Source: Atribacterota bacterium (GTDB taxonomy: Bacteria; Atribacterota; Atribacteria; Atribacterales; Caldatribacteriaceae). Taken from it: a DNA stretch of 51,093 nt. The notes under the pieces were generated by a model. That model had not been told where the DNA came from. It did no database searches and was given only the letters and a program-made list of their open reading frames with translations. Shown in pieces: positions 1 to 51,093 of the stretch. Position 1 is the first letter of the stretch. The number at the start of each line of letters is the position of its first letter. The DNA is taken from positions 1 to 51,093 of the forward strand of contig JBDIWM010000009.1 of the NCBI GenBank assembly GCA_039638595.1. Reading direction: 5' to 3'. The translations under genes were made by a program, and so were the position numbers.

Positions 1-1
1 T

Positions 2-700
2 TTCCGGGAACATATTCCCTGGCTGGTTCTGACCGGGGCAGGGATTTCCACGGAAAGCGGTATTCCCGATTTTCGGACACCTTCTTCAGGTCTTTGGGCG
101 AAACATAACCCCATGGAGATTCTCTCCAGGGATGTGCTTTTGTCAAAACCTCAAATTTTTTATCAGGTGGGATTTCAAGTTCTTATGTCCTTTCAGGATG
201 CCCAGCCCAACGAGGCACATTTCATCCTGGCCGAGTGGGAAAAGAAGGGTTGGATTGTTGGCGTAGTGACCCAAAATATCGACGGTCTGCACAAAAAAGC
301 CGGTTCTAAGAGGGTAATGGAAATCCACGGCCATCTTCGTTCGGGGTCGTGTCTACGCTGTGGAGAGAGTGTGCCGATGGAAGTCCTGAAAGAGAAAACC
401 GCAAGAGGGGAAATCCCTCCGCGGTGCCGATGTGGTGGGATTTTGCGCCCGGATGTGGTTCTTTTTGGAGATTTGCTCCCACCCTCTTTTGAGGAGGCGG
501 TACTCCTCGCACATCGGTATCCACTATTGGTTATCGGTTCGAGTCTTCAGGTTTCCCCAGCCAATTTTTTGCCGACTTATGCCCCGCATCTTGTGATTGT
601 GAATATTGGTGAGACTCCTTTTGACCGTAGAGCTCGGTGGGTGTTACGGGACAGGGCTAGCGTAGTTCTTCACCGGCTTTATGAGGCGATAGAAGAGTAA
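2..700 (+). CDS. NAD-dependent protein deacylase, Sir2 family (5' end missing)
   Basis: Sirtuins remove acyl groups from protein lysines, consuming NAD and releasing nicotinamide. The frame is open from base 2, so the start lies upstream of the window; about 232 residues are present against a usual 240-250, so little is missing. The NAD-binding motif GAGIS, then ESGIPDFR, lies at the left edge. TQNID and the catalytic His of the HGH motif follow. A Cys pair (CLRC) and a C-x-C pair before GGILRPDVVLFGD form the zinc module. A start at the internal ATG (113) would remove the NAD motif, so that shorter form is wrong. The 3' end overlaps the convergent ElyC-like gene by 57 bases. Protein targets cannot be read from the sequence. 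Confidence 0.93.
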   Translation, partial: FREHIPWLVLTGAGISTESGIPDFRTPSSGLWAKHNPMEILSRDVLLSKPQIFYQVGFQVLMSFQDAQPNEAHFILAEWEKKGWIVGVVTQNIDGLHKKAGSKRVMEIHGHLRSGSCLRCGESVPMEVLKEKTARGEIPPRCRCGGILRPDVVLFGDLLPPSFEEAVLLAHRYPLLVIGSSLQVSPANFLPTYAPHLVIVNIGETPFDRRARWVLRDRASVVLHRLYEAIEE

Positions 701-1414
701 CCCCCACCATTCGTGGAAAAACGATGAAAAGACGGATAGGGCTTCAGAAGAAGGTAAAAAATCTTCCAGGGTGATTGGTTTTCGGTCACATACCGGGTGG
801 GCCGGCACCGGAATGGGGTCACTTTCAGGGTAAAAGTGGGTAAAAGCGAATAACGCTCGGCGAAGATGGGCCTGGGAAGAAACCAGGTAAAATGTGGTAA
901 TGCCACATTCTTTGAGAAGGGGGGTCACGAACTGGGCATTTTCCCAGGTGGTTCGCGCACGGTTTTCTACGATGATTTTTTCTGCCGGGACTCCAAGGCG
1001 AAGGAGGAATTCCTGCATGAGTTCTCCTTCGCCTTGCGGTTCTTTCCCCCATAGTGTGCCACCGCTCACCACACAGGGTAAATGTTCCTTCTGAAACAGG
1101 AAATAACCCTGTAAAAGGCGCATGGCTGAAATAGGATGGAGCGTTTGCATTCCGGTTCTCTGGTCAAAGAGTGTGCCTCCACCTAAAATGACGATGGCTT
1201 CAGGTTTTCCTTTTTCAGGAGGATGAGGGAAATCGAAGTAGGGATAGAGCAAGCGTGTACCCAGCCCGGTGGAAATGAGATACATGAAGGCAAGAAGAGT
1301 GAGGAAAGCATGTTTTTTGGTTCTTGACGGCATACAGAGCCAGATAAGACACCCCAGGAGGAAAAGTCCAGGAGGTTCGAGAAACGCGCCACCGATTTTC
1401 TGAAGAAAAAACAT
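644..1414 (-). CDS. ElyC/SanA/YdcF family envelope protein (DUF218)
   Basis: A 256-residue protein with two hydrophobic N-terminal segments (about residues 8-27 and 36-55), then a DUF218 domain beginning EAIVILGGG. The family also shows VVSGG, the EN-RARTTWENA stretch and YLVSSQAHLRRA, all typical of ElyC/SanA/YdcF proteins. ElyC and SanA act in envelope integrity and undecaprenyl-phosphate-linked sugar metabolism in enterobacteria; the reaction is not established. It is last in a four-gene minus-strand operon; its ATG overlaps the DUF190 stop by one base. Its 3' end overlaps the convergent sirtuin gene. The family call is secure, the role here is inferred. Confidence 0.85.
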   Translation of the reverse strand: MFFLQKIGGAFLEPPGLFLLGCLIWLCMPSRTKKHAFLTLLAFMYLISTGLGTRLLYPYFDFPHPPEKGKPEAIVILGGGTLFDQRTGMQTLHPISAMRLLQGYFLFQKEHLPCVVSGGTLWGKEPQGEGELMQEFLLRLGVPAEKIIVENRARTTWENAQFVTPLLKECGITTFYLVSSQAHLRRALFAFTHFYPESDPIPVPAHPVCDRKPITLEDFLPSSEALSVFSSFFHEWWGLLFYRLIKPVKNYASPVP

Positions 1415-1782
1415 TAGCGAGCGGTTTCCTTTTTAGGGTTGTCCTGGTGCGAATTCCCTTCGTAGAGAATGATGCGTACTTTTTCTTCGGTAACCAGCCC
1501 CTCTTTCACAGCTTTATCAAGGATGGGCTTCACTCTCTCAATTTTTTCTTCTTTGTCGACCACCTCAACCACGATGGGTAAATCGGTGGAGAGGCGAAGA
1601 ATAGAAGTGCTCTGAAGAATGCTTTTTTTCCCGAATCCGGCAATTCCCCGGAAGACGGTGGTACCGCTCAGGCCTTCCTGACGAAACACTTCCACCAGAT
1701 ACTGATAGAGCGGTTTCCCTTTATACCGATCCTGTTCACCGATAAAGATGCGCAAAAGGACTGCTTCTTCCTCTCTTTTCAT
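1414..1782 (-). CDS. DUF190 family protein (PII-like)
   Basis: A 122-residue protein with the DUF190 pattern: an N-terminal strand ending FIGEQDRYKGKPLYQYLVEVFRQ, a GLSGTTVFRGIAGFG core and an LPIVVEVVD strand. DUF190 proteins have a PII-like ferredoxin fold and are very often encoded next to crcB, as here (4-base gap). They are thought to sense or tune fluoride or ion export, but the biochemical role is unproven. Translation is probably coupled to crcB upstream and the ElyC-like gene downstream. Confidence 0.88.
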   Translation of the reverse strand: MKREEEAVLLRIFIGEQDRYKGKPLYQYLVEVFRQEGLSGTTVFRGIAGFGKKSILQSTSILRLSTDLPIVVEVVDKEEKIERVKPILDKAVKEGLVTEEKVRIILYEGNSHQDNPKKETAR

Positions 1783-1786
1783 CGCT

Positions 1787-2164
1787 TTATCTCCAGATTA
1801 TGGTTGCCACTATTTTACCAAAAAGGCAGGCTCCGAACCCAAAAACCACGTTGCCCAGAAGGTCCAAGAGGAAGAAGAGATGTTCCCCCGCCTCGAGAAG
1901 TCGTAACGATTCATATTCGAGCGAAGAAAAAGTGGTAAACGCTCCGAGAACACCGATAGCAAGGAAAATGCGAACCTCCCGGCTTACCAGGCCTCCGTAT
2001 TCGGCTGAGTACATGAGAACACTCAGTAGAAAGCTACCCACGACGTTGATGACGAAGGTGCTCAGGGGAAAATTCAAAGTATTTTTTTGGATTATGTCCC
2101 CGACGATGAAACGAAGTAGTGCTCCAATAGCACCACCAAAGCTTACCAAAAGCACGTCTCTCAT
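1787..2164 (-). CDS. crcB: Fluoride exporter CrcB/Fluc
   Basis: A 125-residue, four-helix membrane protein, the normal Fluc length. It has the N-terminal GGAIGALLRF motif, FPLSTFVINVVGSFLLS and the signature GAFTTFSS, whose Phe and Ser/Thr side chains line the fluoride pore. Fluc channels work as antiparallel dual-topology dimers, and a single gene suggests a homodimer. An SD-like GGAG lies about nine bases before the ATG. It follows the DUF6062 gene by 13 bases and precedes DUF190. No crcB-type fluoride riboswitch is visible in front of the operon (see rejected items). Confidence 0.93.
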   Translation of the reverse strand: MRDVLLVSFGGAIGALLRFIVGDIIQKNTLNFPLSTFVINVVGSFLLSVLMYSAEYGGLVSREVRIFLAIGVLGAFTTFSSLEYESLRLLEAGEHLFFLLDLLGNVVFGFGACLFGKIVATIIWR

Positions 2165-2177
2165 TGACTGCGCTCCT

Positions 2178-2783
2178 TCATTTCCTTTCTTTTTTTAGGG
2201 ATTTCCCGGCAAAAAATTCCAGAGTTTCCTGCCAGGATAGTGCTTCTTTTTCCTGAACGGGAAGACGAGACTTACGATAGTCAAACTTTTCAATGAGTCC
2301 AGAAAGAGATTGCTGGATGGTATGAAGCGCGTTCTGGGTGAGTCTCCCGATTTCTTCCGTTAATTTTCCTTCATTCTGAATACTTACCAGATGACGCGTG
2401 CAGAGGAATGTTCGTTCTCCCCAGAGGGGTTTCAGTTCTGCCCATCGTTTTCGCAGGATGGTCAAGAGATGGTGTTCTTTCTCTTTGAGAGCCTGGCAAA
2501 GGGGACAACCCGATGCCGTTTTCTGGTCCTCAAAATAATGACTCAAGAGGTCCTGGTAGAGGATGGCAATCCCGAGGATAGAGTTCCGTTCCTCGAAGAC
2601 GAGCTCGGTATGCGCTGGGCAGAAACCGCCACCGAAGATAATTTTTTTGCGGATGGCAGGGTCATTGATCAGTTCATAGAAAAGGGTATCAAGATAACGC
2701 CTGGTCGTGTCTTTTTCAATCTTACAGAACGGACACCCTGGTTGAGATACGGCATTTTGTAAATCGTAAAAAATTCTGTCCAT
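2178..2783 (-). CDS. DUF6062 family protein, duplicated Cys/His motifs
   Basis: A 201-residue soluble protein matching DUF6062. Two similar halves are visible: CPFC (about residue 17) followed by FCPAH, and CPLC (about residue 93) followed by LCTRH. Each half thus offers a C-x2-C plus C-x2-H set that could bind zinc or an Fe-S cluster; metal binding is my inference. It is the first gene of the operon with crcB, DUF190 and the ElyC-like gene, behind an extended -10 promoter. No function is established for the family. Confidence 0.75.
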   Translation of the reverse strand: MDRIFYDLQNAVSQPGCPFCKIEKDTTRRYLDTLFYELINDPAIRKKIIFGGGFCPAHTELVFEERNSILGIAILYQDLLSHYFEDQKTASGCPLCQALKEKEHHLLTILRKRWAELKPLWGERTFLCTRHLVSIQNEGKLTEEIGRLTQNALHTIQQSLSGLIEKFDYRKSRLPVQEKEALSWQETLEFFAGKSLKKERK

Positions 2784-2825
2784 TGTTTTTCTGAGTTTCG
2801 ATTGAGAAATTGATTATGCCGCATT

Positions 2826-2834
2826 ATTATATCA
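2826..2834 (-). promoter_or_regulatory. Extended -10 promoter for the DUF6062-crcB operon
   Basis: On the minus strand this reads TGATATAAT, a perfect TGn plus TATAAT extended -10. The expected -35 position reads CCCAAA, far from TTGACA. The start of transcription would be near 2819, giving a leader of about 36 bases before the ATG at 2783. Confidence 0.55.
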
Positions 2835-2905
2835 CGTCAGGTTTTAATTTTGGGTAGTTGAACAATAGAACGGAACTTGGGAAAAATAGTGTTCTTCCGC
2901 TGCTA

Positions 2906-2934
2906 TTGGCAAAAAATTTTATCTTTCTTTTAGT
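2906..2934 (+). promoter_or_regulatory. Weak candidate promoter for the flgF operon
   Basis: TTGGCA (2906-2911), a 17-base spacer and TTTAGT (2929-2934) lie just upstream of the GGAGGTGA ribosome site of flgF. Both boxes are imperfect and the leader would be only about a dozen bases. No sigma-28 or sigma-54 pattern was seen in 2784-2953. Listed as a low-confidence guess. Confidence 0.25.
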
Positions 2935-2953
2935 GAATAGGGGAGGTGAAACG

Positions 2954-3712
2954 GTGATTCGCGGAATTTACACGAGCACTTCGGCACTCAATGCCTATGA
3001 ATTAAAACAGAGTGTTCTTGCAAATAATCTTGCCAATATCGATACTCCGGGTTTCAAGAAGGATGTTTTTTCTGTGAAGGGTGCGGAAGATGTGGCGCTC
3101 GCTCGCTTTACAGGGAACGAAAATCCTGTGTTTCTGGGAGAAATGAGTTCGGGCGTTCAACCGGGTACGGAAGCGTATACCGATTTTTCCCAAGGACGCA
3201 TTGAATCGACCGGAAATCCCTTTGACCTGGCGATCGAAGGAGAGGGATTTTTTGTGGTGGACATGGGAGGGCAAGAAGCGTATACCAGGGCAGGGAATTT
3301 TACTCTGGATGGGGAGGGAAGGCTGGTTACGCTTTCGGGATATCCAGTGCAGGGGAAAAATGGAGAAATCATCATTCCTGGTAAGGGAACGGTGATGGTG
3401 GACGAGCAAGGCCAAATTCGTGTGGACGGCGAGGTGGTTGACGAACTCCGTATCGTGAATTTTGGAGAGAAATCGGTATTGAAAAAGGAAGGGAAGAATC
3501 TCTTTACCTTGCGAGATGGAGAAATGCAGCCAGAAGAGGCTCAAGGATTTCGGGTGCGGCAAGGGTTTCTGGAAAAGTCCAATGTCGATATCGTTGAAGC
3601 GATGGTGGACATGATTTCCGCCTTGCGGGAATACGAAATAAGCCAAAAGACCATTATGAGTCATGATGAAGCTTTAAGTCGGGCAACCAATGAGATTGCC
3701 CGGTTGAGCTGA
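2954..3712 (+). CDS. flgF: Flagellar basal-body rod protein FlgF
   Basis: A 252-residue proximal/distal rod subunit exported through the flagellar type III apparatus. The N-terminus IRGIYTSTSALNA and LANNLANIDTPGFKKD is the conserved rod/hook heptad region, and the C-terminus has VDIVEAMVDMI-ALREYE. I start at GTG 2954, not the upstream ATG at 2858, because GGAGGTGA (2942-2949) precedes it and family homology begins exactly there. It is the first gene of the flagellar operon, 16 bases before flgG. FlgF and FlgG are close paralogues; position, length and pairing with an obvious FlgG support FlgF. Confidence 0.9.
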   Translation: MIRGIYTSTSALNAYELKQSVLANNLANIDTPGFKKDVFSVKGAEDVALARFTGNENPVFLGEMSSGVQPGTEAYTDFSQGRIESTGNPFDLAIEGEGFFVVDMGGQEAYTRAGNFTLDGEGRLVTLSGYPVQGKNGEIIIPGKGTVMVDEQGQIRVDGEVVDELRIVNFGEKSVLKKEGKNLFTLRDGEMQPEEAQGFRVRQGFLEKSNVDIVEAMVDMISALREYEISQKTIMSHDEALSRATNEIARLS

Positions 3713-3728
3713 GGAAGGAGGTTTCAGG

Positions 3729-4517
3729 ATGATTCGAGCGCTATGGACGGCAGCTACCGGAATGCAGGCCAAGCAGATGGACCTTGATGTCATCGCCAAC
3801 AATCTGGCTAATGTGAATACCACGGGGTTCAAAAAAAGCCGGGTTGATTTCCAGGACCTGATGTACCAGATAATTCGGGTGAAAGGGACACCCACTTCCG
3901 ATGAAACTCAGGTTCCTTCGGGAATTGAGGTGGGATTAGGAGTGCGACCGGCTGCGGTGCAGAAGATTTTTACCCAGGGTGATATTTATGAAACGGGAAA
4001 CGCTCTGGATCTTGTCATTGAGGGTGATGGGTTTTTCCAGGTACTCATGCCCGATGGGACCATTGCGTATACTCGGGATGGGTCGTTTAAACTTGATGCT
4101 CAAGGTCGGATGGTCACAAGTGATGGTTTTCCTCTTGAGCCGGCGATTACCATTCCGCAGGAAGCAGAATCAGTGACTGTTGCCCAGGATGGAACAGTAA
4201 CGGTGAAAATACCGGGGGAAACAGAACCACAGGAAGTTGGAGTTATTGAATTAGCGCGTTTTGTCAATCCAGCTGGGCTTTTGAGTGTTGGACGTAATCT
4301 CTACCTGGCGACCGCTTCTTCCGGTGAAGCGCAGCTCGGGACACCGGGACTCGGTGGTTTCGGGACGCTGGCGCAGGGTTTTTTGGAAACTTCAAATGTG
4401 CAGATTGTGGAAGAAATGGTCCGGATGATCAGTGCACAGCGGGCTTACGAGATCAACGCCAAGGCAGTGACCACAGCTGATGAGATGATGAGTATCGCGA
4501 ATGCCATGAAGAGGTGA
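3729..4517 (+). CDS. flgG: Flagellar distal rod protein FlgG
   Basis: A 262-residue protein of the usual length, starting MIRALWTAATGMQAKQ and carrying the rod signature VIANNLANVNTTGFKK. A central beta domain and the C-terminal helix VQIVEEMVRMISAQRAYE, typical of FlgG, follow. FlgG forms the drive-shaft-like distal rod crossing the periplasm through the P and L rings. GGAAGGAGG precedes the ATG. The gene overlaps flgA by four bases, so the two are probably translationally coupled. Confidence 0.96.
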   Translation: MIRALWTAATGMQAKQMDLDVIANNLANVNTTGFKKSRVDFQDLMYQIIRVKGTPTSDETQVPSGIEVGLGVRPAAVQKIFTQGDIYETGNALDLVIEGDGFFQVLMPDGTIAYTRDGSFKLDAQGRMVTSDGFPLEPAITIPQEAESVTVAQDGTVTVKIPGETEPQEVGVIELARFVNPAGLLSVGRNLYLATASSGEAQLGTPGLGGFGTLAQGFLETSNVQIVEEMVRMISAQRAYEINAKAVTTADEMMSIANAMKR

Positions 4518-5476
4518 ATGAGTTGAATTGGTTGTTCTCCCTTCTCGTCGCTTTTTGTTTTCTAGTGGAGGGAGTAGCCGGAGCACTCACCTTACAGGTG
4601 GATTTAAAGGCTCATGTTGAGTGCCGTGCCGGTCGGCTCACCATAGGAGATGTGGCAATCGTTTCCTATCCTGATAAACAGTGGGAGGAGCGAATTCGCA
4701 AGCTTGACCTTGGATATCTTCCACCGTTGGGTGAGGTGCGTATCGTGAAGCCTAAGGAAATTTACCAAAAGGTGGTGTCCAAAAACATTCCTGGTCTTGA
4801 CTATATCTATTTTCAAGGGAGTGACTGGTGCCAGGTGGTGGTCGTGGGACAGAAAATTGACCGGGAAACATTAGCAACCCGCCTGGTACGAATGCTCAAG
4901 GAAAGGTTTTTCCCCCATGCGCAAGAGGTGGAGGTGGAAATCCTGAGTTCAGGGGAGGATTTGGTTATTGGCGAAGGAAGTTCCTTTGATTTGGAACTCT
5001 CCTCGGTTAAAACCTGGGGGATTAACAGAGGTACCATTCGTGAACTTGGAGGCGAGGCGCGAATTCCCTTTACTTTTGCAGTGCGTGTTTATCGGGAGGT
5101 AATCCGTGCTGCTCGGGATATTCTTCCCCAGGAAACCATTCAGGAAGAGGACCTCAGGCTTGAGGTAGAGCTTCTCTCTGCAGAAAACGAAAAGGCACTG
5201 TCCAGTATCGACCAAGTTCTGGGGAAAAAGGCGAAAAAGAAACTGGGTGCGGGAGAGGTGATTACCGAGAATACATTGGCGCAAGAAGCCCTGATCCAGA
5301 GAGGTGACCTGGTGACCATTGTGGCACAAAAAGGAGGGATTGTGGTGACTGCGGTGGGAAAAGCCCGGGGAAGCGGTTTGCTGGGTGATATGATTGTGGT
5401 GGAAAATTTGACTTCTCGCAAAAGAGTGGAAGCCGAAATTGTGGGTGAACGGATGGTGCAGGTGAAGGTGAAATGA
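4514..5476 (+). CDS. flgA: Flagellar P-ring assembly chaperone FlgA
   Basis: A 320-residue periplasmic protein with an N-terminal signal segment (about residues 5-24). The C-terminal SAF domain includes AARDILPQETIQEEDL, IQRGDLVTIVAQKGGIVVT and the RGSGLLGDMIVVEN loop typical of FlgA. FlgA chaperones FlgI polymerisation around the rod. It starts with GTG at 4514, overlapping the flgG stop (GTGA), and itself overlaps flgH by four bases (ATGA). It is longer than enterobacterial FlgA (about 220), as in many deep-branching bacteria. Confidence 0.9.
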   Translation: MNELNWLFSLLVAFCFLVEGVAGALTLQVDLKAHVECRAGRLTIGDVAIVSYPDKQWEERIRKLDLGYLPPLGEVRIVKPKEIYQKVVSKNIPGLDYIYFQGSDWCQVVVVGQKIDRETLATRLVRMLKERFFPHAQEVEVEILSSGEDLVIGEGSSFDLELSSVKTWGINRGTIRELGGEARIPFTFAVRVYREVIRAARDILPQETIQEEDLRLEVELLSAENEKALSSIDQVLGKKAKKKLGAGEVITENTLAQEALIQRGDLVTIVAQKGGIVVTAVGKARGSGLLGDMIVVENLTSRKRVEAEIVGERMVQVKVK

Positions 5477-6069
5477 GGAAGCTGGCATTCGGAGTATTGC
5501 TTTTGTTTTGCCTGGTGTTGGTGGAAAGTGTGTTTGCTGCGTCACTATGGACTGACGATGGATGGTTTTCGGATCCCTATTCAGATCGAAAAGCAGGGAA
5601 AGTCGGTGACATCGTAACGGTGATCATCGAAGAAAACACCAAAGGGAACAATACGGCGTCTTCTTCAGGAGGGAATAGTACACGTATCAGTTTAGGGGCC
5701 GGACAGGGCATTTTTGACTTTATCCCTCCTGCGAAACTGGAACATTCCAGCTCTCAGCAAAGTCAGCGGTCATATCAGCGAGGTATCAGTTTGCAGGGTG
5801 TCATTACCTGTCAGGTGGTGGAAGTGCTGGAAAGTGGGAATTTGAAAATTGCTGGGAAAAAAGAAGTGTTCCTGAATAAAGAACGGGAAACAATTTATAT
5901 TGAGGGGATTATCTCGCCCCAGGCGCTATCAGCAAGTAATACCGTTTCTTCAACCCAGGTTGTCGATGCTGTGATTCGGCTGGAAGGAACACTCAAACCA
6001 AAGAAACGGAATGGTCTTTTGGGCATTTTCGAGGGTATTTTTGGTTCCATCATGGATATTCTTTTCTGA
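5473..6069 (+). CDS. flgH: Flagellar L-ring protein FlgH
   Basis: A 198-residue protein that forms the outer-membrane L ring. After a signal peptide (about residues 1-22) come GKVGDIVTVIIEENTKGNN, the central region ending GVITCQVVEVLESGNLKIAGKKEV, and the YIEGIISPQALSASNTVSSTQV motif, all diagnostic of FlgH. Enterobacterial FlgH is a lipoprotein, but no lipobox cysteine is seen at the expected cleavage site here (VFA-AS instead). Its presence is direct evidence for an outer membrane. It lies between flgA and flgI. Confidence 0.95.
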   Translation: MRKLAFGVLLLFCLVLVESVFAASLWTDDGWFSDPYSDRKAGKVGDIVTVIIEENTKGNNTASSSGGNSTRISLGAGQGIFDFIPPAKLEHSSSQQSQRSYQRGISLQGVITCQVVEVLESGNLKIAGKKEVFLNKERETIYIEGIISPQALSASNTVSSTQVVDAVIRLEGTLKPKKRNGLLGIFEGIFGSIMDILF

Positions 6070-6082
6070 GGGATGTTGGACG

Positions 6083-7198
6083 ATGAAAAAAGGAATGGTG
6101 GTACTTCTATTCTCCTTTATTCTGGGATTCTGGATTCCGTTTCAGGCTTTTGGGGAAACGGTGCGGATTAAGGATATCACCGAAGTGGAGGGAGTTCGGG
6201 GGAACCAGCTCGTGGGGTATGGTCTGGTGGTGGGTTTATCGGGAAGTGGTGACAGCCAAAATAGCCTCTTTACCAATCAAGCCCTGGGGAATGTGCTCGA
6301 AAAATTGGGTTTAACGATCAATTCTCAAGCAGTACGAGCAAGGAATATTGCCTCGGTCATCGTAACGGCTGAACTTCCCCCCTTCGTGGTCGCGGGAGAA
6401 AAAATCGACGTGATGGTTTCTTCTATGGGTGATGCAAAAAGCTTGCAGGGTGGAGTACTGCTTTTAACCCCCCTTAAAGGAGTCGATGGGAAAGTTTATG
6501 CCGTAGCGCAAGGACCGATATCGGTGGGTGGGTTTAGTGCCGGTGGAGGAGGAAACCAGGTGCAGCGGAACCATCCTACGGTCGGGGTTTTGTCTGGGGG
6601 GGCGATTGTGGAAAGAACGATTGCGACGGACTTTTTTAACGCCGATAAAGGAACTGTGACCTTTCTTTTACGGGAGCCAGATTTTGTGACGGCTTCCCGT
6701 GTGGTTCTGGCCATCAATGAGGAACTGGGAGGAGATAAAGCGAAGGCTCTCGATGCCAATCGAGTGGAGGTGAGTGTTCCTAACCATTATCGTGGTCGGA
6801 TATCACAGCTTGTGGCACTTCTGGGAGAACTTCCGGTTGAGCCAGATGTACCGGCACGGGTGGTAGTGAATGAGCGGACCGGGACGGTGGTCATTGGTGG
6901 GAACGTGCGGATCTTGCCTGTTGCTGTTTCTCATGGTAATCTAACGGTAACGGTGAAAACGGAGTATAAAGTGTCTCAGCCTCCTCCTCTTTCAGGTGGA
7001 GAGACGGTGGTTGTTCCTCAAGAGGAAGTGAGGGTAAGGGAAGAGGAGGCTCGCCTTTTTCCGGTTCGTTCGGGGAATACCATTGAGGATCTGGTCAGCG
7101 TGCTCAACAGTTTAGGAGTGAGCCCCAGAGACCTCATCGCCATTTTGCAGGCGATCAAAAAAGCTGGAGCGTTGCAGGGTGAACTCATTTTGGAGTGA
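6083..7198 (+). CDS. flgI: Flagellar P-ring protein FlgI
   Basis: A 371-residue protein of normal length with a signal peptide (about 1-22). VRIKDITEVEGVRGNQLVGYGLVVGLSGSGDS is the conserved start of mature FlgI; PGLSGGAIVERTI-like and PNHYRGRISQLVALLGEL-type segments follow (here VGVLSGGAIVER, VPNHYRGR). FlgI polymerises on peptidoglycan as the P ring. I start at ATG 6083 because it gives a clean signal peptide and GAGGGA (6068-6073) precedes it; the longer frame from 6011 runs inside flgH. The C-terminus ends in a LNSLGVSPRDLIAILQAIKKAGAL motif, as in the family. Confidence 0.96.
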   Translation: MKKGMVVLLFSFILGFWIPFQAFGETVRIKDITEVEGVRGNQLVGYGLVVGLSGSGDSQNSLFTNQALGNVLEKLGLTINSQAVRARNIASVIVTAELPPFVVAGEKIDVMVSSMGDAKSLQGGVLLLTPLKGVDGKVYAVAQGPISVGGFSAGGGGNQVQRNHPTVGVLSGGAIVERTIATDFFNADKGTVTFLLREPDFVTASRVVLAINEELGGDKAKALDANRVEVSVPNHYRGRISQLVALLGELPVEPDVPARVVVNERTGTVVIGGNVRILPVAVSHGNLTVTVKTEYKVSQPPPLSGGETVVVPQEEVRVREEEARLFPVRSGNTIEDLVSVLNSLGVSPRDLIAILQAIKKAGALQGELILE

Positions 7199-7202
7199 GA
7201 AT

Positions 7203-7541
7203 ATGGAAGTCACTCAGGTTCAGGAAACAACGTCACGAATAGAGCCAAAAATGGAAAAACGTCTTCGCTCGGCTTGTGAAGATTTTGAGGCATTCCTTTT
7301 GAGTTTTGTGTTTAAGAGAGCGTTTCAGCCAGTTTTTGGGTCGTCTCTTTTTTCTACCCAGGAAGAGCTCTGGTTCCGAGAGATGTGGCTTGAGGAAGTA
7401 TCGAGAAACTTGGCCCGTCAGGGAGGGGTAGGGATAGCCAAGATGCTTTTCCAACAGTTGGTTAAGGAGAATAAGATTGAGTGCAAGGCGGCTGAGAACC
7501 TTGGTTCTGGCTCGGTGCAGGCGGTGTGGAAAAGTATTTAA
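7203..7541 (+). CDS. flgJ: Rod-binding protein, FlgJ N-terminal domain only
   Basis: A 112-residue protein matching the rod-binding (FlgJ-N) domain: ACEDFEAFLLSFVFKRAF, LWFREMWLEEVSRNLARQGGVGIAKMLFQQL. Proteobacterial FlgJ carries a second muramidase domain, absent here, so peptidoglycan opening must come from another enzyme. I start at ATG 7203, preceded by GGAGTGA; the GTG at 7179 would lie within flgI. The 3' end overlaps the next gene by 65 bases. Confidence 0.85.
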   Translation: MEVTQVQETTSRIEPKMEKRLRSACEDFEAFLLSFVFKRAFQPVFGSSLFSTQEELWFREMWLEEVSRNLARQGGVGIAKMLFQQLVKENKIECKAAENLGSGSVQAVWKSI

Positions 7542-7917
7542 TAAGGTGATAGAAAAAGACCTTTGCCCAGCTTGCCTGGAAGAAGAAGAGGAAGAATTTC
7601 AAAAGGTTAAAACTTTTTTTCGGGAACATCCTCGAGCGCGTCTTGATGAAGCCAGTCGAGAAACCGGCGTTGATAAAAAAACCATCATGCAATTTTTGAA
7701 GGATGGGAGATTACAGCTTGTACCCCATCAGGGAGAAGTTCCGGAAGAAAGTCTTTTCTGTGAACGATGCGGTAAGCCGATTCCACAGGGTCGATTGTGT
7801 GAAGAGTGTAAGAAAAAAGTCAGCCTCCTCATTTCACAGAGCTTAAAAGAGGGATTAAACTCCTCCCCCAGTTTTTACTTTAAGGATGTCATCGAAAAAA
7901 AGCTTGAGAAACGCTAA
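7477..7917 (+). CDS. YvyF-like flagellar-region protein (TIGR03826 type)
   Basis: A 146-residue soluble protein with an N-terminal four-Cys finger (CRRC then CPAC), a helix-turn-helix-like middle (ARLDEASRETGVDKKTIMQFL) and a second four-Cys set (CERC then CEEC). This layout matches Bacillus YvyF, encoded between comF and flgM and usually lying just before flgM, as here. Its function is unknown; a DNA-binding or chaperone-regulatory role is possible. TTG 7477 has a strong site (AAGGAGA, 7464-7470); TTG 7501 is an alternative matching YvyF length better. The stop codon TAA contains the -35 of the sigma-28 promoter of flgM. Confidence 0.75.
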   Translation: MSARRLRTLVLARCRRCGKVFNKVIEKDLCPACLEEEEEEFQKVKTFFREHPRARLDEASRETGVDKKTIMQFLKDGRLQLVPHQGEVPEESLFCERCGKPIPQGRLCEECKKKVSLLISQSLKEGLNSSPSFYFKDVIEKKLEKR

Positions 7918-7941
7918 AGAAATTGACGGGGAAACCGATAT
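7914..7941 (+). promoter_or_regulatory. Sigma-28 (FliA/SigD) promoter of the flgM operon
   Basis: CTAAA (7914-7918), 16 bases, then CCGATAT (7935-7941). This matches the Bacillus SigD pattern (TAAA, about 15 bases, GCCGATAT) with a single mismatch. The -35 overlaps the stop codon of the YvyF-like gene. Transcription would begin near 7949, about 25 bases before flgM. FlgM inhibits the very sigma factor predicted to read this promoter. Confidence 0.82.
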
Positions 7942-7973
7942 AATAGTATAGAAGCAGAAAGAGGGGGTAGGAG

Positions 7974-8288
7974 ATGAAGATTTCTCATAATCAGGTGGAG
8001 AGCATTTTAAGGCTCTACGCCGATAGGATTCAAGGGAGTGGAAAAAAGAGGAAAAGCGCAATAGAGGAGGGAAAACAGGATACCGTTACGTTTTCCTCCC
8101 ATGTCGAAGAAATCAAGGAATTGTATGCGCGATACAATGAAATTCCAGAGGTGCGCGAGGAATTGGTAAAGAGTATCCAGGAGCGTTTAAGCCGGGGTGC
8201 GTATCAGATTGATGGCGAAGAGGTGGCCCGGAAGATGATTCAGAGGGAAATGGTGGACTTTTTAGTGAATAGGAGTGGATTTGATTGA
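7974..8288 (+). CDS. flgM: Anti-sigma-28 factor FlgM
   Basis: A 104-residue protein whose C-terminal half (R-ELVKSIQERLSRGAYQIDGEEVARKMIQ) carries the FlgM sigma-28-binding signature; the N-terminal part is basic and low in order. FlgM holds sigma-28 inactive until the hook is finished and FlgM is exported. A sigma-28 promoter lies directly upstream, giving feedback control. GAGGGGG precedes the ATG. The stop overlaps the flgN ATG by one base (TGATG). Confidence 0.88.
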   Translation: MKISHNQVESILRLYADRIQGSGKKRKSAIEEGKQDTVTFSSHVEEIKELYARYNEIPEVREELVKSIQERLSRGAYQIDGEEVARKMIQREMVDFLVNRSGFD

Positions 8289-8797
8289 TGGATGGGGAAA
8301 ATTTCCTTGCTTTCCTCTTGACTCTGTTGGAAAAGGAAACGCAATTCCAGAAGGAGATTTTGCGCTGTGCCTGGAAGAAAAGGCAGTGTTTACTCAAAAA
8401 CCGGATGGAGGAATTGAGCGAGCTTTTGGAACGGGAAGGAGAATTGGTGTTTCAGGCAAAAGAAGTTGAAAGGAAAATTGAAAGGCTCTGGAAAGAGAGA
8501 GCACCTCTTTTAGGGTTCAATTCCGAAAAACTGAATATTTCTGATCTGGCTACTCTGGTGGGAGGGGAAGAGGGAGAAAAGTTTTTGGCAGTACAACAAG
8601 AACTCAAAGAGGTTGTGATGGAACTCCAGAGGGTCAATCATGAAAATGCCATGATTATTCGGGATACGCTGAATTATATCGAAGTCATGTTTTCCATCAT
8701 TCTAAGGGAGTTTGATCGCAAAGAGCAGAGTTACGGTTGGTTTGGTACCGGGTTTGAGAATGGCCCCCGTGGTCTCATTATTAACGGGGTAGTGTAA
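8288..8797 (+). CDS. flgN: Flagellar export chaperone FlgN
   Basis: A 169-residue, almost wholly alpha-helical protein: three long amphipathic helices, LKNRMEELSELLEREGEL in the first half and VNHENAMIIRDTLNYIEVM near the C-terminus, as in FlgN. FlgN escorts the hook-filament junction proteins FlgK and FlgL to the export gate; both genes follow directly. ATG 8288 is chosen for the TGATG overlap with flgM. Sequence conservation in this family is low, so the call rests partly on position. Confidence 0.83.
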   Translation: MDGENFLAFLLTLLEKETQFQKEILRCAWKKRQCLLKNRMEELSELLEREGELVFQAKEVERKIERLWKERAPLLGFNSEKLNISDLATLVGGEEGEKFLAVQQELKEVVMELQRVNHENAMIIRDTLNYIEVMFSIILREFDRKEQSYGWFGTGFENGPRGLIINGVV

Positions 8798-8808
8798 GGA
8801 GGCCGAAA

Positions 8809-10209
8809 ATGAGTAGCGAGTTCTATGGTTTGGAAATCGCCAAGAAAACCCTGCAAGCACAGCAGCTGGCAATGAATATCTCTGGTCACAACATTGCCAA
8901 CTCGAATACTGTCGGATATACCCGGCAGGTTCCCAAGTTCGTTCAGCAAACTTCTTCTCCTATCGGTCTTTTTACGCTTCCATATATCAAGAATATCAGT
9001 AGTGGAGTCGTGTTGGAAGAAGTACAGCGTGTTCGGGATCGGTATCTTGACCTTCAGATTCGTCAGGAATCTCGGCGTGAGGCTTACTGGAGAACAATGG
9101 GTGAAGGGTTAGGGCAAATCGAGCTTATTTTTGGTGATCCGAGCGAAAGTGGTCTCTCGAACATCTTTGATGGATTCTGGAATACCTGGCAGGAGTTGGC
9201 TGCCGCTCCTGAGTCGTCCGCGGCTCGAGTTCTGGTTTCGGAAACAGCGAATCTTTTAGCGAAGGCTTTTAACGACACTTATGGCCGGTTAGAAAAACAG
9301 CAGTTGCAAGTAAACGAAGAGATTGCCATTAAGGTGGCAGAAGTGAATAATTATCTGCAGCAAATTTATGATCTCAATCATCAGATTGTTCGGCTCGGTG
9401 CAGGTGGGGGCAATACCAATGATTATCGTGACCAGCTCGATGTTTTGGTTGATAAGCTCTCCAAGGTCCTGAGTGTCCAGGTTAAGGATAATGATAATGG
9501 AACATATACGCTGATTTTGCAGGGTCAGATTTTGGCCAATAGCGAGACCAGAAGCGAACTCTTCTTGGGGACGGATCCGGTTACCGGCTTTTATACAGTG
9601 GGGCTTGGTGCTTCTGGGGAGACACTGAACCTTTTGTACCAGAATGGAGAGTTGAAGGCTCTTTTTGATTTGCGGGATGGGAGCTTAGAGGAATATAAGG
9701 GTTATCTGAATCAGTTAGCTATGGACCTGATGGATGCTGTGAACGGTTTGCACCAAACCGGTTATACTCTGGAAGAACCGCCGGTTCAAGGTAGTACCTT
9801 TTTCGTTGGTTCTGGAGCTTCTAATATGGCCGTGAATCCGGATATCCTGGTCGACGAGCGTAAGATTGCTGCTTCCTCAACGGGTGCTGTTGGTGACGGG
9901 AAGGTTGCTTTAGCCATTGCTGAACTGCGAGGAGAAAAAATCATTGATGGTGCTTCTGCAACCCCGGATGACTACTATCGAGGTTTTATGTCCCGTCTGG
10001 GGACGCAAAAAAGCGAAGTGAATCGCCTTGTCTCGAATCAGAAGCTTTTGGTGGAAGAGTTAGAAGCCCGTAAAGAATCGGTTTCAGGGGTTTCTCTGGA
10101 TGAGGAAATGACCAACCTCATCAAATATCAGCATACGTATGAGGCAGCTTCGTTTTTGGTGAATACGATTGATGGTATGCTGGAGACGTTGATTTCCTGG
10201 TTACGGTAG
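8809..10209 (+). CDS. flgK: Flagellar hook-associated protein 1 FlgK (HAP1)
   Basis: A 466-residue junction protein. The N-terminus has the axial signature NISGHNIANSNTVGYTRQ and the C-terminus has SLDEEMTNLIKYQHTYEAASFLVNTIDGMLETLI, both diagnostic of FlgK. FlgK and FlgL join the hook to the filament and are exported with FlgN. The gene follows flgN by 11 bases with AAGGAGG before its ATG, and abuts flgL. Confidence 0.95.
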   Translation: MSSEFYGLEIAKKTLQAQQLAMNISGHNIANSNTVGYTRQVPKFVQQTSSPIGLFTLPYIKNISSGVVLEEVQRVRDRYLDLQIRQESRREAYWRTMGEGLGQIELIFGDPSESGLSNIFDGFWNTWQELAAAPESSAARVLVSETANLLAKAFNDTYGRLEKQQLQVNEEIAIKVAEVNNYLQQIYDLNHQIVRLGAGGGNTNDYRDQLDVLVDKLSKVLSVQVKDNDNGTYTLILQGQILANSETRSELFLGTDPVTGFYTVGLGASGETLNLLYQNGELKALFDLRDGSLEEYKGYLNQLAMDLMDAVNGLHQTGYTLEEPPVQGSTFFVGSGASNMAVNPDILVDERKIAASSTGAVGDGKVALAIAELRGEKIIDGASATPDDYYRGFMSRLGTQKSEVNRLVSNQKLLVEELEARKESVSGVSLDEEMTNLIKYQHTYEAASFLVNTIDGMLETLISWLR

Positions 10210-10218
10210 GTGGTGGAG

Positions 10219-11397
10219 ATGCGAGTTACGCAGCGAATGATGACTGATCGAGTGATGCGGAATCTCCATAGTATTACTTCTCGGCTTTTGGAGATCCAGG
10301 ATCAGCTTTCTTCTGGGAAAACCCTGCGCCGTCCTTCTGACGATCCGGTGCGCTTCAATCGGGTGTTGAATTTACGCACTTCTTTGAATAAACTTGAACA
10401 GTACTATGCGAATGTTGCGGGTGCCGTTGACTGGTTGAACCTCATGGATTCCAGTTTGGGGCAGACGGTTGATGTACTGCAGAAAGTGCGTACTTTTGCT
10501 ATTGCAGGAGCGAATGGAACGCTAACCCCTGAAGATCAGTCTGTCATTGCGGAAGCGGTGGAAGAAGCTTTGAAGGAGCTTCTCCAAATTGCCAATACTC
10601 ATTCTGGAGATAAGTACCTCTTTTCCGGTACCCAGACCTTGACCCCTCCTTTCGCCATTACTGGTGGTACGGTGAAATACTGGGGTGACGGTGCTTCGAT
10701 GGTTCGAGCCATAGATGAAAAAACGGTCATGGAGATTAGTTTCCCAGGGGATCAAATTTTCTTCCGTGGTTTTGAGGTATGGAGTACAAATCCCATTACT
10801 TTGAACAATGGGGATAGCTTCTCGATTAATGGGGTTACGATTACCATCGATGGTTCTATCGGAAGTGTTCAGGACCTGGTAAATCGAATTAATAACGATG
10901 TTACCCTCAAGCAGTCAGTGTATGCATATTTCGACGGTTCTCGTCTCTTTTTGCGTTCCCGTTCAGATGCTTCCTTCACCCTTTCTGATGTTTCGGGCAC
11001 TCCTTTGCAGGATTGGGGAATTTTGGATGCTGGTGGCGTGATCATCAATTCGCGGGAGGCAGGAGGGGTGTTCAGGGTGGTTCAAGAGCTTATTGCTGAC
11101 CTTCGTTCTGGGAACCAGGAAAAGATTTCTGGTGAGGACATCGCTAATCTGGATGCGGTGATTGACCAAGTACTCAAAATTCGTTCTCAAGCTGGGGCGA
11201 AAACCAATAGATTGGAGAATGCTTTGAGTCGGTTTGACGATTTTAAACTGAGTTTTAAGGAGCTTCTTTCCAAAAACGAGGACATCGATCTTGCGGAAGT
11301 GGTGATGTATCTTCAGGAACAAAAAAGCGTGTATGAAACTGCTTTGGCTGCTGCTGCTCAGGTGATTCAACCGACCCTTTTACAATTTCTTCGTTGA
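10219..11397 (+). CDS. flgL: Flagellar hook-associated protein 3 FlgL (HAP3)
   Basis: A 392-residue protein with a flagellin-like N-terminal D0/D1 region (RVTQRMMTDRVMRNL, SSGKTLRRPSDDP) and a C-terminal helix (ALAAAAQVIQPTLLQFLR). The middle has a variable beta domain with an FSGT-type motif. It forms the second junction layer under the filament. I start at ATG 10219 because AGGTGGT (10208-10214) sits five bases upstream; the GTG at 10210 directly follows the flgK stop. It is followed by fliW after 13 bases. Confidence 0.93.
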   Translation: MRVTQRMMTDRVMRNLHSITSRLLEIQDQLSSGKTLRRPSDDPVRFNRVLNLRTSLNKLEQYYANVAGAVDWLNLMDSSLGQTVDVLQKVRTFAIAGANGTLTPEDQSVIAEAVEEALKELLQIANTHSGDKYLFSGTQTLTPPFAITGGTVKYWGDGASMVRAIDEKTVMEISFPGDQIFFRGFEVWSTNPITLNNGDSFSINGVTITIDGSIGSVQDLVNRINNDVTLKQSVYAYFDGSRLFLRSRSDASFTLSDVSGTPLQDWGILDAGGVIINSREAGGVFRVVQELIADLRSGNQEKISGEDIANLDAVIDQVLKIRSQAGAKTNRLENALSRFDDFKLSFKELLSKNEDIDLAEVVMYLQEQKSVYETALAAAAQVIQPTLLQFLR

Positions 11398-11410
11398 GGA
11401 GAAGACGCCA

Positions 11411-11839
11411 TTGAAGGTACGGACCAGGTATTTTGGGGAAATAGAAGTGGGGGAAAACGAGGTCATCCTTTTCCCGTGGGGTATTCCTGGTTTTGAACAT
11501 CTCAAGAGATTTCTCCTTTTGGAAGAGAAGGCTTTTTTCTGGTTGCAAAGTGTGGATGAAGAAGCGGTGGTTTTTGCTGTATGCGATCCATTTCTCTATT
11601 TTCCAGGATATGAAGTGGAAATCCCTTCGGTGGAGTGCGATGTTCTGGGTCTCTCTAAGGAGAGTGATGTAGTGGTTTTGGCTATTATGAATTTTAAATC
11701 TTCCCGGGAAATCGGGGTGAACCTTCTGGCTCCAATTGTGATAAACTGTAAGTTGAGAATGGGAAAGCAGATTATCTTGGAGGATACCAAGTATGAGTTG
11801 TGTCACCTGCTCACTCTGGAGAAAACCGCCACCAGATGA
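11411..11839 (+). CDS. fliW: Flagellar assembly factor FliW
   Basis: A 142-residue protein with the FliW pattern: TRYFGEIEV, LFPWGIPGFEHLKRF, and NLLAPIVINCKLRMGKQIIL near the C-terminus. In Bacillus, FliW binds CsrA and frees flagellin mRNA from repression; excess flagellin titrates FliW. The neighbouring csrA (13 bases downstream) makes the same switch likely here. The start is TTG 11411, nine bases after GAGGAG. Flagellin itself is outside the window. Confidence 0.93.
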   Translation: MKVRTRYFGEIEVGENEVILFPWGIPGFEHLKRFLLLEEKAFFWLQSVDEEAVVFAVCDPFLYFPGYEVEIPSVECDVLGLSKESDVVVLAIMNFKSSREIGVNLLAPIVINCKLRMGKQIILEDTKYELCHLLTLEKTATR

Positions 11840-11852
11840 GGAAGGCTGATCG

Positions 11853-12098
11853 ATGCTCGTCATCACGAGGAGAATCAACCAGAGTATTCGTATTGGGGAT
11901 AAAATCGAGATAAAAATTGTCGGCATTGACAAAGGAAAAGTCAAAGTGGGGATTTCTGCCCCTTTAGATATTCCCATCTATCGTGAAGAGCTGTATCAAT
12001 CTCTGGTTGAAGGGAATCGGGGTTCGGTTTTTGCTTCGCAAGACATGGTTTTTTCCCTCCGGAAAGTTTTGATACCGACTTCTTCTTCCGAGAAATAA
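11853..12098 (+). CDS. csrA: Carbon storage regulator CsrA
   Basis: An 81-residue RNA-binding protein. MLVITRRINQSIRIGDKIEIKIVGI, then KVKVGISAPLDIPIYREELY, is the classic CsrA sequence with the conserved RNA-contacting edge strands. CsrA homodimers bind GGA motifs in mRNA leaders and block translation; FliW, encoded just upstream, is its expected antagonist. The C-terminus (GSVFASQDMVFSLRKVL) is longer than in E. coli CsrA (61 residues), as in Firmicutes and Thermotogota. Confidence 0.95.
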   Translation: MLVITRRINQSIRIGDKIEIKIVGIDKGKVKVGISAPLDIPIYREELYQSLVEGNRGSVFASQDMVFSLRKVLIPTSSSEK

Positions 12099-12150
12099 AA
12101 TCCTTGCTCTTTTGTTATGCACTGGAAAGAAAGAGATGGGAGGATGAAAT

Positions 12151-12918
12151 ATGCAAGCGACGAAGCGTTTTGTACTTATTGCGGTAATGGTAGTTATGAT
12201 TTTTGTCTGGACTTTGATGGGGGAGGCCAAAGAAGCTCCTCTTTTTGGGTTACAAGGTCTTGATGGGAAAGAGTACTCCCTGGAAGGTTTTCGGGGTCAT
12301 CCTGTGGTGTTGGCTTTCTTCCATGTTAACTGTCCATACTGTGGTCAGACCCTGGTCCTTTTAGAAAAACTCTATCAGGAGTATCGTGATAAGGCTTTTC
12401 TTTCGGTTTTGGCTATCGATATGGGGGATACCAGAGAAGAAGTAGAACGACTCATTCGCAAAATTGGGGTGAGCTTTCCAGTGCTTCTTGATACCGATGT
12501 GCTGGTTTCGGCGGCATATAATGTGATGTATGTTCCGACTGTATTTTTTGTGGACCCTCAGGGGAATCTGGTAGACGGATTTATCGGGGCACAGAAGGAA
12601 ACGGTGGTGAGAAACAAGCTGGATAGAATTCTCTGGTTCCGGGGACTCAAAGCTGCAGAAATCAGGAACCTCATTTCCCTCACCGAAAAGGTTATGGTGC
12701 TTGATGTAAGAAACAATGCCACCAATCCCTTTTCACAAGGGGGAAACGTCGAATACAAAGTCATCCGGGATTTGACAGAGGAATTACCGCGCCTCAACCC
12801 CCAGGATGTATATGTTTTGCTGGTTTCTTCTAATCAGGAAGGAATAGAGTGGGGGCTGAAGATGGCTCAGGCCGGTTTTACCAGAGTTTATTATCAGATG
12901 GTCGATGCCTCCCTTTAG
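12151..12918 (+). CDS. TlpA-type thioredoxin fused to a cysteine-less rhodanese-like domain
   Basis: A 255-residue secreted or membrane-anchored protein: hydrophobic N-terminal segment (about 6-24), then a thioredoxin/TlpA domain with redox motif CPYC at residues 61-64, preceding YVPTVFFVDPQG with the cis-Pro. From about residue 170 a rhodanese-like fold follows (VMVLDVRNN ... DVYVLLVSSN ... MAQAGFTRVYY). The active-site Cys normally found after the central strand is replaced by Ser, so sulfur transfer is unlikely. It probably reduces or isomerises envelope disulfides. GGGAGGATGA precedes the ATG. It overlaps lptC by 14 bases. Confidence 0.82.
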   Translation: MQATKRFVLIAVMVVMIFVWTLMGEAKEAPLFGLQGLDGKEYSLEGFRGHPVVLAFFHVNCPYCGQTLVLLEKLYQEYRDKAFLSVLAIDMGDTREEVERLIRKIGVSFPVLLDTDVLVSAAYNVMYVPTVFFVDPQGNLVDGFIGAQKETVVRNKLDRILWFRGLKAAEIRNLISLTEKVMVLDVRNNATNPFSQGGNVEYKVIRDLTEELPRLNPQDVYVLLVSSNQEGIEWGLKMAQAGFTRVYYQMVDASL

Positions 12919-13471
12919 GTTCGAAAAAAATCTGGTGTTGCTTTTTGCTCTTTCCCTATCTCTGTTGATTGTTTCGGTGGTTCGTTTCTGGGTTTTGGAA
13001 GGACGTTTCGTTTTTCCTCCTTCATTTTCCTTGGGTGAGTCGCCCTTGCGATTTATGGTTCGGTTAGAAGAAGCAAAAGTCAGCAGGGTTGGAGAAAAGG
13101 GGAAGGAATGGGAGTTCTGGGCTAATACAATTGAACAGAGTGATGATCGGATTACTCTGACCCAGGTGGGAGGTATCGTATTCCAAGATAAAAATCCCCT
13201 GTACCGTTTGAATGCTGTAAAAGGACTGGTGTCGCTTTCTGCTGGTGATGCCACGTTGTGGGAAGTGGAACTGTACGAGGAAAGGGGAGATACGATAATT
13301 CGGGGCGAAAAACTTTTGTTCGTGAGTCAGAGGAAGGAGTTCGTCGTATACCAGGTGGATATGAAAAGTTCGAACATGGAGGCGCATTGCGGAAAATTGG
13401 TTTATAATGTAGCTCAGGGAAGAATGACTTGGGAAGAAAATGTGGAGATTCGTATCGGGCTATCGAAATGA
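12905..13471 (+). CDS. lptC: LPS export periplasmic protein LptC
   Basis: A 188-residue bitopic protein with one N-terminal membrane helix (about 8-29) and a beta-jellyroll: WEFWANTIEQSDD, VGGIVFQDKNPLYRLNAVKGLVS, then GDTIIRGEKL. LptC lies between the LptBFG transporter and the LptA bridge. Sequence identity within LptC is low, so the call leans on position: it overlaps lptA by four bases (ATGA), followed by lptB and an lptF/G permease. Confidence 0.8.
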   Translation: MPPFRFEKNLVLLFALSLSLLIVSVVRFWVLEGRFVFPPSFSLGESPLRFMVRLEEAKVSRVGEKGKEWEFWANTIEQSDDRITLTQVGGIVFQDKNPLYRLNAVKGLVSLSAGDATLWEVELYEERGDTIIRGEKLLFVSQRKEFVVYQVDMKSSNMEAHCGKLVYNVAQGRMTWEENVEIRIGLSK

Positions 13472-14163
13472 AAAAATGGTTTTTTTTCTTGGTGATTGTG
13501 AGTTACGCATTGTGGTGTGTTTCTGGAGGGCTTGCTGAGGAAAAAAGCCAGAGCCCTGCAGTGGTGATTCGTACCCCGTCAGCTGAGTACGATGAAAAGA
13601 GTGGGAAAATTACTGCTCAGAACTCAATCGTGGAGTGGCAGGGGATAAAGGTCACCTGCCCTTTTATTGAAGTTGATACAAAAACTCAAGAGGTGCGCAG
13701 CAGTGGGGACATTGGTATTACCTGGGAAGACTTTAATGCCAAAGCACAAAGTCTTTTCTATCGGCGTGCAGATAATGTGCTTACTATGGATAACGTATCC
13801 GGGGGTAATGCAGAACTCAAGTTCACGGCTCAAAAAATGAATCTCGATTTTGTGCGGGGGGTGATTCGATTTTCCGAGGCTCCTTCTTTTCAGACCAAAG
13901 ACGTGGTTTTACGGGCTCAAGAAGTGGAGTACTCCCTAAAAGGAAAGGCCTGGTGGGCGAAGAAAGTGAACTTAGAAAGAGGGGATTGGAGAGGCCAGGC
14001 GCAGAAGGCTCACTATTCCCCTCTGGAGCAGTACGTACTTCTGGAGGGGAAGGCAGAGGTTTTTAAAGGTGAAAATGTTTTGCGGGGAGAACGCATTCGT
14101 CTTGATCTGAATACCGGTCAAGTTCGGATTGAGGGAGACGTGGAGATCAACATCCTTCCGTGA
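13468..14163 (+). CDS. lptA: LPS transport bridge protein LptA (OstA-like)
   Basis: A 231-residue periplasmic protein with a signal peptide (about 1-24, ending GGLAEE) and an OstA/LptA jellyroll. Repeats of the form PSAEYDEKSGKITAQNSIVEWQG, ADNVLTMDNVSGG and VLLEGKAEVFKGENVLRGERI are characteristic. LptA monomers stack into the bridge that carries LPS across the periplasm. I start at ATG 13468 overlapping the lptC stop; the upstream ATG at 13429 lacks a signal peptide. Confidence 0.87.
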   Translation: MKKWFFFLVIVSYALWCVSGGLAEEKSQSPAVVIRTPSAEYDEKSGKITAQNSIVEWQGIKVTCPFIEVDTKTQEVRSSGDIGITWEDFNAKAQSLFYRRADNVLTMDNVSGGNAELKFTAQKMNLDFVRGVIRFSEAPSFQTKDVVLRAQEVEYSLKGKAWWAKKVNLERGDWRGQAQKAHYSPLEQYVLLEGKAEVFKGENVLRGERIRLDLNTGQVRIEGDVEINILP

Positions 14164-14178
14164 GAAAGAGGTACGGGT

Positions 14179-14916
14179 TTGACGAAGAACAATTGGCAGG
14201 AGCTACGCGGAGACCATCTTACCAAAGAATACGATAAAAGGAAAGTCGTCAACGAAGTTACTGTTATGGTCCGCCGGGGTGAGATTGTGGGATTGTTGGG
14301 ACCGAATGGGGCTGGGAAAACCACCACGTTTTACATGTTCGTTGGTTTGGTGCAACCCACCGGTGGAAGGGTTTTTCTTGACGCTGTGGAGTTAACGCGT
14401 CTCCCCATGTACGTGAGAGCCAGAATGGGTTTAGGATACCTTCCCCAGGAACCATCGGTTTTTCGGCGGCTTTCAGTGAAGGACAATCTGGATTTGATTC
14501 TGGAAATGCAGGGTCTTGATAGGATGGCAGTGAGAAGAAGAAGGGAAGAACTACTGGAGGAGTTCGGCATTGCCCGGTTATCGAATTCGCTGGCCAGTTC
14601 ACTCTCTGGGGGGGAACGCCGACGTTTGGAAATTGCTCGGGCCCTGGCTTCCTCTCCCTCGTTTCTCTTGCTTGATGAACCTTTTACCGGTATCGATCCC
14701 ATCGCGGTAGAGGAAATTCAGGGGATTGTACGGTATTTGGCCCAGAAGGGTATTGGGGTTTTGATTACCGACCATGCTGTGCGGGAGACACTGGCGATCA
14801 CAGATAGGGCATATATTATATTTGAAGGGAAGATTCTGGTCTCCGGAACCCCTCAGGAAATTGTGCAATCTGAACTGAGTCGAAAATATTACCTGGGGGA
14901 GCGTTTCAACCTCTAA
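14179..14916 (+). CDS. lptB: LPS export ABC transporter ATPase LptB
   Basis: A 245-residue ATPase with Walker A GPNGAGKTT (41-49), Q-loop region YLPQEPSVFRRLSV typical of LptB, signature LSGGERRR (about 142), Walker B FLLLDEPF and the DHAVRET switch histidine region. It powers LPS extraction from the inner membrane with LptF/G. Start is TTG 14179 with AGAGGT upstream. It ends one base before the permease gene. Confidence 0.95.
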   Translation: MTKNNWQELRGDHLTKEYDKRKVVNEVTVMVRRGEIVGLLGPNGAGKTTTFYMFVGLVQPTGGRVFLDAVELTRLPMYVRARMGLGYLPQEPSVFRRLSVKDNLDLILEMQGLDRMAVRRRREELLEEFGIARLSNSLASSLSGGERRRLEIARALASSPSFLLLDEPFTGIDPIAVEEIQGIVRYLAQKGIGVLITDHAVRETLAITDRAYIIFEGKILVSGTPQEIVQSELSRKYYLGERFNL

Positions 14917-14917
14917 T

Positions 14918-16003
14918 ATGGTGATTCTGGATCGCTACATCGTGAAACAGGTGAGTTTCCATTTTCTGTCTGGTGTTGCTCTGTTTGTGGCTCTTTTAAG
15001 CGCTGGAGATTTGTTGTTTCGTCTGGCCAAAATGTGGTTACAGCAAGGGATTACTGGATGGAGGGTCATCATGATTTTCTTTTATAGTCTTCCTTCGTTT
15101 CTGGTGTACGTCTTTCCTATGGCGGTGCTCTTGGCGATTCTTCTCACTGTCGGGAGGATGTCTGGAGACAGCGAGTTGGTGGCGTTGCGGGCGGGGGGAA
15201 TCAGTCTGTGGCGATTCACCATGCCTTTCCTCCTTTTTGCCATCTGGGTCTGCATCGGAACAATTTTGCTCCAAGAGGGGATTTTGCCCTATACTGCTCT
15301 TAAGCTGAAGGACATGTGGAAAGAAAGTTCTGTTGCGAACTGGCTCATTCAGGAAAATACTTTTTTTCGTGACTTGACTGAGGGTGGTGTGGAGAGGATT
15401 TTCTACGTGCGTAACGTCAATGTGGAAGAAGCACTCCTTGAGGGAGTAGTCGTCCAGGAATACAATCGAGGGATTTTGCAACGAATCATTAACGCGGATC
15501 GAGCGTTAAACCGGGAAGGAAAATGGATTTTTGAAAAAGGTGTGGCGTATGAAGTGAACGATAAAGGAGAGGTAGAGCGCGTGGTTCGCTTTACACGGGA
15601 GGAAGTAAAGACCGAAGAGGACATTCAGGAGGTGCTCAAAACACAGAAGAAACCTCAGGAAATGAGTTTTGTGGAATTGAGGGATTATATTGCAAAAGAG
15701 AAGGAGCGAGGACAACGGACTGAGCGCCTGGAGGTTATTCTCTGGCAGAAAACCGCAATTCCTTTTGCTTGTCTTGTTTTTGTCCTTTTGGGGACTTCGC
15801 TGGGCATTGTTTCTCCTCGAGCGGGGAGAGCTCTGGGAATTGGTTTAAGTGTTCTAGTGGTTTTTGGATACTATGTCCTGTTTTCTGTGGCGAGCACTCT
15901 GGCTGAAGGAGGAGTCTTCTCTCCTATTCTGGGAACCTGGTTCAGTAACCTGGTGGGATTAGCAGCGGGAGGGACAATACTCTGGTGGAGAGAGAGGAAA
16001 TGA
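14918..16003 (+). CDS. LPS export permease, LptF/LptG family
   Basis: A 361-residue YjgP/YjgQ-type protein: MVILDRYIVKQVSFHFLSG start, three N-terminal membrane helices (about 12-35, 48-78, 96-120), a periplasmic jellyroll (about 135-265), then three C-terminal helices beginning WQKTAIPFACLVFVLLGTSLG. This is the canonical LptF/G layout. Only one such gene is in the operon, whereas E. coli has both lptF and lptG; the partner may be elsewhere or the transporter may be a homodimer. No strong ribosome site is visible, so translation is probably coupled to lptB (TAATATG). Confidence 0.92.
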   Translation: MVILDRYIVKQVSFHFLSGVALFVALLSAGDLLFRLAKMWLQQGITGWRVIMIFFYSLPSFLVYVFPMAVLLAILLTVGRMSGDSELVALRAGGISLWRFTMPFLLFAIWVCIGTILLQEGILPYTALKLKDMWKESSVANWLIQENTFFRDLTEGGVERIFYVRNVNVEEALLEGVVVQEYNRGILQRIINADRALNREGKWIFEKGVAYEVNDKGEVERVVRFTREEVKTEEDIQEVLKTQKKPQEMSFVELRDYIAKEKERGQRTERLEVILWQKTAIPFACLVFVLLGTSLGIVSPRAGRALGIGLSVLVVFGYYVLFSVASTLAEGGVFSPILGTWFSNLVGLAAGGTILWWRERK

Positions 16004-16012
16004 GGGATCAGG

Positions 16013-17113
16013 ATGGATAAGAGTGGATGGTTGTTAATTTTTTCCATTATTCTTTTGAGTGGGATCATTGCCTATCTTGGGGACATTCTGGGACGACGGA
16101 TTGGGAAGCGCAAGTTGTCTTTGTTGACGTTACGTCCTCGGTACACGGCGATTCTGGTGAGCATCGTCACTGGAATTTTGATTGCCGGTACCACTTTGGC
16201 GATTTTGAGTATTGCTTCTCAGGATGTGCGGACCGCTCTTTTTGGAATGGCTGAGCTGAAGGAAAAGCTGGAGAGCTTAAACCGCGAGGCTTTGCAAAGG
16301 AACATGGAGCTAGAAGGTACCAAGAAGACCATCAGTGCCTACCAGGAAAGAGTGGCTGAATTGGAGACCAGAGAGAAAAACCTGCAGGCTTCCAAGATGG
16401 TTCTGGAACAGAATGTGGAGGAACTCAAAGCACAGCGACAGACTTTACAGGAAGAAGTACAAACCCTGCAGGTCGAATTGGATCGACTTCGGGCAAATAT
16501 TATGGCGATTAGACAGGGAGAAATTGCTTTTCAGGATGAGGAGGAAATTCTTCGGGTGGTGGTTTCGCCGGGGCTTCAGGAAGAAAAAGCCAGAGAATAC
16601 CTCTTGTCGCTCATTGCCAGGGCGGACCCCATCGCAGCGGGTCGTGGGGCCGGCATGGACCGTGAGGGTCGAGGGAGAATATTTGTTCTGGAAGAAAACC
16701 TGGTTGAAACGGTGAGAAAGATTGGGAAAAGTGACGTGCCCCTTGTGGTACGACTGGTTTCTTCGCTCAATACGCTCCGAGGGGAACCGGTGATCGCCCG
16801 TTTTGTGACGATTGAAAACCGGAGGGTCTTTTCTTCCGGGGAGGTTATTCTCAGAAAAGAGGTTGAGATTGAGAGGAGGAAAACGAGAGTAGAAATTGTT
16901 TTAGGAGAAATTCTTCGAGAGCTCAATGTTTTGGGAATCGAGCGAGGGGTTCTGCCCCAACAGGGGAAAGTTGGTTCAATTCCAGCCCTGAATTTGACCG
17001 AAGTGACCAGAACCTTAGAAGAAAAAGACGGGAAGGTGTTTATCGAAGCCGTGGCTGAGGGAGACATCTTTACCGTTGGTCCGATGCGGGTGTACTTACG
17101 GGTGAAAGAGTAA
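16013..17113 (+). CDS. DUF3084 membrane protein with periplasmic or cytoplasmic coiled coil
   Basis: A 366-residue protein with two N-terminal membrane helices (about 5-24 and 43-66) flanking the family signature GDILGRRIGKRKLSLLTLRPRYTA. A coiled coil spans about 75-155 and a DUF3084 domain about 160-366. No biochemical role is known. Its place directly after the lpt genes (nine bases) suggests an envelope function. GAGGGATCAGG precedes the ATG. The last 18 bases overlap the convergent AEC transporter gene. Confidence 0.85.
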   Translation: MDKSGWLLIFSIILLSGIIAYLGDILGRRIGKRKLSLLTLRPRYTAILVSIVTGILIAGTTLAILSIASQDVRTALFGMAELKEKLESLNREALQRNMELEGTKKTISAYQERVAELETREKNLQASKMVLEQNVEELKAQRQTLQEEVQTLQVELDRLRANIMAIRQGEIAFQDEEEILRVVVSPGLQEEKAREYLLSLIARADPIAAGRGAGMDREGRGRIFVLEENLVETVRKIGKSDVPLVVRLVSSLNTLRGEPVIARFVTIENRRVFSSGEVILRKEVEIERRKTRVEIVLGEILRELNVLGIERGVLPQQGKVGSIPALNLTEVTRTLEEKDGKVFIEAVAEGDIFTVGPMRVYLRVKE

Positions 17114-17998
17114 CCCCCAGAGTGGGAGTGTCAGGAAAGCGATGAGGGTGGTTACAAAGATTACGCTGGAGGAGAAATCGACGTCCAGGTGGTAGAGGGA
17201 AGCGAGAACATAAGAACTCATCAGGGTGGGTGTGGCAGACTCGAGCACCATCACTTGACGGTAGAGGCCTGGCAAGGGGTACAGGCGAGTAAGCAAAAGC
17301 ATAACCAGAGGAAGGAAGAATAATTTGGTCGCGGACGCCACAAGAAGAGGCCGGGTATTGCGCCAAAGATGAGTTCCAGAGAGCGCAAGGCCAATGGCCA
17401 TCATGGTGAGAGGTACTGTAGCGTCGGCCAGGCGTTTAATCGATTCTTGGAGGAAGGGCGGAAGAAGGATTCCGTGAAAGGTAATTCCCGCCAGGAATGC
17501 CAAGAAGGGGGGGAGTTTGAAAATTTCCCCCAGGTTTTGGAGTGCGAATTTCCCATTTCGACCGTAGGTACAGAAGAGCACTCCCACGGTGTACACTGAG
17601 AGAAAATTACCCATCTGGTCGAAAAAGATTGCTGGTGGTAACCCCTTTTCTCCGACCATAGCCAGGATGAAGGGATAACCCAGGAAGGCCGTGTTCCCAA
17701 ACGATGCACCCATAGCAAAGCTGACACTGGTAGGTACAGAGAGTTTCAATCCCCGGTGGGCTAGGAAATACGAGAGTAGAAAAAAAATACTGATAACAGG
17801 ATAGGCTAAAAGTGGGATACTCCAGAGTTGGAAATTGAGGGAGGAGTTTTGCAGAGAACGAAACACGAGGCACGGAAAGGTCACATACAGTACTAGTTTG
17901 TTGAGTAATGTGGCGGAATCTCTGGGGAGCAATCGTCCCAGGCGTAGGGAAAAACCCAGGGCGATCATGATGAACATGGCTATAAGGATTTGGTACAT
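17096..17998 (-). CDS. AEC family transporter (auxin efflux carrier type)
   Basis: A 300-residue protein with about ten hydrophobic helices and the AEC hallmarks: LNKLVLYVTFPCLVFRSL near the N-terminus, GASFGNTAFLGYPF in the middle and ESATPTLMSSYVLASLYHLD with LLGMTLP-like end. Bacterial members export or import organic acids such as malate or malonate. It is the last gene of a five-gene minus-strand operon and overlaps the FAH-family gene by 19 bases. A link to the product of that hydrolase is plausible but unproven. Confidence 0.9.
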   Translation of the reverse strand: MYQILIAMFIMIALGFSLRLGRLLPRDSATLLNKLVLYVTFPCLVFRSLQNSSLNFQLWSIPLLAYPVISIFFLLSYFLAHRGLKLSVPTSVSFAMGASFGNTAFLGYPFILAMVGEKGLPPAIFFDQMGNFLSVYTVGVLFCTYGRNGKFALQNLGEIFKLPPFLAFLAGITFHGILLPPFLQESIKRLADATVPLTMMAIGLALSGTHLWRNTRPLLVASATKLFFLPLVMLLLTRLYPLPGLYRQVMVLESATPTLMSSYVLASLYHLDVDFSSSVIFVTTLIAFLTLPLWGLLFHP

Positions 17999-18765
17999 AG
18001 TTCCTTTTGGACCTCGTTACGCAAGGTCCCGATTCCCTCGATTTTGACTTCCACCACATCGCCTGGGTGGAGTGGTCCGACTCCAGAAGGAGTACCGGTG
18101 GCAATCACGTCTCCTGGAAGAAGCGTCATAACCTGGGAAATGAACGACACCAGTTCCCAGGCGGAAAACAAAAGTTTACAGGTGTTTGAGCACTGCCTGA
18201 GGTCACCATTGAGATAACACTGAACGGTGGCATTGTGGGGATCGAGATCCGTTTCAATCCAGGGTCCGAGAGGGGAGAAAGTATCAAACGATTTGGCACG
18301 GGTCCACTGACCATCTTTTCTCTGGAGATCCCGGGCGGTAACGTCGTTAAAGCAAGTGTATCCCAAAATATACTCTGGAACTTCCTCTTTCGGTACGTGG
18401 CGAGCACGTTTTTTAATCACGACCGCTAATTCTGCCTCGTAATCGACCTGTTTTGAGCTTTCGGGAAGAATGATTGGGTCTCCAGGACCGATTACTGAAC
18501 TTGATGGTTTGATGAAGATGATGGGATTTTCTGGTACGGGATGACCAAATTCCGCAATGTGGTCCTGATAATTGAGGCCAACAGCCACAATCTTGGTAGG
18601 TCGGGTGGGCGAGAGGAGGCGTAATTGAGCAAGAGGGAAATGTTGACCGGAAGGTTGGCAAAGTGAATGAAAAGGGTTTCGAATTTCCGCTACCATTTCA
18701 TTCTCATATAAAAATCCCCAGCAGGGAGTCCGTTTTTCAGGGTGTAGAAAACGAAGAATTTTCAT
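17980..18765 (-). CDS. Fumarylacetoacetate hydrolase (FAH) family protein
   Basis: A 261-residue protein with the FAH fold: IVAVGLNYQDHIAEFG, PIIFIKPSSSVIGPGDPI, the metal-binding Glu pair in VDYEAELAVVI, GYTCFNDVTARDLQ and the C-terminal GDVIATGTPSGVGPL. FAH members cleave or decarboxylate beta-keto acids, for instance oxaloacetate or acylpyruvates, using Mg or Mn. The substrate cannot be assigned; isocitrate dehydrogenase and an organic-acid-type transporter in the same operon hint at C4-C6 acids. AGAGGT precedes the ATG. Confidence 0.92.
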   Translation of the reverse strand: MKILRFLHPEKRTPCWGFLYENEMVAEIRNPFHSLCQPSGQHFPLAQLRLLSPTRPTKIVAVGLNYQDHIAEFGHPVPENPIIFIKPSSSVIGPGDPIILPESSKQVDYEAELAVVIKKRARHVPKEEVPEYILGYTCFNDVTARDLQRKDGQWTRAKSFDTFSPLGPWIETDLDPHNATVQCYLNGDLRQCSNTCKLLFSAWELVSFISQVMTLLPGDVIATGTPSGVGPLHPGDVVEVKIEGIGTLRNEVQKELCTKSL

Positions 18766-20140
18766 GGTTCAACCTCTTTCGCAAATAATGTTTCTCTCTT
18801 TGAGAAGCCAGAAAAGGAATATGGGTAACGAGGTACTTCTTCATAAAATTAAACACTTCTGTGAAACGCTCTTTCCGGTAAAATTCAAAGTAAGCTCTGA
18901 TAAGCAAACGTCGCAATTCTTTGGGTTTCAGGGTATCGAGCTTGATCACGGAGTGGGCACCGTCAAACAGTGACCAGTTGGTGGAAAGAAGACGCTTCTC
19001 TCCCACAAATTCATCGTAGAGACGTGTTCCTGGAAAGGGGGTAAGGAGGGAAAACTGAACGATATCCAGGTTCAGATTTCTGGCAAACTCAACGGTTTTT
19101 TTTATGGTTTCTTTGGTGTCTTTGAGGCTTCCTAGAATGAAGGATCCCCAGATATGCACGCCGTATTTATGGAGGATGTCAATGGCTTTCTGAGTTGCCT
19201 CAAAGGTGAGATTTTTTCGATACTCATCTAAAATCGATTTTTCAACACTCTCTAAGCCCAAATAAACCATTCGCAGACCAGCCTTGACCATTTTCTTAAT
19301 CGTGGATTCGTTTCTGGCTATGGTATCAGCGCGGGAAAAGCACCACCATTTTATTTTGAGACGGTTGCGTTCAATTTTTTCACACAGTCGCTCCACCCTT
19401 TCTGGAGAAAGGGTGAAGTTGTCGTCAACGAACGCTATCCCCCGGTAGCCAAGGTCAAAATAGAGCTGTTCCAGTTCCTGGAAGACGTTTTCAGGTGAAC
19501 GCGCTCTCCAGGATTTGCCAGAGAAGCGGGAAGAAACACAAAACGTACATTCAAAGGGACATCCTCGGCTGGTGAGGACGCTCATGAGCGGTTCTCCTTC
19601 GATCTGGGTCATCCAGTATTTGGAAAGAGGAAGAAGGTCCCAGGCAGGAAAAGGAAGGCGATCAAGATGCTGAAAGGGTTTTCGGGGGTTAGTGCGAACG
19701 AGTTGTTCATTTTTAAGGAAAGAAATTCCTGGAACCTCAGCAAGGCTTTTCCCGTTTTCAAGGTATTCCAGAAGTTCCAGAAAGGTTTCTTCTCCTTCAC
19801 CTCGAATCACCACATCCACGAGTCCAGAGCGCAGTACTTCTTCATCCTGGAAAGTCGGATGATATCCCCCCATGACCACCAGCCGCTTTTTGGCTTTGGC
19901 TATCCTTGCGGTTTGAAGCGCAGCATAGATGGTGTTGGTCAGAGCAGAAATTCCCACCACGTCGTAGTGGTCCAGGCGCTTTTCTAAATCCTTGGCTTTT
20001 TCGACCTGAAGATCCAAAATGTGGATTTCATGGTGTTTCCGGGCAAGGGAAGCGAGATACGCCAAACCCAGCGGGGGAAGCTTGAGTCCAATATAATGGT
20101 ATATACCCTGAGGAGGGGGGTAAAGAAGAAGCACTTTCAT
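18737..20140 (-). CDS. B12-binding-domain radical SAM protein
   Basis: A 467-residue protein. The N-terminal B12-binding-type Rossmann domain (about 1-140) starts [29 protein letters not shown] and includes [11 protein letters not shown]-like and VMGGYHPTF segments. The radical-SAM domain follows with the CPFECTFC cluster motif (C-x3-C-x2-C) near residue 195. The typical cobalamin contact motif DxHxxG is not evident, so B12 binding is uncertain. Substrate unknown; such enzymes include methylases and ring-forming enzymes. ATG 20140 overlaps the isocitrate dehydrogenase stop by four bases; the 3' end overlaps the FAH gene by 29. Confidence 0.88.
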
Positions 20141-21228
20141 CCCATGCGTTCCCTCAGTTTTTCGATGATGGCTTCTCCAACTTCCCAAGTGGAAGAAGCA
20201 GTGGGGTCATCGGGTGAAGGTTTCAGGTCATAGGTTACTTTTTTCCCTTCTCGAATCACTTCGGCGACTGCCCACTCTAAAAGATCGGCTCTTTCTTTTT
20301 CTTGAAGGTATCGGAGCATCATCACTCCCGAAAGAATGGTGGCAATGGGGTTTACTTTTTGGAGACCCCGGTACTTTGGGGCACTGCCATGGGTGGGTTC
20401 AAAAACGGCATAGTGGTCTCCAATGTTCCCCCCTGGTGCGACACCCAGTCCACCCACCAAACCTGCTCCCAGGTCTGACACCACGTCACCATAGAGGTTT
20501 GGAAGTACCAGAACATCATACAGTTCCGGTTTTTGTACCAGTTGCATGCACATATTATCCACGATTCGATCTTCAAAAACAATGTCCGGGTAATGCTGGG
20601 CCACGCTGCGAGCCACTTCCAGGAATAAGCCATCAGAATATTTCATGATGTTTGCCTTGTGCACCGCAGTTACCTTTTTTCGCCCGTTTTTTCGGGCATA
20701 CTCAAAAGCAAAGCGCACAATTCGATCAGTACCATAGACTGAGATGGGTTTAAGGCTGATTCCAGAATCGGGGCGGATTTTTCCCTTACCCATTTTTTCG
20801 ATTACTCCAATAAGTTCCAGCGTTTCTGGTTTTCCTTTCTCAAACTCCACACCAGCATAAAGGTCTTCGGTGTTTTCCCGGATAATGACGATATCAACGT
20901 AGCTATAGCGCGAACGAACACCGGGATAGACCTTGCATGGTCGTACACAGGCATAGAGATCCAGTTCTTTGCGTAGAGCTACGTTCACACTGCGGAATCC
21001 GGTCCCCACTGGGGTAGTAATCGGCCCTTTCAGAGCCACTCGATTGCGTTTAATGGAGTCAAGCACTCCCTGGGGGAGCGGTGTGCCATATTTTTCGATG
21101 ACATCTGCTCCAGCTTCCTGGATTTCCCACTCAATGTCGATGCCGGTGGCTTCAATCACTTTTCGAGCGACCTCCACAATTTCTGGTCCTGTTCCATCTC
21201 CGGGTATAAGAGTGACTCGATGGCTCAT
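20137..21228 (-). CDS. icd: Isocitrate dehydrogenase (isocitrate/isopropylmalate dehydrogenase family)
   Basis: A 363-residue decarboxylating dehydrogenase making 2-oxoglutarate from isocitrate. [21 protein letters not shown] carries the Ser and Asn that bind the isocitrate gamma-carboxylate, separating it from isopropylmalate dehydrogenases. [29 protein letters not shown] and HGSAPKYRG follow. The Lys-Tyr pair after HGSAP and a later TYD match NADP-type E. coli enzyme, but its last Arg (TYDFER) is Pro here (TYDLKP), so the cofactor is uncertain. AGGAG lies six bases before the ATG. Homoisocitrate dehydrogenase is a less likely alternative. Confidence 0.82.
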
Positions 21229-21251
21229 GATTTCTCCTCCCCTTTCGTTGT

Positions 21252-21728
21252 TTAAAGAATGGTTGCGAGGTTGGTTTTAAGGTCTTCCTGTGGTATTTTC
21301 CCTGCCTTAGAGTAGGTAATTTTTCCCTTTTTGTCGAAGAAGACGATATGGGGAAGAAAGAAAACCCCAAAGTTTTTACTCACTTCCAGAGTTTCATCCA
21401 CCACCACAGGAAAGGGAACTCCGTATTCCTGTACGAAATCTGCAATCTCTTTTTTGTTACGAATTCCCACCCCAATCATGACCAAACCTTTTTCTTGATG
21501 AGTACCATACATTTCTTTCAAGAAAGGCATTTCGTCTTTACAGTCCCCACAGCGTGGCGAGAAGAACACCAGGATAATGGGACGACCAGCAAATTTTCCC
21601 AGGTGAAGAATGTTTCCTTGTAAGTCTTCTAGGGCGAAGTCCTGGTCAAGATACGGATGGAACTGAGCAAAGAAAAATGCAAAAACCACGAGACCAACTG
21701 GTAAAAAGAGCGGAAGGAGTTTTTTCAT
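21252..21728 (-). CDS. TlpA-like thiol-disulfide oxidoreductase
   Basis: A 158-residue protein anchored by an N-terminal hydrophobic segment (about 5-22), with redox motif CGDC in [16 protein letters not shown] (about residue 60) and a later [15 protein letters not shown] containing the cis-Pro loop. It probably acts outside the cytoplasmic membrane in thiol reduction, for example cytochrome or envelope protein maturation. It is the first gene of the minus-strand operon, with a well-formed promoter. AGAGGG precedes the ATG. Confidence 0.87.
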
Positions 21729-21768
21729 TTTCTACCCTCTTTTTTCAGCTTATTTATCCTGTTTGGAT

Positions 21769-21798
21769 AGTATATTCACTAATGCTTCTTGTTGTCAA
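21769..21798 (-). promoter_or_regulatory. Sigma-70-type promoter for the tlpA-icd operon
   Basis: On the minus strand: a perfect -35 TTGACA (21793-21798), an 18-base spacer and TATACT (21769-21774, 5 of 6). The start of transcription would fall near 21762, giving a leader of about 34 bases. This is the best classical -35 in the window. Confidence 0.72.
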
Positions 21799-21882
21799 CG
21801 TTAAAGACCTGCGCAACATGGTACAGGCTTTTGGTCAGGTTTTTCTTGGTAAAAATTTTTTCTGCAAGGATTCATAAATATA

Positions 21883-21911
21883 TTGAAAAAGAGGGGGTAA
21901 ATGCATATACT
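21883..21911 (+). promoter_or_regulatory. Sigma-70-type promoter for the decarboxylase gene
   Basis: TTGAAA (21883-21888), a 17-base spacer, TATACT (21906-21911). The start point would be about 21918, inside the left arm of the inverted repeat that begins at 21911. It is divergent from the tlpA promoter roughly 100 bases away. Confidence 0.68.
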
Positions 21912-21946
21912 TCACAAGGACTCCTTTTACGGAGTTACTTTGTGAA
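21911..21946 (+). promoter_or_regulatory. Strong inverted repeat over the transcription start of the decarboxylase gene
   Basis: Arm TTCACAAGGACTCC (21911-21924), loop TTTTAC, arm GGAGT (21931-21935), a two-base bulge, then CTTTGTGAA (21938-21946). Fourteen pairs form, one of them G-T. No T-run follows, so it is not an intrinsic terminator. Because it starts at the end of the -10 box, it is best read as a repressor operator on DNA or a stem-loop at the mRNA 5' end. Confidence 0.6.
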
Positions 21947-21965
21947 TGCGGGTGGTTAAAAATCA

Positions 21966-23117
21966 ATGGAAAGAAGGTCCAAAACCCTGGAGAGAATTTT
22001 CCCTTTGAGTGAGGAAATAATTGTAGAACTCGCGAATGAGTATGGTACCCCTCTTTTTCTTATTGTTGAAGAGAGAGTAATGCGCAATTATGCGGCCTTT
22101 CAAGAGTTTTTTCCAGGAATCGAAATTTTCTATGCTATAAAGGCCAATCCCCATCCGCTGATACTGAAAATCTTAGCCGACTTAGGTTCTTCGTTTGACG
22201 TGGCTTCGGCTCAGGAGATTGCCCTTGTTCTGGAACACAATGTTGAGCCGCAGCGAATGATTTTCGCCAACACCATTAAAAGAAAAGAGGCCCTGAGATA
22301 TGCTCGGGAAAAAGGCGTGGATTTGCTCACCTATGATAATGAAGAAGAGTTGCGGAAAATCAGAACGGTATATCCGGAAGCAAAGTTGATTTTACGGCTG
22401 AAAACTCCCTCTCTGGGTAGTCGGATTGACCTTTCCTACAAATTTGGTGCGGAGCCTGAGGAAGCGGTAGCGCTTTTAAAACTGGCAAAAAGTCTTGGTC
22501 TTGAAAACGTGGGACTCAGTTTCCATGTTGGTTCTCCTTGTCATAATCCGGAGAATTACCTTCGCTCGCTGGAAATTGTCAGGACAGTCATTCAAGAGGG
22601 AAAACGGGAAGGCGTAATGCTTTCGGTGGTCGATATTGGAGGAGGATTTCCTCTTCACACCTATTATGCTGAGGGTGCAGAAGCGAGCATGGAATATATG
22701 GGTGAGAAAATCTACCCTCTTTTGCGGTCTTTCCTGGTTTCAGGGTATCGTGTGATTGCTGAACCAGGGAGAAGTCTCATTGGAAATGCCTGTCTTCTGG
22801 TCACAAAGGTCATTGGAAAGGCAGTACGCTCGGGGCGCACCTGGTATTACCTCGATGATGGACTGTATGGGACGTTTTCAGCCATTCCTTTTGATAAAGC
22901 CAGCTTCGATTTTTATTCTCTGCGGGATTCTGAAGAAGGACAACCCTGCGTTCTGGCTGGTCCAACCTGTGATTCTCTGGATGTCATCGCCGAAGGCGTA
23001 CACTTACCCTCGCTCATGCTTGATGACCTGATAGTTGTACCGAACATTGGGGCGTATTCGATTGCTTCGGCAACGAATTTTAACGGTTTTGAAAGAGCCA
23101 AAGTGGTCCTCGTTTAA
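21966..23117 (+). CDS. Ornithine/lysine decarboxylase, fold type III PLP enzyme
   Basis: A 383-residue decarboxylase of the alanine-racemase-fold (eukaryotic ODC-like) family. The PLP lysine is Lys59 in FYAIKAN. HVGSPC, GGGFP, EPGRSL and, near the C-terminus, GPTCDSLDVIAEG with catalytic Cys335 follow, then NIGAYSIASATNFNGF. These point to ornithine and/or lysine decarboxylase (putrescine or cadaverine synthesis) rather than diaminopimelate decarboxylase. Substrate preference cannot be read by eye. Its own promoter carries a 36-base inverted repeat. It lies 41 bases before the suf operon, which has a separate promoter. Confidence 0.88.
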   Translation: MERRSKTLERIFPLSEEIIVELANEYGTPLFLIVEERVMRNYAAFQEFFPGIEIFYAIKANPHPLILKILADLGSSFDVASAQEIALVLEHNVEPQRMIFANTIKRKEALRYAREKGVDLLTYDNEEELRKIRTVYPEAKLILRLKTPSLGSRIDLSYKFGAEPEEAVALLKLAKSLGLENVGLSFHVGSPCHNPENYLRSLEIVRTVIQEGKREGVMLSVVDIGGGFPLHTYYAEGAEASMEYMGEKIYPLLRSFLVSGYRVIAEPGRSLIGNACLLVTKVIGKAVRSGRTWYYLDDGLYGTFSAIPFDKASFDFYSLRDSEEGQPCVLAGPTCDSLDVIAEGVHLPSLMLDDLIVVPNIGAYSIASATNFNGFERAKVVLV

Positions 23118-23119
23118 TA

Positions 23120-23128
23120 TGGTATAAT
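23120..23128 (+). promoter_or_regulatory. Extended -10 promoter of the suf operon
   Basis: TGGTATAAT is a perfect extended -10 just after the decarboxylase stop. No TTGACA-like box lies at the correct distance. Transcription would start near 23135, and GGAGGT (23145-23150) then lies eight bases from the sufC ATG. Confidence 0.62.
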
Positions 23129-23158
23129 TGAGATACCTCGAGCTGGAGGTGCACGTGA

Positions 23159-23896
23159 ATGCTTCGTGTAGAAAACCTGAAGGTTTCGGTAGAGGATCGC
23201 GTAGTTCTTGACGGGGTAACTCTGGAAATTCGAGAAGGAGAAGTGCATGTTCTTCTTGGTCCCAATGGGGTGGGTAAGACCACGCTCCTTATGGCCATTA
23301 TGGGAGTTCCTGGCTATCAGATTGTGTCAGGACAAATTTTCTTTAATGGTGAGGACATTACTCGCCTTGATATGGAGGAACGAGCCAAAAGGGGGATTGG
23401 TATCGCGTTTCAAAAGATGCCCCCGGTACGGGGCATTTCTCTCCGTACCATGGGAGAGGTGATTATAAAGACCCATGGTTTTGATGATCCATCTCTTCTT
23501 GAACGTGTAGCCCACCGCTTGGATTGCTCCTATCTCCTTCCACGGGAAGTTGGAGTCGGTTTTTCGGGAGGAGAGGCCAAACGAGCAGAAATTTTCCAAC
23601 TTCTCTTGCAGCGTCCTCTTTTCTCCATGGTTGATGAACCGGAATCCGGGGTGGACCTTGATAATATTGCCCTGGTGGGGAAAGCGCTGAAAGAACTTTT
23701 TGAACGGGAGCAGGTGCGGACAAAGAAGCGGTCGGGTCTGGTTATTACTCATACCGGTTATATTCTGGATTATCTGAACGCTGACCAGGGTCATGTGCTG
23801 GTGAATGGTCGAATTGTTTGTAGTGGTAATCCTCGGGATCTTTTTGAAGATATCCGAATGAAAGGATACAGCGAATGTCTGAGGTGTGAACGATGA
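23159..23896 (+). CDS. sufC: Fe-S cluster assembly ATPase SufC (minimal SUF type)
   Basis: A 245-residue ABC ATPase. Walker A is GPNGVGKTT, the Q-loop region reads GIGIAFQKMPPVRG, the signature FSGGEAKRAEIFQ and Walker B MVDEPESGVDLDNI are SufC-specific, with an H-loop in VITHTG. It drives cluster assembly with the SufB-type scaffold encoded next (four-base overlap). No sufD, sufS, sufU or sufE follows, so this is the two-gene minimal SUF (SmsCB-like) arrangement. It starts behind an extended -10 promoter. Confidence 0.93.
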   Translation: MLRVENLKVSVEDRVVLDGVTLEIREGEVHVLLGPNGVGKTTLLMAIMGVPGYQIVSGQIFFNGEDITRLDMEERAKRGIGIAFQKMPPVRGISLRTMGEVIIKTHGFDDPSLLERVAHRLDCSYLLPREVGVGFSGGEAKRAEIFQLLLQRPLFSMVDEPESGVDLDNIALVGKALKELFEREQVRTKKRSGLVITHTGYILDYLNADQGHVLVNGRIVCSGNPRDLFEDIRMKGYSECLRCER

Positions 23897-25140
23897 GTAC
23901 TGTGGGTGATGTTTTGCGCGCGATCAAAGAAAAAGCCGAAGGAGCACTCATCAAGAAAGCAGTCTTTGGCCCTGATGTGGATCTCTCTCGTTTTTACGAG
24001 TGTTCTCCAAAGGAGCAAATTGGTAGTCTGGAAGAAGTATCTTCTCAGCTGAAAGAAGCAGCTCTGTACGCCGGTGTGGAGCTGGAAAGTCCGGGAGCGG
24101 GGACCTATCTCCAGGTGGATCGTTCCGCAATCTATGAACGAGTTCTGAAACCTTTCGAGGGAAAACTCGAAATCATGAGTGTCCGTCGGGCTCTGGAACT
24201 TTATCCTGAAGTTGTTTCGGAATACTGGTGGAAGCTAATTCCGGTTGACATGGACAAATATACCGCTTTTGCTGAACTCTGTTTCACAGAAGGGTATTTC
24301 ATTCGGGTTTTTGCACACCAGAAAGTCGATATCCCGCTCCAGGCCTGTCTTTTGGTTTCTGAGAAATCCAGAGTGCAGAGTGTTCATAACCTCGTGATTC
24401 TGGAAGAAGGGGCTGAGGCGAACATTATCACCGGATGTGCTTCGGTAAAAGGAAGTGAGGAAGGCGTCCACATCGGGGTGAGCGAGTTCTACCTTGGGAG
24501 AGGGAGCCGTCTCACGTTTACCATGATTCATAACTGGGGGGAACAGTTTCACGTTCGTCCTCGGACTGCGATACGCATGGAGGACAATGCTTTCTTTAGC
24601 AGTACCTATGTGCTGATGAAGCCGGTGGCTTCTTTACAGACCTTTCCTCGGGCATCTCTGGAAGGGAAAAACGCGAACGCCCAGTTTCAGAGCATCATTT
24701 TTGCGAAAGGCCGCTCCTACATCGATATTGGTTCTACCCTCCTTTTAAAGGCGGCAGGATGTCGGGGAAACTCTATTTCCCGGGTCTGTGCCGTGGAGCA
24801 GGCGGAAATATACACTCGAGGACGCCTCATCTCCTACCATGACGATACCCAAGCTCACCTTGAATGCAAGGGGATCCTCTTTTCTTCGGAGGCCAAAATT
24901 ATTTCGATTCCAGAACTGGAGGTTCACGGTGCTCCAAAAGCTCGTCTTTCGCATGAAGCTGCGGTAGGACCTCTGGAAGAGGAAACCATCAACTACCTGC
25001 GTGCTCGAGGCCTTAAGAAAGAAGAAGCGTTGTCTCTCCTCACTCGAGGGTTTTTGAGTATCGATCTTCCAGGGATTCCTGCGCTTCTCAAGGGCTACAT
25101 TGAGGAGATTATCAAGGTCACTTCTCGTGACATCATGTAG
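23893..25140 (+). CDS. sufB: Fe-S cluster assembly scaffold SufB/SufD family
   Basis: A 415-residue scaffold with the right-handed beta-helix core: VHNLVILEEGAEANIITGCAS, FTMIHNWGE, ASLEGKNANAQFQSIIF. Key residues are Cys325 in LECKGILFSS and His354 in RLSHEAAVG, which match the cluster-forming Cys and His of SufB and SufD. It is shorter than E. coli SufB (495), as in archaeal and anaerobe minimal systems, and as the sole SufBD protein here may homodimerise. Overlaps sufC by four bases. Confidence 0.9.
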   Translation: MSTVGDVLRAIKEKAEGALIKKAVFGPDVDLSRFYECSPKEQIGSLEEVSSQLKEAALYAGVELESPGAGTYLQVDRSAIYERVLKPFEGKLEIMSVRRALELYPEVVSEYWWKLIPVDMDKYTAFAELCFTEGYFIRVFAHQKVDIPLQACLLVSEKSRVQSVHNLVILEEGAEANIITGCASVKGSEEGVHIGVSEFYLGRGSRLTFTMIHNWGEQFHVRPRTAIRMEDNAFFSSTYVLMKPVASLQTFPRASLEGKNANAQFQSIIFAKGRSYIDIGSTLLLKAAGCRGNSISRVCAVEQAEIYTRGRLISYHDDTQAHLECKGILFSSEAKIISIPELEVHGAPKARLSHEAAVGPLEEETINYLRARGLKKEEALSLLTRGFLSIDLPGIPALLKGYIEEIIKVTSRDIM

Positions 25141-25151
25141 AGGTGTTGTGC

Positions 25152-25385
25152 TTGGGAGTGCAAGCCTATATTCTGATCCAGGTGCAGGCAGGGAAAGCGC
25201 AGCACATCAAAAAGGAGTTGGTCCAAAATCCTGCCTTTTTGAGGGTGGATCGGATCATGGGGCCTTTTGATCTCATTGCTCTGGTTGAGGCAGAAAATAA
25301 CCGGGAAATTGGAGAAACCATATTACGAGATATTCAGTCGTTAAGCGGAGTGAAGAGAACCCTGACTTGTCCGATCATCCCTTGA
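25152..25385 (+). CDS. Stand-alone Lrp/AsnC ligand-binding (RAM) domain protein
   Basis: A 77-residue protein covering only the RAM effector domain: QAYILIQVQAGKAQHIKKEL, VDRIMGPFDLIALVEA, TILRDIQSLSGVKRTLTCPII. It lacks the helix-turn-helix of Lrp/AsnC regulators. Such single-domain proteins bind small molecules, often amino acids, and may pair with full-length regulators. I start at TTG 25152, six bases after AGAGGTG; GTG 25143 lies within that site. The next gene encodes a helix-turn-helix protein whose own sensor or protease part looks defunct. Confidence 0.8.
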   Translation: MGVQAYILIQVQAGKAQHIKKELVQNPAFLRVDRIMGPFDLIALVEAENNREIGETILRDIQSLSGVKRTLTCPIIP

Positions 25386-25389
25386 GAAC

Positions 25390-26007
25390 ATGGTAATGAG
25401 AGGGAAGAAGAGTATTTCTTCAAAAGGAGAGGAAATCCTTCTTTTCATTGAGCAGTATTCTCGCAAAAATGGCTATCCACCCACAGTGAGAGAGATTGGC
25501 GAGGCGGTGGGCTTAGCTTCGTCCTGTAGTGTTCACTACCATCTGCGTAAGCTCGAGGGAAAAGGTTTTATCCGTAGGGACCCGGCCAAACCACGAGCGA
25601 TTGAGCTGAATGTACATCGGATTGATGCTCGACTGAGTAAAGATATGGTGATTGTCCCGCTGGTGGAAGGTTTTACTTTCAACAAAAGAGGTTTCGATAT
25701 TGGAGAGGCAAAGAAATTTTTTCTTTTCTCTCGTTCTCTTTTGGGTGAAGAAGGATGTTTCGTGTTAAAGGTTGATGGAGATGGGTTTCGGGCGTGGCAT
25801 ATCCTTGGGGGAGATTATCTGTTCATTAATAAAAAAGAAACAGGTTGTGTGGGGGATTTGGTGTTAGTGTGGGAAGGCGGAAATATTGCGATCCGGAGAA
25901 TCGGGGAAAAAGGGAAGCTTTTGGCTGATGAAGCTGATGGTTCGGTTTCTTCTTGGAATGTGGCTATGGTAATCGGGAAAATTGTGGGAATATGGAGGAA
26001 ATTGTAG
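25390..26007 (+). CDS. LexA-like repressor with degenerate S24 peptidase domain
   Basis: A 205-residue LexA-length protein. Residues 10-72 form a LexA-type winged helix (GYPPTVREIGEAVGLASS, LRKLEGKGFIRRDPAKPRAIEL). The C-terminal part aligns with the LexA peptidase fold (CFVLKVDGDGF, GGDYLFINKK, GDLVLVWEGG), but the catalytic Ser (E. coli Ser119) is Gly132, the catalytic Lys (Lys156) is Arg169, and the Ala-Gly cleavage site is missing in VPLVEGFTFNKRG. Self-cleavage should be impossible, so an SOS role by the usual mechanism is unlikely. Its place between the RAM-domain gene and yjbQ in the suf operon suggests local regulation. DNA targets are unknown. Confidence 0.82.
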   Translation: MVMRGKKSISSKGEEILLFIEQYSRKNGYPPTVREIGEAVGLASSCSVHYHLRKLEGKGFIRRDPAKPRAIELNVHRIDARLSKDMVIVPLVEGFTFNKRGFDIGEAKKFFLFSRSLLGEEGCFVLKVDGDGFRAWHILGGDYLFINKKETGCVGDLVLVWEGGNIAIRRIGEKGKLLADEADGSVSSWNVAMVIGKIVGIWRKL

Positions 26008-26019
26008 GAGGTGTTGGAG

Positions 26020-26436
26020 GTGATCGTGACTAGAGAACTTGTTTTTCCCACCGCAGGGCACGGTGAAGTGGTGAAAATTACAGACAAAGTGGTGGAGCTT
26101 TTGGCACAATCTGCGCTCCAACGGGGGATGGTTTTGCTCTTTGTTCCAGGGAACACAGCGATTGTAACGACTCTTGAATTCGAGCCAGGTCTTGTGGCTG
26201 ATGTCAAAAATGCCTGGGAAAAGCTCGTTCCTTCTACTGGTGAATACGAGCACAATCTTCGCTGGGGGGATGGGAATGGGTATGCTCATGTGCGTTCCAG
26301 TTTTGCTGGACCGTCCCTTGTGATTCCCTTTGAGGATGGGAAGCTGATTCTGGGGACCTGGCAGGACATCGTTCTTATCGATTTTGACAATCGTCCCCGA
26401 GATCGACGACTCGTTGTCCAGGTCATGGGAGAATAA
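26020..26436 (+). CDS. YjbQ/UPF0047 family protein
   Basis: A 138-residue protein with a clear UPF0047 signature: GMVLLFVPGNTAIVTTLE, EHNLRWGDGNGYAHVRSSFAGPS, GTWQDIVLIDFDNRPRDRR and the QVMGE end. E. coli YjbQ has weak thiamine-phosphate synthase activity; the physiological role of the family is unclear. The start is ambiguous; I use GTG 26020, seven bases after AGGAGGT, rather than GTG 26011 which abuts that site. Ends one base before the ADH gene. Confidence 0.88.
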   Translation: MIVTRELVFPTAGHGEVVKITDKVVELLAQSALQRGMVLLFVPGNTAIVTTLEFEPGLVADVKNAWEKLVPSTGEYEHNLRWGDGNGYAHVRSSFAGPSLVIPFEDGKLILGTWQDIVLIDFDNRPRDRRLVVQVMGE

Positions 26437-26437
26437 A

Positions 26438-27568
26438 ATGGGAGAGCAATTTGTCTTTCGCTTACCAAAAGAGATTTATTTTGGTCTCGGTGAAGGAAAA
26501 AGGGTGGGGGAACTGATTAAGCGACTGGGAAAAAAGGTGCTTTTCGTCATTGGAAAAAGTTTTGTTCAACGGTATGGAATTCTTGATGAAGTCATGACTT
26601 CTCTTGCTGAGTCGTCTTTAGAATGGGTCATCTTTGAGGGGGTTGAGCCTGAACCATCCCTAAAGACCGTTGACCGCGGTGTGAGCCTGGCGTATCGAGA
26701 GAATTGTGACTTGGTGCTCTCTGTAGGGGGAGGAAGTGTTCTGGATTGTGGAAAGGCCATAGCCGGCGTTTGTGGGAACGGAGAAAGCGTGGTTCCCTTT
26801 TTCGAGGGACAAACCCTGCCCCATCCTGGCATTCCCTGGATAGCTATGCCCACCACGGCAGGCACGGGTTCGGAGATGACCAATAACGCCGTGCTCACCG
26901 ATTACACCAGAAAGCTCAAAAAAAGTTTTCGGAGTCCCTTTCTCATTGCTACTCTGGTCATCGTTGACCCGCTCTACACTCGTTTCATGAGTCCTTACCT
27001 TACCGCGGTAAGCGGTGTTGATGCTCTAATCCAAGCTATTGAAGCATACACCAGTCCCCGGAGAAGCCCTATGACCGATTTTTTGGCTCTGGAAGCGGTG
27101 GAAAGACTATGGAGGCATCTACCACTGGCCGTTCAGGATGGTGATAATCTCGAATATCGGAAAGAGATGGCTCTGGGGAGTCTGGTGAGTGCCATGGCCT
27201 TTGCCAATGCTTCGTCGGGGCCGATTCATGGTCTGGCGCACATGATTGGTCCTGATTTTGGAATTGTGCATGGAGAAGCCTGCGGTATACTCTTTCCGGC
27301 CGTGGTTCGGTTTAATCGAGACGTTTTAGAAAAACGGTATCTCGAGCTTGCTCGGGTTACCGGGAACCAGGGGGTGGAAGAGTGGATAAAGGCGTTTGAG
27401 CACCTGATGCAAAGGATTGGTTTACGGACCAGACTTCGGGAGTTTGGTGTTGGGGAGGAAGCACTCATTTCAGTTATTCGACCAGAGCGAATTGGAGCGA
27501 GCATCAAGGAGAACCCTCGATCCATGGATACGGAGGACTTGTACTCTATCTTGAAAGAGGTGTACTGA
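26438..27568 (+). CDS. Iron-containing alcohol dehydrogenase family
   Basis: A 376-residue NAD(P)-dependent dehydrogenase. GGGSVLDCGKAIAG binds the cofactor; TTAGTGSEMTNNAVLTD is the family signature; HGLAHMIGPDFGIVHGEACG supplies two metal-ligand histidines. The first metal site reads GVDALIQ, with Asp195 kept but Gln199 where FucO-type enzymes have a ligand His (DALTH). Subfamilies with Gln there may exist, so activity is not excluded. Alcohol or aldehyde substrate unknown. Start ATG 26438 follows the yjbQ stop (TAAA-ATG). In the suf operon. Confidence 0.9.
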   Translation: MGEQFVFRLPKEIYFGLGEGKRVGELIKRLGKKVLFVIGKSFVQRYGILDEVMTSLAESSLEWVIFEGVEPEPSLKTVDRGVSLAYRENCDLVLSVGGGSVLDCGKAIAGVCGNGESVVPFFEGQTLPHPGIPWIAMPTTAGTGSEMTNNAVLTDYTRKLKKSFRSPFLIATLVIVDPLYTRFMSPYLTAVSGVDALIQAIEAYTSPRRSPMTDFLALEAVERLWRHLPLAVQDGDNLEYRKEMALGSLVSAMAFANASSGPIHGLAHMIGPDFGIVHGEACGILFPAVVRFNRDVLEKRYLELARVTGNQGVEEWIKAFEHLMQRIGLRTRLREFGVGEEALISVIRPERIGASIKENPRSMDTEDLYSILKEVY

Positions 27569-27583
27569 AAGGAGGGATTGCAA

Positions 27584-27919
27584 GTGGAAATGGTGCGCGA
27601 AGATGAGAAGAGCTTTCGGAATGGAGATTGGGGCATCAAATACCTTTTTCGGGGCCCCCGACTTGACTGGGGTGTGGTTTTACTCAAGCCTGGGACCTGC
27701 ATGGGAGCTCATTACCACCGGGAAGTGGAAGAAACCTTTTTCATCCTGGAAGGGAAGGGGATATTAAAAATCGACGAGTCCGAAATACCGGTGGAACAGG
27801 GCATGGCTTTTCGGGTGGAACCGGGGGAAAAACACGATCTCTATACCCTGGAGAATTCTTCTCTAAAAGGCATTTTCATTAAATTTCCCTATTGTCCAGA
27901 CGACAAGGTCGACTGTTGA
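27584..27919 (+). CDS. Small cupin-domain protein
   Basis: A 111-residue single cupin: GAHYHREVEETFFILEGKGIL holds the His-His-Glu metal-ligand motif 1, and GMAFRVEPGEKHDLYTLENSS motif 2 with the fourth ligand His. Such proteins bind a metal and may act as isomerases, dioxygenases or sensors. I start at GTG 27584, seven bases after GGAGGG; TTG 27578 abuts that site. Four bases separate it from the radical-SAM gene; the substrate is unknown. Confidence 0.88.
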   Translation: MEMVREDEKSFRNGDWGIKYLFRGPRLDWGVVLLKPGTCMGAHYHREVEETFFILEGKGILKIDESEIPVEQGMAFRVEPGEKHDLYTLENSSLKGIFIKFPYCPDDKVDC

Positions 27920-27922
27920 AGC

Positions 27923-28801
27923 ATGGAATCACCGCTTGAGCTTCTGGTCTTTTCCCTCTATGACCATCTTAGGCACTGTGACCTCTGCCCACGTTGTTGC
28001 GGCGTGAACCGTCTGCGAGGCGAAAAAGGATTCTGTCGAGGAGGGATGTTGCCCAGAATAGCCAGTTTCCATCCCCATTTTGGAGAAGAACCGTTGTTGA
28101 GTGGCCGGAAGGGTTCGGGCACCATCTTTTTCACCGGATGCAACATGCACTGTGTGTACTGCCAGAATTACACCATCAGTCAGTTTGACGAAGGAGAAGA
28201 AGTTGATTGCGAAACGCTGGCTGCAATTATGCTCACGCTGCAAAAGGAAGGATGTCATAATCTGAATCTGGTGACTCCGACTCATTTTTTACCCCAAATT
28301 CTCTGCGCATTGAGTATCGCCAAAAAGGCTGGTTTTTCGCTTCCTTTGGTTTACAATACTGGGGGGTATGAAAGGGTAGAAATTCTCCGTCTTTTAAAAG
28401 GTGTGGTTGACATTTACTTACCAGATATGAGATATTCAAGAGAAGAAAGCGGGGTACGGTACTCTCGGGCACTTTTCTACCCGTATTTTAACCGGGAAGC
28501 AGTGCGGGAAATGTTTGCCCAAGTTGGGGAAGTGGTGTGTAATGAGGAAAATGTGGCATTGAGAGGGATGGTGGTAAGGATTTTACTTATTCCCTCTCTG
28601 GTTGACGAAGCCATGGAGAATTTGCGGTTTCTGGCTGAAAATGTTTCTCGGCGGATTTTTATCACGCTGATGCGGCAGTATCGTCCCATGTATCGGGCTT
28701 CGGAATTTCCCGAGCTCGGTGGGCAGATTGATACGGTAACTTATGAGCGAGTGCTTCGATATGGCTTAGAACTTGGCCTGAACAATTTCATCTTGCAGTG
28801 A
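27923..28801 (+). CDS. PflX-like radical SAM protein (COG1313)
   Basis: A 292-residue protein. An N-terminal Cys cluster (CDLCPRCCGVNRLRGEKGFC) typical of PflA-related COG1313 proteins is followed by the radical-SAM motif in FFTGCNMHCVYCQN (C-x3-C-x2-C) and SAM-binding VTPTHFLPQIL. It resembles pyruvate-formate-lyase activase, but no glycyl-radical enzyme is nearby. Target unknown. It lies between the cupin and DUF2148 genes in the suf operon, which would supply the clusters. Confidence 0.88.
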   Translation: MESPLELLVFSLYDHLRHCDLCPRCCGVNRLRGEKGFCRGGMLPRIASFHPHFGEEPLLSGRKGSGTIFFTGCNMHCVYCQNYTISQFDEGEEVDCETLAAIMLTLQKEGCHNLNLVTPTHFLPQILCALSIAKKAGFSLPLVYNTGGYERVEILRLLKGVVDIYLPDMRYSREESGVRYSRALFYPYFNREAVREMFAQVGEVVCNEENVALRGMVVRILLIPSLVDEAMENLRFLAENVSRRIFITLMRQYRPMYRASEFPELGGQIDTVTYERVLRYGLELGLNNFILQ

Positions 28802-28814
28802 AAGGAGGATGAGA

Positions 28815-29336
28815 ATGGAGGCAGCATTGAGGCAGATTGCTGAGTTTATGGTTATTTCAGCCCGGACTGCCCCAAAATCGGGAGGAAAAGATTTTGTTAC
28901 GGTTCAAGTGGTGGAGGGAGATTTGTTACAAAAGTTGGGAGAGGCAATGGTACAGTATGGGGAAGAGACGGGAATTCGAGGTTTTATTCGAGACGGGAAA
29001 AACGTCTTGGATTCGTCAGCGGTGGTGTTGATTGGGTTAAAGGATGCTCAGGTGATGGGCTTAAATTGTGGGGGATGCGGTTTTGATGCCTGCACGGAAC
29101 TGGAACCAAAGGAAAAAAGAGAATTTAAAGGTCCGCAGTGTATGTTGCGCCTTCTGGATCTTGGAATTGCTTTGGGATCGGCAGTAAAAACGGCTTCGCT
29201 ATTTAACGTCGATAATCGTATTATGTACCGTATTGGAGTGATTGCCAGACGTATCGGTCTTACACAGGATGATGTGGTGATGGGAATTCCCCTTGCGGCG
29301 AAGGGGAAGAACATTTATTTTGACCGTAAAGATTAG
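28815..29336 (+). CDS. DUF2148 ferredoxin-domain protein
   Basis: A 173-residue protein of the DUF2148 family: RTAPKSGGKDFV at the start, LGLN-type CGGCGFDAC and a later CMLR, giving Cys residues for a 4Fe-4S cluster. The C-terminus has YRIGVIARRIGLTQDDVVMGIPLAAKGKNIYFDR, a family hallmark. Function unknown; common in anaerobes next to redox enzymes. I start at ATG 28815, six bases after AAGGAGG; ATG 28809 abuts that site. Confidence 0.87.
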   Translation: MEAALRQIAEFMVISARTAPKSGGKDFVTVQVVEGDLLQKLGEAMVQYGEETGIRGFIRDGKNVLDSSAVVLIGLKDAQVMGLNCGGCGFDACTELEPKEKREFKGPQCMLRLLDLGIALGSAVKTASLFNVDNRIMYRIGVIARRIGLTQDDVVMGIPLAAKGKNIYFDRKD

Positions 29337-29346
29337 AGGTGCGTGC

Positions 29347-30222
29347 ATGGGTGAGTTCAGGATTCAAGACGTTATTGGATTGATCCTGGCAATTTTAATC
29401 GTGGCTATTTTAATCAGTATTATTCTGATTTTGCGCGAGAGTGCTCGGGAGAGAAGGCGGTGGACCAGTGAAGAGGAGGAAGAAGAGGAAGTGGGAAAGA
29501 GGCGTTTTCCCTTTCCCCCTCGAGAAGCCACTCGTGGGGCGAGTGAGGTTTCAGGTGAAGCCATACGAGAGGGAAAGTGGGGTGCTTTGCCCCGTCCCCG
29601 GGTGACTGAAGAAGAACAAGAAACGGTTGAAGAAGTTGTCAAAGAATATCCCAAGAAAGGGTATCCTGTCCAGGAAGAGACCGAAAAGGAATTAACCCTT
29701 AAGGAGAACCAAAGGGTAGGGGAAGAAGTGAGGAAAGGGAAAGAACCGAAACAAGTGGTCATCGAAAGGGCCTTGCGAAAGCTTGAAAACCAGGGGATTG
29801 ACTTTGGTAAACTCAAATCTCTGGTGACTGAAGAGATGCTCTCTTTTTCGCCTCTCCTCTGGGAAGTGAAAGAGGAGGTTCGCTCAGGAAAAGAATTGGG
29901 AGAAATCGTGATTCATACTGTTTTCCGAACCATTCCTGGATATTCTGGGGAGGAAATTGTTGAACGATATCGTTCCGGAGATATATCGATTGTAGAGAAA
30001 CTGGAAGCACGAATCAGAACTCCCGAGGGGAGAGATTTCCTCGTGGCAACTCTGAGCCTTGAATATTTTCACGTTCCAGAACTGGAACGAGAAATGAAAA
30101 GGGGGAGTTTGGAGAAAGAAGAATATGAGCTCTTGCGAGCTTTAAAATTCGTGGATCGGAGCACAAAAAGAGAATTCGCTCGTGCCGTTTACGCTCAGAT
30201 TATGAGTGAAGACAAAGAGTAG
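29347..30222 (+). CDS. Membrane-anchored helical protein of unknown function
   Basis: Not recognised. A 291-residue protein with one N-terminal membrane helix (about residues 9-29), a basic stretch (RESARERRRW) and a run of seven Glu (42-48), then a low-complexity linker rich in Glu, Lys and Val (about 50-135). A predicted helical domain (about 135-291) follows (RALRKLENQGIDFGKL, EIVIHTVFRTIPGYSGEEIVERYRSGD). The basic residues after the helix favour a cytoplasmic C-terminus. Start ATG 29347 follows AGAGGTG. It ends the suf operon and precedes a tiny membrane ORF and the long coiled-coil gene. Confidence 0.7.
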   Translation: MGEFRIQDVIGLILAILIVAILISIILILRESARERRRWTSEEEEEEEVGKRRFPFPPREATRGASEVSGEAIREGKWGALPRPRVTEEEQETVEEVVKEYPKKGYPVQEETEKELTLKENQRVGEEVRKGKEPKQVVIERALRKLENQGIDFGKLKSLVTEEMLSFSPLLWEVKEEVRSGKELGEIVIHTVFRTIPGYSGEEIVERYRSGDISIVEKLEARIRTPEGRDFLVATLSLEYFHVPELEREMKRGSLEKEEYELLRALKFVDRSTKREFARAVYAQIMSEDKE

Positions 30223-30226
30223 GGCG

Positions 30227-30352
30227 GTGTTTTTCACTGTTTCATCTCGTAGGGAAAGAAAATTGAGGAACTGGAGAAAGGCGTATTGGGTTGTATTTTT
30301 CATTCTCTGGTTCCTTTTCTCTCTTCTCTATTTTCTCGGTTCTGCTCGTTGA
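30227..30352 (+). CDS. Possible 41-residue membrane miniprotein
   Basis: GTG 30227 opens a frame to TGA 30350-30352. The product has a basic N-terminal part (RRERKLRNWRK) then one aromatic-rich hydrophobic segment (AYWVVFFILWFLFSLLYFLG). An internal TTG at 30263 after AGGGAAAG would give 29 residues. The amphipathic-basic plus membrane-helix layout resembles real small membrane proteins, and it fills most of the 235-base gap between two membrane-anchored proteins. It could equally be chance in a pyrimidine-rich spacer. Confidence 0.35.
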   Translation: MFFTVSSRRERKLRNWRKAYWVVFFILWFLFSLLYFLGSAR

Positions 30353-30417
30353 TTTTGAGTTTCCTTCTGCGATAAGGTTTCCTCAGAGTCATTACTCGCA
30401 AGGTCAAAAGTTCTTTG

Positions 30418-30426
30418 TGCTATAAT
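30418..30426 (+). promoter_or_regulatory. Extended -10 promoter of the coiled-coil/ychF operon
   Basis: TGCTATAAT is a perfect extended -10; no good -35 lies upstream (the 17-base-spaced position reads GCAAGG). Transcription would start near 30433, and GGGGAGGTGG (30443-30452) then serves TTG 30458. Confidence 0.62.
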
Positions 30427-30457
30427 TTTCTAAGGATTTGTGAGGGGAGGTGGTTTT

Positions 30458-33310
30458 TTGAAAACATGGTTTGGGCTTCTCGTGGCGATTGTGGCGATTA
30501 TCCTTGCTTTGGTACTTCTTGCTCAAGTACCTCGTTTGGGTGGTCGGTTGCAAGAGATGGAAACACGACTTTCGGAAGTGGGAAAAAGGGTGGAAGATTT
30601 GGACACTACTCTCAAAACGTTTCCGGGTGATTTATCGCAATTGCGTGAGCGGCTTTTGGGTATGGAGGAACAGGTAAAAGCCACTTTGGAGGTTAGCAAG
30701 AAGGTGGATTCTCTGGCAACATCGGTGAAGAATCTTGACAATTTTCAGGCAGAGGGGCAAAAGACCATTACTGATGTCCAGAGAAAGTTGGATGAGGTGG
30801 AAAAGAGGACAAAAGGTGCGAAAGATATGCTTACTCAAATGGATGACAGGGTTGGGGTTTTGGAGGCGAAAGTTAGACGACTTTCGGAAGTGGAGTCGCT
30901 CTTCAATGTTGTCAGCCAGAAGGTGGATTCATTATCTTCATCTTTTCAGCAAGTCACTGCTTCGCAACTTGAGGAAAAGAAAATCGTTGAGGAACTTGGG
31001 AAACGAATCGACAATCAGGAAAAAGAGACTGAGGGACTGAAACAAGCTCTAAGGATTTTCGATGAAAAGTGGCAGGATTGGGTTGGAAGCCTTGAAAGTC
31101 TGAAAACGCTTGTTCAATCTTCTCTGAGCCGAGTGCAAACACTCCAGGATACGGTTCAAGCCATGGAACAGAGTATTGCCGCTCATGATTCCAGGATGGA
31201 AACAATTCGTCAAGAGATGCGGAAAAACCTTGCCGAATTGGAAAATTTGCTGAGTGCGTTACATATCGACCAGCGTTTTTCAGCGCTTTTAAAGTACGTT
31301 CAGGATAAAGACAAAGAACTGAGATCACTTTGGGAGGACCTGGAACAGAAGCTTAAGGAGAAGGATGGGGTGTTTCAGGATCTTGAGGGCAAAGTGAACA
31401 GGGATTTTGAAACGCTGAAGGCCATTCTGGAGGGCTTGCAGCAAGATATCGCTGTGCTGAAAGGGGAAATAGAGGAAAAGTTGCAAATTCTTTCTGCTTC
31501 ATTCCAGGAAACCAGGGATCTTTTGGAAGAAAAGATACAAGATTGGGAGACCATCAGTCAAAGACTGGCAGCACTTCAGAAGGAATATGTTCCTCAGAAT
31601 CGCTGGGAAGAATTCGTCTTGGAGTGGCAAAAGCAGTTACAGGTTTTTGAGGGAAGTATCAAGGATTTAGCGGTCAAGGTGGATGCGAAGTGGAAGGAGC
31701 TTGAAGAACGCCTGAGGGAGGTAGAAGGTTTATTTAACGAACAATCTCGGCGGGTGGGAGAAATTCGAGAAGAACTCGAGCCAGCGATTGAGGCACTCCA
31801 GGAGAAGGTTTCTCTGCTGGAGGGCGATTTTGAGAAAAATAAAGTATGGATTATGGAGGTAGAGAACAAGCTTGGTGAGAATGCCGGAATCGTTGAAAAG
31901 CTATACAAAGATATTGCAGAAGTGGGTCAAAGTATTGCTCTCTGGGAGGGAAGACTCCGGGAGCTAACGAGCTTTAAAGGAGAATTAGGACAGGAAATCG
32001 ACGAAAAATTGGACAAGGCGTTAAAAGAGCTGCCTGATAAGGCCAGGCTGGAAGTGCTGGAGAAAGACATGGCTACCATCCTTGCTCAGAAAGAAGAGAT
32101 TTTGTCCCAGTTGCGTTTGTGGTATGAAGAACGAGAACGGTTACAACAGGAACTGGAGGGGCGTAAGAAAGATATTGGAAATTTAGAAAAGCGTATCGCT
32201 GAAGAAGAAGCGGCAGGTCGTTCTACCCAGGAGGCTTTGATGAAAATGAAGGAGGAGTTGGAGAGCCTTTCTGGGCTGCGGAAGGAACTCGAAGAGAGGT
32301 TATACCAGTTTAATGGTCAGATTTCTACTCTGGAAGCAAGCCTCAAAGAGCACGAGACGAAAATGGACAACCTGGTTCGTGCCACGAGTCTTGAAGTTCA
32401 GCAATTGACAAAAAGCGTGGAAACCATTCAAGAGGATTTGGGAGCGTTGAAAAAAGAAGGTATTACGCCTCCTCAACATGCAGCGCAGGCTCTGCAAAAC
32501 CTGGAAGAGGGGCTCGCAGGGGTATCACAACGTCTCCAGGAGGTCGAAGGTTTTGCACAAAACTTCTTCCGTATGGGTATTGAGGCTAAGATTTCTTCCA
32601 TGGGAGAGGAAATTCAGGCAGTGGCTAAGAAAATTGAGGGGGTGATGGAACGCTATCCAGCCACGTCGGCAGAAATTGAATCGCTCCGGAAGATGGTCGA
32701 GGAATTGTGGCAAGAGAAGTCGAACATTGAAAAACGCTTTGAAAATCTTACTCAGGAGGTGGAAAGTCTCAAAAAGGGGAAAGAAATTATCGGTGATGTA
32801 GAAAGTCTGAGTCAGGAAAAAGAGCGGTTGCGCCAGGAAATAGAAAGTTTGGCTGGAGAAAAGATGGATCTGGAAAGCGAACTCCAAAAGCAGCAGTACG
32901 AGGTGGAAAAAATCAGGGGAGAACTCCAGAAGCTCGAGGTTGAAAAAGGTTCTACGGAAGAAATTAACCGGTTACGAGAAACCTTGCAGAAGGCCGAAGA
33001 GGGAGTTAACGTTTTAAAGCAGCAGCTTAAGGAGAAAGAAGAACAGATTGAGGCTCTTCAGAAAAAAAATGAGGAATTGAGCCGTCAGTTAGAAGAGACC
33101 GAGAAATATACTTCCTATGTCATTTTACCCTGGGATAATCTGTGGACCATTGCACGGCGATACTATCGAGATGGTCGAAAGTGGAAAGCGATCCTTGAGG
33201 CCAATAAAAACGTCATCGCCGATCCATACAGGCTTCAGCCCTACTTGGAAATCAAAATCCCCCGCCAAACTGTGGATGTGACTGTGGAAGGCGAACCTGA
33301 TGACAAGTAA
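30458..33310 (+). CDS. Giant membrane-anchored coiled-coil protein with C-terminal LysM domain
   Basis: A 950-residue protein not matching any named family I know. One membrane helix lies at about 4-23, then an almost unbroken heptad-rich, Glu/Lys/Leu/Gln-rich coiled coil runs to about residue 880. A LysM-like domain (884-935; ILPWDNLWTIARRYYRDGRKWKAILEANK, then LEIKIPR) closes it. The helix orientation and LysM suggest a periplasmic protein fixed to the inner membrane and binding peptidoglycan. TTG 30458 is chosen for the GGGGAGGTGG site; the GTG at 30440 precedes that site. Followed by the nitroreductase after 15 bases. Cytoplasmic placement, as in SMC-like scaffolds, is possible. Confidence 0.8.
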   Translation: MKTWFGLLVAIVAIILALVLLAQVPRLGGRLQEMETRLSEVGKRVEDLDTTLKTFPGDLSQLRERLLGMEEQVKATLEVSKKVDSLATSVKNLDNFQAEGQKTITDVQRKLDEVEKRTKGAKDMLTQMDDRVGVLEAKVRRLSEVESLFNVVSQKVDSLSSSFQQVTASQLEEKKIVEELGKRIDNQEKETEGLKQALRIFDEKWQDWVGSLESLKTLVQSSLSRVQTLQDTVQAMEQSIAAHDSRMETIRQEMRKNLAELENLLSALHIDQRFSALLKYVQDKDKELRSLWEDLEQKLKEKDGVFQDLEGKVNRDFETLKAILEGLQQDIAVLKGEIEEKLQILSASFQETRDLLEEKIQDWETISQRLAALQKEYVPQNRWEEFVLEWQKQLQVFEGSIKDLAVKVDAKWKELEERLREVEGLFNEQSRRVGEIREELEPAIEALQEKVSLLEGDFEKNKVWIMEVENKLGENAGIVEKLYKDIAEVGQSIALWEGRLRELTSFKGELGQEIDEKLDKALKELPDKARLEVLEKDMATILAQKEEILSQLRLWYEERERLQQELEGRKKDIGNLEKRIAEEEAAGRSTQEALMKMKEELESLSGLRKELEERLYQFNGQISTLEASLKEHETKMDNLVRATSLEVQQLTKSVETIQEDLGALKKEGITPPQHAAQALQNLEEGLAGVSQRLQEVEGFAQNFFRMGIEAKISSMGEEIQAVAKKIEGVMERYPATSAEIESLRKMVEELWQEKSNIEKRFENLTQEVESLKKGKEIIGDVESLSQEKERLRQEIESLAGEKMDLESELQKQQYEVEKIRGELQKLEVEKGSTEEINRLRETLQKAEEGVNVLKQQLKEKEEQIEALQKKNEELSRQLEETEKYTSYVILPWDNLWTIARRYYRDGRKWKAILEANKNVIADPYRLQPYLEIKIPRQTVDVTVEGEPDDK

Positions 33311-33325
33311 AAAGGAGGAATGGAC

Positions 33326-33841
33326 ATGGACTTAACCGAAGCGATTGAAACGCGAAGGAGTGTTCGAAAATTTCGTGCTGAGGAAGTGGCTGAGGAAGAT
33401 TTGAAGGCGGTCCTCAACGCGGCGAGGCTTGCTCCTTCGGCCAATAATCTCCAACCCTGGAAGTTTGTGGTGGTCAAAAACGAGAAAAAACGGCGGTTGA
33501 TCGCCCAAGCCTGTTTTGGACAGGAGTTTGTGGGGGAGGCGCCAGTGGTGATTGTGGCCTGTGCTATTGCTCGGGGCGGTTGTATTGGAAATTATATGGA
33601 AAGCTGGCCTGTTGATGTAGCCATAGCCCTCACCCATTTGATGCTCATGGCCTGGGGAAAGGGTCTGGGAACCTGCTGGATTGGTGCTTTTGACGAGGAA
33701 CGAATTAAGGAAATCTGCGCTATTCCTCCAGAAGTGAGAATTGTAGGGATAACGCCTTTGGGATATCCGGTCAAACTTCCTCAGGCGACTCCACGGCGGC
33801 CTTTGGAGAAGATTTTTTGTGAAGACACGTATCTCGAATGA
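33326..33841 (+). CDS. Nitroreductase family FMN oxidoreductase
   Basis: A 171-residue FMN flavoprotein: EAIETRRSVRKFRAEEV, LAPSANNLQPWKFVVVK and ALTHLMLMAWGKGLGTCWIGAF are family hallmarks, including the RRSVR phosphate-binding arginines. The family reduces nitro groups, quinones or other substrates; no Fe-S cluster motif is present. ATG 33326 is favoured over ATG 33320 by spacing from AAAGGAGGA. Confidence 0.92.
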   Translation: MDLTEAIETRRSVRKFRAEEVAEEDLKAVLNAARLAPSANNLQPWKFVVVKNEKKRRLIAQACFGQEFVGEAPVVIVACAIARGGCIGNYMESWPVDVAIALTHLMLMAWGKGLGTCWIGAFDEERIKEICAIPPEVRIVGITPLGYPVKLPQATPRRPLEKIFCEDTYLE

Positions 33842-33853
33842 GGAGGAGTGGTT

Positions 33854-34081
33854 TTGGGTATTATCAGGTTAGAGATCGATGATATTCTGGTGCTCAAAAA
33901 AGCTCACCCCTGTGGAAGCCAAGAATGGCGAGTAATTCGTGTGGGAGTTGATATTGGCATCAGATGTCTTCGGTGTGGTCGATTTGTCATGGTTCCCCGG
34001 CGGAAACTGGAAGGGAAAATTCGGGGTATTAAGCGCCGGGGCATGTCACTTTTACCTCAGGAAAGTATGCTCGAGGTGTAA
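33854..34081 (+). CDS. DUF951 domain protein
   Basis: A 75-residue basic protein with the DUF951 motif: KKAHPCGSQEWRVIRVGVDIGIRCLRCGRFVMVPRRKLEGKI. Cys and His residues (HPCG, CLRCG) may bind zinc. The family is nearly always encoded beside ychF, as here (one base between stop and start). Function unknown; a ribosome or RNA role is a guess. TTG 33854 follows AGGAGGA by six bases. Confidence 0.85.
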   Translation: MGIIRLEIDDILVLKKAHPCGSQEWRVIRVGVDIGIRCLRCGRFVMVPRRKLEGKIRGIKRRGMSLLPQESMLEV

Positions 34082-34082
34082 G

Positions 34083-35177
34083 GTGGGTCTTCGGGTAGGC
34101 ATTGTGGGATTGCCAAATGCAGGGAAAACCACCCTTTTTAATCTTCTTACCAGGGGGCACGCTGAAGTGGCCAGTTATCCTTTCTGCACGATTGAGCCCA
34201 ACCCCGGGGTGGTTACGGTTCCCGATGAACGCCTTACCATTTTGGGTGAGCTTCTTTCTCCACCGCGGGTTGTTCCGGCAACCATCGAATTTGTCGATGT
34301 AGCCGGACTGGTGAAGGGAGCGAGCCGTGGAGAAGGGCTTGGTAATCAATTTTTAAGCGTAATTCGGGGCGTCGATGTGGTACTGGAAGTGATTCGTTTT
34401 TTTGGTGACGAAAGAGTTCCACACGTGATGGAAAATGTGGATCCCTTGCGAGATCAGGAAGTCGTCGATCTGGAACTGGCCCTTTCTGATTTAGAAATTG
34501 CTGAAAAGCGCTGGGAGAAGGTCAAAGAATTGGCGCGAAAGATTAAGGATGAGAAGGTCCATCTTGAAGGAAAGGTTTTGGAAAAATGCCTTTTTTCCCT
34601 TCGCCAAGGTACACCCTTGCGGGAGGTGACCTTGGATGAAGAAGAAAAAGAAATCCTCAGTTCTTCTCAATTTGTCACCTTAAAGCCGCTTTTCTACGTT
34701 GCGAACCTAGATGAGCAGGACACCTCCAAACTCCTTTTTCAACAAGTCAAAACAACCTTAGCGGAAAGGGGTGTCACGATTTTACCCGTCTTTGCGAAAT
34801 TGGAGGAAGAACTTCAGGACTTTCTGCCTGAAGAGCGAAAAGCGTTCCTCCAGGAATTTGGAGTTGAGGATACGGGATTGAAGCTGGTGGTACAGACGGC
34901 ATACCGTCTTTTGAACCTTATCACCTTTTATACCTTTGGAGATAAAGAGTTACGGGCTCGAGAACTTTTGCGGGGAAGTAAGGCACCTCAGGCTGCGGGG
35001 AAGGTTCACAGCGATATGGAAAAGGGCTTTATTAAAGCCGAGGTGATTCATTTTAGCGAGCTTATGGCGATAGGGTCTTTTGAAAAAGCCCGCCAGCTGG
35101 GACATATCCGTCAGGAGGGAAAAGAGTACGAGATTCAGGATGGGGATATCGTCTATTTTCGCTTTTCTTCGCACTGA
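34083..35177 (+). CDS. ychF: Redox-regulated ATPase/GTPase YchF
   Basis: A 364-residue OBG-family P-loop protein of normal length. G1 is GLPNAGKTTLFN; switch II VDVAGLVKGASRGEGLGNQFL; coiled-coil insertion in the middle; C-terminal DUF933/TGS domain (LVVQTAYRLLNLITFYTFGDKE, GDIVYFRFSS). YchF prefers ATP and associates with ribosomes. The long frame upstream from 33939 overlaps DUF951 and lacks homology, so GTG 34083 (after GAGGTG) is used. Its 3' end overlaps the convergent radical-SAM gene by 25 bases. Confidence 0.95.
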   Translation: MGLRVGIVGLPNAGKTTLFNLLTRGHAEVASYPFCTIEPNPGVVTVPDERLTILGELLSPPRVVPATIEFVDVAGLVKGASRGEGLGNQFLSVIRGVDVVLEVIRFFGDERVPHVMENVDPLRDQEVVDLELALSDLEIAEKRWEKVKELARKIKDEKVHLEGKVLEKCLFSLRQGTPLREVTLDEEEKEILSSSQFVTLKPLFYVANLDEQDTSKLLFQQVKTTLAERGVTILPVFAKLEEELQDFLPEERKAFLQEFGVEDTGLKLVVQTAYRLLNLITFYTFGDKELRARELLRGSKAPQAAGKVHSDMEKGFIKAEVIHFSELMAIGSFEKARQLGHIRQEGKEYEIQDGDIVYFRFSSH

Positions 35178-36385
35178 TTTTTTCGCAAAATCTGTGCGTG
35201 ACGTTCCTGGGTGTACCACTGTCCGAAGAGTTTTCCTTGTTGCGCGAGTCGTCCCAGAACTTTCTTCGTTTGTGGTGAAAGGGGCGTTCCAGCTTTTTCT
35301 CCCCAAGGTGTTCCGGGTAAGGGCATAAACGTGTGTGCGTGAATGATGGCCCCCATTTCTGCAAGCGTGCACACTGTAGCCAAATTCTCACGTTCTTCTT
35401 CTTCGTTTTCTTCCGGGCATCCGAAGATGAAATCGACGTTGACTTTAAAACCAGCCCGGAGTGCGAGTTCAGTGGCTCTGAGGATGTCTTCTTGCTGGTG
35501 TTGTCGATGCATACGTCGCAGGAGTGCATTACTTCCGGATTGGGCTCCGATGATCAGATTGTCGTTATCCACATGCTCTTTGAGGAGTTTCAAGAGTTCC
35601 CAGGAGGCAAAATCAGGTCGTATTTCTGAGGGAAATGACCCGAAGAAAATGCGCCCTTTTTTCCCGACTATCTTTCTCAATTCCCCGAGGAGCTGAGCCA
35701 GAGCATTGGGGCAAACAGTTCTCCCGTCGGGCGACCCGTAAGCCAGGGCGTTGGGAGTAATAAAGCGCAGGTCAAGGAGGTTTTTCCGTTTCATAATTTT
35801 CACGTACTCGAGAACGTGGGAGAGGTTGCGGTGTCTTACGGTGGGGCCGAAAAGGAATGAAGTTTGACAGAAGGCACAGGCAAAGGGGCAACCTCGGGTG
35901 ATTTCGATGGGGCCAAAAACACCAAGTTCATGAGGAAACGGAGGGAAACGGTCGAGGTCAACAGGACCGGTAAAGACCGTTTGGTACTCAAGGGATAATT
36001 GTCCTGTGATGAAGCGAGAAACGATTTCCTGAATAGCGACTTCTCCTTCTCCTTGCACAGTGATGGTGGCAAGAGGAAGAAACGCTTCTGGGCAAGCGCT
36101 CAGGTGGGGGCCACCGCCACAGAGAATGGTTTCAGGTCGTATATTTTTGACAGTGTGGAGGATTTTTCTCTTTTCTTCCTTTTCTGGACTGGTGCTAGAA
36201 AAAAGGAGGAGAACCGGCTGGGGTAAAGCAGCAACACGATGATAGAGCTCTTCTTGATTTATTGCCCACACCAGATTTACCTTTCTTTTCAGATCTGTTG
36301 CGCACAGTGAGGCAATTAGGGCATTGAAACTGAACCTATTTTTTCGACTGTAAAATACGAGAACGGTTGGTTTTTCTCTGTTCAT
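35153..36385 (-). CDS. B12-binding-type radical SAM protein (TIGR04013-like)
   Basis: A 410-residue protein with an N-terminal Rossmann-type B12-binding-like domain (LVFYSRKNRFSFNALIASL, ILCGGGPHLSACPEAFL) and a radical-SAM domain starting EITRGCPFACAFCQTS (C-x3-C-x2-C). LIIGAQSGSNALLRRMHRQH and IFGCPEENEEE are radical-SAM core motifs. Single gene on the minus strand with an extended -10 promoter whose start point lies next to the ATG. Substrate unknown. Confidence 0.85.
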   Translation of the reverse strand: MNREKPTVLVFYSRKNRFSFNALIASLCATDLKRKVNLVWAINQEELYHRVAALPQPVLLLFSSTSPEKEEKRKILHTVKNIRPETILCGGGPHLSACPEAFLPLATITVQGEGEVAIQEIVSRFITGQLSLEYQTVFTGPVDLDRFPPFPHELGVFGPIEITRGCPFACAFCQTSFLFGPTVRHRNLSHVLEYVKIMKRKNLLDLRFITPNALAYGSPDGRTVCPNALAQLLGELRKIVGKKGRIFFGSFPSEIRPDFASWELLKLLKEHVDNDNLIIGAQSGSNALLRRMHRQHQQEDILRATELALRAGFKVNVDFIFGCPEENEEEERENLATVCTLAEMGAIIHAHTFMPLPGTPWGEKAGTPLSPQTKKVLGRLAQQGKLFGQWYTQERHAQILRKNQCEEKRK

Positions 36386-36396
36386 CCTTCGGAATC

Positions 36397-36405
36397 ATTA
36401 TAGCA
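36397..36405 (-). promoter_or_regulatory. Extended -10 promoter for the radical-SAM gene
   Basis: On the minus strand TGCTATAAT, a perfect extended -10. The predicted start of transcription (about 36390) is only some five bases from the ATG at 36385, so the mRNA may be leaderless or nearly so; GAAGG touches the ATG. Confidence 0.5.
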
Positions 36406-36497
36406 GGGAATGTTTCGTCAGGGACCACCCTTTGCAGAGAAAAGCAGGTTGTACCGTTATGGGAAGCATTCGGAATACTTCACGGCTTTCGGGTTTA

Positions 36498-36506
36498 TGT
36501 TACAAT
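36498..36506 (+). promoter_or_regulatory. Extended -10 promoter of the malic enzyme operon
   Basis: TGTTACAAT, extended -10 with one mismatch in the hexamer. A weak -35 (TTCACG, 36479-36484) lies 16 bases upstream. Transcription would begin near 36513, about 30 bases before the ATG at 36543. Confidence 0.5.
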
Positions 36507-36542
36507 GGGAAGACCAGAAAAAGGAAGGAGAAGGTTTTGGGT

Positions 36543-37877
36543 ATGGAGAGAAGAAACGAAGAAGAACTTCATAAACCTTTTATAGAGTCTTTGAGGCTTC
36601 ATGCTTTTTACCAGGGAAAGATTGAAATCAATCTCAAGTGTCCGGTGCGGAATTACGATGATTTTGCTCTCTGGTACACTCCGGGAGTTGCCGAGGTCTC
36701 GCGACGCATCTTTGAAGAAAAGTCATTTTCGTTTCAGTACACCAATCGGTGGAATTCGGTTGCCGTCGTGTCCGATGGTTCTCGGGTTCTGGGTCTGGGG
36801 AATATTGGCCCAGAGGCGGCGTTGCCGGTTATGGAGGGGAAAGCACTCCTATTTCGGTATCTGGGGGGGGTGGATGCTTTTCCCCTTTGTGTTCGGGTGA
36901 AAAGACCTCATGACCTTGTCGATTTTGTGACTATGATTGAACCGAGTTTTGGAGGGGTTAACCTGGAAGATATTGCTCAGCCTTTTTGTTTTGAACTTCT
37001 GGAGGAACTGAAGAAGAAACTGACGATACCAGTATGGCATGATGACCAGCAGGGAACGGCTTTGGTGGTTCTTGCTGGTCTTTTGGGGGCTCTGGATGTG
37101 GTGGGAAAGAAAAAAGAGGAAGTGGGGATTGCTCTCATTGGGGCTGGAGCATCCAATGTCCGTATTGCGCATCTTCTGATGAAAGCAGGGGTAAGAGGGG
37201 AAAACATGGTGCTCTGTGACCGGAAAGGAGTCCTCTCGCGGGAGAGGAAAGATTTGGAAGAAGAGAATCCCTGGAAGTGGGAACTTTGCTGGTTAACCAA
37301 CGGAGGTAATATTCAGGGTGGCACAAAAGAAGCGATTGAAGGGAGAGATGTCTTGATTGCCCTTTCTGCACCTGGTCCGGGAGTCATTCTTCCAGAGTGG
37401 GTTCGGCGCATGAATCGTGATGCCATCGTTTTTGCCTGTGCGAATCCCACTCCTGAAATCTGGCCCTGGGAGGCAAAGGCAGCGGGAGCCAGAGTTGTCG
37501 CTACAGGTCGTTCTGATTTTCCCAATCAAATTAACAATTCTCTGGGTTTTCCTGGCCTTTTCCGTGGTGTTTTAAGTGCCCGAGCCCGAGCGATTACCGA
37601 TGAGATGTGTGTGGAAGCTGCTTTGGCGCTTTATCGTTATGCGCGATCCAAGGGATTGAGTGAGGAGTACATTATTCCCAGCATGGAGGAGTGGGAAGTG
37701 TATGTAGAAGAGGCAAAAGCTGTGGCGTTGAAGGCCCAGGAGCAGGGACTCGCTCAGAGAGTGGTGAGCGAAAATGAACTCGAGAATGAGGTCAGGATGA
37801 TCATTGGACGGGCAAGAGCACTGGTTCGGGAAGCCATGGAAAAGGGATATATTCCTCTCCCGATGGAGGAGACGTGA
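36543..37877 (+). CDS. NAD(P)-dependent malic enzyme
   Basis: A 444-residue protein of the small malic enzyme class, converting malate to pyruvate and CO2. LWYTPGVAEVSR is the family motif; VSDGSRVLGLGNIG, PVWHDDQQGTALVVLAG (metal-ligand region with catalytic Asp), the Rossmann GAGASNVRIAHLL, and CANPTPEIWPWEA then GRSDFPNQINNSLGFPG follow. The upstream frame from 36432 has no homology. Three bases separate it from fumarase alpha, so malate and fumarate interconversion is co-expressed. Start ATG 36543 after GGAGAAGG. Confidence 0.93.
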   Translation: MERRNEEELHKPFIESLRLHAFYQGKIEINLKCPVRNYDDFALWYTPGVAEVSRRIFEEKSFSFQYTNRWNSVAVVSDGSRVLGLGNIGPEAALPVMEGKALLFRYLGGVDAFPLCVRVKRPHDLVDFVTMIEPSFGGVNLEDIAQPFCFELLEELKKKLTIPVWHDDQQGTALVVLAGLLGALDVVGKKKEEVGIALIGAGASNVRIAHLLMKAGVRGENMVLCDRKGVLSRERKDLEEENPWKWELCWLTNGGNIQGGTKEAIEGRDVLIALSAPGPGVILPEWVRRMNRDAIVFACANPTPEIWPWEAKAAGARVVATGRSDFPNQINNSLGFPGLFRGVLSARARAITDEMCVEAALALYRYARSKGLSEEYIIPSMEEWEVYVEEAKAVALKAQEQGLAQRVVSENELENEVRMIIGRARALVREAMEKGYIPLPMEET

Positions 37878-37880
37878 GGA

Positions 37881-38723
37881 ATGAAAGTTGTACAAGCGCG
37901 AGAAATCGTCCAGGCTGTGGAGAAATCGCTGTGGGAGTTGAATGTTTTTGGTAGCCAGGGTTTGCGAGAGAAGATGTTCTGGGCTTGGCAGAAAGAGGAA
38001 AGTGAAAGCGGAAAAGAAATGCTCTCGCAGGTTCTGGAAAACTATGCTGTTGCGGAGGAAAAAAAGCTTCCGCTCTGTCAGGATACAGGGATGGTTATGG
38101 CAGAGGTTATCATGGGAGAGGAGGTCAGAGTGGAAGGAGGGAGTATTCGGGAAGCCCTTGATGAGGGAATCCGCCGAGCTTATGAGCGAGGGTACTTTCG
38201 GAAATCCATCATTTCTGACCCCTTTTTTGGAAAAAATACCCAGGATAATACCCCTGGAGTCTATTTTTTTGATGTGGTCAAAGGAGAACGGTTCCAGATC
38301 GAATTGTTGGTCAAGGGTGGTGGGTGTGATAATATCACTACCTTGACTGTCCTGGAGCCAGGAAGTCTTGTTGAAGAGGTCGAGGAGGTGGTTTTGCGAA
38401 CATTGAATGAAAAAGCGGCCCAGGCCTGTCCACCCCTTATCGTGGGTGTTGGTGTTGGCGGTAGCGCGCTCTATGCTCTGTTTCTTGCTCATCGTGCCTT
38501 GAGTCGTCCACTGGGAAGTGTGCATCCTGACCCGCGCTATCGGGTTCTGGAAGAGAAATGGCTTCAGGATGTGAATCAACTGGGGATTGGTCCCCAGGGG
38601 GTGGGAGGGAAGGTCACGTGTCTTGAAGTACGTATTGAAACCTATCCCTGTCATATTGCCAGTTTCCCGGTGGGAATCGCCTGTAGCTGTCACGTTTTTC
38701 GAAGGAAAACCTTATGGTGGTGA
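37881..38723 (+). CDS. fumA: Class I fumarate hydratase, alpha subunit
   Basis: A 280-residue protein with the 4Fe-4S Cys in KKLPLCQDTG, KGGGCDN and the C-terminal ASFPVGIACSCHVFRR. Motifs NTPGVYFFDV and VGVGVGGS are typical. With the beta subunit it makes the oxygen-sensitive two-subunit fumarase, converting fumarate and malate; L-tartrate dehydratase (TtdAB) is a paralogue that cannot be fully excluded, but the malic enzyme context favours fumarase. Overlaps the beta gene by 10 bases. Confidence 0.9.
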   Translation: MKVVQAREIVQAVEKSLWELNVFGSQGLREKMFWAWQKEESESGKEMLSQVLENYAVAEEKKLPLCQDTGMVMAEVIMGEEVRVEGGSIREALDEGIRRAYERGYFRKSIISDPFFGKNTQDNTPGVYFFDVVKGERFQIELLVKGGGCDNITTLTVLEPGSLVEEVEEVVLRTLNEKAAQACPPLIVGVGVGGSALYALFLAHRALSRPLGSVHPDPRYRVLEEKWLQDVNQLGIGPQGVGGKVTCLEVRIETYPCHIASFPVGIACSCHVFRRKTLWW

Positions 38724-39301
38724 GTGTCTTGAAAGGGCGAGATTTTGTGCTAAAGACACCGTTATCGGTTGAGGAAGTAATGATGCTTCGTATCGGAGAC
38801 ATGGTTTCGCTGAGCGGTGAGCTCTATGTGGCTCGGGATGCAACCCACCGCCGAATAGTGGAAGTTTGGGAGAGAGGTGGGGAAATACCGGTTCAGCTTG
38901 CAGGAAGTGTGCTGTACTATGCGGGGCCAACACCTGCGCCTCCGTATGAAGTAGTAGGGTCCATCGGTCCGACCACCAGTTCCCGGATGGACCGATATCT
39001 GGAGACGTTTCTTTCTCGGGGAGTTCGGGCCACTATCGGGAAGGGGCCCAGAAGTGAAATCGCGAAGAAACTGTGTGAAAAATTGAAAGCGGTTTATTTT
39101 GTCGCTTGTGGGGGTGCAGGGGCATATCTTGCCAGCTTTGTGATTCAGAAGGAAATCTGTGCGTACGAGGATTTGGGGGCCCAGGCATTGCTCCGAATCG
39201 CGGTTCAGGATTTTCCGCTCATTGTAGCCTATGATGTGTATGGAGGAGACCTGTTTGAGGAGGGAAAACTCCGTTTTCAAAAAACACAGGAGGGAGACTG
39301 A
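38714..39301 (+). CDS. fumB: Class I fumarate hydratase, beta subunit
   Basis: A 195-residue protein equal to the C-terminal half of fused class I fumarases: MLRIGDMVSLSGELYVARDATHRR, YYAGPTPAPPYEVVGSIGPTTSSRMDRY, TIGKGPRS, VACGGAGAYLAS. It provides much of the substrate-binding site. It starts within alpha, and its stop overlaps the next ATG by one base (TGATG). The symbol denotes the beta subunit of the split enzyme, not E. coli FumB. Confidence 0.9.
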   Translation: MVVSVLKGRDFVLKTPLSVEEVMMLRIGDMVSLSGELYVARDATHRRIVEVWERGGEIPVQLAGSVLYYAGPTPAPPYEVVGSIGPTTSSRMDRYLETFLSRGVRATIGKGPRSEIAKKLCEKLKAVYFVACGGAGAYLASFVIQKEICAYEDLGAQALLRIAVQDFPLIVAYDVYGGDLFEEGKLRFQKTQEGD

Positions 39302-40143
39302 TGTTTTGGAATATCATTTTTTTGCTGCTCATTGTAAGCTTTTATTTTCCGGTTTTACAGAGAAAGGTTCTGGAACAGCAACGATTGTTGGCCATTCGCA
39401 ATTTTGAGCGGAAACGCCGTTCAAGGGTTATTGTACTCATTCATCGCCAGGAATCGGTCAGTTTTTTGGGTTTGCCCATTGCTCGCTACATCAATATTGA
39501 AGATTCGGAAAAGGTCTTGCGAGCCATTCATTTAACACCGGAGGATATGCCCATTGATCTTGTCCTCCATACCCCCGGGGGGCTGGTTCTAGCGGCAGAA
39601 CAGATTGCTTGTGCTCTGAAAAGACATAAAGCAAAAGTAACCGTATTTGTGCCGCATTACGCTATGTCTGGAGGAACGCTGATTGCCCTGGCAGCCGATG
39701 AAATTGTTATGGATCCCAATGCAGTTTTAGGGCCGGTTGATCCGCAGATAGGAACCCCCCACGGGCAGTATCCAGCTGCTTCGATTTTGAAAGCGCTCGA
39801 AGAACCGAATCCTAACCGGGACGATGAAACGCTTATTTTAGGTGATATCGCCCGTAAGGCGGTCCGCCAGGTATATCAGGTGGTCTTTAATCTGGTGCAC
39901 GAGAAAATGTCGGAAGAGCAAGCGAAAGAGTTGGCCACGATTCTTTCTGAAGGAAGATGGACACATGATTTTCCCCTGACTCTGGAAATGGCTCGTGAAC
40001 TGGGTCTTCCGGTACGGGAAGGGCTTCCAGATGAGGTATATGAGTTGATGGACTTCTATCCCCAGCCGTTCACCCAGAGGCCATCGGTTGAATATATTCC
40101 AGCGCCGTATCGGCCCTATCGCCGTCCGTCGTCCAAAGAGTAA
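39301..40143 (+). CDS. SDH-family Clp-fold serine proteinase
   Basis: A 280-residue protein with one N-terminal membrane helix (about 3-19) and a Clp/crotonase-fold SDH proteinase domain (PF01972 type): DLVLHTPGGLVLAAEQIA, VPHYAMSGGTLIALAADEIVMD with nucleophile Ser123, and LGPVDPQIG. A Lys or His base typical for the family lies further on. Known relatives are archaeal SDH proteinases and SppA-like enzymes. It probably degrades membrane peptides; the link with fumarase is only operonic. Confidence 0.85.
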   Translation: MFWNIIFLLLIVSFYFPVLQRKVLEQQRLLAIRNFERKRRSRVIVLIHRQESVSFLGLPIARYINIEDSEKVLRAIHLTPEDMPIDLVLHTPGGLVLAAEQIACALKRHKAKVTVFVPHYAMSGGTLIALAADEIVMDPNAVLGPVDPQIGTPHGQYPAASILKALEEPNPNRDDETLILGDIARKAVRQVYQVVFNLVHEKMSEEQAKELATILSEGRWTHDFPLTLEMARELGLPVREGLPDEVYELMDFYPQPFTQRPSVEYIPAPYRPYRRPSSKE

Positions 40144-40175
40144 CGAGACACATCGTTTGGATTGGAGAGAAAAGA

Positions 40176-42299
40176 ATGGGTAAGAAACTGGTGATTACCG
40201 AGAAACCCAGTGTGGCGAGTGACATTGCGAAAGCACTGGGCCAATTTGAGAACCGTAAAGAGTATTTGGAAGGTGAAGAGTATTTCGTTACCTGGGCCTT
40301 GGGACACCTGGTGACCCTGGCTGAACCGGAAGATTATGACCGAAAATTGAAATCCTGGAGGCTCAACCTTTTGCCAATTATTCCTCAAACCTTTATACTG
40401 AAACCCATTGAAGGAGCAGAAAAGCGCCTCGCGGTTATTCGGGAACTTCTTGCGTCTTCCGAAGTTGATGGTGTTGTGAACGCCTGTGACGCAGGGCGGG
40501 AAGGAGAATTGATTTTCCGTTACATTTATGAGTTTTTAGGCGGCGAGAAACCCGTCTGGCGACTCTGGCTTTCTTCCATGACCAAAGAAGCAATCCGCAA
40601 AGCGTTTTTAGAATTGAAGGCCGCGGATGAATACGAGTTTCTGGCCCATGCCGCCAAGTGCCGTTCGGAAGGTGACTGGTTGGTGGGGATCAACGGAACC
40701 AGAGTTTTTACCACTCGCTACAAAATTCTTCTTTCCGTGGGGAGGGTTCAGACACCAACTCTGGCGATTCTCGTTCACCGGGAACGAGAAATTCAAGAGT
40801 TTCAACCCACCACTTACTTTGAAGTTTTTGCCGAATTCGATTCACCCCAAGGAAGATATGTGGGGAAATGGCACAATGGGGAGGACCGTTTTTTTGAGGA
40901 AGCCAAGGCGCAAGAGGTGTTGGATAAAATCCTGGGTAAAAAGGGTCAGGTGAGCGATTTTAGTGAGCAGAAAATGGCTGAAGCCCATCCATTGCTCTAT
41001 GACCTCACTGAACTTCAGCGAGATGCGAATCGCCTCTTTGGGTACCCTGCACAGCGGACCCTTGATATTGCCCAGAAACTGTATGAGCATTATAAGCTGA
41101 TCACCTATCCCCGGACGAGCTCTCGATATCTTTCTGAGGATTTGATGTCTCAGGTTGAGAAATCCTTTTCCATGCTGGAGCGGTGTGGCTTTCAGGATTT
41201 TACAACCGGAATAGATCCTCATCGGTCGCTTTCTGATCGCCGGATTTTTGACCGGAGCAAGGTTTCTGACCACCATGCGATTATTCCCACTGGGGAGGAA
41301 ATTCGCTGGGAAGTGCTCTCGGAAAGCGAGAAAAAAGTGATGGACCTTTTGGTGCGCCGATTCCTGAGCGTTTTTTATCCTGACGCTCTGTGGATGCACA
41401 GGACTGTTAAGACCATGGTTGACGGTGAAAAATTCGTGAGCAAGGCGAAGATCATGCTTGAAGCAGGATGGCGGAGATTGTACCGGGAGAAAGAGGACGA
41501 ACAGGGCGAGACGTATCTTCCCCGTTTAGAGAAAGGGATTGAAGTGGTTGTTGAAAAAGCCTGGAAGGAAGAAAAGGAGACCAAAGCTCCTCCCCGGTAC
41601 ACTGAAGCCGCGCTCCTTGCGGCAATGGAAGGGGCGGGTCGATTTGTTGAGGATGAAGAATTGCGGGAGGTTTTGAAAGAGAGTGGTATCGGGACTCCAG
41701 CGACTCGGGCCAGCATTATCGAACGCCTGATCGAGGTTGGGTATGTGGAGCGGGAGAAAAAAACGCTTTTCCCCACCCCCAAGGGTATAGAACTCATTAA
41801 TCTGGTAGAAAATATCCCGGTCTTTGAGCTGGCCTCACCACAGCTCACTGGAGAGTGGGAAAAGAAGCTCGCCTTGATGGAGAAGGGGCTGTTTCAACGA
41901 GAAGTATTTATGGAAGAGATCAAGAAATTAACCGTGGAAATTGTGGAAAAGGTCAAATCTCAGGACGCAGGAAATGTACGGGCTAAGATGAATGCTCCGC
42001 TTGGTCAATGTCCCCTGTGTGGTGCTCCAGTTTATGAGAGCAAAAAGAATTTTTTCTGTTCTCGCTGGAAAGAGGGATGTTCGTTCTCGGTTTGGAAGCA
42101 GATTGCTGGAAAGAATCTCAGCCGACGCCAGGTTCAGGAACTCCTTCTGCGGGGAAGGACTGGAAAAATTGTTGGTTTTCGTTCCCGAAAAGGAAAGCGT
42201 TTTGCCGCATATCTGGTGTTGAATGAGGGTGGGAAGGTGGAATTTGAGTTTTTTCAGAAGGAAGGAGCCGGGGTGGCTGAGGAAAAGAACAAAGAGTAA
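40176..42299 (+). CDS. topB: DNA topoisomerase III (type IA)
   Basis: A 707-residue type IA topoisomerase. The TOPRIM domain has KKLVITEKPSVASDIAKAL and NACDAGREGELIFRYIYE; the active-site Tyr311 is in LITYPRTSSRYL; FATTRASIIERL-like GIGTPATRAS follows. A C-terminal zinc-finger-like region has CPLCGAPVYE with FFCSRWKEGC. TopB-type enzymes decatenate and relax negative supercoils. GGAGAG precedes the ATG. A separate promoter follows for murA. Confidence 0.94.
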   Translation: MGKKLVITEKPSVASDIAKALGQFENRKEYLEGEEYFVTWALGHLVTLAEPEDYDRKLKSWRLNLLPIIPQTFILKPIEGAEKRLAVIRELLASSEVDGVVNACDAGREGELIFRYIYEFLGGEKPVWRLWLSSMTKEAIRKAFLELKAADEYEFLAHAAKCRSEGDWLVGINGTRVFTTRYKILLSVGRVQTPTLAILVHREREIQEFQPTTYFEVFAEFDSPQGRYVGKWHNGEDRFFEEAKAQEVLDKILGKKGQVSDFSEQKMAEAHPLLYDLTELQRDANRLFGYPAQRTLDIAQKLYEHYKLITYPRTSSRYLSEDLMSQVEKSFSMLERCGFQDFTTGIDPHRSLSDRRIFDRSKVSDHHAIIPTGEEIRWEVLSESEKKVMDLLVRRFLSVFYPDALWMHRTVKTMVDGEKFVSKAKIMLEAGWRRLYREKEDEQGETYLPRLEKGIEVVVEKAWKEEKETKAPPRYTEAALLAAMEGAGRFVEDEELREVLKESGIGTPATRASIIERLIEVGYVEREKKTLFPTPKGIELINLVENIPVFELASPQLTGEWEKKLALMEKGLFQREVFMEEIKKLTVEIVEKVKSQDAGNVRAKMNAPLGQCPLCGAPVYESKKNFFCSRWKEGCSFSVWKQIAGKNLSRRQVQELLLRGRTGKIVGFRSRKGKRFAAYLVLNEGGKVEFEFFQKEGAGVAEEKNKE

Positions 42300-42345
42300 G
42301 CAGAGAAAATTTGTGTTCGGCGTGTTGTGGGAAGATAAAATTGGT

Positions 42346-42351
42346 TATAAT
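42346..42351 (+). promoter_or_regulatory. Candidate -10 of a murA promoter
   Basis: TATAAT within TTGGTTATAAT, between topB and murA; a poor -35 (TGTTGT, 42323-42328) lies 17 bases upstream. It would give murA and the envelope genes independent expression. Start near 42358, about 29 bases before GTG 42387. Confidence 0.45.
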
Positions 42352-42386
42352 TATTTTGACAAATCTTTTCTGCAGTGGAGACAAAA

Positions 42387-43646
42387 GTGGCGAAATTTCG
42401 TATTTATGGTGCTCAACCTTTGAGGGGTGAAATTGAAGTCAGCGGTTCGAAAAACGCGGCTTTACCAGTCCTGGCGGCGGCACTTTTGAGTGAATCTCCG
42501 TCGACCGTCCATAATGTACCGGATCTTCTGGATGTCCGTACCATGCTCATGGTGCTTGAGAGCCTGGGGGTAAAAGTAGAAAGGGTAGGTAGCCGGAGTT
42601 ATACCATTTATCCTGGTTTTTTGGAGCTGATTGAGCCTCCGTATGAGCTGATCCGCAGGATGCGCGCTTCGTTTCTGGTGACTGGACCGCTCCTTTCTCG
42701 GTTTGGTCGTGCCCAGGTACCTCTTCCTGGTGGGTGTGCTATTGGTTCGCGACCCATTGATCTGCATCTTAAGGGTTTTTCGCATCTTGGAGTGGACGTT
42801 TCCATGCGCTCCGGGTACATAGAAGGGTGGGCGAAAGAGCTCCACGGAGGAGAGGTGTACCTCGATTTTCCCAGTGTGGGAGCCACAGAAAATGTGATGA
42901 TGCTCGCTGCCACCATTCCGGAAGAAACGGTCATTGCCAACGCCGCTCGAGAGCCAGAAGTTGTGGATTTGGCGCATTTTCTGTCGCTTATGGGAGCAGA
43001 GATTGAAGGGGCGGGGACGGATACCATCGTGGTTCGGGGAAAAAAGCATCTTGAGGGTTGTGAATACCGGATTATGAATGACCGCATTGAGGCTGGCACC
43101 TTCTGTGTAGCCAGTGCCATCACCAGAGGAAAAGTCACTGTGAAAGGTGTTGATTATGCCCTTTTGCGTTCCATATTGACGAAACTGGAAGAGATTGGGG
43201 TACAGGTCGAAAAGATGGAGGAAGATAAGATTTTCGTGACCATGGAGGAGCGGCCAAAGGCCACCAATATTAAAACCATGCCTTATCCCGGTTTTCCTAC
43301 CGACATGCAGGCCCAGTTTATGGCGTTACTGTGTCTTGCGGATGGCGTGAGTGTGATTACCGAGACTGTTTTTGAAAGCCGTTTCGCTCATGTTGGAGAA
43401 CTGGAACGGATGGGGGCAAAGATACAGGTAGAGGGAAGAAGCGCAGTGGTTGTGGGGGTGGAAAAACTCACCGGTACCGAGGTGACTGCTACCGATTTAC
43501 GGGCTGGTGCGGCATTAATCCTTGCCGCTCTTGCGGCAGAGGGAGTAACCGAGGTGAACGGCGTCACCCATGTTGACCGGGGATATGAGCGTTTGGAAGA
43601 AAAGTTAGCTTTCCTTGGTGCTTCGATAGAACGAATTAGTGACTGA
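42387..43646 (+). CDS. murA: UDP-N-acetylglucosamine 1-carboxyvinyltransferase MurA
   Basis: A 419-residue enzyme of standard length that makes the first committed peptidoglycan precursor from UDP-GlcNAc and [55 protein letters not shown] with catalytic Cys117 (the fosfomycin target in E. coli), and [13 protein letters not shown] are diagnostic. Cys rather than Asp predicts fosfomycin sensitivity. I start at GTG 42387, six bases after GTGGAG. Followed by mreB after 15 bases. Confidence 0.96.
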
Positions 43647-43661
43647 GTAGGAGGAAGTCCA

Positions 43662-44678
43662 ATGTGGAATAAACGATTGGGAATCGACTTGGGGACGGCA
43701 ACCACTCTGATCTATGTATACGGGCGAGGGGTTGTGCTGAATGAGCCTTCGGTGGTCGCTATAGCCAAAAATTCGAACGAAATTCTGGCGGTGGGCAGAG
43801 AAGCGTGGGAGATGATTGGCAAAACTCCAGAATATATTACGGCTCACCGGCCATTACGAGAAGGGGTAATCAGTAATTACGAAATTACTCGACGGATGTT
43901 GTCCTACTTTATTCAGCGAGTTTGTGGAAAGAGCCTCTTTAGGCCGGATGTGGTCATTTGTGTTCCCTCTGGTGGGACAGAGGTGGAGAAACGGGCGGTT
44001 CTTGACGCCGCCTACCATGCAGGAGCCAGAAAAGCTTACTTGATTGAGGAACCGATGGCCGCCGCGCTGGGAGCAGGCTTGGATATCGTTGGTCCCTCGG
44101 GGAATATGGTGATCGATATCGGCGGTGGGACCACTGACATTGCGGTGCTTTCTCTGGGAGGAGTGGTGGTGAGCCAATCAGTCCGAGTGGCTGGAGACAA
44201 GATGGATGAAGCGATTATCCGGCATTTACGAAAAAAATCGAGCCTCATGATTGGAGAAAGAACTGCCGAAGTGATTAAAATTGAGATTGGGTGGGCTATT
44301 CCTCCCCAAGAGGAAAAGACCATTCGAGTGAAGGGGAGAGATCTGGTATCGGGTCTACCCAAGGAGGTGGCGGTGACGTCTTCGGAGATATATCGTTGCC
44401 TTATTGAGCCGCTGACTGCCATTATTGAGACGGCAAGATCCGTTCTTGAACATACACCTCCGGAGCTTGCTGCCGATATTGGGGAGAAAGGAATTTGTCT
44501 TACTGGGGGAGGATCGCTTCTTCGGGGTATTGATGAAATGTTTTCTCGAGCACTGGGTACACCGGTTTATGTCGCAGATGACCCCATTTCCTGTGTGGCG
44601 CTCGGCGCAGGTAAGGTACTCGACCATTTGAAAGCACTACGAAACGGGTTCCTTTTCAGCAAAGAAAGGAATGCATAG
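43662..44678 (+). CDS. mreB: Rod-shape determining actin homologue MreB
   Basis: A 338-residue actin-fold protein: LGIDLGTATTLIYV, GGGTTDIAVLSLGG, EEPMAAALGAGLD, GLPKEVAVTSSEI and GGGSLLRGIDE are MreB signatures. MreB filaments guide cell-wall synthesis in rod-shaped cells. AGGAGGAAG precedes the ATG. No mreC/mreD follow; the S55 peptidase, tamB and bamA genes do instead, an unusual pairing. Confidence 0.94.
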   Translation: MWNKRLGIDLGTATTLIYVYGRGVVLNEPSVVAIAKNSNEILAVGREAWEMIGKTPEYITAHRPLREGVISNYEITRRMLSYFIQRVCGKSLFRPDVVICVPSGGTEVEKRAVLDAAYHAGARKAYLIEEPMAAALGAGLDIVGPSGNMVIDIGGGTTDIAVLSLGGVVVSQSVRVAGDKMDEAIIRHLRKKSSLMIGERTAEVIKIEIGWAIPPQEEKTIRVKGRDLVSGLPKEVAVTSSEIYRCLIEPLTAIIETARSVLEHTPPELAADIGEKGICLTGGGSLLRGIDEMFSRALGTPVYVADDPISCVALGAGKVLDHLKALRNGFLFSKERNA

Positions 44679-44681
44679 GGT

Positions 44682-46289
44682 TTGGATGTTACACGTCAGA
44701 ATCTTTTCATAATTTGGGGAGTTTTAATATTCATTTGTCTTACTTTTGTCCCGTCAGGATGGGCTCGCCTTTCGTATTTCCCCTTTCAGGACGTGCAGAA
44801 GGGCATGGAGGCTGTGGGAAAAACTGTGTTTCATGGAACCAAAGTGGAAGAGTTCAAGGTTGAAGTTATCGATGTGGTGCGAAGCAAGGATATTCGCGAC
44901 AGTTACTTTGTCGTACGGGTTGAGGATCAGCGTGTAAAAAGCCTAGGTGGAATTTCTGCCGGGATGAGCGGCAGCCCCGTATATATCAAGGGAAAAATTG
45001 CTGGAGCCCTGGCCTATAACTGGGAGACGCAGGACAATCTGGTCGGAGTGGTAACGCCAATCGAGGCCATGCTCTCCATTTGGAAGGAAGAGGAGACCCT
45101 TGCCCCTCTTGACGGTTTAGAAAGCTCGGTTGTTTTTCTGCGGGGTTTTCGGGGAAGAGCTGGGGAATTGCTTGCAAAAACTCTGCGGGATGAATTTGCG
45201 CTCCGGACAATTTTTACCCTTCCCAGTTTTATTTTTGGAGGGAGAGAAAAAGAAAAAAGTGAAGCTCCGCTTCAACCTGGGAGTGCCATAGGAATCCAGC
45301 TTTTGACTGGTGATGCGGAAATCATGAGCATCGGGACACTCACCTTTCGGGACGGAGAACGCATTTTGGCTCTGGGGCATCCATTTTTGCATCGAGGAAA
45401 GGCAAGTTATTTTCTTTCTTCTGTTTATGTGAATTTTAGCTTGAAAGGTGAAGATTTTCCCTTTAAGGTTGGGACCTCCCTTGAAACCGTTGGGATGATT
45501 GACCAGGATCGGGGGGTAGGGGTTTCGGGGAGAATTGGTACGCTTCCGGAAGGCAGCGAGGTAACCATCGTGGTGAGGGGAGGAAGCAAAAGGGGAGAGT
45601 ACCATTATCTATCTGTGAGGGATAGCTCAATCCTTTTGGAGGTCATTCCTAAAGTGATTCTCGATAGCATAGACCGGACCATTGATAGTCAAGTTCCGGG
45701 CAGTGGAAATGTGGTATTGAAGATGGGGAAAGGCGATTTCACCCTTCGGGAGGAATTCTTTGTGCTCAGTGATTCGGATATCGGTAACGCCATTGCCGAT
45801 TCCATGGGGAAGGTTCTGGAGGTGGTTTTGGCAAATCCCTATCAGGATGTAACGCCGGAGAAAATGGAACTGACCATAGAAATTTTTCCAGACCTCCAAA
45901 AAGGATGGTTGCTCTCGGCGGAATTTCCTCGAATTGTGAAGCGAGAGGAACCCGCAGAAGGGAGAATTAACTTTTTCCTGTATCGCCAGGGGGAACGAGC
46001 CATTGCCTTTCCCTTGACCATACCGGCTGATTTTTCTGCTGGAGAAGCAGAGGTGCTTGTGCAAGGTCGGGGAATTGGTGAAGAGACACCTCCGCCTTCT
46101 GGTACGCTTCCTCCAACCCTATCTGAATACCTCCGTAACTGGTTTGAGGAGTTCAGACGTAACGGGATCAAAGTTGAGGTGATAGCGAAAATGGGTTCCT
46201 CAGAAAACCGTCAGGTTTATTTTTCTCAGAACATCTATCTCCCGGTGATTCTGGAAGGAAATTTTTCCGCGAAGGTGTGGATTAATTGA
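44682..46289 (+). CDS. SpoIVB-type S55 peptidase-domain protein
   Basis: A 535-residue secreted protein. A signal-like segment (about 10-27) precedes an S55 domain: FPFQDVQKGMEAVGKTVFHGTKVEEFKVEV, then SLGGISAGMSGSPVYIKGKIAGALAY with the likely nucleophile Ser, and ILALGHPFL. The C-terminal part (about 300-535) is beta-rich and unassigned. Sporulation SpoIVB shares the domain, but many non-spore-formers carry longer S55 proteins. Sitting between mreB and tamB it probably works in the envelope. TTG start; it overlaps tamB by four bases. Confidence 0.8.
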   Translation: MDVTRQNLFIIWGVLIFICLTFVPSGWARLSYFPFQDVQKGMEAVGKTVFHGTKVEEFKVEVIDVVRSKDIRDSYFVVRVEDQRVKSLGGISAGMSGSPVYIKGKIAGALAYNWETQDNLVGVVTPIEAMLSIWKEEETLAPLDGLESSVVFLRGFRGRAGELLAKTLRDEFALRTIFTLPSFIFGGREKEKSEAPLQPGSAIGIQLLTGDAEIMSIGTLTFRDGERILALGHPFLHRGKASYFLSSVYVNFSLKGEDFPFKVGTSLETVGMIDQDRGVGVSGRIGTLPEGSEVTIVVRGGSKRGEYHYLSVRDSSILLEVIPKVILDSIDRTIDSQVPGSGNVVLKMGKGDFTLREEFFVLSDSDIGNAIADSMGKVLEVVLANPYQDVTPEKMELTIEIFPDLQKGWLLSAEFPRIVKREEPAEGRINFFLYRQGERAIAFPLTIPADFSAGEAEVLVQGRGIGEETPPPSGTLPPTLSEYLRNWFEEFRRNGIKVEVIAKMGSSENRQVYFSQNIYLPVILEGNFSAKVWIN

Positions 46290-49200
46290 GGCATCACAGA
46301 AGCGGAATTGTTTTACTTCTTTTTGTAGCTTTCCTTTTGGGTCTTTTCCTATGGCAGGAAAAGGATAGGTTGCTTTGCATGCTTGTCCAACGACTCCTCA
46401 CAAAAATTGAGCAGCTCACGGCGGTGGAGATTTCTATCAAGGAGGTAACGCTTCGTTTTCCACTTTCGCTGGAAATAAAGGGTATTGCCATTCAAGGGAA
46501 CAATTTTTCCCTTTTGGTTTCCCGGGGAAGGGTGCGTTGGAGTCCAGTTTTTTTCCTATATGGTCAAGCATCACGGGGGTGGATGCACGTTGAACTCGAT
46601 GATGGCGTGCTCACCACCAAACCTGGTAATCCTTTGGATTGGTTGACCTCGTTAACCTTTTCCCGCTGGCCTCCTTTTGAAGCGGTCTTACGAAAATTGC
46701 AGTGGAGAGGGAACGTGCCGCTTGCACCTCTAACGATTCGTCTTAGGAATTTGCAAGATGAATTCGTGATGGAAATCGAAAATGAAGAGCTGGAAATAAA
46801 AGGAGTTCTTCGAGAAAACAGGGAGTTGTCCTGGGAAGCCGGGATTCTACGGGATAAAAGTCGCTGGAAAGGACGTTTCGACCTTGAAAATAACCTGGTT
46901 CACGCGGAGAGTCTGGATAAGAAAGACCCTGTAATTGTGGATGGGCAATTGTCATGGCATGATACCCTGATTACCATTTTGGGGCTGACGGTGGATTGGG
47001 GGGGATGGAAATTCGCAGGAGAAACATCTGTAAAGCTTGCAGAGCATTTTCCTTTAACGATTCAAGGTGTGATGAGTGGAGAAAACAAAGACCAGCGTAT
47101 TGTACTCTCCATTCAGGGAGAAAACGTGTCCTTTCCCCAGGATTGGAAAGGGAATATTCAGGTGCAGGCTCCTTCTAGAAGCATGGAGGCACGAGGAAAA
47201 TTTTCCTTTTGGGGAAAAAAACGTGAAGTTTCCCTTGTGCTTGATGCTGTTTCTCTGCCAGGAGTGACTGGAAAAGGTGAAATAAAGGGATTCTGGCTGG
47301 GTGAAGAACTCAACTTCGTTTTGCAACCATTGGAGATTCAGCTTCTGGGAGGGAATTCGCTTCCCCAGGGAAAGGGGTTGTTGACGGGAAAAGTAGTCTG
47401 GAACAAGGAAGGATGGAGAGGAAAGCTTTCTTTTACAAGCGATGCACTCACTTTTGATCGTTTCTCCGTTGAAACTCCCCACGTGGAAGTGGAGATAGCA
47501 CCTGATAGGGCACCGTTGCTTTCGGGGAGTGGTGGCCTTTTTGGAGGAAACCTTGAGGTAGTGGGGTCTTTTCAAGATGGACGGTTATTCCTGGATGGAA
47601 ACGCACGGGGAATGCGGTTTGAGCGTTTTATGTCTCTGCCAGTTACCGGTACTGTTTCTGGAACATTGCATATCGAAGCGGGGAAGGGGAAGGAAGTGGT
47701 GAAAATTGCACTCACCGAAGGTGAACTGTGGTGGAACAGTATCATTTTAGGTCACGTTGCCGGTGGAATGGTGACATATAGGGGTGGGAGACTTGTCGCA
47801 GACGCTATCGTTCTTCAGAATGGAAATGGCTGGATTAAAGGAAATATAGATATGGATAGAGAGCGTTTTACTGGTGAACTCGAAGCATTCGATTATCCGT
47901 TTGCTTATCGCTTTGCAGGTTGGGAGGTTTCGGGTTTGGTCCAGGGTAAAGGCTCTCTTTCTGGGTCAAAGGAGGATTGGGCACTGGATTTATCCCTTTC
48001 CTCTTCTTGGAATGCGGGGGAAAAAAGTGGAACCCTTGCTTTGCGGGGGTTGCTCCAGGGTAAGACTCTTACCGTTGACGAATTTGTGTGTGACTGGGGA
48101 GAGGGATGGATAAAGCTCGCTGGAGCCGTTGAGGTGTACCGAAGTGTTGACCTTACTGGAGAGATATCCCGGCTGGTACTCCCTTCCAACCCTTTTGGGT
48201 GGAGCGGTGAACTCCAGTCCATGCGCTTTACTTTTCGTGGGCCTTGGCAGGGGGTCGATTTTTCCTGTGAGGCTGAAGGTGAAAATTTTGCCCTGCAAGG
48301 AAAGCCCTTAGGGGAGGGATTAATGCTTCGGGTGGAAGGGAACCTGCCTTTGCCAGCCGATAACACTGAGCGTATGACACTTGCCGAATACTTCGATCCT
48401 CGTTATTTTCGGGCTGGCGAAATCAGGATACGGGGAGTTCATCTTTCTTCGCTGGGAATCGATTTTCTTCATCGTTATCGGGGTGAGGGGACCTTGGATC
48501 TTGTATTCCATCTCCAACCGGAGACCAAACAATGGGGTTTTATGTCGGAGAAGTTTTCACTTATTTTTCCTGGTTATGTGAATTTTGAAGGTGAAATGAT
48601 GGGCATCTATGACGGAGAGGAATTAGAAATTAGCCAGTTATCCCTCAGGGATGCCGAGAAATGTCTTACCATTCACGGACAGGGGAAATTGGGAGTTAAA
48701 GAGAAAACGCTTGATTTTCGATTGCAAGGAGAAATAGACACCGTGTTTCCCTTTAAGGATGGTCAGTGGGTTTTTCATGGGAAAGGAGGGGGAGAAATCA
48801 TTATCACCGGGACTGCCGATAGTCCTTCGGTAGAGGGTAAGGTCGCTCTTACTCAGGGAGAACTATTCCAGGATGGCCAACAATATGCTTCGTTCACGAA
48901 CATCCAGGCAGAGCTTACCGAGGGAACATTGCACATCCTTTCGGCGAAGGGCACGGTGGGTGAGATGGTGATTACTGTTGATGGTACGCTTTCTCTAAAG
49001 GATGTCAATCTTCGTGGTCAGATCGAGGGAGTGGTGCCTTTTCCAGACCTTGCTCAAGTTCTGCGGGGGATGTGGAAAGGTAATTTATGGTTTCACGGGA
49101 CTTGGGATGATTTGAAACTACGTGGTGAACTTACCCTTCGAAACGGGTTATTGGATTTTCAAGAGAATAGGGGTGTAACTTCACAAGATCTTATCGGGAA

Positions 49201-49921
49201 GTTAAAAAAATGGGAAGAGTCTATTCCTCTTACCGTGGAACTCACCCTTTCCACTGCGGATATTCTGAAAGTAAAAACTCGCTTCATTGATCTTGGGTTA
49301 AAAGGGGCGTTAAAGGTGACCGGAAAGGGGAGTACCATCCAGGTGGAAGGGAAATTGGAGGTCGAAAAGGGAACGTATGACCTTGTTTTCGTCAAATTTC
49401 CTCTGAACGGTTACGTATTTTTTAACCACTTTGGGGCTTGGGAACCTCAGCTATCGCTGGAAGGAGAAAAGGAAGTCGGAAGGTATCGAGTGCGCCTTTC
49501 TGCTGAAGGAAACCTTAGTGATTATACCATTACTTTGAATTCAGAACCTCCACTCTCCCAGGAAGAAATTTTGTCTCTCCTTTTTCTGGGTCAAGAGGAT
49601 GCGTATCGTACTCTTGAAAACGTCAATGTGGCTCCGCTCCTTCTCAAAGGGTTGCAATTTTTGCTCCAAAAAAGTGGTGGCTTGCTTTCCAAAATACCCT
49701 TTTTTGACGAAATAACCTTTGATTCGTCTCGTTTTTCCCGATTATTCTTGGAGAAAAGACTTGGTAAAAATGTCTCCTTAGGGTATACTCAGGAGTTAAG
49801 TGGAGAAAAGAATTCATCCTGGAATGTCGAAGTTGATTTTGGCCGAGAGTGGTCCTTTAAGGGACAGATTGATTCCAAGGGTATCAAAGAATGGTGGTTG
49901 GAGTTTCGGACCAGATTTTAG
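46286..49921 (+). CDS. tamB: TamB-like translocation and assembly module protein
   Basis: A 1211-residue protein with an N-terminal membrane helix (about 7-24), a very long beta-rich middle with AsmA/TamB-type repeats, and a C-terminal DUF490/TamB domain (KGTYDLVFVKFPLNGYVFFNHFG, ADGNLSDYTITLNSEPPLSQEEILSLLF). TamB-type proteins span the periplasm as a hydrophobic groove for phospholipids and help with autotransporter or barrel assembly, usually with TamA or BamA. The bamA gene begins 29 bases later. TTG start overlapping the S55 stop. Confidence 0.88.
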   Translation: MRHHRSGIVLLLFVAFLLGLFLWQEKDRLLCMLVQRLLTKIEQLTAVEISIKEVTLRFPLSLEIKGIAIQGNNFSLLVSRGRVRWSPVFFLYGQASRGWMHVELDDGVLTTKPGNPLDWLTSLTFSRWPPFEAVLRKLQWRGNVPLAPLTIRLRNLQDEFVMEIENEELEIKGVLRENRELSWEAGILRDKSRWKGRFDLENNLVHAESLDKKDPVIVDGQLSWHDTLITILGLTVDWGGWKFAGETSVKLAEHFPLTIQGVMSGENKDQRIVLSIQGENVSFPQDWKGNIQVQAPSRSMEARGKFSFWGKKREVSLVLDAVSLPGVTGKGEIKGFWLGEELNFVLQPLEIQLLGGNSLPQGKGLLTGKVVWNKEGWRGKLSFTSDALTFDRFSVETPHVEVEIAPDRAPLLSGSGGLFGGNLEVVGSFQDGRLFLDGNARGMRFERFMSLPVTGTVSGTLHIEAGKGKEVVKIALTEGELWWNSIILGHVAGGMVTYRGGRLVADAIVLQNGNGWIKGNIDMDRERFTGELEAFDYPFAYRFAGWEVSGLVQGKGSLSGSKEDWALDLSLSSSWNAGEKSGTLALRGLLQGKTLTVDEFVCDWGEGWIKLAGAVEVYRSVDLTGEISRLVLPSNPFGWSGELQSMRFTFRGPWQGVDFSCEAEGENFALQGKPLGEGLMLRVEGNLPLPADNTERMTLAEYFDPRYFRAGEIRIRGVHLSSLGIDFLHRYRGEGTLDLVFHLQPETKQWGFMSEKFSLIFPGYVNFEGEMMGIYDGEELEISQLSLRDAEKCLTIHGQGKLGVKEKTLDFRLQGEIDTVFPFKDGQWVFHGKGGGEIIITGTADSPSVEGKVALTQGELFQDGQQYASFTNIQAELTEGTLHILSAKGTVGEMVITVDGTLSLKDVNLRGQIEGVVPFPDLAQVLRGMWKGNLWFHGTWDDLKLRGELTLRNGLLDFQENRGVTSQDLIGKLKKWEESIPLTVELTLSTADILKVKTRFIDLGLKGALKVTGKGSTIQVEGKLEVEKGTYDLVFVKFPLNGYVFFNHFGAWEPQLSLEGEKEVGRYRVRLSAEGNLSDYTITLNSEPPLSQEEILSLLFLGQEDAYRTLENVNVAPLLLKGLQFLLQKSGGLLSKIPFFDEITFDSSRFSRLFLEKRLGKNVSLGYTQELSGEKNSSWNVEVDFGREWSFKGQIDSKGIKEWWLEFRTRF

Positions 49922-49949
49922 TATTTTCGTGGAAAGGGGTTGATTCTAT

Positions 49950-51093
49950 TTGAAGAGCGTAACAAAGCGAGGGCTTGGAGTTCTGATTTTCGCTTTAATT
50001 TTGATGACCACAGCGCGTTTGGGGTGGGCGCAGGGTGTTTCTTTGCCGGTGGTGGCAATCCGGGTTGAGGGGAACAAAAAGGTTGATGCTCGCCTGATTC
50101 TCTCAGCTGTTTCACTTGGACTAAAGGAACCGTTTAACGCTGAAAAAGTTAAAAGTGACATTAAAGCTATATATGACTTGGGTTATTTCTCTAAAGTATG
50201 GGCTGATACCAAACAGTATCCGGATGGGATTGAAGTCATCTTCAAGGTCCAGGAATTGCCAGTGATTCAGAGCATTCAAATTACCGGAAATACCGCTCTG
50301 AAGACCGAGGAAATTAGGCGGGCTATGATTGTTGCTCCCTTGCAGGTCATGAACTGGAAGATTTTCCAAAGAGACCTGGAACGTATTAAGGCTCTTTACA
50401 GTGATAAGGGTTTTCTCATTACGGCCATCGAAAATATCCGTTTTACTGAGGATGGGGTTCTGAGTTTTGAAATTAAAGAGGGTATAGTGGAAAAAATTGA
50501 ATTTGAGGGCTTCCAGAAGGTTAAAGAATACGTGCTCCGTCGCGAACTCAAAACTGAACCTCCTTTTGTTTTTGATCTGAGTGAACTTAAAAAGAGCATG
50601 AGGGCAATTTACAACCTAGGTTTCTTTGATGACCTTTCCATGAAACTTGAGCCTGGAAGTGACCGGGACCATGTGGTGGTTAAAATCAAGGTGGTGGAGA
50701 AGCTGACCGGAGAAGCTGGGGTGGGTGTTGGATATAATAGCGAAAAGGGATGGTTGGGTTATGTACGGTATAAAGAGTCAAATTTTGGTGGCAATGCTCA
50801 GGCCCTGGAATTACGCTACGAATTTGGTTCCCGGACTCTGTATCGCTTGTCGTTTGAAGAGCCATGGCTTTTTGGGACACCGACTGCCTTTGGTGTTGCC
50901 ATCTATGATCAGATAGAAAAGAAAAAGCACTGGGTAGAACGGGAAGTGGTGGGAAATTATGAAGAAGAGCGTGTGGGGGGTCGGGCGGCCGCCGGCCGCG
51001 CGGGGTCCGGGCTGGGGGGGGGGCCGGATCGGTTTCCGGTGGCCTTGCGCGCCGCCGACGGGGGGGGCGGCGGGGCGCGGCGCGCGCGGCGGG
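49950..51093 (+). CDS. bamA: Outer-membrane assembly factor BamA (Omp85), 3' end missing
   Basis: An open frame of at least 381 codons, cut by the window end. TTG 49950 gives a signal peptide (KRGLGVLIFALILMTTARLGWAQG). Three POTRA-type repeats follow (about 30-105, 106-180, 181-250), each with the aromatic-rich YDLGYFSKVWAD or YNLGFFDDLS loop. The barrel begins about residue 251 (LTGEAGVGVGY), with GYVRYKESNFGG and SFEEPWLFG typical of Omp85. Sequence after 50980 is suspect; translation there yields Gly/Ala/Arg-rich junk, so the last ~38 codons should not be trusted. Omp85 inserts beta-barrel proteins into the outer membrane. Confidence 0.9.
   Translation, partial: MKSVTKRGLGVLIFALILMTTARLGWAQGVSLPVVAIRVEGNKKVDARLILSAVSLGLKEPFNAEKVKSDIKAIYDLGYFSKVWADTKQYPDGIEVIFKVQELPVIQSIQITGNTALKTEEIRRAMIVAPLQVMNWKIFQRDLERIKALYSDKGFLITAIENIRFTEDGVLSFEIKEGIVEKIEFEGFQKVKEYVLRRELKTEPPFVFDLSELKKSMRAIYNLGFFDDLSMKLEPGSDRDHVVVKIKVVEKLTGEAGVGVGYNSEKGWLGYVRYKESNFGGNAQALELRYEFGSRTLYRLSFEEPWLFGTPTAFGVAIYDQIEKKKHWVEREVVGNYEEERVGGRAAAGRAGSGLGGGPDRFPVALRAADGGGGGARRARR
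50981..51093. other. Aberrant G+C-rich terminal stretch, likely artefact
   Basis: Only 12 of these 113 bases are A or T, with a run of ten G (51014-51023) and one of eight. The rest of the window is near balanced composition. It falls at the end of the bamA barrel, where codons become Gly, Ala and Arg only. This fits low-quality or mis-assembled contig-end sequence rather than biology. Confidence 0.8.

What the first reader, a model, noticed from the sequence alone, without database searches (positions are those of the whole stretch)
25390..26007. LexA homologue with both catalytic residues and the cleavage site lost
Aligning by eye with E. coli LexA, Ser119 becomes Gly132 (codon at 25783) and Lys156 becomes Arg169 (codon at 25894), and the Ala-Gly cleavage site is absent in VPLVEGFTFNKRG. 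DNA-binding residues look intact. The protein should be a permanently uncleavable repressor, so its signal must come another way. Its gene is locked in a suf operon beside a stand-alone ligand-binding RAM domain.
Basis: partly seen in the sequence, partly recalled or inferred. Interest (0 to 1): 0.72.

Follow-up and report, generated by a model that had tools for sequence, protein, structure and literature searches.

The report
LexA-derived regulator without self-cleavage machinery
In one order of anaerobic subsurface bacteria (Atribacterota), the DNA-damage repressor LexA has kept its DNA-binding half but lost the parts needed to cut itself, so it has probably been turned into a different kind of gene regulator, as was known before from a cyanobacterium.

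Summary
The gene at 25390-26007 encodes a full-length LexA relative with Gly132 for Ser119, Arg169 for Lys156 and no Ala-Gly bond. All 17 intact orthologues in its order (class Atribacteria/OP9) lack Ser and Ala-Gly; 16 of 17 lack Lys. LexA of sister families keeps all three (12 of 12), as do 76 of 76 relatives examined from other phyla. The clade has one origin (100/100), is under purifying selection, and has no conserved replacement nucleophile. The recognition helix is conserved but rewired (invariant Cys46 and Tyr50). The genome has no second LexA but has recA. None of 12 genomes with this protein has a Y-family polymerase, against 6 of 8 sister genomes. Ancestral-type LexA boxes occur only inside genes. 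I conclude that it is a protease-dead LexA that has left the SOS response and works as a DNA-binding regulator with a non-proteolytic signal; target and signal are unknown. The "suf operon" link is only partial: the constant neighbours are lysA and the RAM gene. A protease-dead LexA is known from Synechocystis, so this is a new variant of a known kind.

The parts
25390..26007 (+). lexA*: protease-dead LexA homologue, 205 aa
   Evidence: AlphaFold2 model pLDDT 86, best PDB match T. maritima LexA 3k2z, E 3.9e-14
25414..25599 (+). LexA winged-helix DNA-binding domain (residues 9-70)
   Evidence: PF01726 1.9e-20; 67% mean pairwise identity in the clade against 34% for the C-domain
25525..25539 (+). 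recognition helix residues Cys46 to Tyr50 (E. coli positions 41-45); Cys46 and Tyr50 invariant in the clade
   Evidence: 18 of 18 LexA*; Cys at this position in 1 of 76 canonical LexAs of other phyla, Tyr at the other in none
25678..25683 (+). Phe97-Asn98, position of the E. coli Ala84-Gly85 cleavage site
25783..25785 (+). Gly132 codon, position of Ser119
25894..25896 (+). Arg169 codon, position of Lys156
25143..25385 (+). stand-alone RAM (Lrp/AsnC ligand-binding) domain protein, 80 aa, GTG start
   Evidence: PF01037 4e-9; present in 25 of 25 genomes of the order
21966..23117 (+). lysA-like PLP decarboxylase, first gene of the operon
   Evidence: TIGR01048 1.1e-61, below its cut-off; conserved in place
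23159..23896 (+). sufC
   Evidence: TIGR01978 1.5e-57, just below its cut-off
23893..25140 (+). sufB/sufD-like scaffold
   Evidence: PF01458 3.2e-41
26011..26436 (+). yjbQ (UPF0047)
   Evidence: TIGR00149 1.3e-28
21883..21944 (+). likely operon promoter (TTGAAA-17-TATACT) followed by a hairpin-forming leader; no ancestral-type LexA box
   Evidence: read from the aligned upstream regions of the order; inference

Best explanation
The gene encodes a LexA that lost its peptidase activity once, in an ancestor of this order of Atribacterota, and was kept as a DNA-binding regulator outside the SOS response. Shown by sequence: the DNA-binding domain is intact and strongly conserved with a changed recognition helix; the C-domain keeps a LexA-like fold but has no Ser-Lys dyad and no Ala-Gly bond; the gene is under purifying selection and lies inside the lysA-(sufCB)-RAM-lexA*-yjbQ gene run. 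Inferred: it binds DNA as a dimer through its C-domain, cannot be inactivated by RecA-stimulated self-cleavage, and its occupancy is set without proteolysis, by its own level, by a modification (the invariant Cys46 in the recognition helix is a candidate), or by a partner or ligand on the freed C-domain. Its targets are unknown and are probably not the ancestral SOS set.
For: Ser and Ala-Gly missing in 17 of 17 orthologues, Lys in 16 of 17. The residues there vary (G/A/K/T/R/N; R/E/W/G/K), as expected when catalysis is no longer selected; only Asp142 is invariant among S/T/C/K/H/D/E in the C-domain, so no replacement nucleophile is evident. Canonical LexA in sister families f5/f7 and in 76 other bacteria. 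One clade, 100/100 support. dN/dS of 0.00-0.08 (DNA-binding) and 0.07-0.13 (C-domain) in the three pairs with usable dS. Full-length LexA fold. Only LexA_DNA_bind protein over cut-off in its genome; recA present. SOS dismantled: Y-family polymerase in 0 of 12 LexA* genomes, against 6 of 8 canonical genomes, where it lies 1-5 kb from lexA. Boxes of type RAACATAYGTTY sit upstream of canonical lexA but only inside genes in LexA* genomes.
Against: No operator, target or signal was identified, so 'DNA-binding regulator' rests on domain conservation. The gene was lost in genera g8 and g10 of the same order. The box search used only two consensus forms. The LexA* branch is long, so its exact relation to canonical LexA is not resolved.
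Confidence: 0.8

Rival explanations
1. LexA* is a dedicated repressor of the operon it sits in (lysA-sufCB-RAM), sensing Fe-S or redox state, for example through Cys46.
For: sufB lies just upstream of RAM-lexA* in 15 of 18 loci, window included; invariant Cys46 in the recognition helix.
Against: In f3 (L046, L050, L054) lexA* persists without sufCB beside it, and G013 and G021 have no detected SufB. No conserved operator-like dyad in the operon promoter across families; the f1 inverted repeat has arms that change together, which suits an RNA hairpin better.
Confidence: 0.2
2. RAM and LexA* form a two-piece ligand-sensing regulator: RAM binds an amino acid or other metabolite and LexA* supplies DNA binding, a split analogue of Lrp.
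For: Adjacent genes in every LexA* locus seen; LexA* never occurs without RAM. RAM in none of the canonical-LexA families except one weak match. lysA heads the operon. Stand-alone RAM proteins can form hetero-octamers with an Lrp protein (PMC2995911).
Against: RAM persists without lexA* in g8 and g10, so it has another role. No interface evidence; complexes could not be modelled here.
Confidence: 0.12
3. LexA* is a decaying relic of lexA without function.
For: C-domain identity falls to 34%; lost in g8 and g10; frameshift in one draft genome, G007.
Against: Strong purifying selection on both domains, open frames in 17 genomes, invariant recognition helix.
Confidence: 0.04
4. It still regulates DNA-damage genes, induced by an outside protease or by loss of synthesis instead of self-cleavage.
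For: recA retained; it is the only LexA in the genome.
Against: No LexA-type box found in intergenic DNA; Y-family polymerase absent from all 12 LexA* genomes tested; recA follows another gene closely in most f1 genomes, without an evident box.
Confidence: 0.08

Closest known systems
LexA of Synechocystis sp. PCC 6803 (PMC3091678, PMC4759255, PMC7567884)
   Same: Lacks the Ala-Gly bond and the catalytic Ser; not involved in SOS; retained as a transcription factor.
   Different: Reported there as one unusual cyanobacterial LexA; here an order-wide clade in another phylum, also without Lys in 16 of 17, with a rewired recognition helix and a fixed operon position.
Canonical LexA of sister Atribacterota families f5/f7
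   Same: Same two-domain architecture.
   Different: Intact Ala-Gly, Ser and Lys motifs; own promoter with an AAACATAYGTTT box; usually near a Y-family polymerase gene.
Thermotoga maritima LexA (PDB 3k2z)
   Same: Best sequence and structure match over full length.
   Different: Keeps the catalytic motif GESM in the aligned position.
Stand-alone RAM proteins such as DM1 of Pyrococcus (PMC2995911)
   Same: RAM domain without DNA-binding domain, like the neighbour gene at 25143-25385.
   Different: I found no report of such a protein linked with a LexA homologue.

Membership tests
LexA (S24 self-cleaving SOS repressor) | LexA winged-helix DNA-binding domain | tested here: met
   PF01726 1.9e-20, 72.8 bits against a cut-off of 23.7
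LexA (S24 self-cleaving SOS repressor) | S24 C-domain fold | tested here: met
   PF00717 just over cut-off; AlphaFold2 model matches LexA structures over full length
LexA (S24 self-cleaving SOS repressor) | Ser-Lys catalytic dyad | tested here: not met
   Gly132, Arg169; no replacement conserved in the clade
LexA (S24 self-cleaving SOS repressor) | Ala-Gly (or equivalent) cleavage bond | tested here: not met
   Phe-Asn at the position; region not conserved
LexA (S24 self-cleaving SOS repressor) | SOS boxes upstream of its own gene and repair genes | tested here: inconclusive
   Boxes of two consensus types only inside genes; a changed box would escape this test
LexA (S24 self-cleaving SOS repressor) | NCBIfam TIGR00498 cut-off | tested here: not met
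   108.5 bits against 110.95
Protease-dead LexA regulators (Synechocystis type) | LexA domains with catalytic Ser and Ala-Gly lost | tested here: met
Protease-dead LexA regulators (Synechocystis type) | Sequence-specific DNA binding and regulation outside SOS | not testable with these tools
   needs EMSA, DAP-seq or RNA-seq
Dedicated suf regulator (SufR/IscR-like role) | Constant linkage to suf genes | tested here: not met
   lexA* kept without sufCB in f3

The most novel reading that the evidence does not exclude
An order-wide conversion of LexA from a DNA-damage switch into a metabolic or redox sensor: either the invariant Cys46 in the DNA-recognition helix acts as the switch, or the neighbouring stand-alone RAM protein acts on LexA* as its ligand-sensing half.
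Probability: 0.2. Interest if true: 0.75.

Novelty: new variant of a known kind. Interest (0 to 1): 0.48.

Why it matters
LexA is the textbook self-cleaving SOS repressor. A whole bacterial order in which its peptidase is dead, the DNA-recognition helix is rewired and the translesion polymerase is missing is a natural experiment in how an SOS regulator is re-used, and it gives a comparison with the cyanobacterial case. The literature search in the held library found no paper naming it in Atribacterota.

Tried and rejected
Bacillota-type box CGAACN4GTTCG: 0-3 sites per genome, about as many as the reversed control, and the sites lie in long ORFs. The paired GAAC-N4-GTTC sites at G000:C21 looked like a tandem operator but lie inside an ABC transporter ATPase gene. 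The inverted repeat downstream of the operon's -10 was considered as operator: its arms change together between genera, G001 and G003 keep it through G-U pairs, and related promoters without lexA* also have a short hairpin there; folding is better than shuffles only for the window's own leader, so this is weak. Rfam found nothing in 17000-36000. The first genome-contig scan with the single protein found nothing; the alignment scan worked. A second LexA in the genome was sought: only an XRE-S24 protein with GDSM and a lysine in LTIKQV, not a LexA.

Full report
What is there. Window 25390-26007 (+) encodes 205 aa with a LexA winged-helix domain (PF01726 1.9e-20) and a weak S24 domain (PF00717 2.1e-5); the NCBIfam lexA model covers residues 8-205 but scores just under its cut-off. 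Against E. coli and T. maritima LexA, Ser119 is Gly132, Lys156 is Arg169, and the Ala84-Gly85 bond is Phe97-Asn98. An AlphaFold2 model (mean pLDDT 86, pTM 0.61) matches T. maritima LexA over its full length (Foldseek E 3.9e-14; whole-chain rmsd 12 A because the two domains sit at another angle) and the M. tuberculosis LexA C-domain at 2.7-2.8 A.

Distribution. In 61 genomes searched by kinship, LexA* orthologues occur in families f1, f2, f4 and part of f3 of the window's order. In 17 with an intact frame, position 119 is G, A, K, T, R or N and position 156 is R, E, W, G or, once, K; none has Ser or Ala-Gly. No Ser, Thr, Cys or Lys column of the C-domain is invariant, the best being Lys197 in 13 of 17, so no substitute nucleophile is evident. 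Twelve LexAs of sister families f5/f7 keep Ala-Gly, Ser and Lys, and so do 76 of 76 examined LexAs from other phyla. That the order is Atribacterales of class Atribacteria/OP9 and the sister families are Phoenicimicrobiia/JS1 is my inference from PMC11227167. LexA* is one clade with 100/100 support.

Still a working gene. dN/dS in pairs with usable dS is 0.00-0.08 for the DNA-binding domain and 0.07-0.13 for the C-domain. Mean pairwise identity is 67% for the DNA-binding domain and 34% for the C-domain, against 70% and 77% in canonical relatives. The C-domain has been freed from its old constraint but is still selected. The recognition helix is SSC(S/T)V(H/Y)Y: Cys46 and Tyr50 are invariant in 18 of 18, where canonical LexAs of other phyla have S/A (one C in 76) and A/S/G/V/N/K. 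By general knowledge of LexA-DNA structures these positions (E. coli Asn41 and Glu45) contact DNA, so binding specificity has probably changed.

SOS context. The genome has one LexA_DNA_bind protein over cut-off and a recA. Its other S24 protein, at G000:C24, is an XRE-type repressor with Ser and Lys motifs. A Y-family polymerase (PF00817) was found in 0 of 12 LexA* genomes, 6 of 8 canonical-LexA genomes (1-5 kb from lexA in those six), and 2 of 2 genomes of genus g8, which lost LexA*; there it stands next to S24 genes. Canonical sister lexA promoters carry AAACATAYGTTT between -35 and -10. The same motif in LexA* genomes occurs only inside or at the start of long ORFs, while in sister genomes it is intergenic.

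Neighbourhood. In f1, f2 and f4 the order is lysA-sufC-sufB-RAM-lexA*-yjbQ-ADH-cupin (yjbQ missing in g4). In f3 genera g6 and g9, sufCB is replaced by an oppositely oriented aldo/keto-reductase-like gene while RAM-lexA* stays (the name is my reading of the sequence). In g8 and g10, lexA* is lost and RAM remains; G019 has only a fused remnant of sufC and sufB. SufB lies elsewhere in G015, G017, G018 and G020, and is not found in G013, G019 and G021. RAM is in 25 of 25 genomes of the order and, apart from one weak match, in none of the other phylum members. So the gene is fixed in a lysA-RAM operon more than in a suf operon.

Mechanism. Shown: loss of the cleavage chemistry, retention of the DNA-binding domain, selection. 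Inferred: DNA binding as a dimer, no RecA-triggered inactivation, a non-proteolytic signal. The signal cannot be named from sequence. The three candidates are abundance, Cys46, and a ligand or partner such as RAM.

Known precedent. Synechocystis LexA lacks Ala-Gly and the catalytic Ser and is outside SOS (PMC3091678, PMC4759255, PMC7567884). Papers on Atribacterota with LexA or the SOS response were sought and none found in the held library. The present case is a new, order-wide variant of that known kind.

Noticed in passing
window 21883-21944 and upstream of lysA in L038-L043: Conserved promoter TTGMAA-N17-TATACT followed by an inverted repeat whose arms change together (ACTCC/GGAGT in g1-g2, ACCTC/GAGGT in g3), probably a 5' leader hairpin; folding support is good only for the window's own leader.
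   Followed up: partly
L121-L126 (genus g8) and L120 (G019): Genera without lexA* and without sufCB in the operon keep RAM between lysA and ADH; in G019 the start of sufC is fused in frame to the end of sufB, a deletion remnant or an assembly error.
   Followed up: partly
G015:C88 and G017:C1:1803762-1805328: In genus g8 two S24 genes, one XRE-length (221 aa frame) and one short (117 aa frame), lie directly beside a Y-family polymerase gene: a possible replacement DNA-damage cassette where LexA* is lost.
   Followed up: no
G032:C73:6366 and G025:C49:128752: Further intergenic RAACATAYGTTY sites in canonical-LexA sister genomes, candidate members of the Phoenicimicrobiia SOS regulon.
   Followed up: no
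L148, L149 (G005:C31): recA of G005 is split in two reading frames, probably a frameshift in the draft genome.
   Followed up: no

Follow-up and report, generated by a model that had tools for sequence, protein, structure and literature searches.

A protein of 950 residues that joins one N-terminal membrane helix to a long coiled coil and a C-terminal LysM domain (hereafter the coil-LysM protein) represents, on comparison of sequences across genomes, a real family and a conserved single-copy feature of the Atribacterota. It is encoded in the window, the whole 51,093-nucleotide stretch of Atribacterota DNA analysed here, and is read, with somewhat more confidence than doubt, as a periplasmic tether: a rod anchored in the inner membrane whose LysM tip would hold the cytoplasmic membrane to peptidoglycan. 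The layout given in the original prediction, a single membrane helix, about 860 residues of heptad coil and a LysM domain, was confirmed by hydrophobicity, heptad tests, profile matching and fold, and since the protein proved to be conserved across the phylum, this first observation was somewhat better than stated. The assignment to the Atribacterota is supported by named relatives. The gene, its parts and its neighbours are located as follows.

29344 to 30222, + strand: upstream partner gene encoding a conserved membrane protein, a conserved neighbour in the window's class
30444 to 30453, + strand: probable ribosome binding site GGGGAGGTGG, read directly from the sequence
30458 to 33310, + strand: coil-LysM protein gene, 950 aa, TTG start; orthologues align full-length
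30467 to 30523, + strand: membrane helix, residues 4-22, from hydrophobicity; short N-terminus with one K/R
30530 to 33106, + strand: segmented coiled-coil rod, residues 25-883, from heptad analysis and AlphaFold
31268 to 31279, + strand: D-x-R-F hinge motif, residues 271-274, from alignment; two copies in several relatives
32666 to 33106, + strand: C-terminal stretch of the rod, residues 737-883, conserved at 43% mean pairwise identity
33107 to 33265, + strand: Kbp-type LysM, residues 884-936, from profile and fold, 78% mean pairwise identity
33320 to 33841, + strand: nitroreductase-like gene, 9 bases downstream, from a profile match; conserved neighbour

Direct reading of the sequence revealed an unbroken frame of 950 codons from the TTG at 30458, which is well spaced from GGGGAGGTGG, and in the alignment of relatives this start position is common to orthologues, which begin with MKNW or MRNW. 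A TATAAT is found upstream of the gene at about 30421; scanning for promoters and matching Shine-Dalgarno patterns yielded nothing specific to it.

Residues 4-22 are the single hydrophobic segment of the protein (mean Kyte-Doolittle value 3.03), and no conserved signal-peptidase site was seen after it in the alignment of relatives; the helix presumably stays in the membrane as an uncleaved anchor. Its flanking charges, usually +1 on the N side and from -2 to +2 on the C side in the relatives compared, are such that the positive-inside rule does not settle the topology, which counts against the tether reading, and no strong positive cluster follows the helix, unlike in the upstream partner gene. 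An orientation with the N-terminus in and the C-terminus out is favoured because the same LysM type elsewhere looks exported and the host is a flagellated diderm with LPS transport. The latter follows from a flagellar cluster at 2858-11397 (+ strand), coding for FlgF/FlgG-type rod proteins, FlgA, FlgH, FlgI, FlgK and a flagellin-domain protein, and from the genes for LptA, LptB and LptF/G lying further on. Besides these Lpt proteins, FlgH and FlgI, the diderm envelope genes of the window include that of a TamB-like protein of 1211 aa (46286-49921, + strand), directly preceded by a SpoIVB-type S55 peptidase match at 44682-46289.

The coil of the rod, about 862 residues, has a global hydrophobic period of 3.50. 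In a sliding heptad test 79% of its 56-residue windows were above the 99th percentile of shuffles, while the figure was 0% for four other long proteins encoded in the window, tested similarly with slightly different settings. A heptad trace scored 183.9 against 65.3 +/- 5.8 for shuffles, about 20 standard deviations above, with hydrophobic residues occupying 83% of the a sites, 77% of the d sites and 3-14% of other positions. Of the near-continuous heptads originally described, the strong signal thus stands, but the continuity does not: the trace contains 15 register shifts, and AlphaFold predicts about a dozen helices with about ten breaks, near residues 22-30, 52-59, 169-175, 269-271, 376-379, 503-505, 525-527, 587-590, 667-672, 733-736 and 829-832. 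Short, broken helices had been named as the finding that would speak against the proposal; the rod is indeed segmented, into predicted helices of about 19-123 residues each. The model was built for a monomer, from which an oligomer state cannot be read, using an 18-sequence alignment, and its low confidence (mean pLDDT 66, pTM 0.32) makes the breaks provisional except for those at conserved residues, namely D-x-R-F at 271, P526, S-x-PE at about 733 and KGS at about 830.

The nominal length of the rod is about 128 nm, in agreement with the earlier estimate of more than 100 nm if straight. The periplasm spanned by a flagellar rod is normally about 25 nm wide, and a straight rod standing perpendicular to the membrane is therefore unlikely; this excess over a normal periplasm is a further point against the tether reading. 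The first suggestion, that such a rod has to fold back or run along the wall, is reasonable in view of the flagellar rod genes in the window and the many predicted hinges.

In a whole-protein scan the tip matched the Pfam LysM profile PF01476 at residues 891-935 with an E-value of 0.002, its 18.5 bits falling short of the 20.9 cut-off; in a genome scan the match reached 23.6 bits, above the cut-off, and JS1-type relatives score 30-47 bits. The AlphaFold model gives the tip a beta-alpha-alpha-beta secondary structure, and Foldseek matched it to Kbp with probability 1.00 (1.1 A over 52 residues) and to the LysM of an extracellular injection system baseplate (1.3 A over 55 residues). In the window's class, PWD stands where a LysM usually has GD in the first loop, and PYx replaces the PGQ near the end; the JS1-type proteins share the PY at the position of PG. 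Since the domain is of the Kbp/phage-baseplate type and lacks the usual GD motif, glycan binding is not assured; the replaced GD and PGQ, and nearest folds (potassium-binding Kbp, baseplates) that imply no such binding, weigh against the tether. Outside Atribacterota, this LysM type is found mostly at or near the C-terminus of exported-looking proteins, some of them with a short coil.

A profile of this LysM found exactly one strong match per genome, at 96-110 bits, in 37 of 50 Atribacterota genomes, whereas all other LysM domains in the phylum scored no more than 38.4 bits. The best score among 336 genomes outside the phylum was 74.5 bits, a gap that arises partly by construction, since the profile was built from Atribacterota sequences; among the matches listed, these outside proteins mostly have 130-490 residues. 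Of 25 genomes of the window's class and order, 24 have a relative, whether full-length or partial, and the remaining one is only 60% complete. In five of the 13 genomes with no match, a contig ends at or inside the gene adjoining the expected site, and in another of the 13, G005, only the 5' part of the coil-LysM gene is found, at a contig end, so that absence in these is not evidence of loss. Five JS1-type assemblies (L207-L211) break inside the AMP-binding or ParA gene beside the expected place, which suggests that this region is hard to assemble. In genome G000, the only other strong LysM protein (contig C4:42015-42890) has 478 aa and at least five LysM repeats.

Conservation of size, which a homologue search was to check, was not found: proteins of the window's class have 739-1024 aa (mean 897), those of the JS1-type lineages 328-684 aa (mean 508). 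Despite this two-fold variation, the arrangement of membrane helix, coil and LysM occurs in both major lineages of the phylum. Orthology between them was not accepted on the LysM alone, as a model of the window-class domain ranks the JS1-type LysM not clearly above those of other phyla; the two are probably one family, a link drawn from the layout, the single copy and the shared PY for PG. In two genera, relatives have a second D-x-R-F motif, about 100-130 residues from the first, so the length variation looks partly like gain or loss of segments. Mean pairwise identity within the window's class is 43% in the helix, 25% in rod residues 26-524, 28-31% in 525-736, 43% in 737-883 and 78% in the LysM. 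With the LysM and adjoining rod constrained and the N-terminal half drifting, the rod appears to be a loose spacer and the tip the functional end.

Profile scans of the protein found no named family with the whole layout, as originally claimed, and no known family with a defined role explains it; a literature search found no paper mentioning LysM together with Atribacterota. Among the profiles of coiled-coil proteins, SpiroCoCo_C (73.7 against a cut-off of 125) and SpiroCoCo_N (41.7 against 75) fell short, while LA_3659 scored 41.7 against 36, its best stretch being coil residues 92-266 only. The totals for the Pfam families DUF1664, Baculo_PEP_C and GAS were above their cut-offs, although in two cases not by any single stretch; the three lie on the coiled coil amid many unrelated coiled-coil families and are read as composition matches. 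SMC/Rad50, of which only the coil arms match, far below the cut-offs, the ATPase head domains being absent, was rejected, as were tropomyosin, myosin and similar proteins, which match in coiled-coil composition with no defining domains.

Among known systems, Omp-alpha (OmpA1, Thermotoga) and SlpA (Deinococcus/Thermus) are likewise anchored in a membrane and carry, at the far end of a long periplasmic coiled coil, a domain that binds the wall; they connect the outer membrane to the wall, which they grip via SLH (PMC9388160). Their anchor is in the outer membrane, whereas the coil-LysM protein is anchored by its N-terminal helix, presumably in the inner membrane, and ends in a LysM; a Pfam scan found no SLH domain in it, and there is no C-terminal outer-membrane helix or barrel, the C-terminus being the LysM. 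With wall domain, anchor and polarity all different, it is not a member of that group and may best be read as resembling a mirror image of the Thermotoga Omp-alpha. The only SLH match of the genome is in a separate protein of about 607 aa, which could serve the outer-membrane side. The closest LysM folds are in Kbp/YgaU and in phage and injection-system baseplate proteins, from which the coil-LysM protein differs in joining its LysM to a membrane helix and a rod of 250 to 940 residues; no BON domain was matched in the Pfam scan, and no baseplate genes lie near the coil-LysM gene. Short secreted proteins of other phyla (for example L188, L189, L193 and L056) also pair an exported coil with a LysM of this type behind it, but with about 180-320 aa, a signal peptide in place of an anchor and often two LysM domains.

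In the favoured tether, the rod, probably a parallel oligomer, would project into or lie along the periplasm, jointed by the predicted conserved breaks, and its conserved last 150 residues would dock together with the LysM on glycan or an envelope partner. The N-terminal half would be a spacer of drifting length, changing partly by gain or loss of D-x-R-F hinge segments. The rod may thereby determine how far membrane and wall lie apart or how they are mechanically coupled, a role that Omp-alpha and SlpA have at the outer membrane; it would bend at its hinges, follow the wall or bridge wide polar spaces.

Gene order differs between the lineages. In the window's class, the upstream membrane protein gene and the coil-LysM gene are followed by nitroreductase and YchF genes. 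The nitroreductase-like gene is probably co-transcribed with the coil-LysM gene, and no functional link between the two is evident. The upstream partner, which 23 of the 25 class genomes carry once and the JS1-type genomes examined lack, consists of a single membrane helix 89% identical across genera, a disordered charged linker and a folded C-terminal domain (pLDDT mostly above 90), predicted to be cytoplasmic, for which no PDB fold match stood out (Foldseek best E 0.055; VIA-align best Z 4.4). In the JS1-type lineages, 10 of 14 contigs examined have the coil-LysM gene next to AMP-binding, ParA/MinD-like and extended-FtsZ genes; of the rest, three end before the site and one genome departs from this order. 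An N-terminally extended FtsZ occurs almost throughout the phylum and adjoins a ParA gene wherever examined, the two being conserved as a pair with a strongly conserved extension motif. One example is at 7846-10003 of L154 (G000 contig C26), where the ParA/MinD-like gene directly precedes the extended FtsZ (MKKKSLKRGFSERIDFKRELIRDTT...).

This neighbourhood supports an unlikely but not negligible alternative, a cytoplasmic division or positioning scaffold comparable to EzrA or TipN, with the N-terminus outside, a coil in the cytoplasm that would act together with extended FtsZ and ParA, and a LysM that binds protein or ions as in Kbp, a cytosolic protein among the nearest LysM folds. EzrA also has an N-terminal membrane helix and a long coiled coil, although no LysM, and its orientation differs if the LysM of the coil-LysM protein is outside. 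Its profile (PF06160) matched weakly, at 25.8 bits against a 39.6 cut-off and over the coiled coil only. Further points against a cytoplasmic coil are that the JS1-type gene and its neighbours are divergent or convergent and do not form one operon, that no FtsZ/ParA linkage exists in the window's class (in the window's own genome the extended FtsZ adjoins ParA, but not near the coil-LysM gene), that no strong positive cluster follows the membrane helix, and that this LysM type occurs mostly in exported-looking proteins.

Less probable than this is a periplasmic scaffold of division or of a third membrane layer, in which the rod would organise the envelope at the poles or the site of division, while extended FtsZ and ParA act from the cytoplasm. 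The JS1-type gene neighbourhood would fit such a role, as would the two FtsZ proteins (locus tags 00112 and 02154) and three membrane-like layers described in A. laminatus (PMC7736352) and the internal membrane seen in Thermatribacter velox (PMC11227167). The genomes that probably belong to these two cultured species contain the coil-LysM family, and genome G017, probably A. laminatus, has two ftsZ genes, at 108.7 and 2377 kb, positions that fit those locus tags. Against this, the link is one of gene neighbourhood, the identity of the layers was left unsettled by the authors themselves, and no co-loss of the coil-LysM protein and extended FtsZ emerged, the apparent absences being contigs that end beside the expected place. 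Still more doubtful is a phylum-specific envelope scaffold that would shape or divide the extra membrane layer with an extended FtsZ and ParA partner, its rod spanning or lining a wide polar space; the JS1-type neighbourhood with extended FtsZ is the nearest evidence for any internal-membrane role, and is no more than suggestive. Least probable is a generic long coiled-coil protein of no specific role with a decayed, non-binding LysM, which would agree with the absent canonical GD and PGQ and the drift of the rod in sequence and length, but is opposed by the 78% identity of the LysM, the single copy, the occurrence in all but one of the 25 class genomes and the conserved neighbours.

The Atribacterota are poorly known, and the reports of their three membrane-like layers and two FtsZ proteins come with no molecular explanation of these features. 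A rod with a wall-binding-type tip, found across the phylum in single copy and encoded next to the unusual FtsZ in one lineage, offers tomography and localisation work on the two cultured species a target. Should it prove to be a tether from inner membrane to wall, with a nominal length of 40-140 nm, it would be a counterpart of the outer-membrane tethers of other deep-branching diderms.
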